In this document: positions 1 to 48,200 of the stretch, one piece after another | How the letters are laid out: every line of letters begins with the position of its first letter | How positions within the stretch are numbered: position 1 is the first letter of the stretch | Assembly: GCA_009936995.1 (NCBI GenBank) | Contig: JAACDH010000172.1 | Coordinates: 1 to 48,200, forward strand | Length of the DNA stretch: 48,200 nucleotides | Direction of reading: 5' to 3' | Origin: Rhodobacterales bacterium | GTDB taxonomy: Bacteria; Myxococcota_A; UBA796; GCA-2862545 | The notes under the pieces: model-generated | What the model saw: the letters and a program-made list of their open reading frames with translations, nothing else | Database searches by the model: none | What the model was told of the DNA's origin: nothing | Program-made: the position numbers and the translations under genes

Positions 1-12
1 CCATGAGCCATC

Positions 13-26
13 GCTAGCGCGCTAGC
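13..26. repeat. 14-bp perfect palindrome over the MscS pseudogene stop
   Basis: The bases GCTAGCGCGCTAGC read the same on both strands and span the stop codon (22-24, minus strand) of the MscS remnant. No T-run follows on either side, so a terminator role is only possible, not shown. It may simply be a restriction-like palindrome. Confidence 0.35.
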
Positions 27-500
27 TGGCTGTCTCGGTGGGCGCCGTATCATTGACAACCTGATCAAAGGGTATGTCGATGCCCGCTTCGTTGAGGGCG
101 ACGTAAACCCGGTGGCGCACATCGTGCAGCATGGACAAGTAGTTGCCAGTGGTTGACCAGGGTACCACTGCGAAGTCGCAGGAGCTGGCACCGAAGCCAA
201 CCAGGGCCAAGTCGACACCGGGTTCGTCAAGTACAAACGGGCTGCTCTTGGTGGCGGCCAGTAAGACGGCCTCGGCCTCGGCGAGGTTGGTACCGTAGGC
301 TACGCCAATGGAGATGGAGCCGCGAACAACGCCCTTGTGGGTGACGTTGTCGGCGGTCATCATGATGGTGGCGAACAGGCCGATGTCTTCGATCACACCC
401 GTTTGCCCTGCGACGTTGACCTTATCGCCGAGTTGAAACGGGCGGTTTGGATGCCGACGGCCTCGAGGGCGCTTAGTGCCGTGACCGCGAGGAACATTCT
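22..500 (-). pseudogene. MscS-family mechanosensitive channel, broken remnant
   Basis: Small-conductance mechanosensitive channels release solutes on osmotic downshock. The C-terminal part is readable from about 447 down to 22: RPFQLGDKV, then GVIEDIGLFAT, then the alpha/beta domain ending in FDQVVNDTAP. A second minus-strand frame (about 500 to 441) encodes FLAVTALSALEAVGIQTA, which matches the helix that normally lies before the pore helix TM3. The two pieces meet near 441-447 in different frames. The stretch normally between them, roughly 35 residues holding the Gly/Ala-rich pore helix, is missing. The gene is therefore dead by an internal deletion with frameshift, and its 5' part is replaced beyond about 500 by an IS5-type transposase fragment on the opposite strand. 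The family call is firm; the exact deletion size is inferred from family architecture. Confidence 0.75.
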
Positions 501-501
501 G

Positions 502-945
502 GCCGTGGAGCTTACCGATGCGTCGGTCGCCGACGCCACAGCGTTTCCAGAACTCCTCGAACAGGTGCTGAACCCAGTGAAACGCATCACTGCGGATGGT
601 GGGTATGACCGTCATGAAGTCTACGAAGCGGCTCGCAAACGAGGTGCGAAAACGGTCATCCCACCCAGGAGAGATGCGGTCTTCTCAGGTGAACCTGTCT
701 TGGATGACCGAGATGCGCACCTCGAGCGAATCAAGGAGGTTGGACGACGTCGTTGGCGTTTGGAGGCTGGGCAGCACCATCAATCCAGGGCAGAGAATAC
801 GTTCTATCGGTATAAGAAGCGCTTCGGTGGTCGATTGACCGCTAGAAATCAAGAAGCACAACGCAATGAAGGCCTCACCGCCTGCAACATACTCAACAAG
901 ATGACAGAGTTGGGAATGCCGAACTCGGTTGCGCTGTGTGGATAA
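502..945 (+). pseudogene. IS5-family transposase, 3' fragment
   Basis: From about codon AVELTD at 502 to the stop at 943-945 the reading frame encodes the C-terminal half of an IS5-type DDE transposase. ITADGGYDRHEV carries the second catalytic Asp, KTVIPPRRDA is the usual basic IPPR block, and the RAENTFYRYKKRFGG segment supplies the catalytic Glu. The normal N-terminus with the first Asp is absent, and upstream sequence in this frame is antisense to the MscS remnant, so the element is truncated and should be inactive. Typical IS5-family transposases are about 250-330 residues and only about 147 remain. I could not identify terminal inverted repeats or a target duplication. It probably took part in breaking the MscS gene. 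Confidence 0.75.
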
Positions 946-1218
946 GAATTTCACTTCGGTGGAGGGCGGCCCGAATTTTCTTTATGCACCAACGTCGGTT
1001 GCCGTACGAACATGAGCCCCATGCCTGGGAGCTGCTGGCTCACGATTCGGCCGTGCAACAACGCCCCACTTGCCCAACTCACCAAACGAGGGAGAAAGAT
1101 GCGCTTTCGGGAGGCTGGCCTGGCGGCCCGCCCTGACGCCTCTAGCGCCCAAGCCCCGAACGCCCAGCCGAAACGACCCAAAGCCTGTATACTGATGCGG
1201 AAGATGTGCTAATGAGAC

Positions 1219-1233
1219 CTCTCCTCTGGAGAG
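1219..1233. repeat. Short hairpin
   Basis: CTCTCC and GGAGAG form a perfect 6-bp stem around a 3-base loop. No T-run follows, so it is not a convincing terminator, and no gene nearby explains it. Confidence 0.3.
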
Positions 1234-1556
1234 CTCTCAAGTCATCCTATATCGCCAGTGCCCGTGATAGGGCGCCCCGTTCGTCTGACGTTTCTTCCGC
1301 CCACACGGTGAACGACGTGAACGCAGGGGCGGTGAACGCGGCGATGATTGAGGCAATGCAGACCCAACAAGCTGCAGTCGCTACGTCACCGAGCCGGCGA
1401 GTCGAAGGAGCCGGAGGGCACCTCATGCGCGTCCTCGCCCGATGGCCGCGGAGCAGTGACTCCGCTCCGGAATCAGATGCGCGAGAGTCCACTGACTACG
1501 GTGTGTACCGAGCGCGAAGGTGGTCGCGGGCACAGGTTGTTGCGTTGGCGAAGCAG

Positions 1557-1591
1557 GTGACTTCCGTCACCCAACGAGTGACGAAAGTCAC
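1557..1591. promoter_or_regulatory. Tandem palindromes GTGAC-N4-GTCAC, operator-like
   Basis: GTGACTTCCGTCAC (1557-1570) is followed by GTGACGAAAGTCAC (1578-1591). Each copy is a palindrome with a 4-base centre, and the two centres lie 21 bp apart, about two helical turns, so both would face the same side of the DNA. The whole also forms a 15-bp imperfect hairpin (1556-1570 with 1578-1592, one mismatch). This is how dimeric repressors often bind. No gene starts close by on either strand, so the regulated gene may have been lost or lies in the decayed flank. The regulator is unknown. Confidence 0.45.
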
Positions 1592-1803
1592 CGGCTGGCG
1601 GCGCAATGAACTCAGGACTCACGCCGCGCAGCTTCGTTTCGGTCCTCTCGGCATCCAGTCCGTGAAGCCACTCTTAGACGACAACTTTTTGGCCTGTAGA
1701 CAGCGCTCGAATCTGCTGGCACCGAAGGCAACCAGGGCCTACGCCAAATGGTTCGATTTGCGCGTAGTCCGGATTCATGTGGATATCCTGAGTGTACGGC
1801 ACG

Positions 1804-2619
1804 TTAGAAGATGGACGCAACCAGCGTAGCGAGGGCGGTATGGTCCGTCGGGCGGTAACCCTCGACGGGTTCGTTATCTCGGGTAATTTTGTGCGATAAT
1901 TTCAGGCTGAACGTGTCCGAGAGCTTCGAGGTGAGCGCGGCGTCATTGATCATGCGTAGATCTTTGGGGGAGCGTATATTTTCAAACACTTCGAGGGTGT
2001 CACTGAAGGACACGCTCTCGTTGAATTTATGGGTCAAACCCACCATGACGCGGGCCGCGATAACGTCGGCGCGCTTGGGGTCTACGCCTTCGACGAAGTT
2101 CTCTTGGGCCACATCAAGGCCGACTTCGCCGACCACGTGGGTGGTGTCACTGTCGAGGATGATGCGGGAGTAGCCAAACTGTTCGTGGGTACGCAGGTCG
2201 TAGCCAGCGAAGGTGTCGACCAGGGCACCGCCGAGCAGGTATAAACTGTCCTGCTTGCCAATGAAACGGTCGTAACGTACTTCTGTCCAGTACCTTTCGG
2301 CCGTCGCCTTCAGACCGCTGTTGCGCTCGGTGTTGGACAGGATACCGTCGGCGTCTTCGTCGACCAGGCTACTACCGAGGTTTGCGCCTAACTCTCCTGC
2401 GATCTGATTCTTGGACCACTTGTGGCTGGAGGCGGCGATGCCGTTGAGCGTCCAGAACTGGGTGTTGCCGGCGGCCATGGCGCCACCAATTTCGGCGGAG
2501 AGTTTAGTCTCGGATTCCGTGAACGCTTGGCCCGCTTCTTTGGTGCCCTCGAAGTTGGGGTCTTCGGCGTGGGCGAACGGGGTGAGGGCGAGTGCGCCGA
2601 ACAGGAACAGGGCCATCAT
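1804..2619 (-). CDS. DUF481 family outer-membrane protein (YdiY-like)
   Basis: DUF481 proteins are predicted outer-membrane beta-barrels of unclear function, some salt- or acid-induced. The product has an N-terminal signal peptide (about 18 residues, cut after FAHA). It then has repeated amphipathic strands such as KLSAEIGGAMAAGNTQFWTLNGIAAS and VIAARVMVGLTHKFNESVSFSD, and it ends in a terminal strand closing with Phe (LVASIF), as expected for a barrel recognised by BamA. About 271 residues is normal for the family. Two adjacent ATGs could start it; the second (2616) sits better behind a GGAG motif. A candidate promoter lies upstream inside the truncated gene before recC. It is transcribed away from the rec operon and next to decayed DNA, and may have arrived with that segment. 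Confidence 0.85.
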   Translation of the reverse strand: MMALFLFGALALTPFAHAEDPNFEGTKEAGQAFTESETKLSAEIGGAMAAGNTQFWTLNGIAASSHKWSKNQIAGELGANLGSSLVDEDADGILSNTERNSGLKATAERYWTEVRYDRFIGKQDSLYLLGGALVDTFAGYDLRTHEQFGYSRIILDSDTTHVVGEVGLDVAQENFVEGVDPKRADVIAARVMVGLTHKFNESVSFSDTLEVFENIRSPKDLRMINDAALTSKLSDTFSLKLSHKITRDNEPVEGYRPTDHTALATLVASIF

Positions 2620-2641
2620 TTCTCCGAATATCGACGGGTAG

Positions 2642-2920
2642 AACGTCGAGCTCGATCGGGTACTCGACAGGCTTCACACGGAAACCAGAGGCTCTTATAC
2701 GGGAGTCGCCAGGATTTCAAGAATTGTATTCGAGCCACTTCGGGCTCCCCTCATCGCCGGGGATACACTTGACGAACGACCGTCTCTCGCCCAAGATACG
2801 CTTATTGAGCGTACAGAACTCGCCCTGATTGAGTACCTGGTGACGGGCGGGCTTGATAGGGCCAAGGGCGACCTTGTGCGCTGGGTCCAGACGGCGCGCT
2901 ACGTTAGCCTGGAGGCGTGA
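2642..2920 (+). pseudogene. 5'-truncated gene translationally coupled to recC, unrecognised
   Basis: An open frame of 92 codons follows a TAG at 2639-2641 and ends in a TGA (2918-2920) that shares its last base with the recC ATG. Its last codons carry the GGAGG that serves recC. It has no ATG, GTG or TTG near its beginning, yet the C-terminal half reads like real protein: LIERTELALIEYLV, then GGLDRAKGDLVRWVQ, then TARYVSLEA. I do not recognise the family. I infer that it is the 3' end of the original first gene of the rec operon, cut by the rearrangement that brought the DUF481/IS segment up to about 2620-2642. An intact short gene with an unusual start cannot be excluded. Confidence 0.5.
2694..2720 (-). 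promoter_or_regulatory. Candidate sigma-70 promoter for the DUF481 gene
   Basis: On the minus strand TTGAAA (2720-2715) and TATAAG (2699-2694) are separated by 15 bp, one to two bases shorter than ideal. Transcription would start about 65-70 bases before the DUF481 start codon. The elements stand out in GC-rich sequence. They lie inside the truncated open frame that precedes recC. Confidence 0.4.
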
Positions 2921-5900
2921 TGCTTAATATTTATCGTAGCAATCGCATCGAAGTCCTGGTGGCCTATCTTGCGGCTTTGCTCGACCAACCCGACCAGCGA
3001 CCCGCCGACCCCTTCAAACCGCTTCAGGTGGTGGTGGGTAGCCAGGGAATGGAGCGTTTTCTACGGCACGAACTCGCCAGTCAGCTGGCTGGACGAATCT
3101 GTGCCAACGTCAAGTTCCCGTTCCCAGCGCATATTCAGTCAGAGGCCCTGCGGGTCATGGAGCAGGGCACCTCCACCGAGCCTCTCTGGAACCCCGAGCT
3201 CGCTACCTGGACCCTCCTCGACGTGCTGCCCGAGCTGCTGTCGAGCGATGATGCTCGCCTCGATCCGCTGCGCGCCTACGTGGGGGATGTCCAGGGACCG
3301 GTCACCGCCAAGACGTGGTCGTTGGCGCGGCGATTGGGCGATCTGCTCGACCGCTATGTCCACTTCCGGCCCGAGCTCGCCGTTCGCTGGAGTGACGGCG
3401 ACCAGGGTTTGGGCGACGCTTCGGGCGCCGACGATCTGGCCTGGCAGCCGTTGCTTTGGCAGGCCATTTCTCGGCGTATCGGAAGTAAAAATCACTTTTC
3501 CGCCCGGTGGTTGTCCGCGTTCAAGAGCTGGGATGTGTCTCAGCAACTGTTCGACCAACCCGTCCGCTTCTTTGGGGTCACCCACCTTCCGCCGCCGTTT
3601 CTGCAGCAGCTTGCCGACATCTCTCGTACCACCGACGTCGATCTGTTCGTGCTCTGCCCCTCCGACGCCTTCTGGGGATACGTCGAGAAGGTGCCGGTCT
3701 CAGTTCGCGAACAACTGCTGGTCATCGACCGCGAAGAGGTCGCCGAGACCCTGCGCGAATCGGCCGAGGCCCCAACCAGCCACCCCATATTGGCCTCCTT
3801 GGGGCGTCTGGGCCGCGACCTGCAGCTCACGCTCGAGGCCGTCGACCAAGGCTACGTTAACAAGTCCGACCACGACTGGTTCATCGACCCTCGCAGCGAC
3901 GAAGTTCAAGCCTCTGCCCTGTGTCATCTACAGTCCGACATCCTCAATTTGCGCAACCCATTGGGCGGCGCCGAGCCTCATCCGCTGGGCGCAGACGACG
4001 ACTCGATCCAAATTCACGCCTGCTTCGGCCCGGCCCGCCAGGTCGAGGCCCTTCGCGAAGTGCTGCTGCACTTGTTCGAGTCCCATCCCCACCTCGAGCC
4101 GCGCGACGTCTTGGTCATCACCCCCGACATCGAGACCTATGCGCCGCTGGTCAGTGGTGTGTTCCAGTCGGGCCACGATCAACCGCTCGGCACCCATCCC
4201 GCTCGCCGCTGGGGGCGCGCGGGCGCACCTCGGATTCCCTTCGAGATCGCTCAGCGCAGCATGCGTCGCACCAATCCCGTGGCCGAGGTGCTGCTGCAGG
4301 TGCTCATTTTGGCCACGCCAGGCCAGCGGCTCACGGCGACAGGACTTCTCGACTTACTCGCCATCGAGCCGTTCCGCGATCGGTTTGGCATTGGCGCCGA
4401 CGATCTCTCGCAGATTCGGAACTGGGTTCAAGACAGCGGCTTTCGATGGGCGGTAGATGCCGAAGACCGGGCGCGTCATCAACAACCAGAAGTCGAACAG
4501 AACACCCTGTCCTTTGCCCTCGAACGGCTGGTGCTCGGCGTCTGCATGACCGACAGCCCCGGCCGAATCTACGACACCGGCCCGGCCGACCTCGGAGTGG
4601 TTCCGCACGATGCGCTCGAGGGCGGTTTAGCAGGACTGCTGGGTCGCTTTTTGGATGCCGCGACCACGCTGATCGACGAGGTCGATGCCATGCGTGCGCC
4701 CCGACCGGGCCATGCGTGGATTACCCGAATTCTGGGCGACCCCCTCGCCCAACCAGGCCCTCCGGTTGCCCTCGGAACCCTGGGGCGACTCACCGCCACC
4801 ACAGCGACCTCAGGCTGGCTCGACCAGCGGGTGCGCGTGGCCATCCAAGCCTTCGAGTCTGGGGTGGTTCAATCAAAGTCCACCTGTTTGGTCGAGACCC
4901 TGGCCATGCACACGGCGCTCTCCGACCAGTTCGAGGTGGCTCATGGTGCCATTCGAGCTCAAACCGGAGCCGTCACCTTTGCCTCAATGAGCCCGTTCCG
5001 AAGCGTGCCTTTTCCAGTCGTCTGTCTGCTTGGCATGGACGAAGGGACGTTTCCCGCGAATCCGGATCAGTTGATGTTTGACCTCACCCAGCGACATCCC
5101 AAGGTGGGCGACCGCGATGCGCGCGACGAAGACCGTCATCTGCTGCTCGAGGCGCTTCTCGCCGCGCGCGAGCACCTGGTGATTCTACACACCGGTCGCG
5201 ATGTCAACACCAACGAAGAGCGCGCACCTGCGGTTCCTATCGGAGAGCTGTGCGAAGTCCTCGACCACAGCTTTGCTACGGTCTCCGGCCGTCCGGCCAG
5301 CCAAGAACTCACGCGGCACCATTCGCTGCATACCTTCAGCCCAGGCAACTTCCTCCCCGGTAATCCGTGGAGTTTCGACCAGCGTCAGGCCGAGGGCGCG
5401 AACCTGTCGCTGAATCGCCATCGCGTAGCGCCCACCTTCTTTGGTGCGGTGCAGCCCTCCGCCTTGAGGGTGCCCGTCAGCCCAAAGCCCGTCCTATATC
5501 TGTCCCTTAGCGAGCTCATCTGGTTCTTCCGAAACCCGGCGCAAACCTTGATGAACAACGGCTTCGGCGTGTATCTTAAAGAGCGTGACGACGCGCTAGC
5601 CGACCGCGAGCCTATCGAGGTGGGTGATCTCGACCGATACCAGCTGTGCGTCCGAATGCTGGACGCAAAGATGGGCGCCCTGGCGACCGAGTGGTGTTCT
5701 GGAAAAGCGCCGGAGGTCACCAACGTGGGCCGAGTGTTGGCCGAGGGCATCTTGCCGCTGGGTTCGGCGGGGCTGGATTGGCTCAGCGCACCCGGCCTAT
5801 TGGTCGACGAGATGACGGCCCTGATGGCGCCGTGGATTCGTCCCCATGACAGCTTGACTGGCCCCGATCCGTCGGTGACCTTGGCGTTGGAGTTTCAGCT

Positions 5901-6588
5901 GCCGGATGTCACGGTCCGTCTCTCGGGCGAGGTGAGTAACCGGTGGGGGCGCGACCAGCTGTTTGTAGCGGTCGGCGATAACAAGGCAAAGACGCTGATT
6001 GAGCCCTGGTTAACCCAGGTCGCCTGGGCCGCGATGGACGGCCGCGACGTCACCGCCAGCGTGTTGGTGCACGGCAAGCTCAAGCGCGACCGAAGCGCCG
6101 AAACCTCGGTTCACAGCCTGTCCTTTATGTCTCTGGCGACGGCCGACGTTCGCAGAGCGGGCGCTCTGGACTATTTAAGCCAGGCCATCCAGCTGTATCG
6201 GCGCGGTCTACGGGACCGGGTGCCCTTCTTCTGCGCCTGCTCTTTCGCGTTCGCGTCCACCCTCGACGCCCATCAGACCGGGCGTTCGAAGGGCATGGCC
6301 CTGCCCATCCAGGCCCTCGATGGCGACCGCCCCTTCGACGCCACAACCGCCGCGTGCGCCGAGGTCGCGTTGGGCTCGGCCCTAAAGGCGTGGGAGGGCA
6401 GGGACCAAAGAGGCGAGGGCTACGACGCGCATGCGCGGCGCCTGTGGGACGACCGGCACCCCCTCCATGACAGCGGCACCTTCGACTTGGAGTTTGGTCG
6501 ATTGGCGCGTTGGTTTTGGCAGCCGGCATTCGATGGTCGGAACAAGAAACCCCAGCCCCTTGACCGCTCCTCAGTGGAGGCCACATGA
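2920..6588 (+). CDS. recC: Exodeoxyribonuclease V gamma subunit RecC
   Basis: RecC is the scaffold and Chi-recognising subunit of the RecBCD helicase-nuclease, which resects double-strand breaks and degrades foreign linear DNA. The N-terminus (LNIYRSNRIEVLVAYLAALL, then DPFKPLQVVVGSQGMERFL) matches the family opening, where E. coli has YHSNRLDVLEAL and the same DPF..P...V.S.GM pattern. ANVKFPFPAHI near residue 65 is also a RecC signature. The protein is about 1222 residues against 1122 in E. coli. I chose the ATG at 2920 because GGAGG lies 4 bases before it and the preceding open frame stops on it; a GTG at 2917 is also possible. The 3' end overlaps recB by ATGA, so translation is coupled. 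Confidence 0.95.
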   Translation: MLNIYRSNRIEVLVAYLAALLDQPDQRPADPFKPLQVVVGSQGMERFLRHELASQLAGRICANVKFPFPAHIQSEALRVMEQGTSTEPLWNPELATWTLLDVLPELLSSDDARLDPLRAYVGDVQGPVTAKTWSLARRLGDLLDRYVHFRPELAVRWSDGDQGLGDASGADDLAWQPLLWQAISRRIGSKNHFSARWLSAFKSWDVSQQLFDQPVRFFGVTHLPPPFLQQLADISRTTDVDLFVLCPSDAFWGYVEKVPVSVREQLLVIDREEVAETLRESAEAPTSHPILASLGRLGRDLQLTLEAVDQGYVNKSDHDWFIDPRSDEVQASALCHLQSDILNLRNPLGGAEPHPLGADDDSIQIHACFGPARQVEALREVLLHLFESHPHLEPRDVLVITPDIETYAPLVSGVFQSGHDQPLGTHPARRWGRAGAPRIPFEIAQRSMRRTNPVAEVLLQVLILATPGQRLTATGLLDLLAIEPFRDRFGIGADDLSQIRNWVQDSGFRWAVDAEDRARHQQPEVEQNTLSFALERLVLGVCMTDSPGRIYDTGPADLGVVPHDALEGGLAGLLGRFLDAATTLIDEVDAMRAPRPGHAWITRILGDPLAQPGPPVALGTLGRLTATTATSGWLDQRVRVAIQAFESGVVQSKSTCLVETLAMHTALSDQFEVAHGAIRAQTGAVTFASMSPFRSVPFPVVCLLGMDEGTFPANPDQLMFDLTQRHPKVGDRDARDEDRHLLLEALLAAREHLVILHTGRDVNTNEERAPAVPIGELCEVLDHSFATVSGRPASQELTRHHSLHTFSPGNFLPGNPWSFDQRQAEGANLSLNRHRVAPTFFGAVQPSALRVPVSPKPVLYLSLSELIWFFRNPAQTLMNNGFGVYLKERDDALADREPIEVGDLDRYQLCVRMLDAKMGALATEWCSGKAPEVTNVGRVLAEGILPLGSAGLDWLSAPGLLVDEMTALMAPWIRPHDSLTGPDPSVTLALEFQLPDVTVRLSGEVSNRWGRDQLFVAVGDNKAKTLIEPWLTQVAWAAMDGRDVTASVLVHGKLKRDRSAETSVHSLSFMSLATADVRRAGALDYLSQAIQLYRRGLRDRVPFFCACSFAFASTLDAHQTGRSKGMALPIQALDGDRPFDATTAACAEVALGSALKAWEGRDQRGEGYDAHARRLWDDRHPLHDSGTFDLEFGRLARWFWQPAFDGRNKKPQPLDRSSVEAT

Positions 6589-9500
6589 ACATCAGCGCGC
6601 GCGCGTTCATCGAAGAGGGCCAGCTTCAGACGGGTATCACCCTCCTAGAGGCTAGCGCAGGCACAGGTAAAACCTACCAAATCACAAATTTGGTCGTTCG
6701 CTTGGTCGCCGAGCACAAGGTGCCGATGCGCGAAATTCTGGTGGTCACCTTCACCAAGGCCGCCACCGCCGAGTTGGTCGATCGCATCAGGCTTCGGTTG
6801 GCCGAGGCTGCGGCCGTGTTGCGGGGCGAAGGAGAGCCCAGCGAACGGGATGGCATGCTCACCTCGCTGCTGGCGCGGTCGGTCGAGAACGAATGTCGAC
6901 GCGAGTGGCTTCAGCGGATTGTCGAGGCCCAAGAAAGCTTTGACCAAGCGCTGATTTCTACCATCCACGGCTTCTGTCAGCGCATGCTCCAGCAGAACGC
7001 CTTCGAGAGCGGCGCCGAGTTTGGCCTCGAGCTGATGACCAGCGACCGCGAGCTGATCAGCAATCTGGTCGACGACTATCTCTCGGCGCAGGTGAACACC
7101 GCCTCGCTCGAACGCTATCGCTTCTTGGTGAACGTCTGCGGTTTCTCTCGCGAGAGCTTGATGCAGACAGCGGGTGCGGCCCTTCGCGACCCAGATATGG
7201 CGTTGGTGCCGATGGATCTCGTTCCCAGTGCGCCGGCCGACTTCTCGGACTGTGTGGTCGAAGCGCTCTCGGATTGGGACAGCGGTTCCGAGGCCCTTGG
7301 CCGGCGATTCGACTTGGGAAAACCCACCCAACCCAACCTGAAAAAGAACCCCGAGAGCGTCTTGTTCGAAAGTGCACGGGGGCGTACCTACGTCTCGAGC
7401 GGGCTGAAGAAGCTGGACGAGCCGGTCCGTGCCTGGCTTGTGGCGTGCGCGGGTCCCAAGATGCCCCCGGTTCCGGCAAAGGTGGCCAAGTACTTCAATC
7501 GCGCCAATTTCGACGTCACCCTCGCATCTGGCGTGGTGTTTGAGCATCCGCTCTTCGACGAGATTTGTGCACTCGTGCAGATCGGCGTCGAAGTACACGA
7601 CGGGCAGTCCTCCAACGAAAAGACAGCTCCCTGGCACGGTTTTGTAGCCTGGATCCGCGGGGCCTACGAGGCTCGAAAGGCGGTGGACCGGGTGGTCGCC
7701 TTCCAAGACCTGCTTCGCAAATTAGCCACTGGTCTTCAAGACGATCGGCTTAAGAACGCTATTCGTCCTCGGTTTCGCGCCGCGCTCATCGATGAGTTCC
7801 AAGACACCGACCGCTTGCAGTGGGAGATCTTCCGGACCCTGTTCCAAACGCCCCAGCACTTCCTGTTCCTGATTGGCGACCCAAAGCAGGCGATTTACGG
7901 TTTTCGTGGCGCGAATATCCACGTTTATGTCCAAGTGAAGCAGGCGGCCGACCGGTGGTTGACCATGGACACCAATTTCCGCTCCGATGCGCGGTACGTC
8001 GAGGCCATGAACGCGGTGCTCGGTCGTTGGCCAGCGTCGTTGTTCGACGACCCAAATATTCCCTACGAGCAGGTCGATGCCGACGCCTTGCGCACGCCGG
8101 TAGACCGCTTGATCCCGCCCGATTCCCTGGGCGACTCACCGTGGGCGCACACCCAGGCGGCGCCGCTGCAGATCCGATTCGCCCACGGGCTCGGTGAGGG
8201 CGAGAACGAAGCCATCAAAAAGGGAGATCTGGGAGCGTCTCTCCCGGTTCGGGTCGCGGCCGATATCGTCGACTTTCTCGAGGCGGGCTGGCGGCTCCAA
8301 GAGCACGCAGAAGATGTTCCGCGCCCGATTACCCCGGGGGACATTGCGGTATTGGTGCGCAGTGGTTGGCAGGCTCGGGCGGTGATGTCTAGCTTGCTAG
8401 AGGCGGGCGTTCCGGCGGTCATGCCGGCTGCCGAGAGTGTGTATGCCTCCGACGAGGCCCTGGATTTACAACGTTGGCTCCAGGCGATTGCTCGGCCCAC
8501 GAACGCCAGGACTGCACGGGCTTCGGCCATCTCCCGGCTGTTTGGCTGGGACGCGGCGGGACTGCGTGCGGTCGACGACCCGGACAACGACAGCGTCGCG
8601 TGGGACCAATGGCTCGACTGGCTGACTCGATGGCAGCTGAGTGTGCTGCGAAACGGCGTTTTATCTACGTTTCGTTCGGCAATGGAGCGATACGATGTCC
8701 GGGGTCGGCTGCTCCACTATCCAGACGGCGAACGGCGGCTCACCGATCTGCTCCACGTACTTGAGCTCACACATCGGGCAGAGCAGGCGCAGCGGATGGG
8801 CCTCGAAGGCCTGATTCGATGGCTCGCCGATCAGCGCCAGGGCACCATCGACGACGATGGCTCTGCCGAACAACGTCTCGAACGCGATGACGCGGCCGTT
8901 CGTATTCTCACCATGCACAAGTCCAAGGGGCTGCAGTACCCGGTGGTCTGGGCGCCATTCCTCTACGACGGCGTGTTGGTGCGCGCCGCCGATAAAGAAC
9001 GTCTGGTGTTTCCCACGGCGAACGACCCGGCGACCCGTATGCTCGACCTTCAGCAAAAGCCGTTCCCGCGACAAAAGCTGGCCCACATTCAGCTCTCGGC
9101 GAGTGATGCCCACGCCGAGCGCATTCGCCTGCTGTACGTCGCGCTCACCCGGGCCCGACATCGCTGTGTGGTCTACGATGGTAAATTCACCGACGGGCGC
9201 ATCAAGAACGGCGGTTTGGAGCAGTCCTCTCTGGGGCTCTTGCTGCACAGCCTAAGCCTGGACGCCGCCCACGAGCAGGCGGAACATCGGTTTGGCGGGG
9301 TGGCCCAGCGAATCTCCGAAATGAGCCCGAACGACCTGTACAGCGACCTCCAAGGGTGGTCCGAGGCCTGTACGCGCGACGACGGTAGTGTGCTGGTCGG
9401 TGTGTCCAAGGCCGCGCTCGATGGCGAGCTGACGGCCTGGCAGCCGGTCGATGCTGCCCAGTCCGAGGGCCGGCTGAACGCTCGCGTGTTCGGTCGGGTC

Positions 9501-10622
9501 GATCCAGACGGCGCTCCCATTGGCCTCGACCTCAGCTGGAAGCAACTCAGCTACTCTTCGATTACCCGTATACGTCAGACCAAAACCGTGGCCCTTCGGT
9601 CCCAGGTGCTTCGGCAAGAGGCCGCGCTAGCGGGCCGAGACGTCGATCAGCAAACCGATCGCGCCCAAGACGTCGCGCGCACCATCCAAGACCGGCTGCG
9701 GCTGGCGCTTCCCCTCGCGTACGACGAGACAGATGTACCGTTGGCGAACTTTCCAGGTGGCGCCGATGCGGGAACGTTCCTGCACGAGCTGTTCGAGGTG
9801 ATGGACTTCCAAAAGTTTCCAAGGAGTCCTAGCGGCGACGCGACCCTCGGTCGGGCCGAGCTCGAGCGCACCCTCGATCGACTGGGTCCTAAGCACTCCA
9901 TGAACCGGTCCGATTGGCGTCAAATCCTGCACGAAGGCCTGCCTCAGGTGCTGCAGACGCCGCTGGGAGGCCCGTTGGGCGACCTTCGCTTGGCCGACGT
10001 GCCTCGAAGCCGCCGCCTCGACGAGCTGGCGTTCGATTTGCCAGTGGCAGGGGGGGCTGCCCATCGTCGCCCCCAAGCCGATGGGCATGTGCCTTGGCCC
10101 GAGCGGGTGAGTGGCGCCGCCTTTGGTCAGGCCTTCGGGCTGGCGGCCGGCAGCGGTCCGTCGGCGACCTACCTCAATGGCCTGAAGAACGCCTGGCAAG
10201 ATCAGGATTTTGCCGGCTTTCTAACCGGCAGCATCGACTTGGTGTTTGCCACCGATCCCCAGGCGGGTGCACAGCGGTTCTACGTGGTGGACTACAAGAG
10301 CAATAAGCTCGATCACCTGCGCGAAGGCGAGCATCCCAGCGCCCACTTCTGCCAAGCGTGGATGCGGTACGAAATGGAGCATCACGACTACTTTGTACAG
10401 GCAACGCTGTACTCGGTGGCGGTGCACCGATACTTAGAACACCGAATACCGGACTATGACTACGACACGCACCACGGCGGTGCCTTGTATCTGTTCTTCC
10501 GCGGCATGGTGGGCGAAGAGACGCTCGTAGACGGCGGATCTCCGATGGGCGTGTACCCCTATCGTCCACCGCGTGCGCTCATCGAACATCTCGACGATCT
10601 CCTTGAAGGAAGGGTCCAATGA
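6585..10622 (+). CDS. recB: Exodeoxyribonuclease V beta subunit RecB
   Basis: RecB supplies the 3'-to-5' helicase and the only nuclease active site of RecBCD, and loads RecA after Chi. The Walker A motif ASAGTGKT lies at residues 23-30 and the UvrD/Rep-type motif II LIDEFQDTD follows near residue 400. RLLYVALTRAR marks the last helicase motif. The C-terminal PD-(D/E)xK nuclease is complete: His1067 in GTFLHELFE, Asp1218 in GSIDLVF, and Asp1236 with Lys1238 in VVDYKSN, matching the E. coli set H956/D1067/D1080/K1082. The length of 1345 residues is longer than the 1180 of E. coli. It overlaps recC and recD by ATGA at each end. All catalytic residues are present, so an active nuclease is expected. 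Confidence 0.97.
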   Translation: MNISARAFIEEGQLQTGITLLEASAGTGKTYQITNLVVRLVAEHKVPMREILVVTFTKAATAELVDRIRLRLAEAAAVLRGEGEPSERDGMLTSLLARSVENECRREWLQRIVEAQESFDQALISTIHGFCQRMLQQNAFESGAEFGLELMTSDRELISNLVDDYLSAQVNTASLERYRFLVNVCGFSRESLMQTAGAALRDPDMALVPMDLVPSAPADFSDCVVEALSDWDSGSEALGRRFDLGKPTQPNLKKNPESVLFESARGRTYVSSGLKKLDEPVRAWLVACAGPKMPPVPAKVAKYFNRANFDVTLASGVVFEHPLFDEICALVQIGVEVHDGQSSNEKTAPWHGFVAWIRGAYEARKAVDRVVAFQDLLRKLATGLQDDRLKNAIRPRFRAALIDEFQDTDRLQWEIFRTLFQTPQHFLFLIGDPKQAIYGFRGANIHVYVQVKQAADRWLTMDTNFRSDARYVEAMNAVLGRWPASLFDDPNIPYEQVDADALRTPVDRLIPPDSLGDSPWAHTQAAPLQIRFAHGLGEGENEAIKKGDLGASLPVRVAADIVDFLEAGWRLQEHAEDVPRPITPGDIAVLVRSGWQARAVMSSLLEAGVPAVMPAAESVYASDEALDLQRWLQAIARPTNARTARASAISRLFGWDAAGLRAVDDPDNDSVAWDQWLDWLTRWQLSVLRNGVLSTFRSAMERYDVRGRLLHYPDGERRLTDLLHVLELTHRAEQAQRMGLEGLIRWLADQRQGTIDDDGSAEQRLERDDAAVRILTMHKSKGLQYPVVWAPFLYDGVLVRAADKERLVFPTANDPATRMLDLQQKPFPRQKLAHIQLSASDAHAERIRLLYVALTRARHRCVVYDGKFTDGRIKNGGLEQSSLGLLLHSLSLDAAHEQAEHRFGGVAQRISEMSPNDLYSDLQGWSEACTRDDGSVLVGVSKAALDGELTAWQPVDAAQSEGRLNARVFGRVDPDGAPIGLDLSWKQLSYSSITRIRQTKTVALRSQVLRQEAALAGRDVDQQTDRAQDVARTIQDRLRLALPLAYDETDVPLANFPGGADAGTFLHELFEVMDFQKFPRSPSGDATLGRAELERTLDRLGPKHSMNRSDWRQILHEGLPQVLQTPLGGPLGDLRLADVPRSRRLDELAFDLPVAGGAAHRRPQADGHVPWPERVSGAAFGQAFGLAAGSGPSATYLNGLKNAWQDQDFAGFLTGSIDLVFATDPQAGAQRFYVVDYKSNKLDHLREGEHPSAHFCQAWMRYEMEHHDYFVQATLYSVAVHRYLEHRIPDYDYDTHHGGALYLFFRGMVGEETLVDGGSPMGVYPYRPPRALIEHLDDLLEGRVQ

Positions 10623-12835
10623 CCGCCGAGCGCATCATGCCGCCGCTGTTCGCCCCCCTGCGCCCGCAGCCAGGTTCACCCGAGGCCGCGGTCACCCAGC
10701 GGCTGCGCCCCTTCTTCGAGGCGGGCATCCTCAATGGCCTGGCGCTGCATGTGGTGGCCCGTTTGGGACGTCGCACGCAGACCCTCGACCCCGACGTGTT
10801 GTTGGCGTTGGCCCTGGCTGTTCGGGCCCCGCAGCGTGGGCATATCTGCGTAGATCTCAGCGACGATAACGTCCGACGCTTGCTTCCAGCTACGGTCGAT
10901 CCGAGTGCCGGTTCCGTTGACTTGACCCCCTTGGTGCTACCCGTTCAGGGTTGGTCTGAAAAGGTAGCGGCGTGCGCGCGGCTGGTTCGAATGGCCGGTC
11001 AGCCTGGGCTTACGCCGTTTGTGCTGGACGGGCACTGGCTGTACACCGACCGGTACTGGTCCTACCAAGCAGACCTCGCCCATCGTTTGTCCACGATGGC
11101 GGCCCAAACCCAAGGCGTGGCCCTTGCGGCGGTCGACTACCCCATGGTCGCTCAAGGCCTAGATTTCTTGTTCCGGCCGCCGCTGAAGAACGGTCATTGG
11201 CCCGCCGAATCGGTCGACCTCAACCGCCAGCGTCTGGCCGGAGGCGTGGCCCTCACCCGCCAACTCGCGGTCATTACCGGCGGCCCTGGTATGGGCAAGA
11301 CGTGGACCGTTCGCAACCTGTTGGCCTTGCTGTGGCTTCGTCACCAGGCCCGCTTCGACCGCGGTGAGGTCTCTACCCGTGAGCCAGCGGTGGCGTTGAC
11401 GGCGCCCACGGGAAAGGCGGCGGGTCGCATGAAAGAGGCCCTCCGCGCCAAGCTTCAAGACGAGTTTGTGCCGTCAGTAGGCCGCTTTATAGACGACGCG
11501 GACCGCGTCCAGCGGTTGGCCGAGTTTGTACAGGGCATCGAGACCCGCACCCTGCATCGGCTGCTGGGCTGGCAGCTCAGCAACCCCACCCGTTTTCGAC
11601 ACAACGCGATTCATCCACTGCCCTACGATATTGTCGTGGTCGACGAGGCCAGCATGGTCGACTTCGCGATGATGTCGAAGTTGGTCGCGGCGGTCGGCGG
11701 TGTGGGGCCCGGTGGCGAGCCTACCCGATTGCTGCTGCTGGGCGATCGGCATCAGCTTGCGAGTGTTGAGGCCGGCACAGTGCTCGCCGACATCTGCGGA
11801 GATAGTCAGGCAGATCGGGCGCAGATCACCCAGGCCGGGGCTGCCGTATTGGCGCCGTTTCCCAAGCTGCAATCGCACATTCAGGCCGGTCAGTCCCAGG
11901 TTCAGCAGGTTGCCGGACCGCCGTTCCGAGACGCCATCGTTCAGTTCAATCGCACCTATCGATTTGGTGCGGACAGCGGCATTGGCCAGTTCGCTGCCGC
12001 CTGTCTGCACGTCCCCTTCGACGTACAGCGGGCCACCGATGTGCTCACCCAAAGCAGCGATGTCGCCTTGATCTCTCCGGCGCTTGATGCGCGTCTCCCG
12101 CCCCGCATCGAAGACACCCTGCTTCGCGGCTACGGGCCGTACCTGCGCATGCTGAGTGAAGGGGCAGCCGATCTGGCCCGTTTCCCTACCCAAGACGTGT
12201 TCCACCGACGCCTACTGGAGACCTTCGACCGCTTTCGAGTGCTGTGCGCCCACCGCGCCGGCCGAACCGGCGTGCGTGGCGTCAACGAGGCAACCTTGGG
12301 GCTGCTGCGCGAGCGTCGCCTGGTGACGGAGTCGGGCCGTTGGTTCCTGGGCAGGCCCGTATTGGTCCAGCGCAACGACTACAATGTGCGGCGAAGTAGT
12401 GGCGGTAAAGGTCTCTACAACGGCGACATCGGTTTGGTAGTGATGGCCAACATCGGGGGCGTTGTACAGAGAGTGGTGGCCTTCCCCGGGGTGGACGGCC
12501 TCCCGCCGGCCGATCCTCAGGGGGTGTTTCCGGCGCTGAATCTCAACGACTACCAAGACAAGCGGGTGGTCGAGTATGTGGTGCCGTCTCGTCTTCCCGA
12601 ACACGACACCGCTTTTGCCATGACCATCCACAAGTCCCAAGGCTCCGAGTTTGAGCATGTGCTCATCGTGCTTCCCAATGAACAAAGTCCCATCCTTACC
12701 CGCGAGCTGATCTACACCGGTGTCACCCGCGCGAAGGGTCAGATGACGATGCTCAGCAGCCGAGAGGTCCTCTCCGATGCCCTGGAGCGAACCGTTCAAC
12801 GGGCGAGTGGTCTGCGACGGGCGTTGTGGCCATAG
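10619..12835 (+). CDS. recD: Exodeoxyribonuclease V alpha subunit RecD
   Basis: RecD is the 5'-to-3' superfamily-1 helicase motor of RecBCD and is needed for full nuclease activity. Walker A GGPGMGKT is at residues 221-228; the Met replaces the more usual Thr in this loop and should be tolerated. VVVDEASMVD is motif II. TIHKSQGSEFEHVLIVLP with YTGVTRAKGQMTM gives the last motifs, all typical of RecD/TraA-like helicases. At 738 residues it is longer than E. coli RecD (608), mostly in the N-terminal region before Walker A. Its ATG overlaps the recB stop (ATGA), and its 3' end overlaps the GTG start of the downstream methyltransferase by 10 bases. Confidence 0.96.
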   Translation: MTAERIMPPLFAPLRPQPGSPEAAVTQRLRPFFEAGILNGLALHVVARLGRRTQTLDPDVLLALALAVRAPQRGHICVDLSDDNVRRLLPATVDPSAGSVDLTPLVLPVQGWSEKVAACARLVRMAGQPGLTPFVLDGHWLYTDRYWSYQADLAHRLSTMAAQTQGVALAAVDYPMVAQGLDFLFRPPLKNGHWPAESVDLNRQRLAGGVALTRQLAVITGGPGMGKTWTVRNLLALLWLRHQARFDRGEVSTREPAVALTAPTGKAAGRMKEALRAKLQDEFVPSVGRFIDDADRVQRLAEFVQGIETRTLHRLLGWQLSNPTRFRHNAIHPLPYDIVVVDEASMVDFAMMSKLVAAVGGVGPGGEPTRLLLLGDRHQLASVEAGTVLADICGDSQADRAQITQAGAAVLAPFPKLQSHIQAGQSQVQQVAGPPFRDAIVQFNRTYRFGADSGIGQFAAACLHVPFDVQRATDVLTQSSDVALISPALDARLPPRIEDTLLRGYGPYLRMLSEGAADLARFPTQDVFHRRLLETFDRFRVLCAHRAGRTGVRGVNEATLGLLRERRLVTESGRWFLGRPVLVQRNDYNVRRSSGGKGLYNGDIGLVVMANIGGVVQRVVAFPGVDGLPPADPQGVFPALNLNDYQDKRVVEYVVPSRLPEHDTAFAMTIHKSQGSEFEHVLIVLPNEQSPILTRELIYTGVTRAKGQMTMLSSREVLSDALERTVQRASGLRRALWP

Positions 12836-14973
12836 GTCGTTCTGTGGGGCCGGCGTTGGCGTCGCTGGCGGAGTCGCTGCAACAGATCCACAGCCCCGAG
12901 GAGGGTGTTGATTTTCTGATGGTCCGGGTAGTCAACGCTTTAGTGACCCAGCTGGGCCTGTCCTTCGCAGATGCGTCACACCTGCCGCTGGAATCCAATC
13001 CGCTGTCGCTCGAACCCGCCCAATGCCGCGCTCTGGCGGATCTCGAGACCCTGGATTGGACCCAGATAGAACCGGAATTTCTGGGCGCTCTGTTTGAGGA
13101 GACCTTGGCCTTGAACCCGCGCAAGCGGAAGCGTCTCGGGGCGCACTACACGCCTCGGATTCAGGTGGAGCGGCTGGTCATTCCAACGCTCATCGCGCCG
13201 CTCCGACAGGACTGGGAAGCGTGCATCAACCTGGCCGAGGTCGATGAATTCCTCGACCGTTTGTCGTCCATTCGAGTGCTCGATCCTGCTTGTGGCACGG
13301 GTAATATCCTCTGTACATCCTACCTGCTTCTCCGTGAATTCGAACGGGAAGTGCTGGCGTACCGCGCCTCGCTCGTCGGAGCAGCGCCGCTGGAGCGGGC
13401 CGCTGCGGTAGGCGTCCACCAGCTGATCGGTATCGAGATCGACCCCGCTGCCGCCCGTGTCGCCAGGGTGGTGCTGTGGATGGCTCATGTGCAGGATGTG
13501 CATCGGTCGAGGGAGCTGGCCGGGCGGGTCAAGCGCCCCACAATCGAGGTGCGCGATGCCCTGGTGCAGATCGGTTCCGAAACGCGCCGGTCTTCGTGGC
13601 CATATGCCGACTTTATCGTAGGAAATCCGCCTTTTATGGGTAACAAGGTCATGCGTAGTCGCTTGGGCGCGTCCTACGTTCAGACCCTGCGGGCGCTGTA
13701 TCCGACCGTTCCGGATAGCGTAGATTTCGTGATGTTTTGGTGGCATCGGGCTGCCGAACTGGTGCGCTGTGGGTCGGTTCGTCGCTTTGGCTTCATTACC
13801 ACCAATAGCATCACCCAAAGCCAGAATCGGCAGGTCATTCAGGCCCATCTGGACGCCCCAGATCGGCCGCTGCGTCTGTTGATGGCCATCGCCGACCACC
13901 CGTGGATCGACGCCGGTGCAGCGGTCCGCATCGCCATGACTGTCGGCGGCTGCACGTCCGCGGAGGCGGTTGTCTCCGAAGTTGTTGAGGGTTTAGCGTC
14001 CGGCCAGCCCGTGGTTATCCGCCACCGACGCGTCCCAGTGATTCATGCCGATCTCCGGGCCGATGTGGATGTCACCCAGGCGGTCGTACTCCGGTCGAAT
14101 CAAGGGCTGTCCTTTCAGGGCATGAACCTGGTGGGCAAGGGCTTTCGACTCACCGGGTCAGAGGTCCAGAAACTGGGTTTCGACGTTCATAATCTTCCAC
14201 CGATTATCAAGCCATACCTCAGCGCTCGCGAGATGATGCAGGTGCGGCATCATCGCTACGTGATCGACGCCTATGGGCTCACCGCGGCACAGCTTCAGTC
14301 CAGTTACCCGGGTTGTTACCGGTGGCTGGAGGCGAACGTGAAGCCCCAACGAGATCAGAACAACCGGCCCTCTCGTCGGAAGAACTGGTGGCTGTTCGGC
14401 GAGACCGTTCCGAGACTGCGCACAGCCTGGAGCGGACTCGAGCGCTTTCTCATCACCCCCGAGACCTCGAAACATCGGGTGTTTGACTGGTGTTTCGCGG
14501 GCACCATTCCCGATCACACGCTGTACGCCATTGTCCTACCCACAGACGCGCACTTTGGGGTGCTTCAATCTCGGATTCACCGGGTGTGGTCGCTGCGGAC
14601 AGGGGGTCGGTTGGTCGACCGTCCCCGGTATAATAACACCCGTTGTTTTCTGCGTTTTCCCTTTCCTGATGGGTCCGAGACTGCCCGCCATGACGTCGGG
14701 GAATCCGCCGGTCTGTTGCTGGCGCACCGGCAAGCCCTGTGTGGGAGTGAGCCGGGCTTGACGCTCACCCAGCTGGCCAATCAGGTGGGGTCTTCGAAGT
14801 CGGCGTCCAACGACATCCAACACATGCGTGCCCTGGAGCATCGCTTGAATGACGCCGTAGCGCGGGCCTATGGCTGGCCAGTCTCCCTCAGTGAAACCGA
14901 AATCCTGGCCGAGTTAGTGGCGTTGAACCTGCGTCATGCGGCGCGTGAACAGAAGGGCGAAGTGCCGGTTTAG
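12826..14973 (+). CDS. MmeI-like N6-adenine DNA methyltransferase without nuclease domain
   Basis: This enzyme should transfer methyl from S-adenosylmethionine to N6 of adenine in a specific DNA site. RRLGAHYT-like KRLGAHYTPR (about residue 105) precedes the SAM-binding motif I DPACGTGN (153-160). GIEIDPAAARVARVVLWM is motif II-III, and the catalytic motif IV is NPPF (267-270). The following GNKVMRSRLG, TNSITQ and AAVRIAM blocks resemble the methylase part of MmeI/type IIL enzymes. The 715 residues start about 100 residues before motif I with no PD-(D/E)xK nuclease, and the C-terminal 300 residues would hold target recognition. The GTG at 12826 lies inside recD; a GTG at 12844 would avoid the overlap. 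It is tied to recCBD by overlap, which suggests a self-marking or regulatory partner of RecBCD. That link is inference. Confidence 0.85.
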   Translation: MAIGRSVGPALASLAESLQQIHSPEEGVDFLMVRVVNALVTQLGLSFADASHLPLESNPLSLEPAQCRALADLETLDWTQIEPEFLGALFEETLALNPRKRKRLGAHYTPRIQVERLVIPTLIAPLRQDWEACINLAEVDEFLDRLSSIRVLDPACGTGNILCTSYLLLREFEREVLAYRASLVGAAPLERAAAVGVHQLIGIEIDPAAARVARVVLWMAHVQDVHRSRELAGRVKRPTIEVRDALVQIGSETRRSSWPYADFIVGNPPFMGNKVMRSRLGASYVQTLRALYPTVPDSVDFVMFWWHRAAELVRCGSVRRFGFITTNSITQSQNRQVIQAHLDAPDRPLRLLMAIADHPWIDAGAAVRIAMTVGGCTSAEAVVSEVVEGLASGQPVVIRHRRVPVIHADLRADVDVTQAVVLRSNQGLSFQGMNLVGKGFRLTGSEVQKLGFDVHNLPPIIKPYLSAREMMQVRHHRYVIDAYGLTAAQLQSSYPGCYRWLEANVKPQRDQNNRPSRRKNWWLFGETVPRLRTAWSGLERFLITPETSKHRVFDWCFAGTIPDHTLYAIVLPTDAHFGVLQSRIHRVWSLRTGGRLVDRPRYNNTRCFLRFPFPDGSETARHDVGESAGLLLAHRQALCGSEPGLTLTQLANQVGSSKSASNDIQHMRALEHRLNDAVARAYGWPVSLSETEILAELVALNLRHAAREQKGEVPV

Positions 14974-14983
14974 GTGCACTTCG
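14958..14983. terminator. Hairpin between convergent genes, possible terminator
   Basis: CGAAGTGC (14958-14965) and GCACTTCG (14976-14983) form a perfect 8-bp stem around a 10-base loop that contains the methyltransferase stop codon. It lies between converging genes, so it could serve both strands. No T-run follows, so intrinsic termination is uncertain. Confidence 0.35.
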
Positions 14984-15002
14984 GCCACAATGAAATCGGC
15001 GT

Positions 15003-15938
15003 TTAGAGCGAGCCGCGGCGTCGGAGACCGAGCAATAGCATGGGCGCCCACATCCAGGTCAACCCACCGGGCGTGCTGTCGCAGGCGCATCCGGCTTGCA
15101 GGTCTTCGTTGGCGTAGGGGTCGCCATCTGCGGCGCCACTGCCGGGTGGTGAGACCACGCGCCCGCCGCTGGGGTCGGGGTTGATCTCGCCGGGGTCTAT
15201 GTTGGGATTGTCGGTGTCGGGGACGAGCGGGTTGGTACCACCGAGGAGCTCGTCACCGTCGTCGATGCCGTCGCCGTCGGTGTCGGGCAAGTTGGGGTCG
15301 GTGCCGAGATCGAGCTCGTCGCCATCCTCTAGGCCGTCTTGGTCGGTGTCCGGCTCCAAGGGAGAGGTCCCCAGGTCGACCTCGTCACCGTCGTCTAGCC
15401 CGTCGCCGTCGGTGTCCGGGTTGATGGGGTCGGTGTCGAGGTCGAGCTCGTCGCCATCGGCGAGACCGTCGCCGTCGCTGTCTCCGGTCAGTGGGTCGGT
15501 GCCGATGTCCACCTCGACGCCATCTTCGATTCCGTCGTTGTCGGAGTCGGGGTTGAACGGATCGGTACCTTCGAACAGCTCATCGGAGTCGTCGAGCCCG
15601 TCGTTGTCGGGGTCGGCGTCCAGCGGGTCGGTGCCCAGCACAAGCTCGTCGCCGTCGTTGAGGCCGTCTTCGTCCGAGTCGGGATTGAGGGGGTCCGTCC
15701 CGCCCATCAGCTCGTCCGGGTCGTCCAGGCCGTCACCATCGGTGTCGGCTCGCTCCGGGTCGGTGTCCAGCTCGGCCTCGGCGTCATCAGATAGGCCGTC
15801 GCCGTCTCGGTCGATCAGACTCGGGTCTCGTTGTTCGGGGTCATCTGCCCCGGGTTCTCCTCCTACCCTGCGTTCTTCGATGTAGATACAGCCGGTTCCA
15901 AGCGCGAATAGCGTGCTCAGCAATATGATCTTTTTCAT
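15003..15938 (-). CDS. Asp-rich calcium-repeat protein with MYXO-CTERM tail
   Basis: The product is a predicted secreted surface protein of 311 residues. An N-terminal signal sequence ends in FALGTGC, a loose lipobox. Residues about 40-250 are ten or so repeats of the form DxDxDGLxDxxELxxGTDPLxPD, a thrombospondin-type-3-like calcium-binding pattern. The C-terminus has GCACDS, a hydrophobic helix WMWAPMLLLGL and RRRG, a MYXO-CTERM sorting signal. This would give anchoring at both ends if the lipobox is used, which is unusual. A strong GGAGGAG sits 6 bases before the ATG. No enzymatic domain is present, so a structural or adhesive role is likely but unproven. It is transcribed divergently from the DedA gene. 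Confidence 0.85.
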   Translation of the reverse strand: MKKIILLSTLFALGTGCIYIEERRVGGEPGADDPEQRDPSLIDRDGDGLSDDAEAELDTDPERADTDGDGLDDPDELMGGTDPLNPDSDEDGLNDGDELVLGTDPLDADPDNDGLDDSDELFEGTDPFNPDSDNDGIEDGVEVDIGTDPLTGDSDGDGLADGDELDLDTDPINPDTDGDGLDDGDEVDLGTSPLEPDTDQDGLEDGDELDLGTDPNLPDTDGDGIDDGDELLGGTNPLVPDTDNPNIDPGEINPDPSGGRVVSPPGSGAADGDPYANEDLQAGCACDSTPGGLTWMWAPMLLLGLRRRGSL

Positions 15939-16062
15939 GTTGTTCTCCTCCGATCCCTCGGTCGCGTCGGGCTAGGGACGGGAGGTGAACCGATTTCATT
16001 CAATGACAGGGCCGTCGGTTCTCGATGTTGGTTGGATCGACGGACTCAGGTAGGCTCGTGAC

Positions 16063-16665
16063 ATGGACTTGGTCGCCCTGCTCCAACTACTCAACCAGAT
16101 GCCGCCGGAGTCGGCGTACATCGTGCTATTTTTGGCGGCGATGATCGAGTACGTGTTCCCGCCCTTCCCCGGTGACACGGTGGTGGTGGCAGGCACCGCG
16201 CTGGTGACGGCTTTTGCGTGGCCCCTGGCGCCGGTGTTTACGGTGGTCACCGTCGGAGCCATTGCGGGCGGAGGCCTCGATTTCGCGTTGGGTGCCTGGT
16301 TGGTGCGCTCGGGCGCGGTGGCGCGAATGCCGCCGAAGCGCCGCAAGATCGTCGACCTGTTGGTGGCGCGATTCGAGCGCTACGGGGTTATTTATTTGGC
16401 GGTAAACCGGTTCATTCCCGGTGTTCGCGCTTTCTTTTTTATCGCCGCGGGCTTGGCGGGATTGCGTGCCGGACCGGTGCTGTTTTGGGCACTGGTGAGC
16501 GCCACCGCGTGGAACGGGCTGCTGGTCGGTCTTGGCATCTTCCTGGGTGGCAACGTGCAGCAGATGGGCGTTTGGGTGGGGCGTCACAGCATGGGCGTGG
16601 GGGTTGTTGTGGCCGTCGGCGTGGGTTGGATTGCGCTTCAGACGTGGCGAGAGATCCGTCGCTGA
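16063..16665 (+). CDS. DedA-family membrane protein
   Basis: DedA/VTT-domain proteins are inner-membrane transporters or lipid scramblases linked to envelope homeostasis. This 200-residue protein has several hydrophobic helices. It carries the family signatures EYVFPPFPGDTVVVAG near residue 30, with the conserved acidic residues, and NRFIPGVRAFFFIAAGLAGL near residue 120, with the conserved Arg and Pro-Gly. The length is normal. AGGTAGG lies 8 bases before the ATG. It stands alone between the Asp-rich protein and an unknown gene. The family is clear; the substrate is not. Confidence 0.9.
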   Translation: MDLVALLQLLNQMPPESAYIVLFLAAMIEYVFPPFPGDTVVVAGTALVTAFAWPLAPVFTVVTVGAIAGGGLDFALGAWLVRSGAVARMPPKRRKIVDLLVARFERYGVIYLAVNRFIPGVRAFFFIAAGLAGLRAGPVLFWALVSATAWNGLLVGLGIFLGGNVQQMGVWVGRHSMGVGVVVAVGVGWIALQTWREIRR

Positions 16666-16852
16666 GCCTCCCGTAGACTTGGGCGATGATCGTCCTCGTC
16701 CGGTCGTTCCTCGTAAAATCGACGCGATTCAACCCGCTGGGGTGGCTGAACACGCGTTCATCGTTTAGGTTGAAGATCCTTCCAGGGCGTTCCAAGCGCT
16801 CGAACCCCGCAGTCCTCGCGCCCTCCCCAGGCCACCGTCCTCAGGTCCGTTC

Positions 16853-17458
16853 ATGTCTAAGTTTCGCTCGCAGCGACGCATCTCCAGTCGCCGTCGATTG
16901 TTTCATCGTCCCATGCCCGAGGTCACCGATCCCGCTGACCGCATGCGGGTGGCTGCGCTGTGGCCCCTAGACGAGTGCTTGGTGAGCCCCGGCTGGGAGA
17001 AGTACGGTCGCGCTCGGGTGGTCTGGGTTCGTCGCCATCCTGCGGGCCGTGCGTTTGCGGTGGTCGCCTATGCCCTCGATCTCAACGGTCTGGGTGTTCG
17101 CAAGGTCGAGGCCATGTCTCGGACCGACCTCGCCGGCGTCTACGACCTCATCGAAGCTTGGGGCGAGGGGCCTGGACTCGAGCGTCGCGACCCGGAGCTT
17201 GCGGTGAAGCTCATCTACACGGCGGTCGAGCGCGGCCTGCTGATGGGACTTCCGCTAGACCCCGATTGGTCGTGGACTCAGCCGCTGTTGGGCAACGTGA
17301 CCGGCGACCAGTGTCGCGAGATCATGCCGGACCGCGAGGCCCCAATGCTGGTGGCGGGTCGTGGCGGCGAGCTCCCCGATCTACACGAGGCGCTCGAACA
17401 AAAAGTGGGCGCAAACGGCTTCTCGGTGATGGCCTCGTACGGTACTGGGCTGGCCTAG
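16853..17458 (+). CDS. Conserved-looking protein of unknown function
   Basis: I do not recognise this 201-residue protein with confidence. It has no signal peptide or membrane segment. The core around residues 35-85 contains WPLDECLVSPGWEKYG, VVWVRRHPAGRAFAVVAYALD and LNGLGVRKVEA. The pattern of a Trp-Gly segment, an Arg-rich strand and a LGV-K motif looks like a folded alpha/beta domain. The N-terminus is basic. The stop codon is directly followed, with no gap, by the stop codon of the converging MopE-type gene, leaving no room for a terminator between them. About 190 bases upstream, after the DedA gene, carry no clear gene. Confidence 0.65.
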   Translation: MSKFRSQRRISSRRRLFHRPMPEVTDPADRMRVAALWPLDECLVSPGWEKYGRARVVWVRRHPAGRAFAVVAYALDLNGLGVRKVEAMSRTDLAGVYDLIEAWGEGPGLERRDPELAVKLIYTAVERGLLMGLPLDPDWSWTQPLLGNVTGDQCREIMPDREAPMLVAGRGGELPDLHEALEQKVGANGFSVMASYGTGLA

Positions 17459-20074
17459 TTAAGGCAGCGCTCCGTCGATAATCCACTGTTCGATGATGGC
17501 AAGATCTGCCGCGGGTAGCCCGCCCGAGCCCGGCGGTCCTGCCGCACCGGCTGGCATCTGGTTGCCGGTGCCACCGACGCTGGCGTGGGTGTTGTTGAGC
17601 TTGTGCCACAGGTAGCTGTTGGCGGGGTCGTAGGGGGTGACTCGGAACATGCTGGGCACGTCGTCTGAGGGCACGTTGACCACAACAGGGTAGGCGTTGG
17701 TGAGGTCCATGCCGCTGCTGGCGACCGGCGGCGCGTGGCAGGCGCCCAAACACTCGGCGTCGAAGATGGGTTGCACGTTGAGGGCCATCGAGAGCAGGCC
17801 GCCGTCCTCGTCGATGCCGTCGACGCAGTTGTCGTCAATTCCGTTGGCGAAGTCGTAGAGGATACCTGTGTTTACCGTGGCCAACGAGTCGTCGCAGTCG
17901 GTGTTGTCGATGACGCCTACGCCGGAGCCTGGACACGCCAGGGTGCCGGCGTCGAATTCGTCTCCGTAGCCGTCGAAGTCGTTATCGGCGTAGTACACGT
18001 CGCCGTCGACGGGGTTGTTGTTGGGCAGGCCCGAGCAGTCGTGGTCGATGGCGTCGCAGTGCTCGTCGGCGCCGGGGTTGATGGCGTTGTCGGTGTCATT
18101 GCAGTCGCCGTTGTTGGTGGCCGCCAGCGCCAGCGCGGGGTCGCAGTCGTAGAATTCGGCCAGGAAGACGTCGCCGTAACCGTCGTTGTCGTTGTCTGGG
18201 TAGTAGCGCTGGGCGTCGATGGCGTCGTCGTCAATGCCGCCCGAGCAGTTGTTGTCGGCACCGTCGCACACCTCGTTGGCACCGGTGTGGATGGCGTTGT
18301 CGCTGTCGTCACAGTCGAGGTCGTTGCGGGCGAAGCCGGGCTTGACCATCGAACACTCGATGATCGGCGCGCCTGTCCCCTCGCCATCATTGTCGTCGTC
18401 GAGGTACCAGTAGGTGGCGTCCAAGGCGTTGTCGTCTGGGATGCCATTGCAGTCGTTGTCGGCGTTGTCGCACACCTCGATGCCGTCGGGGTTGCTGCTG
18501 CCGTCGTTGTCGTCGCAGTCGCCTGCGTTCATGCGCCAACCTGCCATTGGGGCCGCACAAGACCAGGTGCCCAGGGTGTTGTCGTCGCCGAACCCATCGG
18601 TGTCGGCGTCTGGGTACCACACGGTCGCGTCGGTGGCGTTCACGTCCACGCCGTCGATGCAGTCGTTGTCGACGCCGTCACAGATCTCGGTCGCATCAGG
18701 GTTGATGGCGGCGTTGGTGTCGTTGCACTCCTCGCAGGCAAAGAAGCCGTCGCCGTCGCCATCGACCGCGCCCACGAGGCCGTCGCAGTTGTAGTCATTG
18801 GGGTCGAGGCAGTCATTCTCTACGACGCCCGGATTGTAGGCGGTGTTGGTGTCGTCGCAGTCGCCGCCATCAGAGACGGTCTGCCAGGGCGCCTCGCAGG
18901 CGTAGACGATGGTGGCGTCGTCGCCGTACAGGTCGCCGTCGGCGTCGGTGAACCAGGCCGTCTGGTCGATGGCGTTGTTGTCGGCGGTGCCATCGCAGTC
19001 GTTGTCGACGCTGTTGCAGGACTCGGGGGCGCCGTCGAAGATGGTGGCATTGCTGTCGTTGCAGTCGCCGTTGGTTTGGGTCCAGCCCAGGGAAGGGGCC
19101 CCGCAGGAGAGCACGCCGGCTGCGCTCTCGTCGCCGTCGAGGTCTTGGTCGAGGTCGGGGTACCACAGGGTGGTGTCGGTGGCGCCCAGCTGGTCGTCGC
19201 CGTCGCAGTCATGGTCTACCGCGTCGCAGCGCTCGGTGGCGCCGGGGAACACGGTGTCGTCTGTGTCGTCGCAGTCGTCACATGCGAAGGACCCGTCTGC
19301 GTCTGCGTCTACGCCGAACGCCGCGCCATCGCAGTTGTAGTCGCTGGCGTCGCGGCAGTCGGCCTCGATGACGCCGGGATTAAAGGCCACGTTGGTGTCG
19401 TCACAGTCGCCGGAAAGTTCGGCGTATCCCGTGGGAATGGCGCCGCACTGGGTGAGGGGGCTGGCGGTGTCGCCGTAGCCGTCTTGGTCGAGGTCTTGGT
19501 AGGAGGTGGTGGCGTCGACGGCGGTGGGGTCGTCGATTTGACCGTCGCAGTTGTTGTCGATGCCGTCCTCGCACAGCTCATCGGCGCCCGGGAAGATGCT
19601 GGCATCCGTGTCGTCGCAGTCGCCATCTTCAGGGGAAACACCGTCATTGTCGTTGTCTTGGACCACCATTGGATGGGGTGCGCCGTCCAGAATCCACAGC
19701 TCGATGTGTCCGATCTGGCTGTGGGCCAAGCGCCCGCCCAACGGCATGTCGCCCACGTCGGTGTCGGCGAGTACTCCGCCAGTCACCCGCCACAGCTTGG
19801 AGGCGTCTGGCTCGAAGGGGACCACAAAACGACCGGCCTCGGCGTCTAAATCGAGGGCCAGGGCTTCGGGGAGCGGCATGAAGTCGGCCGAACCTCCGGG
19901 CGCGTGGCAGGACTGGCAGTGGTTCTCGGACAGCTCGGTGATGCCATCCCAGTCGGGCGTGTAGATCAGCGCGTCGGGGTTGTCTTCGTCGACGATCGGC
20001 GTGCCGATGAGGGGGTCATCGCAGGCGGTCGCACAAAGGAACAGGAGTACAAACGGCAGGCGCGGATGGGGCAT
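17459..20074 (-). CDS. MopE-repeat lipoprotein flanked by two haem-c-like modules
   Basis: This is a predicted lipoprotein of 871 residues with signal peptide and lipobox CATAC (Cys18). The N-terminal module has a CXXCH haem motif, HCQSCH (Cys53-Cys56-His57), and distal MPLGG and WILDGAP segments typical of short cytochrome-c-like domains. The middle (about 135-760) holds about ten repeats. Each pairs DxDxDGYGD with GDCDDTxxxxxPGAxExCDGxDNDCDG, the putative metal-binding motif of MopE-type surface proteins. The C-terminal module has NVQPIFDAECLGACH, where the two Cys are separated by three residues (CX3CH) instead of two, followed by MPAG and WIIDGA. Both ends may bind haem, with the repeats as a Cys/Asp-rich spacer. 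Redox or metal roles at the cell surface are inference. Confidence 0.85.
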   Translation of the reverse strand: MPHPRLPFVLLFLCATACDDPLIGTPIVDEDNPDALIYTPDWDGITELSENHCQSCHAPGGSADFMPLPEALALDLDAEAGRFVVPFEPDASKLWRVTGGVLADTDVGDMPLGGRLAHSQIGHIELWILDGAPHPMVVQDNDNDGVSPEDGDCDDTDASIFPGADELCEDGIDNNCDGQIDDPTAVDATTSYQDLDQDGYGDTASPLTQCGAIPTGYAELSGDCDDTNVAFNPGVIEADCRDASDYNCDGAAFGVDADADGSFACDDCDDTDDTVFPGATERCDAVDHDCDGDDQLGATDTTLWYPDLDQDLDGDESAAGVLSCGAPSLGWTQTNGDCNDSNATIFDGAPESCNSVDNDCDGTADNNAIDQTAWFTDADGDLYGDDATIVYACEAPWQTVSDGGDCDDTNTAYNPGVVENDCLDPNDYNCDGLVGAVDGDGDGFFACEECNDTNAAINPDATEICDGVDNDCIDGVDVNATDATVWYPDADTDGFGDDNTLGTWSCAAPMAGWRMNAGDCDDNDGSSNPDGIEVCDNADNDCNGIPDDNALDATYWYLDDDNDGEGTGAPIIECSMVKPGFARNDLDCDDSDNAIHTGANEVCDGADNNCSGGIDDDAIDAQRYYPDNDNDGYGDVFLAEFYDCDPALALAATNNGDCNDTDNAINPGADEHCDAIDHDCSGLPNNNPVDGDVYYADNDFDGYGDEFDAGTLACPGSGVGVIDNTDCDDSLATVNTGILYDFANGIDDNCVDGIDEDGGLLSMALNVQPIFDAECLGACHAPPVASSGMDLTNAYPVVVNVPSDDVPSMFRVTPYDPANSYLWHKLNNTHASVGGTGNQMPAGAAGPPGSGGLPAADLAIIEQWIIDGALP

Positions 20075-20165
20075 TGGGATCTCTGCGAGTCCTCGGTCTG
20101 TGGCGAGGGCGGGTCATCGACGACCTTACGGTATAGGGCGGCGCGGCTTACACCGGAGGGACGGT

Positions 20166-21419
20166 TTAGGTGCCGTCTCGGATGGCGTCGGCGTCGGATT
20201 GGTTCCAGGGCGCAATCCACGGCAGCATCAACATACCGGGTATCGCCAGGGCGGCGCAGAGCAGGAAGAACGCGGTGTATCCGTAGCTGTCCACCAGATA
20301 GCCCGTGCTGGCATTGGCGAATGTCCGTGGGATTCCGGTCATGCTTGTGAGCAGGGCCAGCTGCGTCGCGGTGTATCGCTTGTCGGTAGAGCGGGCGATG
20401 AAGGCAACGAATGCGGCTGTTCCGAGCCCCACTCCCAGGTATTCGAAGCTGACGACCCAGAACAGCCAGGTCATGTCGGCGCCGTGCTCGGCCAGGGCGG
20501 CGAATCCGAAGATCGACAGCAACTGGACCACACCAAACAGCCACAGCGCCTTGTTGATGCCGATCTTCAGCATCAACGCGCCGCCGAGAAAGCCGCCGGC
20601 GATGGAGGACCACAAGGCTGCAACCTTCGCTACGGTGCCAATCTCGGTCTTGGTGAAGCCCAAATCGAGGTAAAACGGCGTAGATAGCGCGGTGGCCATG
20701 CTGTCGCCTAGCTTGTAGAGCAGCATGAACGCCAGTACACCGAGGGCCTGTTTTACCCCTCGAGAACGGAAGAATGCGCCGAATGGTTCAATGACAGCTT
20801 CCCGGAATGAGGCGGGGGGTGGGACATTGGTCTCGGGCTCTTGCATCAGAAGCGTAGTGGCGATGCCGACGCCCATGAACGCGGCGACCACCAAGTGCAC
20901 TTGGGACCACGGCAGGATGTCGGCGAGAATGAGGGCTAGGGAGCCGGGCACCAGTGAGGAGATTCGATAGGCGTTGACGAACAAGCTGTTGCCAAAGCCA
21001 AGCTCCTCATCGGGGAGGATTTCGCGGCGCAGGGCATCGAGGGTGACGTCTTGGCTGGCGCTTGCGAAGGCGATGACCGAGGTGATGGCGAGCACGGGCC
21101 CGATGGCTCGGACGGGGTCGACCAGACTCAATGAAGCGATGGCCAGCATCAGCACAATTTGCGTGATGAGCGCCCAGCCACGGCGGCGTCCGAGGGCGCT
21201 GGGGCGGTAGCGGTCCATCAACGGAGACCAAAGGAACTTCCAAGTGTATGGGAATGCGACAAGAGAAAAGAGGCCGATGGTGGTGAGGTCGACACCGCGA
21301 TCTCGCAGCCAGGCCGGTAGCAGTTGGTAGAGCACGTAGAGCGGTAGGCCCGACGAGCACCCGGTGGCCATGCAGATCAACATCCGCGAGCTTGTGAACG
21401 TGCGCCACAACTTCAACAT
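20166..21419 (-). CDS. ampG: AmpG-like muropeptide permease (MFS)
   Basis: AmpG imports anhydromuropeptides from the periplasm for cell-wall recycling. This 417-residue protein has about 12 hydrophobic helices. It starts with the family pattern SSGLPLYVLYQLLPAWLRDRGV, continues with FPYTWKFLWSPLMDR, and carries FASASQDVTLDALRREILP, close to the ASQD...DA motif of AmpG. The second half begins with LLYKLGDSMATALSTPFYLDLGFT, also as in AmpG. It stands as a single gene between the MopE-type lipoprotein and the HTTM gene, with about 90-100 bases on each side. No ampD, nagZ or beta-lactamase gene is near, so a role in wall recycling rests on family identity alone. Confidence 0.85.
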   Translation of the reverse strand: MLKLWRTFTSSRMLICMATGCSSGLPLYVLYQLLPAWLRDRGVDLTTIGLFSLVAFPYTWKFLWSPLMDRYRPSALGRRRGWALITQIVLMLAIASLSLVDPVRAIGPVLAITSVIAFASASQDVTLDALRREILPDEELGFGNSLFVNAYRISSLVPGSLALILADILPWSQVHLVVAAFMGVGIATTLLMQEPETNVPPPASFREAVIEPFGAFFRSRGVKQALGVLAFMLLYKLGDSMATALSTPFYLDLGFTKTEIGTVAKVAALWSSIAGGFLGGALMLKIGINKALWLFGVVQLLSIFGFAALAEHGADMTWLFWVVSFEYLGVGLGTAAFVAFIARSTDKRYTATQLALLTSMTGIPRTFANASTGYLVDSYGYTAFFLLCAALAIPGMLMLPWIAPWNQSDADAIRDGT

Positions 21420-21516
21420 CGACTCTCCTCATCGCGCGCCCATGCTACCGCGTTGGATGCGCTGGCACCGACCTATCTCGCTCTGGTGATTGGGCGACCG
21501 GGTACCTCCCATTGAC

Positions 21517-22377
21517 TCAGCGTATTGTGGGGCCCGTCGACTGGGTCCCAGACCCACGATTGAGCAACTTCTCGGTCCACGGGCTGAACAGCAGCGGGTA
21601 AAACGCGAGCATTCCGAAGCTAAAGATACCCAAATCCATCCACAGCGCGATGCCCACGTGCATGAAGGCGCCGAAACAAGCCCAGTAGGGCGACCACCGG
21701 GTGAGAATCAGGAACGAAGTGAATTCTAGGATAATGGTGGACCAACTTCCGAAGGTGAAGATTTCTTGATAGTTGTACCAGAAGGCCGGGTCGAGATGGC
21801 CACCCAGTGGGTCGACCAAAATGGTGTACAGCTCGGGCAGCTTTCGGGGGTCCCACCAGGCGGTGGTGTTGGTGATCTTGGCCATGCCAGCCGACAGGTA
21901 CACAAACACCAGCATCCAATTGATCAACATCACCGGCCACTGGGCAATTTTCTTGGGGACCTTCTTCTGAGTGACCTCGCTAAAAAGCAGGATAATTAGG
22001 GTCGTTCGGATCATCCGGTCGACGCCGCGATCGCCGGGGAGGTCCATATGGCCAAGCTGACTGTAGGCGAGGATGCCGGTGACCAGGGCGGGTCGGGTGA
22101 GGATGCCGGCCGAGATGAACGGCATGCTCAGCACGATGACGGCCCACAAGAACGGGCCCGCGTACATCCAGTCGCCGAACACGAACCACTTGGCGGCGCC
22201 CGACGAGGTTCCGCCGTGGCTGGCGTCGAAGAGGATGGCCTGGGCGGCGCCGCGGTGTGCCATGGACAGCATGTCGGCGAGGATGACCAGGGGCATGAGT
22301 CGGCGCACCCAGACGAGGGGCCGGGCGTCGACGGGCCGGTATACGGCGTTGACCCAACGGGTCCAGAGGTTGATCAT
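21517..22377 (-). CDS. HTTM-domain membrane protein (gamma-carboxylase-like fold)
   Basis: HTTM proteins share the horizontally transferred transmembrane domain of vitamin K-dependent gamma-carboxylase; bacterial members are mostly uncharacterised. The 286-residue product opens with WTRWVNAVYRPVDARPLVWVRRL and has about six hydrophobic helices. It carries VYLSAGMAKITNTTAWWDP, matching the Ala-Lys-x-x-x-x-x-x-W pattern of the family, and ends in GMLAFYPLLFSPWTEKLL. I chose the ATG at 22377 because it overlaps the upstream stop as ATGA; a start at 22392 would lie inside the upstream gene. It is the last gene of a minus-strand run that includes two members of an unknown paralogous family. Carboxylase activity is not claimed. 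Confidence 0.85.
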   Translation of the reverse strand: MINLWTRWVNAVYRPVDARPLVWVRRLMPLVILADMLSMAHRGAAQAILFDASHGGTSSGAAKWFVFGDWMYAGPFLWAVIVLSMPFISAGILTRPALVTGILAYSQLGHMDLPGDRGVDRMIRTTLIILLFSEVTQKKVPKKIAQWPVMLINWMLVFVYLSAGMAKITNTTAWWDPRKLPELYTILVDPLGGHLDPAFWYNYQEIFTFGSWSTIILEFTSFLILTRWSPYWACFGAFMHVGIALWMDLGIFSFGMLAFYPLLFSPWTEKLLNRGSGTQSTGPTIR

Positions 22378-22961
22378 TGGGAGAGGACCCACTCGGGCGC
22401 GCTGGCGACGTATCGGACCAGGTCGGTGGTGACCGCTGGGGAGTCGAACTCCGCGGTTGTGCAGCGAACCACCACCTGTTTGGCCAGTGGAAAGTCGGCC
22501 CGTGCGTGGGTGAGAATAAACGCCATTAGCGAGGTGTCGTTGCGGCTATCGCCCTGGCAGGTGGTTTTCACGATGGGACGCACCCGTCGGTAAGTGAGCA
22601 CGGGAGCGAGCCAGTCGTGGGGGGGGTCTTTGGAGCGGTAGATCAGGGTGCCGTCGATGTAGATCTCCATGCGCTCGACTGCATTGGGCCCACCTCCGTA
22701 CAGTCCCCAGCTCTGGGCAATTCGGAGGGGTCGCTGAAGGGGAGAGATCAGGTTGACCAAAGGCAGCCGGACGGCCCGGTTGGCGTCAGCGGCGGCGATG
22801 ACCACGAAGCCGAGGGGCTCTCTGCTCATTCGGGTGCGCGACTTTTCGGTGGTGAGGCGACTGGCGCTGAGTTGGTCGATCCCGGGCGTGGCCAGAATAC
22901 CCTCACTGACACAGAAGAACAGCACCAGTGCGGCCGTGATGTGCTGTTTGGGGGAGTGCAT
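22374..22961 (-). CDS. Small exported partner of the HTTM protein
   Basis: The reading frame is open further upstream, but the natural start is the ATG at 22961, which lies 2 bases after the stop of the preceding gene. The 195-residue product begins with a hydrophobic segment ITAALVLFFCVSEGIL, a signal peptide or single membrane anchor. The rest has the pattern LRIAQSWGLYGGGPNAVERMEI followed by LIYRSKDPPHDW and YRRVRP. Proteins with such a Q-x-W-x-(M/L)-(F/Y) segment are often found next to or fused after HTTM domains, so I take it as the periplasmic partner. It overlaps the HTTM gene by ATGA. The molecular role is unknown. Confidence 0.7.
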   Translation of the reverse strand: MHSPKQHITAALVLFFCVSEGILATPGIDQLSASRLTTEKSRTRMSREPLGFVVIAAADANRAVRLPLVNLISPLQRPLRIAQSWGLYGGGPNAVERMEIYIDGTLIYRSKDPPHDWLAPVLTYRRVRPIVKTTCQGDSRNDTSLMAFILTHARADFPLAKQVVVRCTTAEFDSPAVTTDLVRYVASAPEWVLSQ

Positions 22962-22963
22962 TG

Positions 22964-24649
22964 CTACGTCCGGTCGAAAGGAAGGCCGCCAATCCACAGA
23001 CAGTCGGGGCGCTCTGGGTCGGGTTGTAACGTGGTGTAAAGCGTTGGGTGGTGTGGCGTTTGGCCCGGTCGTTCGAGCTGAATACCGCCCGTGGTGAGCT
23101 GGTAGCGGCCGGGACCGTCGGGGCCCTCGAATTTCCCATTCCGGTGGAAGGTCCACTGGGTTTCGCCGTCTCGGGACCGCCAGCTGCCGTTGAGGACGCG
23201 GCCGGCCAGATTGAAGTCGCAGCGCGTGGCCTGCTCGCCGTCGATCTGCAGGCTGTAGGTGTCACGGACGATCTGACTGGTGGTGGACTTGCCGCTGGGC
23301 CACCGGATGGTCAGCTCTTCTTCTTCGCGGCGGTAGGTGCCCACTTGGTGGCCGGCGTCGGAGTGGGCCATCCAGTCGGGGTTGGCGTTGGCGGGTGGGA
23401 AGTTCGAGAAGATACCTTCGCGGGTGAACACCAGCCACATCTCGCCCCAGGGCATTGACCGGAGGTAGACCCCGTTCAGCCGGTGCTCAGCGGGCAGGGC
23501 CTCGGTGGGCAACGCGGGCGCGGGCTCAGGTTCCGGTGTGGGCTCTGCAAATGGATTGGCCGGTGCATTGGGTGCCGCAAACGGGTTCTCGGGCTCGGCC
23601 GGGGCCGCAAACGGGTTCTCGGGCTCCGCAGCAACCTCGTGGTGTTGACTTTCCGGGTGCCCGTGTGCGGCGGTCGCTGCGCCGGCTAAGTTCGCGGGCA
23701 GCGAGGGTGGCGGCGGGGGGGGCGCGGCAGGTTTCTCGGACGCTGGAATGGGCCGGGGCTCGGCGGCGGGATCGTCTTCCCAGACGGCGAGCATTACGCG
23801 CGACTCTGCGGCGAATCGAGCGGTGAGGTAGCGCCAGGCGGGTAGGGCATCAGCCCCTGCGGCCACGGCGTCCTGGAGGGCGGGCCCCTTGCCGCGGACG
23901 ACGGCTGGCAGCACCCCTTGAAGGCTTGCGGCGAGCTGACCGGCTTGAGGCGCGCGCTCCAGGGCTTTGCGGTCGAGGAGATCGATCATCGCGTCGAGGG
24001 TCTCTTGGGCGTCTTGCACGCCCTTTCGCCCTATGACGCCGAGCAGCTTTCCGGCCACGCGGCGGGACTGTTCGGCCACCAAGTCCTTGATAAACGTGCC
24101 ATTTGCGGCCTGTACGTCCTCGGGGGAGGGCACTGCGACCTCGAGGGTCACATAGTAGAGCAGCAGCTCTAAGCCGCTGTCCGTCGATTCTAGCAGGTGC
24201 ACCCGCTGGGCCGGTTCGCGGGGAATCAGCTGGGTAAGGATGTAGGCCAGCCCCAGCGCTTTTAGCGCGGCGTCGGCTTTTTGTTGGTCGTCGGCGCCGG
24301 CACCGGGGCCTTTGTCGCCGAGAAATAGCGAGAGGGCGCTGCGAACGCCGGTGAGGATGGTGATGCCGGCGTCGCCGGTGTCGAGGCTCTTGGCGGCGAA
24401 CAGGGCGTTGTCGATCTGGGCGTCGTTTGCCAGGGCCTTGGCACGGGCTCGCACGTCAGCGGAGGCTTCGGGGGCCACCGACGCAAAGGTGTCGTCGAGG
24501 CTGTCCCAGTTGGGCAGGCCGGGCGCGCCGGGCGTGGCCTTAAACAAGGCGTCGCAGAGTCGGGCGGTTAACGAGCGAAGTTTGTAGTCGGCAAGCTGCT
24601 GATCGAGCAGTACTCCACCTTTCAGCTTGCCTTCGCTCACATCCACCAT
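22964..24649 (-). CDS. Paralogue A: unknown helical domain + NPF-rich linker + lipocalin-like domain
   Basis: This 561-residue protein is the longest of three paralogues here. The N-terminal domain (about 1-290, mostly helical) carries the shared blocks LDTGDAG (89-95), QQKADAALKALGLAY (122-136), SGLELLLYYVTLEVAVP (158-174) and GADALPAWRYLTARFAAES (265-283). A Pro/Ala-rich linker (about 295-390) contains near-repeats of AEPENPFAAP. The C-terminal domain (about 395-561) has MWLVFTREGIFSNFPP, GTYRREEEELTIRW and GRYQLTTGGIQL, and looks like the lipocalin-like, beta-rich domain found in many myxobacterial proteins. No signal peptide is seen. It overlaps paralogue B by 13 bases, or 4 (GTGA) if a later GTG starts it. 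Function is unknown. Confidence 0.75.
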   Translation of the reverse strand: MVDVSEGKLKGGVLLDQQLADYKLRSLTARLCDALFKATPGAPGLPNWDSLDDTFASVAPEASADVRARAKALANDAQIDNALFAAKSLDTGDAGITILTGVRSALSLFLGDKGPGAGADDQQKADAALKALGLAYILTQLIPREPAQRVHLLESTDSGLELLLYYVTLEVAVPSPEDVQAANGTFIKDLVAEQSRRVAGKLLGVIGRKGVQDAQETLDAMIDLLDRKALERAPQAGQLAASLQGVLPAVVRGKGPALQDAVAAGADALPAWRYLTARFAAESRVMLAVWEDDPAAEPRPIPASEKPAAPPPPPPSLPANLAGAATAAHGHPESQHHEVAAEPENPFAAPAEPENPFAAPNAPANPFAEPTPEPEPAPALPTEALPAEHRLNGVYLRSMPWGEMWLVFTREGIFSNFPPANANPDWMAHSDAGHQVGTYRREEEELTIRWPSGKSTTSQIVRDTYSLQIDGEQATRCDFNLAGRVLNGSWRSRDGETQWTFHRNGKFEGPDGPGRYQLTTGGIQLERPGQTPHHPTLYTTLQPDPERPDCLWIGGLPFDRT

Positions 24650-25662
24650 CCCGCGGCGCCGACGCTGCTAAATCCGACCGCAAACAGGGCGATGAAGAAG
24701 CCGAAGCAGCCACCGCGCTTGGCGATGGGGGCGTCGGGTAGGTCGTCCTTGGAGCGGGTGAACTTGATCTCGGTGGACGCCGGGTTGGAGGCGGACACGG
24801 TCTCGGCCTTCAGAGCCAGCGCGCGCTTCAGCACTTCTTCGGCAACCAATCGACCGCCGAGGAAGCGGTAGACAGGCAGTAAGTCCGCGCCGGTTGCGGC
24901 CACACCCGCCGCCTTGTCGCCGACGCTCATGGCCTTGGGCAGGTACTCGGTGACCGTGGTGGCGATGGGGGTGAGGTGCTGGCTGGCCATGTCGACCATG
25001 GTGGCCAACGGACCGGTGAGCTGCTGGAGCACTCCCATCGCGGCCGCGGCCTCTTCTTCGCCGGTGATGGCGGCCAGCTTGGTTTGTTGATCGGGTCCGT
25101 ACTTGTCGAACAGGGACGTCAGGAAGCTGGCGCCCCCGGAGAGGGCGTTGTCGGTGAACGGCAGGCCGACCTCGATGGCGGCGTAGTAGAACATCATCGC
25201 CTGACCGGATTCGGACTTGCGGAACTGGGCGATCTTGTCGCCGATGTCGCCGTCGTAGAGCTTGTGGATGACGTAGGCGATGGCCAGGGCCTTGACCACC
25301 GCGTCGACCGCTTGTTGGGTGTCCGTCTCGAGTGCGTTGATGCGCTCTTCGGTGTCTTTGGCTTGGTACATCTTCCAGGCGCTTGCCGCACCCGAAAACA
25401 CGCCGATGCCGCTGTCGGCGGAGTCTAGGGCGGTGATGGCCCACAGCGCCTGCTGCATGTCCTCGTCTTTTGCGATCTTCTGGGCGGCGTCGAGCACCGG
25501 CTTCTTGGCGTCCTCGTCGAGCACCGTCAGGCCTGCCACCAGACTGTTCCAAGGGGTGATGGGCTGTGCAAAAGGCACCACGTTGCAGATGCCCTTTACC
25601 AGGCGCACTGAGTACGCGGAGGCATCAAAGCTAAGCAGTAGTTCGTCGAGATCGGTGGCCAT
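24637..25662 (-). CDS. Paralogue B: unknown helical domain with C-terminal membrane anchor
   Basis: The frame is open upstream, but the start is the ATG at 25662, placed after an AGGAG about 7 bases before it; sequence above it is antisense to paralogue C. The 341-residue product shares the family blocks in the same order: LDSADSG (79-85), QQAVDAVVKALAIAYVIHKL (116-135), SGQAMMFYYAAIEVGLP (152-168) and GADLLPVYRFLGGRLVAEE near 270. It ends in a 24-residue hydrophobic stretch, GCFGFFIALFAVGFSSVGAA, suggesting a tail-anchored membrane protein with the domain in the cytoplasm. It heads the minus-strand run and is divergent from paralogue C across 55 bases. Function unknown. Confidence 0.75.
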   Translation of the reverse strand: MATDLDELLLSFDASAYSVRLVKGICNVVPFAQPITPWNSLVAGLTVLDEDAKKPVLDAAQKIAKDEDMQQALWAITALDSADSGIGVFSGAASAWKMYQAKDTEERINALETDTQQAVDAVVKALAIAYVIHKLYDGDIGDKIAQFRKSESGQAMMFYYAAIEVGLPFTDNALSGGASFLTSLFDKYGPDQQTKLAAITGEEEAAAAMGVLQQLTGPLATMVDMASQHLTPIATTVTEYLPKAMSVGDKAAGVAATGADLLPVYRFLGGRLVAEEVLKRALALKAETVSASNPASTEIKFTRSKDDLPDAPIAKRGGCFGFFIALFAVGFSSVGAAGWWM

Positions 25663-25717
25663 GAAGATGGCTCCTGCGGTAGGAGTGGGACCGAGAGTGA
25701 ACCACGGGAGAATCTCT

Positions 25718-26560
25718 ATGACTACGATCGACGAAGCACTGGGCGAGTTCAGCGAGGACGCGGTCACCGCAAAGCTGCTGCGAGGCATCTACGGCGTCAT
25801 CCCCTATTCCCCCAAGTTTCCACACTATAACGGCGTTTCTGATGCGGTAATCGCCCTCGATCCCGGCGCGTCTGCCGGCACCATCGACCGCGCCATTGGC
25901 CTGGCGGGAGACTCCGAGCAGCTGTCCGATCTGATCTGGATGAGCCAACTCCTCGACAAAGGCGACGCGGGCTACGCTATCGCCACGGGGCTATTCAGCG
26001 CCTACAAGCTGTGGCAAGGCAAGGGCCTCGAGGCCCTCGAGAACGACAACCAGCAGCGCAACGACGCGGTTCTAAAAGGTCTAGGGATGGCCTATATGGC
26101 GCATAAAGCCTACTCCGGCTCCGTCGGCGAGAAGGTCGCGGGCTTCCGTGCTTCTTCGGGCGGTCAGGCCCTGGCGATGTACTACGCGGCGGTCGAGGTG
26201 GCGCTGCCCTTCGCCGACAACGCGGCCCTGGCGAGCGGCACCCTGGTGTCCGACCTGTACACCAACCATGGCGCCAAGCAGTTCAACCGCCTAGCCACCA
26301 TGGCCAGCGGACACGATCTGGGCGGCGCCAAAGAGATGCTGGTCGGCATCACCGAGCCGGTGGGTAAGGTGGTCAACCTGGCCAAGGGCTATATCGACCC
26401 GGTGGCGGCCGCAGCCAAGCCCTTCCTTCCCACCGCGGTCAGCGGCGGCGACAAGCTGGCGGGACTGGTGGCCTCCGGCGCCGATATGCTGCCGGTCTAC
26501 CGTCTGCTGGGCGCGCGCCTGGCCGCCGAGTCCGCCGCTCGTGCCGCAGTGACGGGCTGA
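25718..26560 (+). CDS. Paralogue C: stand-alone copy of the unknown helical domain
   Basis: The start is the ATG at 25718, preceded by GGGAGAATCTCT. The open frame reaches much further upstream, but that part is antisense to paralogue B. The 280-residue product is the bare domain: LDKGDAG (79-85), NQQRNDAVLKGLGMAYMAHK (111-130), SGGQALAMYYAAVEVALP (147-164) and GADMLPVYRLLGARLAAES at the C-terminus. It aligns almost without gaps to paralogue B. No signal peptide, membrane segment or catalytic motif is visible. The next gene follows after 3 bases, so it forms an operon with the DUF2817 hydrolase. It shares only 55 bases of upstream DNA with paralogue B, so the two are probably controlled together. 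Confidence 0.75.
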   Translation: MTTIDEALGEFSEDAVTAKLLRGIYGVIPYSPKFPHYNGVSDAVIALDPGASAGTIDRAIGLAGDSEQLSDLIWMSQLLDKGDAGYAIATGLFSAYKLWQGKGLEALENDNQQRNDAVLKGLGMAYMAHKAYSGSVGEKVAGFRASSGGQALAMYYAAVEVALPFADNAALASGTLVSDLYTNHGAKQFNRLATMASGHDLGGAKEMLVGITEPVGKVVNLAKGYIDPVAAAAKPFLPTAVSGGDKLAGLVASGADMLPVYRLLGARLAAESAARAAVTG

Positions 26561-26563
26561 TTC

Positions 26564-27658
26564 ATGAGTGACGCCACCGCATTTTCTCCTGACTACGTGT
26601 CGGCCCGGGCTCGGTTTCGCTCCGCTGCCTTGGCCATTGGGGCCCGCACCGAGGCCATCGAGATCGGTCAGATGGGTCCGGATGGCGACGTGCTCACCAT
26701 CGACGTGGCCATCTTGGGGGCCGGGTCGCCCAAGCGCGCGGTGGTTGTGTCCTCTGGACTGCACGGCATCGAGGGCTTCTTCGGCTCCGCGGTCCAAGCC
26801 GCCCTGCTCGAAGACGTGCTCGGTGGCTACACACCGCCCGACGACTGTGCGCTGGTGTTCCTGCACGCCCTCAACCCCTACGGCTTCGCCTGGTTGCGTC
26901 GCGTCAACGAAGACAACGCCGACCTGAACCGGAACTTCCTCGGTGAAGGCGAGGCCTACACTGGGTCGCCCGAAAAGTACGCCGCGCTCGACAACCTGCT
27001 CAACCCGCCCGAGCCACCGTCCGCGCTCAGCCGAATGACCTTCCTGCCCAAGGCGGTATGGAACATCCTGCGCTTGGGTATGCCGGCGCTCAAGAATGCG
27101 GTCGCAGGTGGGCAATACGACTATCCCATGGGGCTGTTCTTCGGGGGCTCGGGCCCCAGCAAGACCCAAGAGATCCTGGACCAGAACCTTCCCCGCTGGG
27201 TCGGCAGCTGCAGACGGGTGGTGCACATCGACTTCCACACCGGCCTGGGTCCGTGGGGCACGTACAAGCTGTTTGTCGACCACGAGAAGGGCTCCGAGGG
27301 CGAGGCCAAGCTGGCCAAGGCCTTTGGCGCAGATTGCGTTGAAGCCTGGGACAATAGCGGCACCTCTTACACCATCCGTGGTGGCATGGGAACCTGGTGC
27401 AAGAGCCGACTTCCAGCCGTGAACTACGACGTGCTGGCCGCCGAGTTCGGCACCCGTCATGTGCTCCAGGTCATCTCGGCTCTGCACGACGAGAACCGCG
27501 CTCGCAACTGGGGCGGCCAAGACCATCCGGCCACCGAGCCCGCCAAGCGCAAGCTGCGCGATACGTTTGCGCCGCCTGAGCGCCCCTGGCGCGATGCGGT
27601 CGTGCCGAAGGGTGTGCAGATCGTGATGACGGCGATGGACGCTGCGTTTGCCGAGTAG
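26564..27658 (+). CDS. DUF2817 protein, M14 carboxypeptidase-like hydrolase
   Basis: DUF2817 proteins belong to the zinc carboxypeptidase (M14) clan and are predicted metallo-amidases or peptidases. The 364-residue product has SGLHGIEGFFGSA, where His67 and Glu70 form the HxxE zinc motif. NPYGFAWLRRVNEDNADLNRNF (104-125) is the hallmark Arg/Asn substrate-binding block, and VVHIDFHTGLG contains His221 and His225, one of which would be the third zinc ligand. No signal peptide is seen, so it should act in the cytoplasm. It follows paralogue C after 3 bases. Its pairing with the unknown family suggests that the hydrolase acts on, or with, these proteins, but the substrate is unknown. Confidence 0.8.
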   Translation: MSDATAFSPDYVSARARFRSAALAIGARTEAIEIGQMGPDGDVLTIDVAILGAGSPKRAVVVSSGLHGIEGFFGSAVQAALLEDVLGGYTPPDDCALVFLHALNPYGFAWLRRVNEDNADLNRNFLGEGEAYTGSPEKYAALDNLLNPPEPPSALSRMTFLPKAVWNILRLGMPALKNAVAGGQYDYPMGLFFGGSGPSKTQEILDQNLPRWVGSCRRVVHIDFHTGLGPWGTYKLFVDHEKGSEGEAKLAKAFGADCVEAWDNSGTSYTIRGGMGTWCKSRLPAVNYDVLAAEFGTRHVLQVISALHDENRARNWGGQDHPATEPAKRKLRDTFAPPERPWRDAVVPKGVQIVMTAMDAAFAE

Positions 27659-27846
27659 GCGGGGGCTCCGGTGGTCTCGGACTGGCGCTCCAGACCCCGC
27701 CCGTTCGACGATGCGAAGTGGGTTCGACGAGGGAGACCGCTAATTTAATTTCAAATGGCCCAGGACCGTATTCTGTGGTGGAACATAGGTTACTGCGGTA
27801 CATCGTCTCCGGGCGAAGATGCTCTCAGACCGTCCCGGAGCATTTC
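27659..27846. promoter_or_regulatory. Intergenic region with AT-rich tract, probable kinase promoter
   Basis: This gap between the hydrolase and the hybrid kinase contains TAATTTAATTTCAAAT (27741-27756), an unusually AT-rich run for this genome, followed by TATTCT (27769-27774), a possible -10 element. No good -35 hexamer lies at the right distance. A promoter with an upstream AT-rich element is plausible for the two-kinase operon. Confidence 0.35.
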
Positions 27847-29658
27847 ATGTTCACCGCACATGCCAATCCCATCCAACGCATGTTTGCCGCATTGAACAAC
27901 CTTGCCGCCGATTTCTTGGGTCCGGACTTGCTGAAGTGCAAGCCAGAGACGCAGCGCGTGCTGCGTTCGACGGTCATCGCCTGCTTGGCCATGTCGGGGA
28001 TGGGGATATTGTTCGTTGGCATCTGGGCGTACCTCGGCGACCCCCGCAGCGGCATGCTGGCGTTATCGTTGGTCATCTTCTGGATAGGTCTCGGGGTGCT
28101 CAGACAAACCCTGTGGCCCGAGTTGATGGGGGGCATTTTCGGTTCGCTGTGCCTCATGTACTGGCTTTCGGACGCCATGGTCTTCGACCATCTGGGACCC
28201 GCCACCTATGCGGGGCTCTACTTGGCGCCCGTCGCGGCCTTTCAGTTCGGCAGCGTACGGATGGGTCGCCTATTTGGGTTCCTGGCGGCTGTGGTGACGG
28301 TGGCCCTGTCGTTCGGTGGCGCCAACGGCGTACTGAAGATCGCAGAAGTCGACCCAGATGTTCTGGTCGTGGATCGAGTGGGGCTGCTGGTGCTGATGGG
28401 CTGCTTTACCACCGTTGTCATCTACGAGCAGAGGTTCCTCGACAAAATACTCGATCAGGCCAGTCAGTCCCTGAGCATGCAAGTGCACCGACTTGGGTTG
28501 GTGAATACGGAGGCGATTGGTCAGCAGGCGATGGATTTGAGAGAGACCCTGGCCAGCGTCGCGCACGATCTCAGCAACCCTCTGACCTATGCGATGGCCA
28601 ACCTAGAGCTGCTGCGTATGGTCGACGAGGAGGACGAGGACGAGGACGAAGAGGAGCCCATCGTGTTGATGCGGGACGCCTACGAGGGGCTCGCGCGGAT
28701 GGCCAACATTGTGCGGGATCTCGGAAATCGACACCAGCAGAGCAGCGTGGTCTCGATCGAAGAAGTGATCCAGTCCGCGATTCGATCGACGCGCGCCGAC
28801 CTCGAAGTTTGCGCCAAGCTCGTGGTCCAGGTTCCAGACGAGCTGGTAGAGGTGAGGGGCGTTTCGTATCGCCTCGTACAAGTCCTGGTCAATTTGCTAA
28901 CCAACGCGGTACATGCCATCCCACCAGGACAACCGGAACAGCACGAGATCGGCATTCGAACCAAGTTGACGCGTGATCGGGTGTGGATCATCGTGAGTGA
29001 CACGGGGCACGGCATTCCAGCCGCCATCCGCGATCGGGTGCTGGAGCCGTTCTTCACCACAAAGAGCTCGCAGGATGGCACCGGACTCGGTCTGGCCATC
29101 TGTGCTCGAATCGCCGAGGAGCACGGCGGTAGACTGCGATTCAGCAGTGGCCGAGACGTTGGCACCGAGGTCACGTTGTCTCTACCCAGGCTCTCGGATC
29201 GAACCCCGGACACGGATGCGAGGTCGGCGGAAAACACTCGGCACGCCCAGATGGCCCACATGAATGTGCTGGTGATCGACGACGACCCCGGCATGCTCAA
29301 GCTTGTGCAGCGCGCTCTGCGGCCCATGCGGGTGACCGTCCTTCAAGATGGTCGCAAGGCGGCAGAGCTCTGCAGTGAGCAGAACTTCGACGTCATCGTT
29401 TGCGACATCATGATGCCGAATAAGGGTGGACGGGAGGTCTATACTGAGGTCGTGGCGCAACTTCCGGGGCTCTCCGAGCGCTTTCTGTTCCTGACCGGGG
29501 GCGCGTTCAGCACAGGTGGGGCCGAGTTCGTGGCTCGCATGCCAGAACGGGTGTTGCAGAAGCCCACGACGATGGGCGTCCTTCGGCAACGAATTGTGCA
29601 GGTAGACAAACGGGCCAATTCGCTTCAGGCGCCCAAAGCGCCAAAAGAAAACAATTGA
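27847..29658 (+). CDS. Membrane hybrid histidine kinase with receiver domain
   Basis: This is a sensor kinase that should autophosphorylate and pass phosphate to its own receiver. I start it at the ATG at 27847 behind GGAG; an upstream start is open but unsupported. Residues about 50-200 contain about six hydrophobic helices forming the sensor, with no periplasmic domain. The H-box is ASVAHDLSNPLTYAMANLE (His240), with an acidic run EDEDEDEEE shortly after. N-box VNLLTNAVHAIP, G1 DTGHGIP and G2 GTGLGLAI complete an intact ATPase. The C-terminal receiver has VLVIDDDPGM, phospho-acceptor Asp520 in VCDIMMPNKGG, and LTGG and LQKP for the Thr and Lys. The next kinase begins 8 bases after its stop, or overlaps if a TTG is used. 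Confidence 0.92.
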   Translation: MFTAHANPIQRMFAALNNLAADFLGPDLLKCKPETQRVLRSTVIACLAMSGMGILFVGIWAYLGDPRSGMLALSLVIFWIGLGVLRQTLWPELMGGIFGSLCLMYWLSDAMVFDHLGPATYAGLYLAPVAAFQFGSVRMGRLFGFLAAVVTVALSFGGANGVLKIAEVDPDVLVVDRVGLLVLMGCFTTVVIYEQRFLDKILDQASQSLSMQVHRLGLVNTEAIGQQAMDLRETLASVAHDLSNPLTYAMANLELLRMVDEEDEDEDEEEPIVLMRDAYEGLARMANIVRDLGNRHQQSSVVSIEEVIQSAIRSTRADLEVCAKLVVQVPDELVEVRGVSYRLVQVLVNLLTNAVHAIPPGQPEQHEIGIRTKLTRDRVWIIVSDTGHGIPAAIRDRVLEPFFTTKSSQDGTGLGLAICARIAEEHGGRLRFSSGRDVGTEVTLSLPRLSDRTPDTDARSAENTRHAQMAHMNVLVIDDDPGMLKLVQRALRPMRVTVLQDGRKAAELCSEQNFDVIVCDIMMPNKGGREVYTEVVAQLPGLSERFLFLTGGAFSTGGAEFVARMPERVLQKPTTMGVLRQRIVQVDKRANSLQAPKAPKENN

Positions 29659-29666
29659 GTCAGGAA

Positions 29667-31004
29667 ATGACCACCTTTGAAGAACAGGTGTGGCGGCTCC
29701 TGGACCTTCCTCTCCAGGGGATGCTCGATGTGAACGTCGGCGAACGTCGACGGTATCGTATGCTCGCCATAAACGCCTACATTTCCGTGGCCTTCGCATT
29801 CCCGTTAATGGTTGTGCATCTGGTGTCGGGCCCATCCGTTCTGGGCGTCGTCAACGGGCTGGCCGGCTTGGGGTTCCTCCTAAATCTGGTCTGGATCCGC
29901 AAGCATGAGAACGCGGTGTTCGCCGGACTCGTTGCGGCGGCGCTGACACTGGCCAGCATGGGCGCCGAAGTGAAGTTCAATGGTGGCTTCTTCAGTCCGT
30001 CGATGGACTTTCTCCAGCTGACCCCCCTCCTTGCGGTCGCCGTGTGGGGCCACCGAACTGCGCTGTATACCACCTTAGGCACGGCAACGTTGATGATCTG
30101 GTTCTGGGTAATGTTGCCTGCCGATCTGGCCTTCGAAGCGGCCCTCGAGACGGCCCCCCAGACACTCGGGTACAGGCTGGGCGCGTTGTTCGGTGTGGTC
30201 CTCTTGCTCGAGGTGATCGAATTCGAACGCCAGATGATGCGCACACTGGTGACGCATACCCGCGAAGCGCTGGGGGGCAATTCCGAATTCGCCAGCAGCG
30301 CGGGCAAGCAGGTCCGTGCCCAGAACCAGGCGACGCTCTCCCAGCTCGCGTTGGGTGTGGGCCACGAGCTCAACACGCCGTTGGCCGCCGCGATGGGACA
30401 GCTCGAGCTGGCCATAGACGCAGAGGGATTTCGGCAAGATCCACTGCCGAGCCTCAACGACGCTCATGAGGCTGTGCAAACGGTGGCCCGACTCGTCCGG
30501 GACTTGCGCACGTACTCACTGCACGGCAATCTGCATACCGACCCCGTAGACCTCTGTGAGGCCGCCACAGCCGCCCAGAAACAACTGGAGAACGACCTAC
30601 GCGATCGCGCAGTGCTCCATGTCGAACTGCAGACCGGGCAGGAGGCGACCGGCGACACCGAAATTTGGACCCGCATCTTTGTCCACTTACTGGGCAGCGT
30701 CGCCAACGCAATCGAGCCGGGAAATGCCGCCGAGAACGAGATCCGCATGCTCCTGCGCGCTGCGGACGACGGCACCGAACTGGTGATTGAGCACTCGGGC
30801 CCAACACCGCTAGAGGGTGCTCCGAAGACCTCGTTCGTAGACTTGAACGACCTGAAGCAGGGCGAAGCGCTAGAGTTCTTCCTCAACAGGCTGTTTGTGA
30901 ACAACCTCGGAGGTACGTTGACGGTCGAAAAAAATGGGGTCGGCGGTCACGTGCGGTCCACGATGTGGATCCCTGCTCTCGGCGATGATCACAGCAAACA
31001 CTAA
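29667..31004 (+). CDS. Histidine-kinase-like protein with degenerate ATPase domain
   Basis: This is a 445-residue membrane protein with about six N-terminal hydrophobic helices (about 30-190), resembling the sensor of the preceding kinase. The dimerisation helix keeps a full H-box, LALGVGHELNTPLAAAMGQLE (His233). The ATP-binding part is poor. The N-box is reduced to GSVANAIEPG, the G1 position reads IEHSGPTPLEG instead of D-x-G-x-G, and no GLGL box precedes NNLGGTLTVE. It may be a pseudokinase that is phosphorylated by, or dimerises with, the intact kinase upstream. A TTG at 29655 overlapping the upstream stop is an alternative start; the ATG at 29667 has AGGAA directly next to it. The two genes form an operon. 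Confidence 0.8.
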   Translation: MTTFEEQVWRLLDLPLQGMLDVNVGERRRYRMLAINAYISVAFAFPLMVVHLVSGPSVLGVVNGLAGLGFLLNLVWIRKHENAVFAGLVAAALTLASMGAEVKFNGGFFSPSMDFLQLTPLLAVAVWGHRTALYTTLGTATLMIWFWVMLPADLAFEAALETAPQTLGYRLGALFGVVLLLEVIEFERQMMRTLVTHTREALGGNSEFASSAGKQVRAQNQATLSQLALGVGHELNTPLAAAMGQLELAIDAEGFRQDPLPSLNDAHEAVQTVARLVRDLRTYSLHGNLHTDPVDLCEAATAAQKQLENDLRDRAVLHVELQTGQEATGDTEIWTRIFVHLLGSVANAIEPGNAAENEIRMLLRAADDGTELVIEHSGPTPLEGAPKTSFVDLNDLKQGEALEFFLNRLFVNNLGGTLTVEKNGVGGHVRSTMWIPALGDDHSKH

Positions 31005-31075
31005 CGCCCGGCGTTGGGCGGCCTGGTCCTCGCGGCACCCGGCGCTGTGCAGAATCGGGACGTTCAGCGGCGTTG

Positions 31076-32044
31076 ATGTGGGCGACACGTCTCCGAGGTC
31101 GCGCCGAAAGCAAGCCCCTGGTGCTCGGACTGGCAGCGCTCGTTGGCTGCGGATCAAGTCATGATCGTGAACAGGACGATTTCAGCGGTGGTACCCAGTT
31201 GGGGACCTCCGCGACCTCGGCGACGACCGGCGGCGGCACCGATACTACCGGCACCACCGGCTGGACTGGCACGTCGGGAACGAGCACCACGGGCGTTACG
31301 AACTACGGTGCGACGGTTACGACCAGCACCACTACGTCGGGCAGCGACACCGGCGACACCGGTCTGTTCACCACGACTCCCGGCACCTGTGCACCGGTCC
31401 CCTCCGAGGTGGCGCTGTACGCCGAGATGGTGGCCGACGCCGCTGTCCCCGGGAGCTACACTCTACAAGTGGCCGTGGCCTCCGAGGCGCGCGTAGAGGG
31501 TGGCCGGGCACCGATCAACCTCACCATGGTGCTGGACACCTCGGGCTCAATGAGCGGCGCGCCGATGGACATGTTGGTCCACAGCTGCCTGGCCATGTCC
31601 GCCGCGCTCGACGTCGGCGACACTGTCTCGATGGTCACCTGGGACACCAGCGACGCCACGGTCATCGACAACCACGCGGTCTCGGGTCCCAACGACGCGG
31701 CTCTGAACGGCACCTGTCAGGGGTTGGTCGCGGGCGGTGGAACGAACCTCAGCGGCGGTCTGGTCGCGGGCTATCAGCTGGCCCTGCAGAACTGGGCCGT
31801 GGGTCAGACCAACCGCATCGTGTTGGTCAGTGACGGCGGCGCGAACGCAGGCGTCACCGATGTGGACCTTATCGCTGTGAACGCCAATCGCGGCGACGCG
31901 CAGACCGCCTATATGACCGGCGTGGGTGTCGGCACACAGGGCTGCAATGACCAACTGATGGACGTGGTCACCGATGCTGGCCGAGGCGCTTCGGTGTTTA
32001 TCGCCAGCGAGGCGGAAGCGTGGAGGATGCTGAACGCGCTGTAG
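31076..32044 (+). CDS. VWA-domain lipoprotein, C-terminally shortened
   Basis: The 322-residue product is a predicted surface lipoprotein with lipobox ALVGC in the first 30 residues. A Thr/Gly/Ser-rich low-complexity linker (about 45-105) leads to a von Willebrand factor A domain. The metal-ion site is complete: DTSGSMSG, the Thr in GGGTNLSGG, and Asp in VSDGGANAG. Such domains bind protein ligands through a divalent metal. Related myxobacterial lipoproteins, as I know them, continue for more than 100 residues after the VWA domain with a beta-rich part. Here the frame stops directly after EAWRMLNAL, so the gene looks cut at its 3' end. The ATG at 31076 follows a TTG that is also in frame. Confidence 0.8.
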   Translation: MWATRLRGRAESKPLVLGLAALVGCGSSHDREQDDFSGGTQLGTSATSATTGGGTDTTGTTGWTGTSGTSTTGVTNYGATVTTSTTTSGSDTGDTGLFTTTPGTCAPVPSEVALYAEMVADAAVPGSYTLQVAVASEARVEGGRAPINLTMVLDTSGSMSGAPMDMLVHSCLAMSAALDVGDTVSMVTWDTSDATVIDNHAVSGPNDAALNGTCQGLVAGGGTNLSGGLVAGYQLALQNWAVGQTNRIVLVSDGGANAGVTDVDLIAVNANRGDAQTAYMTGVGVGTQGCNDQLMDVVTDAGRGASVFIASEAEAWRMLNAL

Positions 32045-32140
32045 GGGCGCGCACGCGAGGGTCAGCTGTATAGGTCCCCCTCGGAGAACCACAGGATGGA
32101 CTGGTCGCTGTACTTCGATCGCGTTGACGGGGAGTGTGCC

Positions 32141-35100
32141 CTAGGGCGACCTCCGCCGCCACAGCAGTAACAGCGGCAAGAACCAGCCAAGCACTGGAGC
32201 CATCGGCGCCTGCGAGCAACCCCGTGCGTTGCGGAAGTTCGTGTGCTCGCCGGTGATAGGCGCCGTGACCGTGACCGGCCAGCTGAAGCTCTCTCCTAGC
32301 CCCTCGTCGTCGGCGAAGCTCAACAGGAACCACATCGTCTGACCCTCATCGGCGAGCTCGGGGATCCAGTGGACCTCTCCAGACTCGCTCACCCAGCTAC
32401 CATCGGGGCCGGTGAGGTTGTAGTGGATGGGGTCGTTGCCGGGGTCGTTGACCTGCGTGGACCACGTCCAGTCGTCGTTCACCGGGGCTTCGAGGGTGGG
32501 TGGCGTGTCGGCTAGCCAAGGCGCGCCGTTTGCGATGGCGGCGGCCACGGTGGTCTGCGCCGAGGCGCCGTCGTCGTCGGTGACGGTGACGGTGAACTGG
32601 ACCAGGCCATCTTGGTCAGGGATCCAGGTGGCGACGTTGCCTTCGATGAGCTGGCCTTGGACCTGCCAGGAATAGCTGAGCTCGTCGTTTAGGCCGGGGT
32701 CGGAGGCGTTGGCGGTGAGGGCGATGGTCTCGCCTTCGACCAGCAAGCCGGCCACGGTGGTGCCCTGGATGACGGGCGGTAGGTTGAACACCTCGACCGG
32801 GAGATCGTGGTCTTCGGCGCCGTCGATGCGGCCGTCGTCGAGGGTGAGCCGGACCACGTACAGGCCGTCATCGGACCAGGCATGGCTAAGACTGACGCCC
32901 ATAGCCTCGCTGCCATCGTCGAAGTTCCAGCTGGCGGTGAACGGGTCGTTACTGGGGTCGTAGGCGACGACCGAGAAGTGGGCCAGGTCGCCTTCGTAGA
33001 CCGCGATGGGTGCCGACAACACCTCGATGACGGGCGGGCCATTGCTGACGGTGACCACCACGTCCTCGACGATGATGGCGCCGTCGTCGTCTTCGATGGT
33101 GAGGGTGACCGGGTAGTCGCCAGCGTCGCCGAAGTGGTACTCCCAGATGTCGCCGACAAATGGCGTGATACCCAGCCCGACGTCCCAGGTGATGGTGAAC
33201 GTGTCATCGCGGCCGGGGTCGGTGACGATGGCGGTGATGGTGGCGTCCGCGTTCTCGCCCAAGGGTGCGTGGGCCAGGCCTTGGAGCACGGGCGCCAGGT
33301 TGGTGCAGGTGACCTGGGTGGACTGCGAGGCGAAGGCGCCGGCGTCGTCGGTGACCGTGAGGGTGACCGTCCACGGGCCGTCGTCGGGGAAGGCATAGAC
33401 GATGTCTTGACCGGCGACGAGGGCGCCGTCGCCCATGTCCCAGCTGTAGGTGATGGGGTCGTTGGCGGGGTCGGTGGCGTCGCCGTGGAAGGCCACTTCG
33501 ACGCCCTCGTCGCACTTCTCGGGCGGGATGAGCGGCTGGACCACGGGCGGCGCGTTCTGTATGTCGACGGTGGCGAACTCGACCACGTCGGCGCCGACCA
33601 AGTCCTGCACGGTGACGGTGAGTCGGTAGGCCGCGTCGTTGCTCCAGGTGTGGCTGACTGCCGAACCGATCTCGGTGGGCGAGCCGTCGCCGAAGTCCCA
33701 TTCGAAGTCGGTGATGGGTGTGCCGTCCGCGTGCTGGGCCGTCGCCGTGAAGTCGAGCGAATCGGTCTCGAAGCCGATTCGGGGGCCACCGATCTCGGTG
33801 ATGGTGGTGACCGCCTTGTGGATGGAGAAATGGTCGAGCTCGAGACCTTGGTCGTTGAGGAACACGGCGTTGAGCTCGTCGCCGTCGATGTCGAGGACCA
33901 CGGAACCCAGCTCGGAGAGCGACAGGTGCATCATCGGGTGGTCGAGGCTGCCGCCGCTGACTTGTCCGCTGCTACCGGCCACGACATAGACCGCGCCCTC
34001 GTGGCCAGCGATTCCAGCGGTAGGCTTGCGATAGGCGCCGTCTCCGGTCGGATCTCCGTCGCCCTCGTGCACCCACATGTTGGCCTCGAAGGTGTTGGCC
34101 AGGCCATAGTGGCCGTCGGCCAGCGCGCTGCGCTCGTAGGTGTGGCTGTGACCGGACATCACCAAGTCCACGCCGTAGTCCTCGAGGACGGGCAGGGCGT
34201 TGCTACGCATCTCGACCAGCTGCGTCTCGAAGTCGGAGTTGTGGGAGCCGCGGGAGTAGGGCGGATGGTGGAAGAAGGCCACGACCCAGTCTTGGGTGGT
34301 GGCGGCTAAATCGAGCTCGAGCCATGCCAGCTGGGCGCTTCCGACACCGCGGTCGGAGCCGTTGGAGTCGAGGCAGACGAAGTGGATGTTGGCGTAGTCG
34401 AAGCTATACCAAGCCTCGGTGCCGGACGGAACCCCGCCCGATTCGCCGTTGATAGGCAGGTTGAAGATGTCGAAGTAAGGCCCCTCTTGGGTGATGGAGT
34501 TCGACGTGTAGCCCTCGTGATTTCCGATGGTGGACCAGGTGGCCATGCGGCGGAGATAGCTGGGGTAGATGTCGAACATCGCCAGCTGGTATTCGGTGTC
34601 GGTGCCGCTGTTGTAGGCGTTGTCGCCGAGCATCAGCAGGAGGTCGGGGTTGTTTGTGCCAGACCAGGTGACGAAGGCGTCGCGGACGGCCTCTTGACTG
34701 ATATTCTTGGTGCCGGCATCTCCCAAAACCCAGATTCGCGATGGCTGACGGGTGCCGGGGGTTGGGTGGGTGGTGAAGAAGTGGTCGGCGTCGTCTCCGG
34801 CCAACATGCCCGTCTCGGACGAACCCACGGCGTAGTACTGGGTGTTCGAAGGGCCCAGGCCGGTGAGCTGGACTTCGTGGTCGAGGCTTTGGCCGACGCT
34901 GTTGTGGGTGACGTTGAGGGCGCCCGGTGCCGACCCTGTCCAGACCCGACTTGAGCTGGGTCCTTCGGTGCGCCAGCGCACGATGAGTCCGTCGTCGTTG
35001 GCCGCCTGAAGGTAGGGTCCGCGAATGACGGAACCGGCGTCGTCCCAGGCCGCCAGGGACAGGTTGAAGGCAAGGTCGGGGCTGTTGATCGAGGCGTTGT

Positions 35101-35590
35101 GGACCTCGACCGCCAGGGTGTTATCTCCCTCGATTAGGCCGCCCACAGGAACCACATACGAGACCAGGTCGGTCTGTGCGGCGCCGCTGACCGACAGCAG
35201 CGCTGCGGTGGTGTCCGTGATCACTCCGGCGGGCATATTTACCCGGTGAAGCTCGGCGCCGTTGAGGTACACCACCGCGCCATCGTCTACGCGTAGTTTG
35301 AGCACCAAGCCGGTGAAAGTGGTGACGCCAGTGGCCGTAAAGTCGTGGCGTAACCAGGTGGTGAGCGGCCGATCGAAGGGGTCAGCACCCCAATCGGTGA
35401 GGGTGATCAGATCGAAGAGCCCGTAGCCAATCGGGGCCGGCCCGCTCAGCCATGCGCTGTCGTCGTAGCCCGCAGTGTTCCAGGAGGAGTCGGGGGGGGT
35501 GGCGGAATCGAGGTAGGCCCAATCCTCGTTTTCGGCGATGAGGAGGGTCTCGGTGGCGTGGGCCATTGTCAGCAAAAGCAGCCAATTCAT
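32141..35590 (-). CDS. Purple-acid-phosphatase-like metallophosphoesterase with PKD repeats and MYXO-CTERM tail
   Basis: This is an exported 1149-residue surface protein. After a short signal peptide, residues about 20-185 form a jelly-roll-like domain (RVDDGAVVYLNGAELHR). IRGPYLQAANDDGLIVRW begins the fibronectin-like N-domain of purple acid phosphatases. The phosphoesterase (about 275-530) has all metal-ligand motifs: GDAG (about 289), GDNAYN (about 324), GNHE (about 356), FFHHPPYS and GHSHTYER (about 478). About five PKD-type beta-domains follow (FEWDFGDGSP, YSWDMGDG, ASWNFDDGS and two weaker). The tail is GCSQ, a hydrophobic helix and WRRR, a MYXO-CTERM signal. It should hydrolyse phosphoesters at the cell surface. 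The ATG overlaps the upstream TPR gene stop by one base. Confidence 0.9.
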   Translation of the reverse strand: MNWLLLLTMAHATETLLIAENEDWAYLDSATPPDSSWNTAGYDDSAWLSGPAPIGYGLFDLITLTDWGADPFDRPLTTWLRHDFTATGVTTFTGLVLKLRVDDGAVVYLNGAELHRVNMPAGVITDTTAALLSVSGAAQTDLVSYVVPVGGLIEGDNTLAVEVHNASINSPDLAFNLSLAAWDDAGSVIRGPYLQAANDDGLIVRWRTEGPSSSRVWTGSAPGALNVTHNSVGQSLDHEVQLTGLGPSNTQYYAVGSSETGMLAGDDADHFFTTHPTPGTRQPSRIWVLGDAGTKNISQEAVRDAFVTWSGTNNPDLLLMLGDNAYNSGTDTEYQLAMFDIYPSYLRRMATWSTIGNHEGYTSNSITQEGPYFDIFNLPINGESGGVPSGTEAWYSFDYANIHFVCLDSNGSDRGVGSAQLAWLELDLAATTQDWVVAFFHHPPYSRGSHNSDFETQLVEMRSNALPVLEDYGVDLVMSGHSHTYERSALADGHYGLANTFEANMWVHEGDGDPTGDGAYRKPTAGIAGHEGAVYVVAGSSGQVSGGSLDHPMMHLSLSELGSVVLDIDGDELNAVFLNDQGLELDHFSIHKAVTTITEIGGPRIGFETDSLDFTATAQHADGTPITDFEWDFGDGSPTEIGSAVSHTWSNDAAYRLTVTVQDLVGADVVEFATVDIQNAPPVVQPLIPPEKCDEGVEVAFHGDATDPANDPITYSWDMGDGALVAGQDIVYAFPDDGPWTVTLTVTDDAGAFASQSTQVTCTNLAPVLQGLAHAPLGENADATITAIVTDPGRDDTFTITWDVGLGITPFVGDIWEYHFGDAGDYPVTLTIEDDDGAIIVEDVVVTVSNGPPVIEVLSAPIAVYEGDLAHFSVVAYDPSNDPFTASWNFDDGSEAMGVSLSHAWSDDGLYVVRLTLDDGRIDGAEDHDLPVEVFNLPPVIQGTTVAGLLVEGETIALTANASDPGLNDELSYSWQVQGQLIEGNVATWIPDQDGLVQFTVTVTDDDGASAQTTVAAAIANGAPWLADTPPTLEAPVNDDWTWSTQVNDPGNDPIHYNLTGPDGSWVSESGEVHWIPELADEGQTMWFLLSFADDEGLGESFSWPVTVTAPITGEHTNFRNARGCSQAPMAPVLGWFLPLLLLWRRRSP

Positions 35591-36345
35591 TAGAGCGTCT
35601 CCAGGGCCGATTCAATGTGTTCGATGAGCGCGCGCCGATGGGGAGTGGCGCGGCTCGCGTGGGCCAGTTCTAGGGCTTGTAGATAGGTCTTTTTGGCGCG
35701 GTCTGGGTGCGTGGGCGCTAGCCAGTCGCCGGCGAGAGCCAGATGGTTGGCGGTGGAATCGACCCGTTCGAGGGTGGACACGGCGCGGTTGAGTTGGCCG
35801 GCGTCGTACTGGGCCTGGGCAGCGGCGCGAATCAACACGGGAAGGGGGCCCCTCGCGTCGATAGCCTCGTCGAGAATTTGCGTTTGCAGTAGGGGATCGG
35901 AGGTTGCGTAGCCAGCGGCCCGAAGCCAGGGCTCGGGTGTGGGCGCGCGGCGAGCTACCGAGCGGGCGTCGTCGGCCGCGTCTTCGTAGCGTTCGAGGGC
36001 GGCGTAGGTGCGCGCCCGCAGCAACAGCGCGGTGGCGTTGATGGGCGCTTCTTGGACCGCCGCTTCCACCAAAGGCAAGGCTTGCTCGGGCTCGCCCCGG
36101 CGCAACGCGATCTCTGCTTGGGGCAGCCGCAATGCCTGCAGGGGCACGCCGCACCGGGCCGCCCGAACCACTTCTGCGTCCGCTTCGTCGAGTCTACCCT
36201 CGTCGATGAGCGCTTGTGAACGCCGAACCGACACTTCCACTTGGTTACACGGCTGGTGCTCGGTGGCGCCGCGGTGTGCGTCAGCCCCGGGATGAGCGAG
36301 TGCGAGTGAGGACCACAGCATTGGCAGCAGGAGCAAGGGGCGCAT
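35590..36345 (-). CDS. Exported TPR-repeat protein
   Basis: The product has a signal peptide (MRPLLLLPMLWSSLALAHPG), so the ATG at 36345 is preferred over one six codons upstream. The remaining 230 residues are helical with TPR-like pairs, such as QALIDEGRLDEADAEVVRAA, LLLRARTYAALERYEDAADD and AQYDAGQLNRAVSTLERVD. TPR domains mediate protein contacts. Its stop overlaps the start of the phosphatase gene (TAATG). That points to co-translation, and similar TPR-plus-phosphatase pairs would suggest that it helps assemble or tether the phosphatase in the periplasm. That role is inference. Confidence 0.8.
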   Translation of the reverse strand: MRPLLLLPMLWSSLALAHPGADAHRGATEHQPCNQVEVSVRRSQALIDEGRLDEADAEVVRAARCGVPLQALRLPQAEIALRRGEPEQALPLVEAAVQEAPINATALLLRARTYAALERYEDAADDARSVARRAPTPEPWLRAAGYATSDPLLQTQILDEAIDARGPLPVLIRAAAQAQYDAGQLNRAVSTLERVDSTANHLALAGDWLAPTHPDRAKKTYLQALELAHASRATPHRRALIEHIESALETL

Positions 36346-36380
36346 GGTCGACAGTGTACCCAAGGACTGGCCCGGTTGTC

Positions 36381-37034
36381 CTAAAGCTCCTCGGCCCAGG
36401 CTCGAAGCCGCCGAACCCGCTTCATCGCGTCGTCTTGACCTCGGTCGACCAACACCTGCTGCAGGGCGGCCGCGATATCGTCGATCGCAGCCTCGGTGGA
36501 CGACGGATTACGCCGGATAAATCTTGTGTATAGGTCGCGGGCCATCAGGTCGAGATCTGGCAGGTCGGCGCGGGCGAGCTGGCGGTCCTTCTCGACGCGA
36601 ATTCGAACGACTTTGCCCTTGATTTCGCCCACCCGACCGAAGGTCCAATCCTTGCCCTCCGCCAAGGTGTTCGCGATCGAGTATGAGCACTCGGTGTCGA
36701 CGCTGGTGCGCTTGTCGCCATGACCATCGAGAAAATCGAGGTCGGGGATGTAGATGCCTGGGTTTCCAACGCCCGCCGATTTCAGCGAGTGCTCTTCGGT
36801 GAGGCGAATGCAGCGCCACGGGCTCTTCTCCCACGACGTCCCCGTGGCGGTCTGGAAGATGACTCGGGTGCCGTAGGGTGCGCGAATTAGCAGAGAGTAA
36901 AGGCTCTTCGTTGGCACATCGCCCTGTCGGTTACCCTTGGGGAAGATGCGGACGGGGTGGCGCTGCCCGACGAGGTTCTTGGCGGCGTAACAGGCGAGGT
37001 CACAGCGAATTCCTTTCTCGATCTGCCAGTTCAT
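36381..37034 (-). CDS. Unknown cytoplasmic protein
   Basis: I do not recognise this 217-residue protein. The start at 37034 follows AAGGAACCGCGC; an upstream in-frame ATG lacks support. It has no signal peptide or membrane helix. The first 110 residues look beta-rich, with SLLIRAPYGTRVIFQTATGT, WRCIRLTEEH and GIYIPDLDFLDGHGD. Residues about 125-155 include WTFGRVGEIKGKVVRIRVEKD, and the last 60 residues are helical. The RAPYGTRV and PWRCIRL segments suggest a compact beta-domain. It is transcribed in the same direction as the TPR and phosphatase genes, with about 35 bases between, and could share their transcript. Confidence 0.6.
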   Translation of the reverse strand: MNWQIEKGIRCDLACYAAKNLVGQRHPVRIFPKGNRQGDVPTKSLYSLLIRAPYGTRVIFQTATGTSWEKSPWRCIRLTEEHSLKSAGVGNPGIYIPDLDFLDGHGDKRTSVDTECSYSIANTLAEGKDWTFGRVGEIKGKVVRIRVEKDRQLARADLPDLDLMARDLYTRFIRRNPSSTEAAIDDIAAALQQVLVDRGQDDAMKRVRRLRAWAEEL

Positions 37035-37157
37035 GCGCGGTTCCTTTTCGGGGTGCGAGGGGATGCGGGTCAAAGTAATCGGTGCCGGAGAGCGGTCTCT
37101 TGTCGGGCCTCACACCGGCAACCAGCAATCCTGGTTCCGCGTCGACCTCGCGCTGTC

Positions 37158-40100
37158 TTACTCTAAGGGTGCGACGTACACCGCGCCTCGGTCGGGGCCG
37201 CCCTGATGGGACCATGGCGCGCCGACCAGCAGCGTAGAGGCGCCGTTCACGAGGGAACCCGAGAGTGCAAAGCCCAGCTCGCCGTTGGGCAGGTGCGATT
37301 CTCCACCAATCGCGGCGTAGGCACTGGACTCCCAGGTGTCGTCAGACGTAGACCAGCGGTAGATGAGCACGCCGCCAGAGAGGTGCGTTCCGCCGATGTC
37401 GCCCGTGGGCATACCCAGGGCGACGGCGCTGCGTCCGGGGACGATTGGATCGGGTACCAAGGCGATGGCGCGTCCAAAGCCCACCAGCTCTGCGGGGCCG
37501 CCCAACAGCGTGAGTCGCCCGGGCTCGATCAGGTCGTGCACCACCTGGTCGATCTCGCCAATCCAACTGTTGGTGCTGTAGGATTGGCTGGGTAACGAGA
37601 GAATGTACGCGCCCGAGACCAACCAGACGCCGCCGGTTTCGGTGTTGCCAATCTCGAGATCTTCACTGCCTACGACGAGGTCGGGTATGCCGTCTCCGTC
37701 TACATCGCGGCCACCCGCCAGGGCTGTTCCGGCCTCTGCGTCGTTGATGTTGGGCCCCAGCGCGGTCTTGGTGGGGCCGGCGGGACAGCCGCCCCGGCCG
37801 TAGCCCCAAAGGATGTGGATGACGCCGCGGTCGTCGGTACCGCCGTCTTCGTTGTCGGCGCTGACGGCCACATCGTCGCAGCCGTCTTGGTTGAGATCGC
37901 CCATGGGGGTGACCGCGTGTCCGAGGCGTCCGCCGGCGGCTTGGCCGAGCATCAAGGGGTCGTTGCAGAGGATCTCGAGGGAGCCCGTGCTGTCGCGTCC
38001 GTAGACGATGGAGAACCCGCCGACGGCGTCCCAGTCTTCGTCGGCCACGATGACGTCGTCTCGGCCGTCGCCATTGAAGTCGAAGCCGGCGGTCATGGCC
38101 TCAATATAGGTTGCGGTGGGGGTGGTGAACCACACAAAGGATGGCGCCAAGTCCACCCCGGACGGGCCGCCCAAGTGCACGTAGATGGCTCCGGCGTTGA
38201 CCCAACCGGTGTCGCAGGAGTCACCGTTGTTCCAGGCTGCGTCATACGTGGCGGGGCTCGGAGCGGCGCGACTGCCGATGACCAGATCGAGCCAGCCATC
38301 GCCGTTGAAGTCGGAGGCGCCAGAGAGGAACTCACCGTAGCGGTCGTTGGAGGAGATCAGCTCGCCATCCGGTGGAATCGACACGGGGTTGGTGTCGAAA
38401 CCACCACCATTTGCCCGGTAGTAGACCACGTCGCCGGTGAGCGTGCCCTCGGTGGGCACGGAGGTCTGTGGTGCGCCTGAGACCACGTCGACCACGCCAT
38501 CGCCGTCGGTGTCGAACCAAGTGACGGCGGCGCCCGCCTGTTCTCCCGCGGCAGCACCCGATAAGTTGAGGCCGGTGGCGGTTCCGGCAGACCACACAAA
38601 ACCCCGGCCCACATCCTCGCCGTAGGCGTCGTGTTCGCAGGCCCAAGCGGCGAGGTCCAGCGCGCCATCTCCGTCTACGTCGCCGGCGGCTGCCACAGAT
38701 TCGCCCAGCCGGGCGTCGTCTTCGTCGCCATCCCAAACGGTAAAGGCGAGGTCATATCGGTCTCCTGCCGCGCCGCTGCTCACCTCGATGCCCGACCAGA
38801 CCCGGACTTGCCCGGCGTTGGTGAACGATTCGTCTTCGGTGTACACCCCACCAATGAGGTCCGGTACGCCGTCGCCATCTACGTCGCCCACAGCCAAGCC
38901 CCTACCCAGGTAATCACTGCTCGGCGCTGTGGCGAACCAATGGGCCTCTGCCGCGGCGTAGGGTGATGTTGGGGCGCGTCCGTCGTCTTGAGAGGACAGG
39001 TAGACAAACAGCCCGCCAGAGTTGTTGCTTGCCGCGGACCAGGCATGGGAGCCCACCACAACGTCGTCGCTGCCGTCGCCGTCGAAGTCAGCCAGGGCCA
39101 GCCTGCGTCCGAAGTCCGCGCTGGAATCTTGGTAGTTTGCGTAAGCGCGCACGGGATCGGCGGTTAGAATTCCGTTTGCAGTACCGTGCCAGACCAGCGC
39201 GTAGCCTTCGCCTACGGTGACGCCGTCAACGGGCGCATCGGCGATGTCAGCCATCACGTCGCACAGGCCGTCGCCATTCACGTCGCCCACCGCCAGGTCG
39301 CGGTCGCCCAGATAGAGGGTCTCGGCCAGCGTCCACACGCCGTCGTTGAGCTGTTGGCCGTAACGAGTGGTGGCGGGTGCGTCGACAAAGCCCGTCGCGC
39401 TGCCCTTGAACACGAACACCGCCCCGGAGCGATTGGGGTAACCGAGGATGGATCGGTCTTCGGCCCCGTCGGCGCCGACGACAATGTCAACATAGCCATC
39501 GCCGTCGAAGTCACAGGCGCCCAGCGATGCGCCGGCGTAGTCATAGCTGTTTACGCCGTGTAGCGTCCATTCGGGTTCGTCTTCGAAAAACCCGCCGGAG
39601 ATGCCCAGGTGTACGCGCACCGAGCCGATATCGACGTCGGTAAAGTCGTCTTTGGAAGAGCCAACCAGCAGGTCCAGCTGACCGTCGCCATTTACATCAA
39701 CCACAGAGAGCGAGCTGCCCATGAGCTGGTCGCGCTGACTTCCCGAAAACACCTGAGCTGCTGTGGGAACGATGCCATTTGCGCTGCCGGCGTACACAAA
39801 AACGGCGCCGCTCTTATAGCGGTCGAGGTTGAGCTCTTGGGAGCCAAACACCACGTCGTCGTAGCCATCGCCGTTGATGTCGCCAGGACCCACCGCCCGG
39901 CTGTCGGCGGACCGGGCGCCCATCCATGCGGCATCGGGCACCAACGGGGCCACGACGTCTACCGCGACCTGGTAGCTGAACCCGGCGAACCGATCGGTGA
40001 ACTCGACCGTGGAGCGTCCGGCGACTGCGCCGTGGAGGACGCCATTCACCACGGTGAGCGCGCCGCTGAGCACGGTGGGGTCGAGCACACCGCTGCCCCC

Positions 40101-40832
40101 AGCCGCGGCCGCTGTGTAGCTGGCGCCCAAGGGCAACACCAGGTGTGCATAGCCCTCGGGCTCTAAGTGGGCCGACGCGTCGACCACGATCGTGGCTTCG
40201 GCCGTGTAGCCCGCGTCGTCGGCCGCCTCGATGAGGTCTACACCGTGGTTTGGACCGGCTTGATAGCTGCAGTTGGGGCCTAGCGTGGCCCCGGAACCGT
40301 CGACCACGAGCGTGCAGTTGATGGTTCCGATGCCGCCATAGGTCTCGAAGTCGAACGCCGTTTGGGGCAACACCGAGGCCGACGTTGGCAACAGCGACAG
40401 CGTCTCGACAACGTCTATCGAGGCCCGAGCCTCTCCGTCACACTGGGCGTCGGTGAGCACGACTTCATCGGTGCTTCCGAGGACCCCTGGTGCTCCATAG
40501 GTGCCCGCAGTGGGATGGATATCGCCGTTGCTGGGTGGCGCGAGGGCGAACCGGTAGTCGCCGCTGCCGCCAGAGGGGTGAAACTGGATGAGTTGGAATG
40601 GAGGCACTTGGCCCGCGGCGGGGGTGAGGGCCAGGGCGGGGGAGCAGGCCGGCAGCTGGGGAGTGGTACTAGACGTTGTGGTTGTGGTTGTGGTTGTGGT
40701 GGTGACAGGCGCTGTGGGGTGGTTTTTACCGCCCTCGTCTTTGGACCCGCAGCCGCCCAGCAAGAGGATCGCGCCAAGGGGCAGGGACTTGGCCCAACGC
40801 CCATGGCGACGTGGGGTATACTCGCGGCCCAT
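37158..40832 (-). CDS. FG-GAP/integrin-alpha-repeat lipoprotein
   Basis: This is a predicted surface lipoprotein of about 1224 residues with lipobox LLLGGC. A run of Thr residues coded by GTTGTG-type hexamer repeats (near 40673-40700) follows, so length variation here would stay in frame. Residues about 60-330 contain Ig-like or beta-sandwich domains. From about 340 to the end there are many FG-GAP repeats of the form GDINGDGYDDVVFGS, GACDFDGDGYVDIVVGAD and GDVNGDGLCDVMADI, which fold into calcium-binding beta-propeller blades. No MYXO-CTERM tail is present. The ATG at 40832 shares the bases CATG with the start of the divergent cytochrome gene; an in-frame GTG at 40838 would overlap even further. 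Confidence 0.88.
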   Translation of the reverse strand: MGREYTPRRHGRWAKSLPLGAILLLGGCGSKDEGGKNHPTAPVTTTTTTTTTTSSTTPQLPACSPALALTPAAGQVPPFQLIQFHPSGGSGDYRFALAPPSNGDIHPTAGTYGAPGVLGSTDEVVLTDAQCDGEARASIDVVETLSLLPTSASVLPQTAFDFETYGGIGTINCTLVVDGSGATLGPNCSYQAGPNHGVDLIEAADDAGYTAEATIVVDASAHLEPEGYAHLVLPLGASYTAAAAGGSGVLDPTVLSGALTVVNGVLHGAVAGRSTVEFTDRFAGFSYQVAVDVVAPLVPDAAWMGARSADSRAVGPGDINGDGYDDVVFGSQELNLDRYKSGAVFVYAGSANGIVPTAAQVFSGSQRDQLMGSSLSVVDVNGDGQLDLLVGSSKDDFTDVDIGSVRVHLGISGGFFEDEPEWTLHGVNSYDYAGASLGACDFDGDGYVDIVVGADGAEDRSILGYPNRSGAVFVFKGSATGFVDAPATTRYGQQLNDGVWTLAETLYLGDRDLAVGDVNGDGLCDVMADIADAPVDGVTVGEGYALVWHGTANGILTADPVRAYANYQDSSADFGRRLALADFDGDGSDDVVVGSHAWSAASNNSGGLFVYLSSQDDGRAPTSPYAAAEAHWFATAPSSDYLGRGLAVGDVDGDGVPDLIGGVYTEDESFTNAGQVRVWSGIEVSSGAAGDRYDLAFTVWDGDEDDARLGESVAAAGDVDGDGALDLAAWACEHDAYGEDVGRGFVWSAGTATGLNLSGAAAGEQAGAAVTWFDTDGDGVVDVVSGAPQTSVPTEGTLTGDVVYYRANGGGFDTNPVSIPPDGELISSNDRYGEFLSGASDFNGDGWLDLVIGSRAAPSPATYDAAWNNGDSCDTGWVNAGAIYVHLGGPSGVDLAPSFVWFTTPTATYIEAMTAGFDFNGDGRDDVIVADEDWDAVGGFSIVYGRDSTGSLEILCNDPLMLGQAAGGRLGHAVTPMGDLNQDGCDDVAVSADNEDGGTDDRGVIHILWGYGRGGCPAGPTKTALGPNINDAEAGTALAGGRDVDGDGIPDLVVGSEDLEIGNTETGGVWLVSGAYILSLPSQSYSTNSWIGEIDQVVHDLIEPGRLTLLGGPAELVGFGRAIALVPDPIVPGRSAVALGMPTGDIGGTHLSGGVLIYRWSTSDDTWESSAYAAIGGESHLPNGELGFALSGSLVNGASTLLVGAPWSHQGGPDRGAVYVAPLE
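40817..40822 (+). promoter_or_regulatory. Candidate -10 element giving a leaderless transcript
   Basis: TATACT ends 8 bases before the ATG at 40831 of the cytochrome lipoprotein gene. Transcription would begin one or two bases before, or at, the ATG, so the mRNA would be leaderless or nearly so, and no ribosome binding site is visible. The hexamer lies inside the coding region of the divergent FG-GAP gene. No clear -35 is seen. Confidence 0.4.
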
Positions 40833-42264
40833 GCACACAGAAAATCGACACCCCACTGTTTCTCCCTGCTTCTTGTTGCTGGCGACCCTACTGGCGTGTG
40901 GTCCGCCAACCGCCGGCACACCACCTAGCGGCATGGTACCCGAAAACCCGGGCCAGATGCACGCACACTTAGATGCGCTGCAATTGGGCACCGTAGATGG
41001 CTTTGCGGCGGCAGGTGGCGGCACCGTGGCGGCCAGCTGGGAGGGCGTTTCGTGGCTATGGTCGGCGCTCGATGAGCCGGTCGTGCTCTCGCTCACCGAG
41101 GGGCCGGTCTCTGCCGCGGCCACCACCCAAGACGGGGTTTGGGTGGTCCTCGACGACGCACTCTACCTGTTCGATGGGGTGTTGCGGCGAGTGGACTGGG
41201 CCGACGACCTCGGCGGGCCCGTGGTCGACCTAGAGACGGTTGGGCAGGCGCTGTACCTGTCCACCCAGACTGGCCTGTTTCGGCGTTCCGAGGGTCTATT
41301 GACCCAGCTGTACTTCGATGGTCAGACCCCCACCGCGCCAATGGCTTTGGGCGGCACCTTTAGCGGCGTCCCGGTTCTATGGATCGGTCAATCCGATGGC
41401 GTCTATGCCCTCGATCCGGTCTCGGGCGAGGTGATGGAGGGCCTGGCGCTCGACGCCGGCGCAGACGACGTAGCCGTAGACGCCTCGGGGTTGTTGCATG
41501 TGCTCTCGGACGGTCAGGTGCAGGTGCGCCAAGGCGGCGAATGGACGGCGCTGAATGTAGAAGGCGCCGTGGGGCTCATCGCCGAGCCCAGCGCAGACGG
41601 TGTGTGGATCGCTACCGCCACAGGCTGGATGCACCAGGGTAGCGATGGTCAGAACCACGTGCTGGACGTCGACCCCGCGCTCGCCGCAGACGCCCACATC
41701 GACGGCCTGGGGCGCTTACTACACACCGACGCCGCCGGGTTGTGGCGCACCGCGGCCAATCGCCCCGTCGAGGTGGTGGGGCTGTACGCGGGCGACCGGG
41801 TGGAGGCGCCAATGGTGGTATCGTTTGTGCCCACCGCGCCCGACGATGTGCTCAATCTTACTGCGCGGGTCGTTCGTCTGGGGGACGCCATCGACGTGGT
41901 GGTGGCCGACGACTGGACCGCCACAATCGACCCCCTGGGCCTGGTATTTGGCAACTGGACGCTCGAGGTCGACACCACATTCGTGAACGAGCCCGCCGGC
42001 CGTGGCGAGGTCATCTTGCAGATGGCCGCCTCTGGTGGCGCGTCCTGGCTTGAGCACATCGAACCCATCTACCTCCAGCACTGCTCTCAATGCCATGATG
42101 GCGCCACCGAGACGGTGCTCGAGGATCTCGAAGACTGGTCTGCCGGCATCGACGTCATTCTCGAGAAGGTGATTTCTGGCGATATGCCCCTCGTGGGATC
42201 CAAGCTGTCCGACGGCGATGTGGCGCTGATCCAGGCCTGGGCAGCGGGTGGTTTCCCGTTGTAG
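40831..42264 (+). CDS. Lipoprotein with propeller-like region and C-terminal cytochrome c domain
   Basis: This 477-residue lipoprotein has signal peptide SPCFLLLATLLAC. Residues about 45-320 form repeated beta segments such as VWVVLDDALYLFDG, ALYLSTQTGLFRR and VPVLWIGQSDGVYALDPVSG, resembling a beta-propeller. The C-terminal 85 residues are a small cytochrome c domain with CXXCH in YLQHCSQCHDG and a distal Met ligand candidate in GDMPLVG. It ends ALIQAWAAGGFPL. It should be an extracytoplasmic electron carrier or sensor. The last 45 bases of the gene are repeated, with changes, about 1.09 kb downstream, on the far side of an unrelated gene. It shares its start site with the divergent FG-GAP gene. 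Confidence 0.82.
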   Translation: MHTENRHPTVSPCFLLLATLLACGPPTAGTPPSGMVPENPGQMHAHLDALQLGTVDGFAAAGGGTVAASWEGVSWLWSALDEPVVLSLTEGPVSAAATTQDGVWVVLDDALYLFDGVLRRVDWADDLGGPVVDLETVGQALYLSTQTGLFRRSEGLLTQLYFDGQTPTAPMALGGTFSGVPVLWIGQSDGVYALDPVSGEVMEGLALDAGADDVAVDASGLLHVLSDGQVQVRQGGEWTALNVEGAVGLIAEPSADGVWIATATGWMHQGSDGQNHVLDVDPALAADAHIDGLGRLLHTDAAGLWRTAANRPVEVVGLYAGDRVEAPMVVSFVPTAPDDVLNLTARVVRLGDAIDVVVADDWTATIDPLGLVFGNWTLEVDTTFVNEPAGRGEVILQMAASGGASWLEHIEPIYLQHCSQCHDGATETVLEDLEDWSAGIDVILEKVISGDMPLVGSKLSDGDVALIQAWAAGGFPL

Positions 42265-42266
42265 CC
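42223..42266 (+). repeat. Direct repeat, copy 1 (end of cytochrome gene)
   Basis: The last codons and stop of the cytochrome lipoprotein gene recur at 43311-43355. About 40 of 45 positions are identical, with one extra base in the second copy. The two copies bracket the unknown gene at 42384-43292. Confidence 0.85.
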
Positions 42267-42308
42267 CTGCGTTGGAGCGGCCAACGACGACCGACGCCAC
42301 CTCCACTT

Positions 42309-42338
42309 TGGTATCCACCGCCTTCGCCACTGATACCA
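42309..42338. promoter_or_regulatory. Inverted repeat upstream of the unknown gene
   Basis: TGGTATC (42309-42315) and GATACCA (42332-42338) form a perfect 7-bp inverted repeat with a 16-base gap, 46-75 bases before the unknown gene at 42384. It may be an operator or part of its promoter. Confidence 0.3.
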
Positions 42339-42383
42339 TAAAGCACCGCTACGTCTTGCGACGGGCACTGGAGATGACCCGGG

Positions 42384-43292
42384 ATGGCATACGTTCACTC
42401 AAAAAAGTCAGTGGCTGATCCGGAGTCGCAAGCCTCCAGCGCCCTTGCCACCCAGTCAGGACTGCCAAATTCCTTTCTTATCGATCAGCTCAACCAGTCC
42501 AACAGCGCCGCGCCGGAGAGGGACAAGAAGGGCAAGAAGGACAAGAAGGGCAAGGGGCGCAAAGTCGCGTACAACTTGGACAGCGAACCGGAAAACCTAT
42601 CCGACGCCGTCTCCCTCGAGGACAGCTCCCTCTCGAGTACCACTACAACGAGCGGAACGTCCAGCACAGTGACCACCAGCTCCGCGCCGGAGACGGACCC
42701 GGACCTAGCCCAATACGGCGACGACGGCACAGTGGCCGCAGAGTTCCGAGCGAGGATCAGTGGTGGTGGCGACGCGGTTGGCGCCACCTCGGGCTGGAGT
42801 CCTCCCGCCGGCGAGTGGTTGTTCGACGACGGAGTCCCCGAGACCCGGGTAGCCAACATGGCAAACGGCCTGATCGCCAAGACCTGGATAGAATACGAAA
42901 GTGATGCCCCGTTGGGGACTACACCCCAGGTCATAAGTAAGTCCACCGTGTGGACTAAAGCCGAGGTCATGAAGGCCCGTGCGGACGCCATCGGTGACGA
43001 TCGAAGGGCAGTAGCCGAGGCTAGAGTCCAGGCCATCAACGCCGACCTGATTCCCAAACCCATGGGCGAGGGACGCTATATTCTGCGCAAGCTCGGCCCA
43101 GACGGCAACGGATCCGAGCGTTGGTCGGTGACGCCAGAGCCTTTGCTAGATTGGGACCCCTACAAGTACGGGGCGGTATCGCAGAACGCCTGGCTCTGGA
43201 ACAACATGCGTCAAAAGGAGGGGAAAAGCCTGACGGAGATTCAGGAGCACTTCGGCGTGGACCCGAAAGAGCACCCGCCGATCTATGAGTAG
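42384..43292 (+). CDS. Unknown protein with Lys-rich, low-complexity N-terminal half
   Basis: I do not recognise this 302-residue protein. It has no signal peptide or membrane helix. The N-terminal region contains SFLIDQLNQS, then a strongly basic run KGKKDKKGKGRK (about residues 49-60) and a Ser/Thr-rich acidic tract (about 75-110). The C-terminal half (about 135-302) looks folded: GEWLFDDGVPETRVANMANG, KTWIEYESDAPLG, GRYILRKLGPDG, and QNAWLWNNMRQKEGKSLTEIQEHFGVDP. It is flanked by a 45-bp direct repeat of the neighbouring cytochrome gene's end and separates cytochrome-type genes. Its composition (Lys, Ser, Thr) differs from theirs, so it looks inserted. A cargo or effector-like protein is possible but unproven. 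Confidence 0.6.
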   Translation: MAYVHSKKSVADPESQASSALATQSGLPNSFLIDQLNQSNSAAPERDKKGKKDKKGKGRKVAYNLDSEPENLSDAVSLEDSSLSSTTTTSGTSSTVTTSSAPETDPDLAQYGDDGTVAAEFRARISGGGDAVGATSGWSPPAGEWLFDDGVPETRVANMANGLIAKTWIEYESDAPLGTTPQVISKSTVWTKAEVMKARADAIGDDRRAVAEARVQAINADLIPKPMGEGRYILRKLGPDGNGSERWSVTPEPLLDWDPYKYGAVSQNAWLWNNMRQKEGKSLTEIQEHFGVDPKEHPPIYE

Positions 43293-43310
43293 CGCGCACA
43301 CCCGCGCCGG

Positions 43311-43355
43311 GCGCTGATCCAGGCTTGGGCAGGGGGCTGGTTTCCCAATGTAGCC
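43311..43355 (+). repeat. Direct repeat, copy 2 (orphan cytochrome-gene tail)
   Basis: This copy of the cytochrome gene's 3' end reads LIQAWAGGWFPN in one frame and has no gene attached. It differs from copy 1 at about four positions plus one inserted base. It lies after the unknown gene and before the DUF1549-like gene. Confidence 0.85.
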
Positions 43356-43405
43356 ACGGGCGCGGGCGTTTTGTGGCATGCTACAGTCCTACACATGAGG
43401 TTCCG

Positions 43406-44953
43406 GTGATCCGCAACGCCACCGCATTACTGCTGTTGCTTACGTCCAATGCCCGGGCGGTCGAGCCCCCCATTTGTCCACCCGACGACGGCGACACGCA
43501 GTCCGAGACGCGTCTGCTGCGGGCGCTGTCGCTCGACATCCGTGGCGTGGTGCCAGAGGTGGGCGACTACGACCAGCTCGATGGCAATGGCGTTCCCGGC
43601 AGCTTACTCGACGCTTGGCTCAGTTCGCCCGAGTTCACCCAGCAAGTGGTGCGCCATCACCGCTCGCTGTTCTGGAATAACGTCGAGGGCGTCGATCTCA
43701 TTGACGCCGATAGTCGACTCAGTGACGTCGACGGCATCTGGTACGTCGACGACAACCCCTCGCTGGTTTTTCGCGGCGAAAACGACGCCCACTGTGGCGA
43801 TTTCGAGGCCACCTTCGACGTATACGGCCGCCCAAATACCGTGTCCGTGGGCGGCGATGTGGTGCAAGAGGGCTGGGTTTGGGTCACGCCCTACTGGGAC
43901 CTGACTACGCCCATAAAGGTGTGCGCCTTTGATGCTCAGACGGTCGAGCTCACCCAGGGTGGCACAGACTGCAAGACCAACAAGAGCGAGAACGATACCG
44001 AATGCGGCTGTGGCCCCAACCTTCAGTGGTGCCACATCTCCGGTCTCGAAGAGGAGATCGCCACAGCGTTTGGCACCGATCTCGATCTGCGGGTGGCCCG
44101 AATCATCGATGGCGACCTCAGCTACCTCGACCTGTTCAACGACAGCACTGGCTACGTGAACGGACCCATCGTGGGGTTCTACCGATACCTCACCGGAAAA
44201 GTCGACGACGTGGACTTCGGCGAGGGCCAGATCGACTTGGCCCGCCTTCCCGACGTCGTCTGGGACGACAAGGACTTCACCTCGGTAGCCCTGGGCCCTG
44301 AACACGCCGGCGCGCTCACGTCGCCCGCTTGGTTGTTGCGCTTCCAGACCAACCGCGGCCGCGCCAACCGGTTCTACAACAGCTTCCTCTGCCAGCCGTT
44401 TCAGCCACCAGCGGGGGGCGTCACCGACCTCGACAATCCAAATCCAACGCTCGATCTTACCTCGCGAGCGGGCTGCCAATACTGCCACGCGCTGCTCGAA
44501 CCTGCGGCCGCACACTGGGGTCGCTGGCCGCAGTCCGGCGCGGGCTACCTCGACCCCCAGACCCATCCGCCGTTCGACCAAGCCTGCCTGGCCTGCGCGC
44601 TCTCGGGCGGCGACTGTCCCGATCGGTGCGACAACCATTACCTCACACAGCCGCTCACCTCGGAGCAAGACGACTACCTGGGCTGGCTGCTGTCCTACGA
44701 GTTCCTCGAGGATCGACACCAAGACCATGTCGAAGAGGGGCCCACCCTGTTGGTCAACACCACCGTCACCGACGGCCGGCTGCCCGATTGCATCACCACC
44801 AAGACGGCCGAGTGGCTGATGGGTCGCGAGATGACCGAGGTCGATGGGCCCTGGCTCGACCAGCTGTCCACTGACTTCGTGGGCGGTGACTTCCAGTACA
44901 AGGCCCTGGTCAAGCAGATTGTCACCTCCGATAACTATCGGAGGACCCAATGA
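43406..44953 (+). CDS. DUF1549-like cytochrome-type protein (planctomycete-style module)
   Basis: The start is the GTG at 43406, five bases after GAGG, giving a clean signal peptide MIRNATALLLLLTSNARA. The first 60 residues of the 515-residue mature region carry LLRALSLDIRGVVPEVGDYDQL and LDAWLSSPEFTQQVVRHHRSLFW, the DUF1549 pattern of planctomycete cytochrome-associated proteins. SRAGCQYCHALLEPAAAHWGRW provides a CXXCH haem motif near residue 360. Two further Cys-rich patches, CKTNKSENDTECGCGPNLQWC and CLACALSGGDCPDRC, may bind metal or form disulfides. The C-terminus (TAEWLMGREM, YKALVKQIVTSDNYRR) matches the usual end of such proteins. It overlaps the next gene by ATGA. Substrate and redox partner are unknown. 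Confidence 0.78.
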   Translation: MIRNATALLLLLTSNARAVEPPICPPDDGDTQSETRLLRALSLDIRGVVPEVGDYDQLDGNGVPGSLLDAWLSSPEFTQQVVRHHRSLFWNNVEGVDLIDADSRLSDVDGIWYVDDNPSLVFRGENDAHCGDFEATFDVYGRPNTVSVGGDVVQEGWVWVTPYWDLTTPIKVCAFDAQTVELTQGGTDCKTNKSENDTECGCGPNLQWCHISGLEEEIATAFGTDLDLRVARIIDGDLSYLDLFNDSTGYVNGPIVGFYRYLTGKVDDVDFGEGQIDLARLPDVVWDDKDFTSVALGPEHAGALTSPAWLLRFQTNRGRANRFYNSFLCQPFQPPAGGVTDLDNPNPTLDLTSRAGCQYCHALLEPAAAHWGRWPQSGAGYLDPQTHPPFDQACLACALSGGDCPDRCDNHYLTQPLTSEQDDYLGWLLSYEFLEDRHQDHVEEGPTLLVNTTVTDGRLPDCITTKTAEWLMGREMTEVDGPWLDQLSTDFVGGDFQYKALVKQIVTSDNYRRTQ

Positions 44954-45576
44954 TCCCGTTGCTCCTCACCCTGCTCGCCTGCCACTCCGAGCCCGTTCCC
45001 GAGCCTCAAGAGCCCTCCCAGCCACTGCAGCTGCCCGAGGGTCAGGTAGACGACCTAGGTGATGCCCTGGCCCCCGAAGGTCAACAGGGTCGCGACCGCC
45101 ACCGCATGAGCATCGCCCAGCTGGCCGACAGTGTCGAGCGGACTACCGGACTGCGCTGGATGGACGGTAATAAGGACGTGTTCGAGGACCTCTCTCCCAC
45201 CTTGGGCGTGCCCGATTGGAACGAGACCACGGCCGAGAATCGAACCCCCGACCTGGTGTTCCAGAAGATCTTGGGCGACGCCGCTGCCGAGGTCTGTCTC
45301 GACCTGGTGACTGCCGAGAGTTCAGGGGGTGAGCGTCTAATGGTCAACATCAACCTCGGCTCCACCCTCGACAACGACGCCGTCGCCATCGAGGCCGCGC
45401 TGTCCGCCGCCCTGCTGCGATTCCACGGTCAAAGAGTACCTGTGGGCAGCGAAATCTTGGGTCCCTGGCTGTGGCTCTTCGAGTCCACCACCAACGTCAC
45501 CCAGGGCGACACGGCGGTCGCCTGGCAAGCCGTGTGCACCGCGCTGATCATCCATCCTGACTTCTACACCTACTGA
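44950..45576 (+). CDS. Lipoprotein of the DUF1549/DUF1501 operon
   Basis: This 208-residue product has a very short signal peptide with lipobox LLTLLAC, then a Pro/Glu-rich linker (EPVPEPQEPSQP). The folded part includes MSIAQLADSVERTTGLRW, VFQKILGDAAAEVCLDLV and AWQAVCTALIIHPDFYTY. The end resembles that of proteins from DUF1549/DUF1553-type pairs, where the last residues read IL-x-H-P-(D/E)-F, so it may be a separated partner domain of the upstream protein. It overlaps the upstream gene by ATGA and is 3 bases before the DUF1501 gene. One Cys pair is present, but no CXXCH. Exact function is unknown. Confidence 0.72.
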   Translation: MIPLLLTLLACHSEPVPEPQEPSQPLQLPEGQVDDLGDALAPEGQQGRDRHRMSIAQLADSVERTTGLRWMDGNKDVFEDLSPTLGVPDWNETTAENRTPDLVFQKILGDAAAEVCLDLVTAESSGGERLMVNINLGSTLDNDAVAIEAALSAALLRFHGQRVPVGSEILGPWLWLFESTTNVTQGDTAVAWQAVCTALIIHPDFYTY

Positions 45577-45579
45577 GCC

Positions 45580-46953
45580 ATGGCCAAACGACGCACATCT
45601 CTGATTCGACCGTCCCGCCGCGCCTTTATGGGCTCAATGGGCGCCAGCTTGTCCCTTTTTGGCGGCTTGGGTGGCCTGAGCCGGTACGCCATGGCCTCCA
45701 ACCTGGCTACCGCGCCCGACCAGCACTTCATCTTCTGCTACTTCTCGGGTGGGTGGGACTTGCTCTTGGGCCTCGATCCTAAAGATCCGGGTATTTTTAC
45801 CCCCGATCGAAACGGCGACACCTTCATCGAGCCCGCCTACGATCTGCTCACTGACGTGTCGCAGTTCCCCATAAACAGCGCCGTGCCCGGCATGGACTTC
45901 GGCCCCTATTTTGGCGGCCTCGTCGACTGGGCACCTCGCATGGCCGTGGTCCGCGGCATGAGCATGGACACCCTCACCCATGAAGCGGGTCGCCGACGCT
46001 TCCTCACCGGAAAACCTCCTGCGGGACTCCAAGCACGTGGCTCCGCCGGCACCGCTGTGTTGGCGGGGTGCCTGGGCTTCGACTCCCCCGTGGCCAACCT
46101 GTCGGCCCGAGTCGAGTCCTACAACGTCGACCAGCCCTTGTACGCCTCTGCGCTGCAGGTAAACAGCATCGAGGACCTCCTTGCCGTGCTCTCTCCCGGA
46201 GAGGCGGCCCTGTCCGCCGATGTCTCCGACCGGGTCGCGGCGCTGCTCGACGAATTTGCCGCCTGTGAGACCACCGCAGCCTCGCCGTTACTGGCCAATG
46301 GCCTAAGCCAGCGTTTAGCCGCTGCGGGGCTGGTGGACCAAGGTCTCGATGCCCTGTTCGACTTCGCCTCCAGTGACGCGGATATGGTGTCCCTGCGGGA
46401 TCGATACGGCTTCGCCAGCAATGCCCTGTCCTCTAACGAAGCCCTCGCCGCCATGGCCGCCACCGCCATCACCTCCGGTATCACCCGCGTGGCCTCCTTC
46501 CGCGCCGCCACCAACCTCGATACCCACGACAACTGGGCCACCGATCACGGCCCGGCGCTGCAGTCCGGCTTCGACCTCGTCGCCACCCTCGCCGCCGATC
46601 TCGATTCGCGCCCCTACAAAAACACCTCCGGCACTTGGCTCGATCACACCACCATCGTGGGCTTCAGCGAGTTTAGCCGCACCCCCCTGTTGAACACCAG
46701 AGGCGGTCGCGATCACGCCCTCATGAACGCCTGCTTCCTGTTGGGCGGTGGAATCCGTGGTGGAACCGTCATCGGCGCCAGCTCCGACGTGGGCATGTCG
46801 CCTCAAGCGGTGAATTTGGCCACAGGGTTGGTGGACCCGGGCGGCACCATCCTCAAGCCCGAGCACATCTGGCGCACCTTGCTGCACAGCATTGGCGTCG
46901 AGGACGATGTGAACGATCTGCGTGCAGAGATGATCCCGGCGCTGCTGGCGTAG
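45580..46953 (+). CDS. DUF1501 protein with Tat signal
   Basis: DUF1501 proteins belong to the alkaline-phosphatase/sulfatase-like fold and are found next to DUF1549-type cytochrome genes in Planctomycetes and Myxococcota; their reaction is not settled. The 457-residue product starts with a twin-Arg signal, RPSRRAFMGSMGASLSLFGG, so it is exported folded. HFIFCYFSGGWDLLLGLDP near residue 50 is the conserved first strand and metal-site segment. Later blocks are MSMDTLTHEAGRRRFLTGKP and NLDTHDNWATDHGPALQSG, then the terminal TTIVGFSEFSRTPLLNTRGGRDH. The last of these carries the conserved Glu-Phe-x-Arg-Thr and Asp-His metal ligands. It is the last gene of the three-gene operon. Confidence 0.9.
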   Translation: MAKRRTSLIRPSRRAFMGSMGASLSLFGGLGGLSRYAMASNLATAPDQHFIFCYFSGGWDLLLGLDPKDPGIFTPDRNGDTFIEPAYDLLTDVSQFPINSAVPGMDFGPYFGGLVDWAPRMAVVRGMSMDTLTHEAGRRRFLTGKPPAGLQARGSAGTAVLAGCLGFDSPVANLSARVESYNVDQPLYASALQVNSIEDLLAVLSPGEAALSADVSDRVAALLDEFAACETTAASPLLANGLSQRLAAAGLVDQGLDALFDFASSDADMVSLRDRYGFASNALSSNEALAAMAATAITSGITRVASFRAATNLDTHDNWATDHGPALQSGFDLVATLAADLDSRPYKNTSGTWLDHTTIVGFSEFSRTPLLNTRGGRDHALMNACFLLGGGIRGGTVIGASSDVGMSPQAVNLATGLVDPGGTILKPEHIWRTLLHSIGVEDDVNDLRAEMIPALLA

Positions 46954-46981
46954 GCCGGTCGTTCTGGGCCGTGCGAGGTCG

Positions 46982-48200
46982 CTATCGGTGCCGACGAAGC
47001 ACAAGGCCCAACAACAGACTCGATAACCACCAAGTCGCCGTCTGGTCGGGGCGGGTGGAGCAACCGCAGCCGGCTTCCTCACGTTGGCTGCCTTGACCCT
47101 GGATATCCGTGGTGGTCGTGTTCTGTTCCTCGTCGTCACAGACGCCATTGCCATCCGCGTCGTCGATGCTGCTGAGGGGACAGGGGTCGCAGACGTCGGG
47201 GACGCCATCATCGTCGGCATCGTTGGTGTCATTGCCGCCGTCACAGATATCATCACTGTCGCAGATTCCGTCGCCATCTGAGTCGTCGAGGGCGTCATTT
47301 GGGCAGAGGTCTTCGCCGTCGCAGACTCCGTCGCCGTCGGAGTCATCGAGGGCGTCGTTCGGGCAGAGGTCGCAATCGTCCGGCACACCGTCGGCGTCGG
47401 CATCAGCAGTGTCATTGAAGCCATCGCACGCATCGTCGGAGTCACACACCCCATCGCCGTCTGTGTCGTCGAGACTGTCGACGGGACAAGGATCTATGTC
47501 GCCACAAACGCCGTCGCCGTCAATGTCGTTGTCCGCGTCCAGCGGGCAGACGTCGACATCGCCGCAGATGCCGTCGCCGTCGCTGTCGTTGTCTGCATCC
47601 AATGGGCAGGCGTCGACATCGCCGCAGATGCCGTCGCCGTCACTGTCGTTGTCTGCGTCCAATGGGCAGGCGTCGACATTGCCGCAGATGCCATCGCCAT
47701 CTAGGTCGTTGTAGGGGTCGTCGTTGCAGCGATCGAGGTAATTGGGCAGGCCGTCGGAGTCATCGTCGCCCTCGCCCTCAGTTGCGTCTTCGAGGCCGTC
47801 GCCGTCGCTGTCGGGGTCGAGGTAGTTGGGGATGCCGTCGCCATCCAGGTCGCTCTGGCCCTCGATGAACGATGGGATGCCGTCGCCGTCGTCGTCGCCG
47901 TCGACGATGTTCGGGAGCCCGTCGGAGTTGCTGTCGCCGATGTCCCATTCCGTGCCGTCGTCGACGCCATCACCATCGCTGTCGGTGTTGTAGGGGTCGG
48001 CACCTACGGCGTTCTCGTCGGACGAGAGCACGGTGTCACCATCATCGTCGTCGTCGAGGTAGTTGGGAATGCTGTCGCCGTCGAGGTCGTCGTTGGTGGG
48101 GTCGCCATCGAAGTTCTGGTCTTCGTCGATGGTGTCGAGGCCGTCGCCGTCGTCGTCGACGTCGAGGAAGTCGGGGGTGCCGTCGCCATCGGTGTCGTCG
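46982..48200 (-). CDS. Thrombospondin-type-3-repeat protein with MYXO-CTERM tail (5' end outside window)
   Basis: The frame is open to the right edge of the window, so the N-terminus is missing; a GTG at 48031 is internal and not a likely start. The visible 405 residues are Asp-rich calcium-binding repeats. First come DGDGIPNYLDPDSDGDG-type units, then thrombospondin type 3 units such as DGDGICGDVDACPLDADNDS and DGDGVCDGEDLCPNDALDD. The tail is EEAGCGCSTRPD, a hydrophobic segment WWLSSLLLGLVL and RRHR, a MYXO-CTERM signal. It is likely a secreted, surface-anchored protein. The three ACPLDADN units are nearly identical at the DNA level, which suggests recent duplication. It converges on the DUF1501 gene with 28 bases between. 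Confidence 0.85.
   Translation of the reverse strand, partial: DDTDGDGTPDFLDVDDDGDGLDTIDEDQNFDGDPTNDDLDGDSIPNYLDDDDDGDTVLSSDENAVGADPYNTDSDGDGVDDGTEWDIGDSNSDGLPNIVDGDDDGDGIPSFIEGQSDLDGDGIPNYLDPDSDGDGLEDATEGEGDDDSDGLPNYLDRCNDDPYNDLDGDGICGNVDACPLDADNDSDGDGICGDVDACPLDADNDSDGDGICGDVDVCPLDADNDIDGDGVCGDIDPCPVDSLDDTDGDGVCDSDDACDGFNDTADADADGVPDDCDLCPNDALDDSDGDGVCDGEDLCPNDALDDSDGDGICDSDDICDGGNDTNDADDDGVPDVCDPCPLSSIDDADGNGVCDDEEQNTTTTDIQGQGSQREEAGCGCSTRPDQTATWWLSSLLLGLVLRRHR
47521..47700 (-). repeat. 60-bp tandem repeat, three copies
   Basis: Three consecutive 60-base units (47521-47580, 47581-47640, 47641-47700) are nearly identical. Each encodes 20 residues of the thrombospondin-type-3 pattern. A more divergent fourth unit precedes them at 47461. 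The unit length is a multiple of three, so copy number can change without a frameshift. Confidence 0.8.

Follow-up and report, generated by a model that had tools for sequence, protein, structure and literature searches.

Paralogous genes of an unmatched all-helical domain in a Myxococcota-type order: a possible membrane-tethered scaffold

Several described systems resemble single parts of the locus presented here. EcsC (PF12787) is a helical family of similar size (240-position model) that occurs in the same genomes. NPF motifs, the ligands of EH domains, belong to eukaryotic endocytosis, and lipocalins/calycins are recognised by an 8-stranded up-and-down barrel. Bacterial tail-anchored proteins (e.g., PMC6794478, PMC3087755) are defined by a single C-terminal transmembrane segment with none elsewhere and are grouped by topology rather than by homology.

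The locus comprises three genes, A, B and C (Table 1), in a stretch of 48,200 nucleotides (the window) on contig C598 of a draft genome of 724 contigs. Each gene contains one copy of a domain, termed here the alpha-domain, which defines an unannotated family with a confident, apparently unmatched fold; it is found as free, putatively anchored and putative adaptor-fused modules and is almost confined to one Myxococcota-type order. The quality of the model and the definition of orthologous types make the family directly testable by structural work.

Table 1. Features of the cluster and its immediate surroundings (window coordinates)
Feature	Position	Strand	Remarks
Gene A	22964..24649	-	561 aa: alpha-domain, then proline/NPF-rich linker, then beta domain at the C-terminus
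Alpha-domain of A	23738..24607	-	profile match E 2.3e-88; A-type clade in tree
Proline-rich linker of A, three NPF motifs	23501..23737	-	
C-terminal beta-rich, possibly calycin-like domain of A	22967..23500	-	
Gene B	24637..25662	-	341 aa: alpha-domain + C-terminal membrane anchor (predicted)
Alpha-domain of B	24766..25653	-	profile match E 7.1e-108; B-type clade in tree
B tail: juxtamembrane motif IK(Y/F)TRS, invariant Gly-Cys, C-terminal transmembrane helix	24640..24783	-	alignment of 11 B-type tails
B/C divergent intergenic region	25663..25717	.	55 bases; Shine-Dalgarno-like sequence per gene
Gene C	25718..26560	+	280 aa: bare alpha-domain
DUF2817 gene (M14-like zinc carboxypeptidase)	26564..27658	+	begins 3 bases past C

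The alpha-domain and its fold

The initial annotation regarded the three proteins as paralogues, and they indeed have in common a domain of approximately 280 residues, with similarity across its whole length. In blastp comparisons, B matches C at 38% over 268 aa (E 2.8e-64), and A matches C at 30% over 262 aa (E 5.9e-32) and B at 25% (E 3.3e-23); 600 shuffled copies used as a control reached a maximum of 25 bits. C was correctly described as the bare domain (280 aa). The four motifs quoted for the family are present in A, B and C at nearly equal residue numbers, starting at residues 89/79/79 (LDxxDxG), 122/116/112 (QQxxxDAxxKxLxxAY), 158/152/148 ((S/G)GxxxxxYYxxxEVxxP) and 265/258/254 (GADxLPxxRxLxxRxxAE), respectively, except that C has GG instead of SG at the head of the third. 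Across 35 diverse members of the family, eight residues are invariant, namely P29, Q113, D116, K120, G149, P164, A252 and D256.

The statement that the domain belongs to no named family has held against every library tried and at the level of the fold. Searches of Pfam, NCBIfam, PHROGs, PADLOC and the PDB sequences, made with single proteins and with a profile of 48 members, found no credible relative. In particular, no Pfam family exceeded its curated cut-off for the alpha-domains of A, B and C, and 35 domain members yielded just single chance matches to Pfam (E >= 0.02). Despite the likeness noted above, EcsC genes sit at other loci than the alpha-domain genes, and the domain copies carry no EcsC matches. 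Membership in that family was rejected, as hhalign gave a probability of 1.0% over 62 columns, against 100% in the positive control, in which A and the proline-rich X type of other families were compared with B/C.

The structure prediction that had been proposed as a check was run on the C domain. AlphaFold2, supplied with C and 34 relatives, returned a confident all-helical model (pLDDT 91.2, pTM 0.89), for which Foldseek, run without a positive control, found nothing at E <= 0.001 among PDB and viral predicted structures. Against the PDB, again without a positive control, no match attained E <= 0.001 or TM >= 0.5, the values taken to indicate a shared fold; the best E was 0.29 (probability 0.28), and the top TM among the 50 matches listed was ~0.26. 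The fold is called unmatched with respect to the PDB and viral predicted structures because Foldseek covered these two libraries. No library tried recognises the domain, and novelty is claimed for the domain and the fold within these libraries, not for function. Among the titles and abstracts listed for myxobacterial NPF motifs or tail-anchored proteins, none concerns the alpha-domain family.

Parts attached to the domain in B and A

A C-terminal membrane anchor had been assigned to B, in agreement with hydropathy, which picks out one C-terminal segment (residues 319-337 of 341, mean 1.98); this is where every top-scoring stretch of the protein falls. With a single predicted transmembrane segment at the C-terminus and none elsewhere, B would qualify as tail-anchored by hydropathy, and it is by this predicted segment alone that it is likened to the bacterial tail-anchored proteins. 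Eleven aligned B tails share I(K/Q)xTxx, an invariant Gly-Cys and the C-terminal hydrophobic helix, and the tail is homologous between families f1 and f2. A role of the tail as a general sorting tag was rejected, since strong genome matches are confined to B genes.

The description of A as an NPF-rich linker joined to a lipocalin-like domain is accurate as to the three NPF motifs and the beta-rich C-terminus, but the motif is not conserved and the lipocalin label fits loosely. The resemblance to EH-domain ligands consists in three NPF repeats within a proline-rich arm; however, the motif is absent from three A orthologues and numbers 2-10 in four, and no bacterial reader has been identified. 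The count varies from 0 to 10 among A orthologues; NPF probably reflects linker composition, and its interpretation as a conserved docking signal was rejected.

The C-terminal domain of A was modelled with moderate confidence (pLDDT 65) as a beta-rich fold of ~13 strands, a predicted beta meander with repeated GxY/GxW strand starts. PDB entries 5cyb/3ge2 match this model with a probability of ~0.9, and a small lipocalin lipoprotein and fatty-acid-binding proteins are among the weak matches to it; against this, the Foldseek E values are 0.12-0.14 and TM is <= 0.37 by target. With so weak a resemblance, "lipocalin-like" is a plausible but tentative term for the A C-terminus. The beta domain occurs only with A-type copies of the window's family; in G008, where A is cut by a contig end, it lies on a separate contig. 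It was also sought as a free-standing module and was found only alongside A-type copies.

Types and conserved layout

In a tree of 55 domains, the proline-arm clade (A together with the X types of other families) is set apart from the rest with support of 100/98. Within the window's family, the A and B clades are supported at 99/95 and 100/100, respectively, and C of the window groups in a C clade (98/93) shared with copies from other families of the order. The tree thus resolves A, B and C as orthologous types. A single B clade across f1 and f2 is not rejected (p-AU 0.36). Unless cut by a contig end, A/X-clade members have a long proline-rich arm, and several have a transmembrane segment in addition; as a rule, B and C members lack an arm or transmembrane segment of this kind.

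The start codons of A, B and C were placed by alignment to relatives. The start of A overlaps the end of B in the window, and between the start codons of B (25662) and C (25718) there are exactly 55 bases, as first described. Both B and C are preceded by a GGAG-type Shine-Dalgarno-like sequence. A sigma-70-like promoter was searched for in the 55-base gap and none was found, so that the divergent promoter placed there by the initial annotation is a presumed one.

The survey of gene neighbourhoods that had been suggested revealed a conserved arrangement. The layout in which B precedes A on one strand and C diverges from them is kept in four genera (G000, G008, G010, G018), and in each of the six genomes of the window's family that have B, it sits immediately upstream of A, with overlapping stop and start codons in five. 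The sister family f2 (G026, G043, G054, G056 and a Baikal record) has a soluble copy immediately before B, on the same strand. Nearly every genome with B has it adjoining another paralogue, G051 and G053 being without a neighbouring copy; further tandem pairs, judged by position only, occur in G059, G060, G061, G283 and G291.

Of the shared neighbours, DUF2817 alone is seen again beside the cluster, in a single further genus; in G004 and G016, it adjoins the cluster in the place of the missing C. The other neighbours scanned (amidohydrolase, S41, M1, LTD and ASH-type Ig) are limited to single subclades and give no functional clue. Degenerate fourth copies are found in G010 and G019. In one genus, a shortened fourth copy on a long branch lies directly downstream of C (L035:7052-7783, L036:12256-12987) and retains the invariant Q, D and K.

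Distribution and proposed role

Within the window's order, profile matches occur in 42 of 63 genomes at most, this figure being a ceiling since some weak matches are doubtful; those in G024, G025, G029, G031, G064 and G171, with near-zero or low subtype-profile scores, were set aside as chance or doubtful. Outside the order, just one genome of the phylum sample was matched (G111). A genome holds up to four copies; in the window's own, the fourth lies on contig C557 and has a Pro/Ala-rich tail cut by the contig end. At three further loci (L105, L111, L112), matches to the domain that are partial or doubtful are accompanied by long coiled-coil-like stretches rich in Ala and Glu.

The three proteins had been suggested to be subunits of one assembly. 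Orthologous types, a neighbourhood kept in four genera and the pairing of B speak for this, but the three are not an obligate set. The co-occurrence proposed as a check is likewise partial: all three types are present in four of the ten carrier genomes of the window's family, but C-only, A+B and A+C genomes exist. Accordingly modified, the reading we tentatively prefer, and consider quite possible without counting it as probable, is that of a modular, self-associating scaffold bound to the cytoplasmic membrane on its inner face. The lineage-specific, all-helical alpha-domain, presumably cytoplasmic, would associate with itself in homo- or hetero-oligomers. B, by way of its conserved C-terminal tail, would serve as the anchor. 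Co-translated with B, A would enter the scaffold by means of its own alpha-domain and offer its disordered proline/NPF arm and beta domain to a client or ligand, and C would be a soluble subunit or regulator. The scaffold draws directly on the paralogy, the confident helical model, the types, the conserved operon and divergent layout and the B-specific tail, and it is favoured mainly because B stays paired with another copy though almost every other gene nearby changes. We infer the oligomerisation through the domain, the topology in the membrane and the binding of a client. A bolder form, in which the new helical fold builds the core of an intracellular assembly that is specific to the order and tethered to the membrane, its anchor, adaptor and soluble subunits being interchangeable and drawn from one domain, is rather doubtful.

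Counting against the scaffold, tandem duplication by itself also yields neighbouring paralogues, and the types A, B, C and X occur apart (C alone, A/X alone, A+B, A+C, lone B). The paralogues might instead be independent, that is, local duplicates of one domain that diverged to separate functions and form no mutual assembly. Near-complete genomes with a single type are common (C only in G009, G012 and G028; the proline-rich X only in G021, G022, G023 and G038), and the degenerate fourth copies point to ongoing duplication and decay. Among likewise near-complete genomes, A and B occur without C in G004 and G016, and A and C without B in G019, where A is split across two frames, possibly by an assembly error. 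These one- or two-type genomes, together with the 11 of the 21 genomes of the window's family that have no copy, argue against an obligate complex. However, the pairs and their orientation (B with A, a soluble copy with B) persist from genus to genus and in two families while the remaining neighbours nearly all change, and independence seems unlikely.

The charged invariant residues, which could indicate catalysis, also weigh against the scaffold. The domain may be an enzyme or ligand-binding domain, with Q113, D116 and K120 on one helix face and D80, D83, E160, D256 and E271 forming a putative buried polar site, and with the tails setting only its location. In every type these polar positions are invariant or almost invariant, and the shortened fourth copy of G010 still has Q113, D116 and K120; however, Foldseek matched no enzyme fold in the PDB, and the invariant residues may equally form a structural network, so that we hold this reading to be improbable. 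A part in defence or conflict, as a toxin-antitoxin or anti-phage module, would accord with a distribution that is patchy even among close genomes, about half of the family lacking the domain, but is very improbable, since PADLOC and PHROGs matches are absent, no viral or plasmid relatives of the domain were found, the nameable neighbours are non-defence genes, and the types track taxonomic families in the tree.

Several further observations concern surrounding genes and public records. A few bases past gene A begins a gene for a protein of ~195 aa with a signal-peptide-like start, followed on the same strand by genes for an HTTM-domain protein and an MFS transporter (20166-22961); this run is not conserved beside the cluster in relatives. 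Elsewhere in the window, a RecC-like protein (Exonuc_V_gamma, RecC C-terminal domain) is followed by three large same-strand genes (2917-14973), probably a RecBCD operon, of which the first gene was scanned. The public record L061 (CAMASI010000097.1), which carries A-type and B-type genes, bears the title Klebsiella pneumoniae; it is identical to contig G004:C97 of the window's family, and its label looks wrong. An 871-aa protein with many Asp-rich DGDCDDT-type repeats (17459-20074) is likely a metal-binding surface protein; similar proteins are found in L039, L040 and L073.
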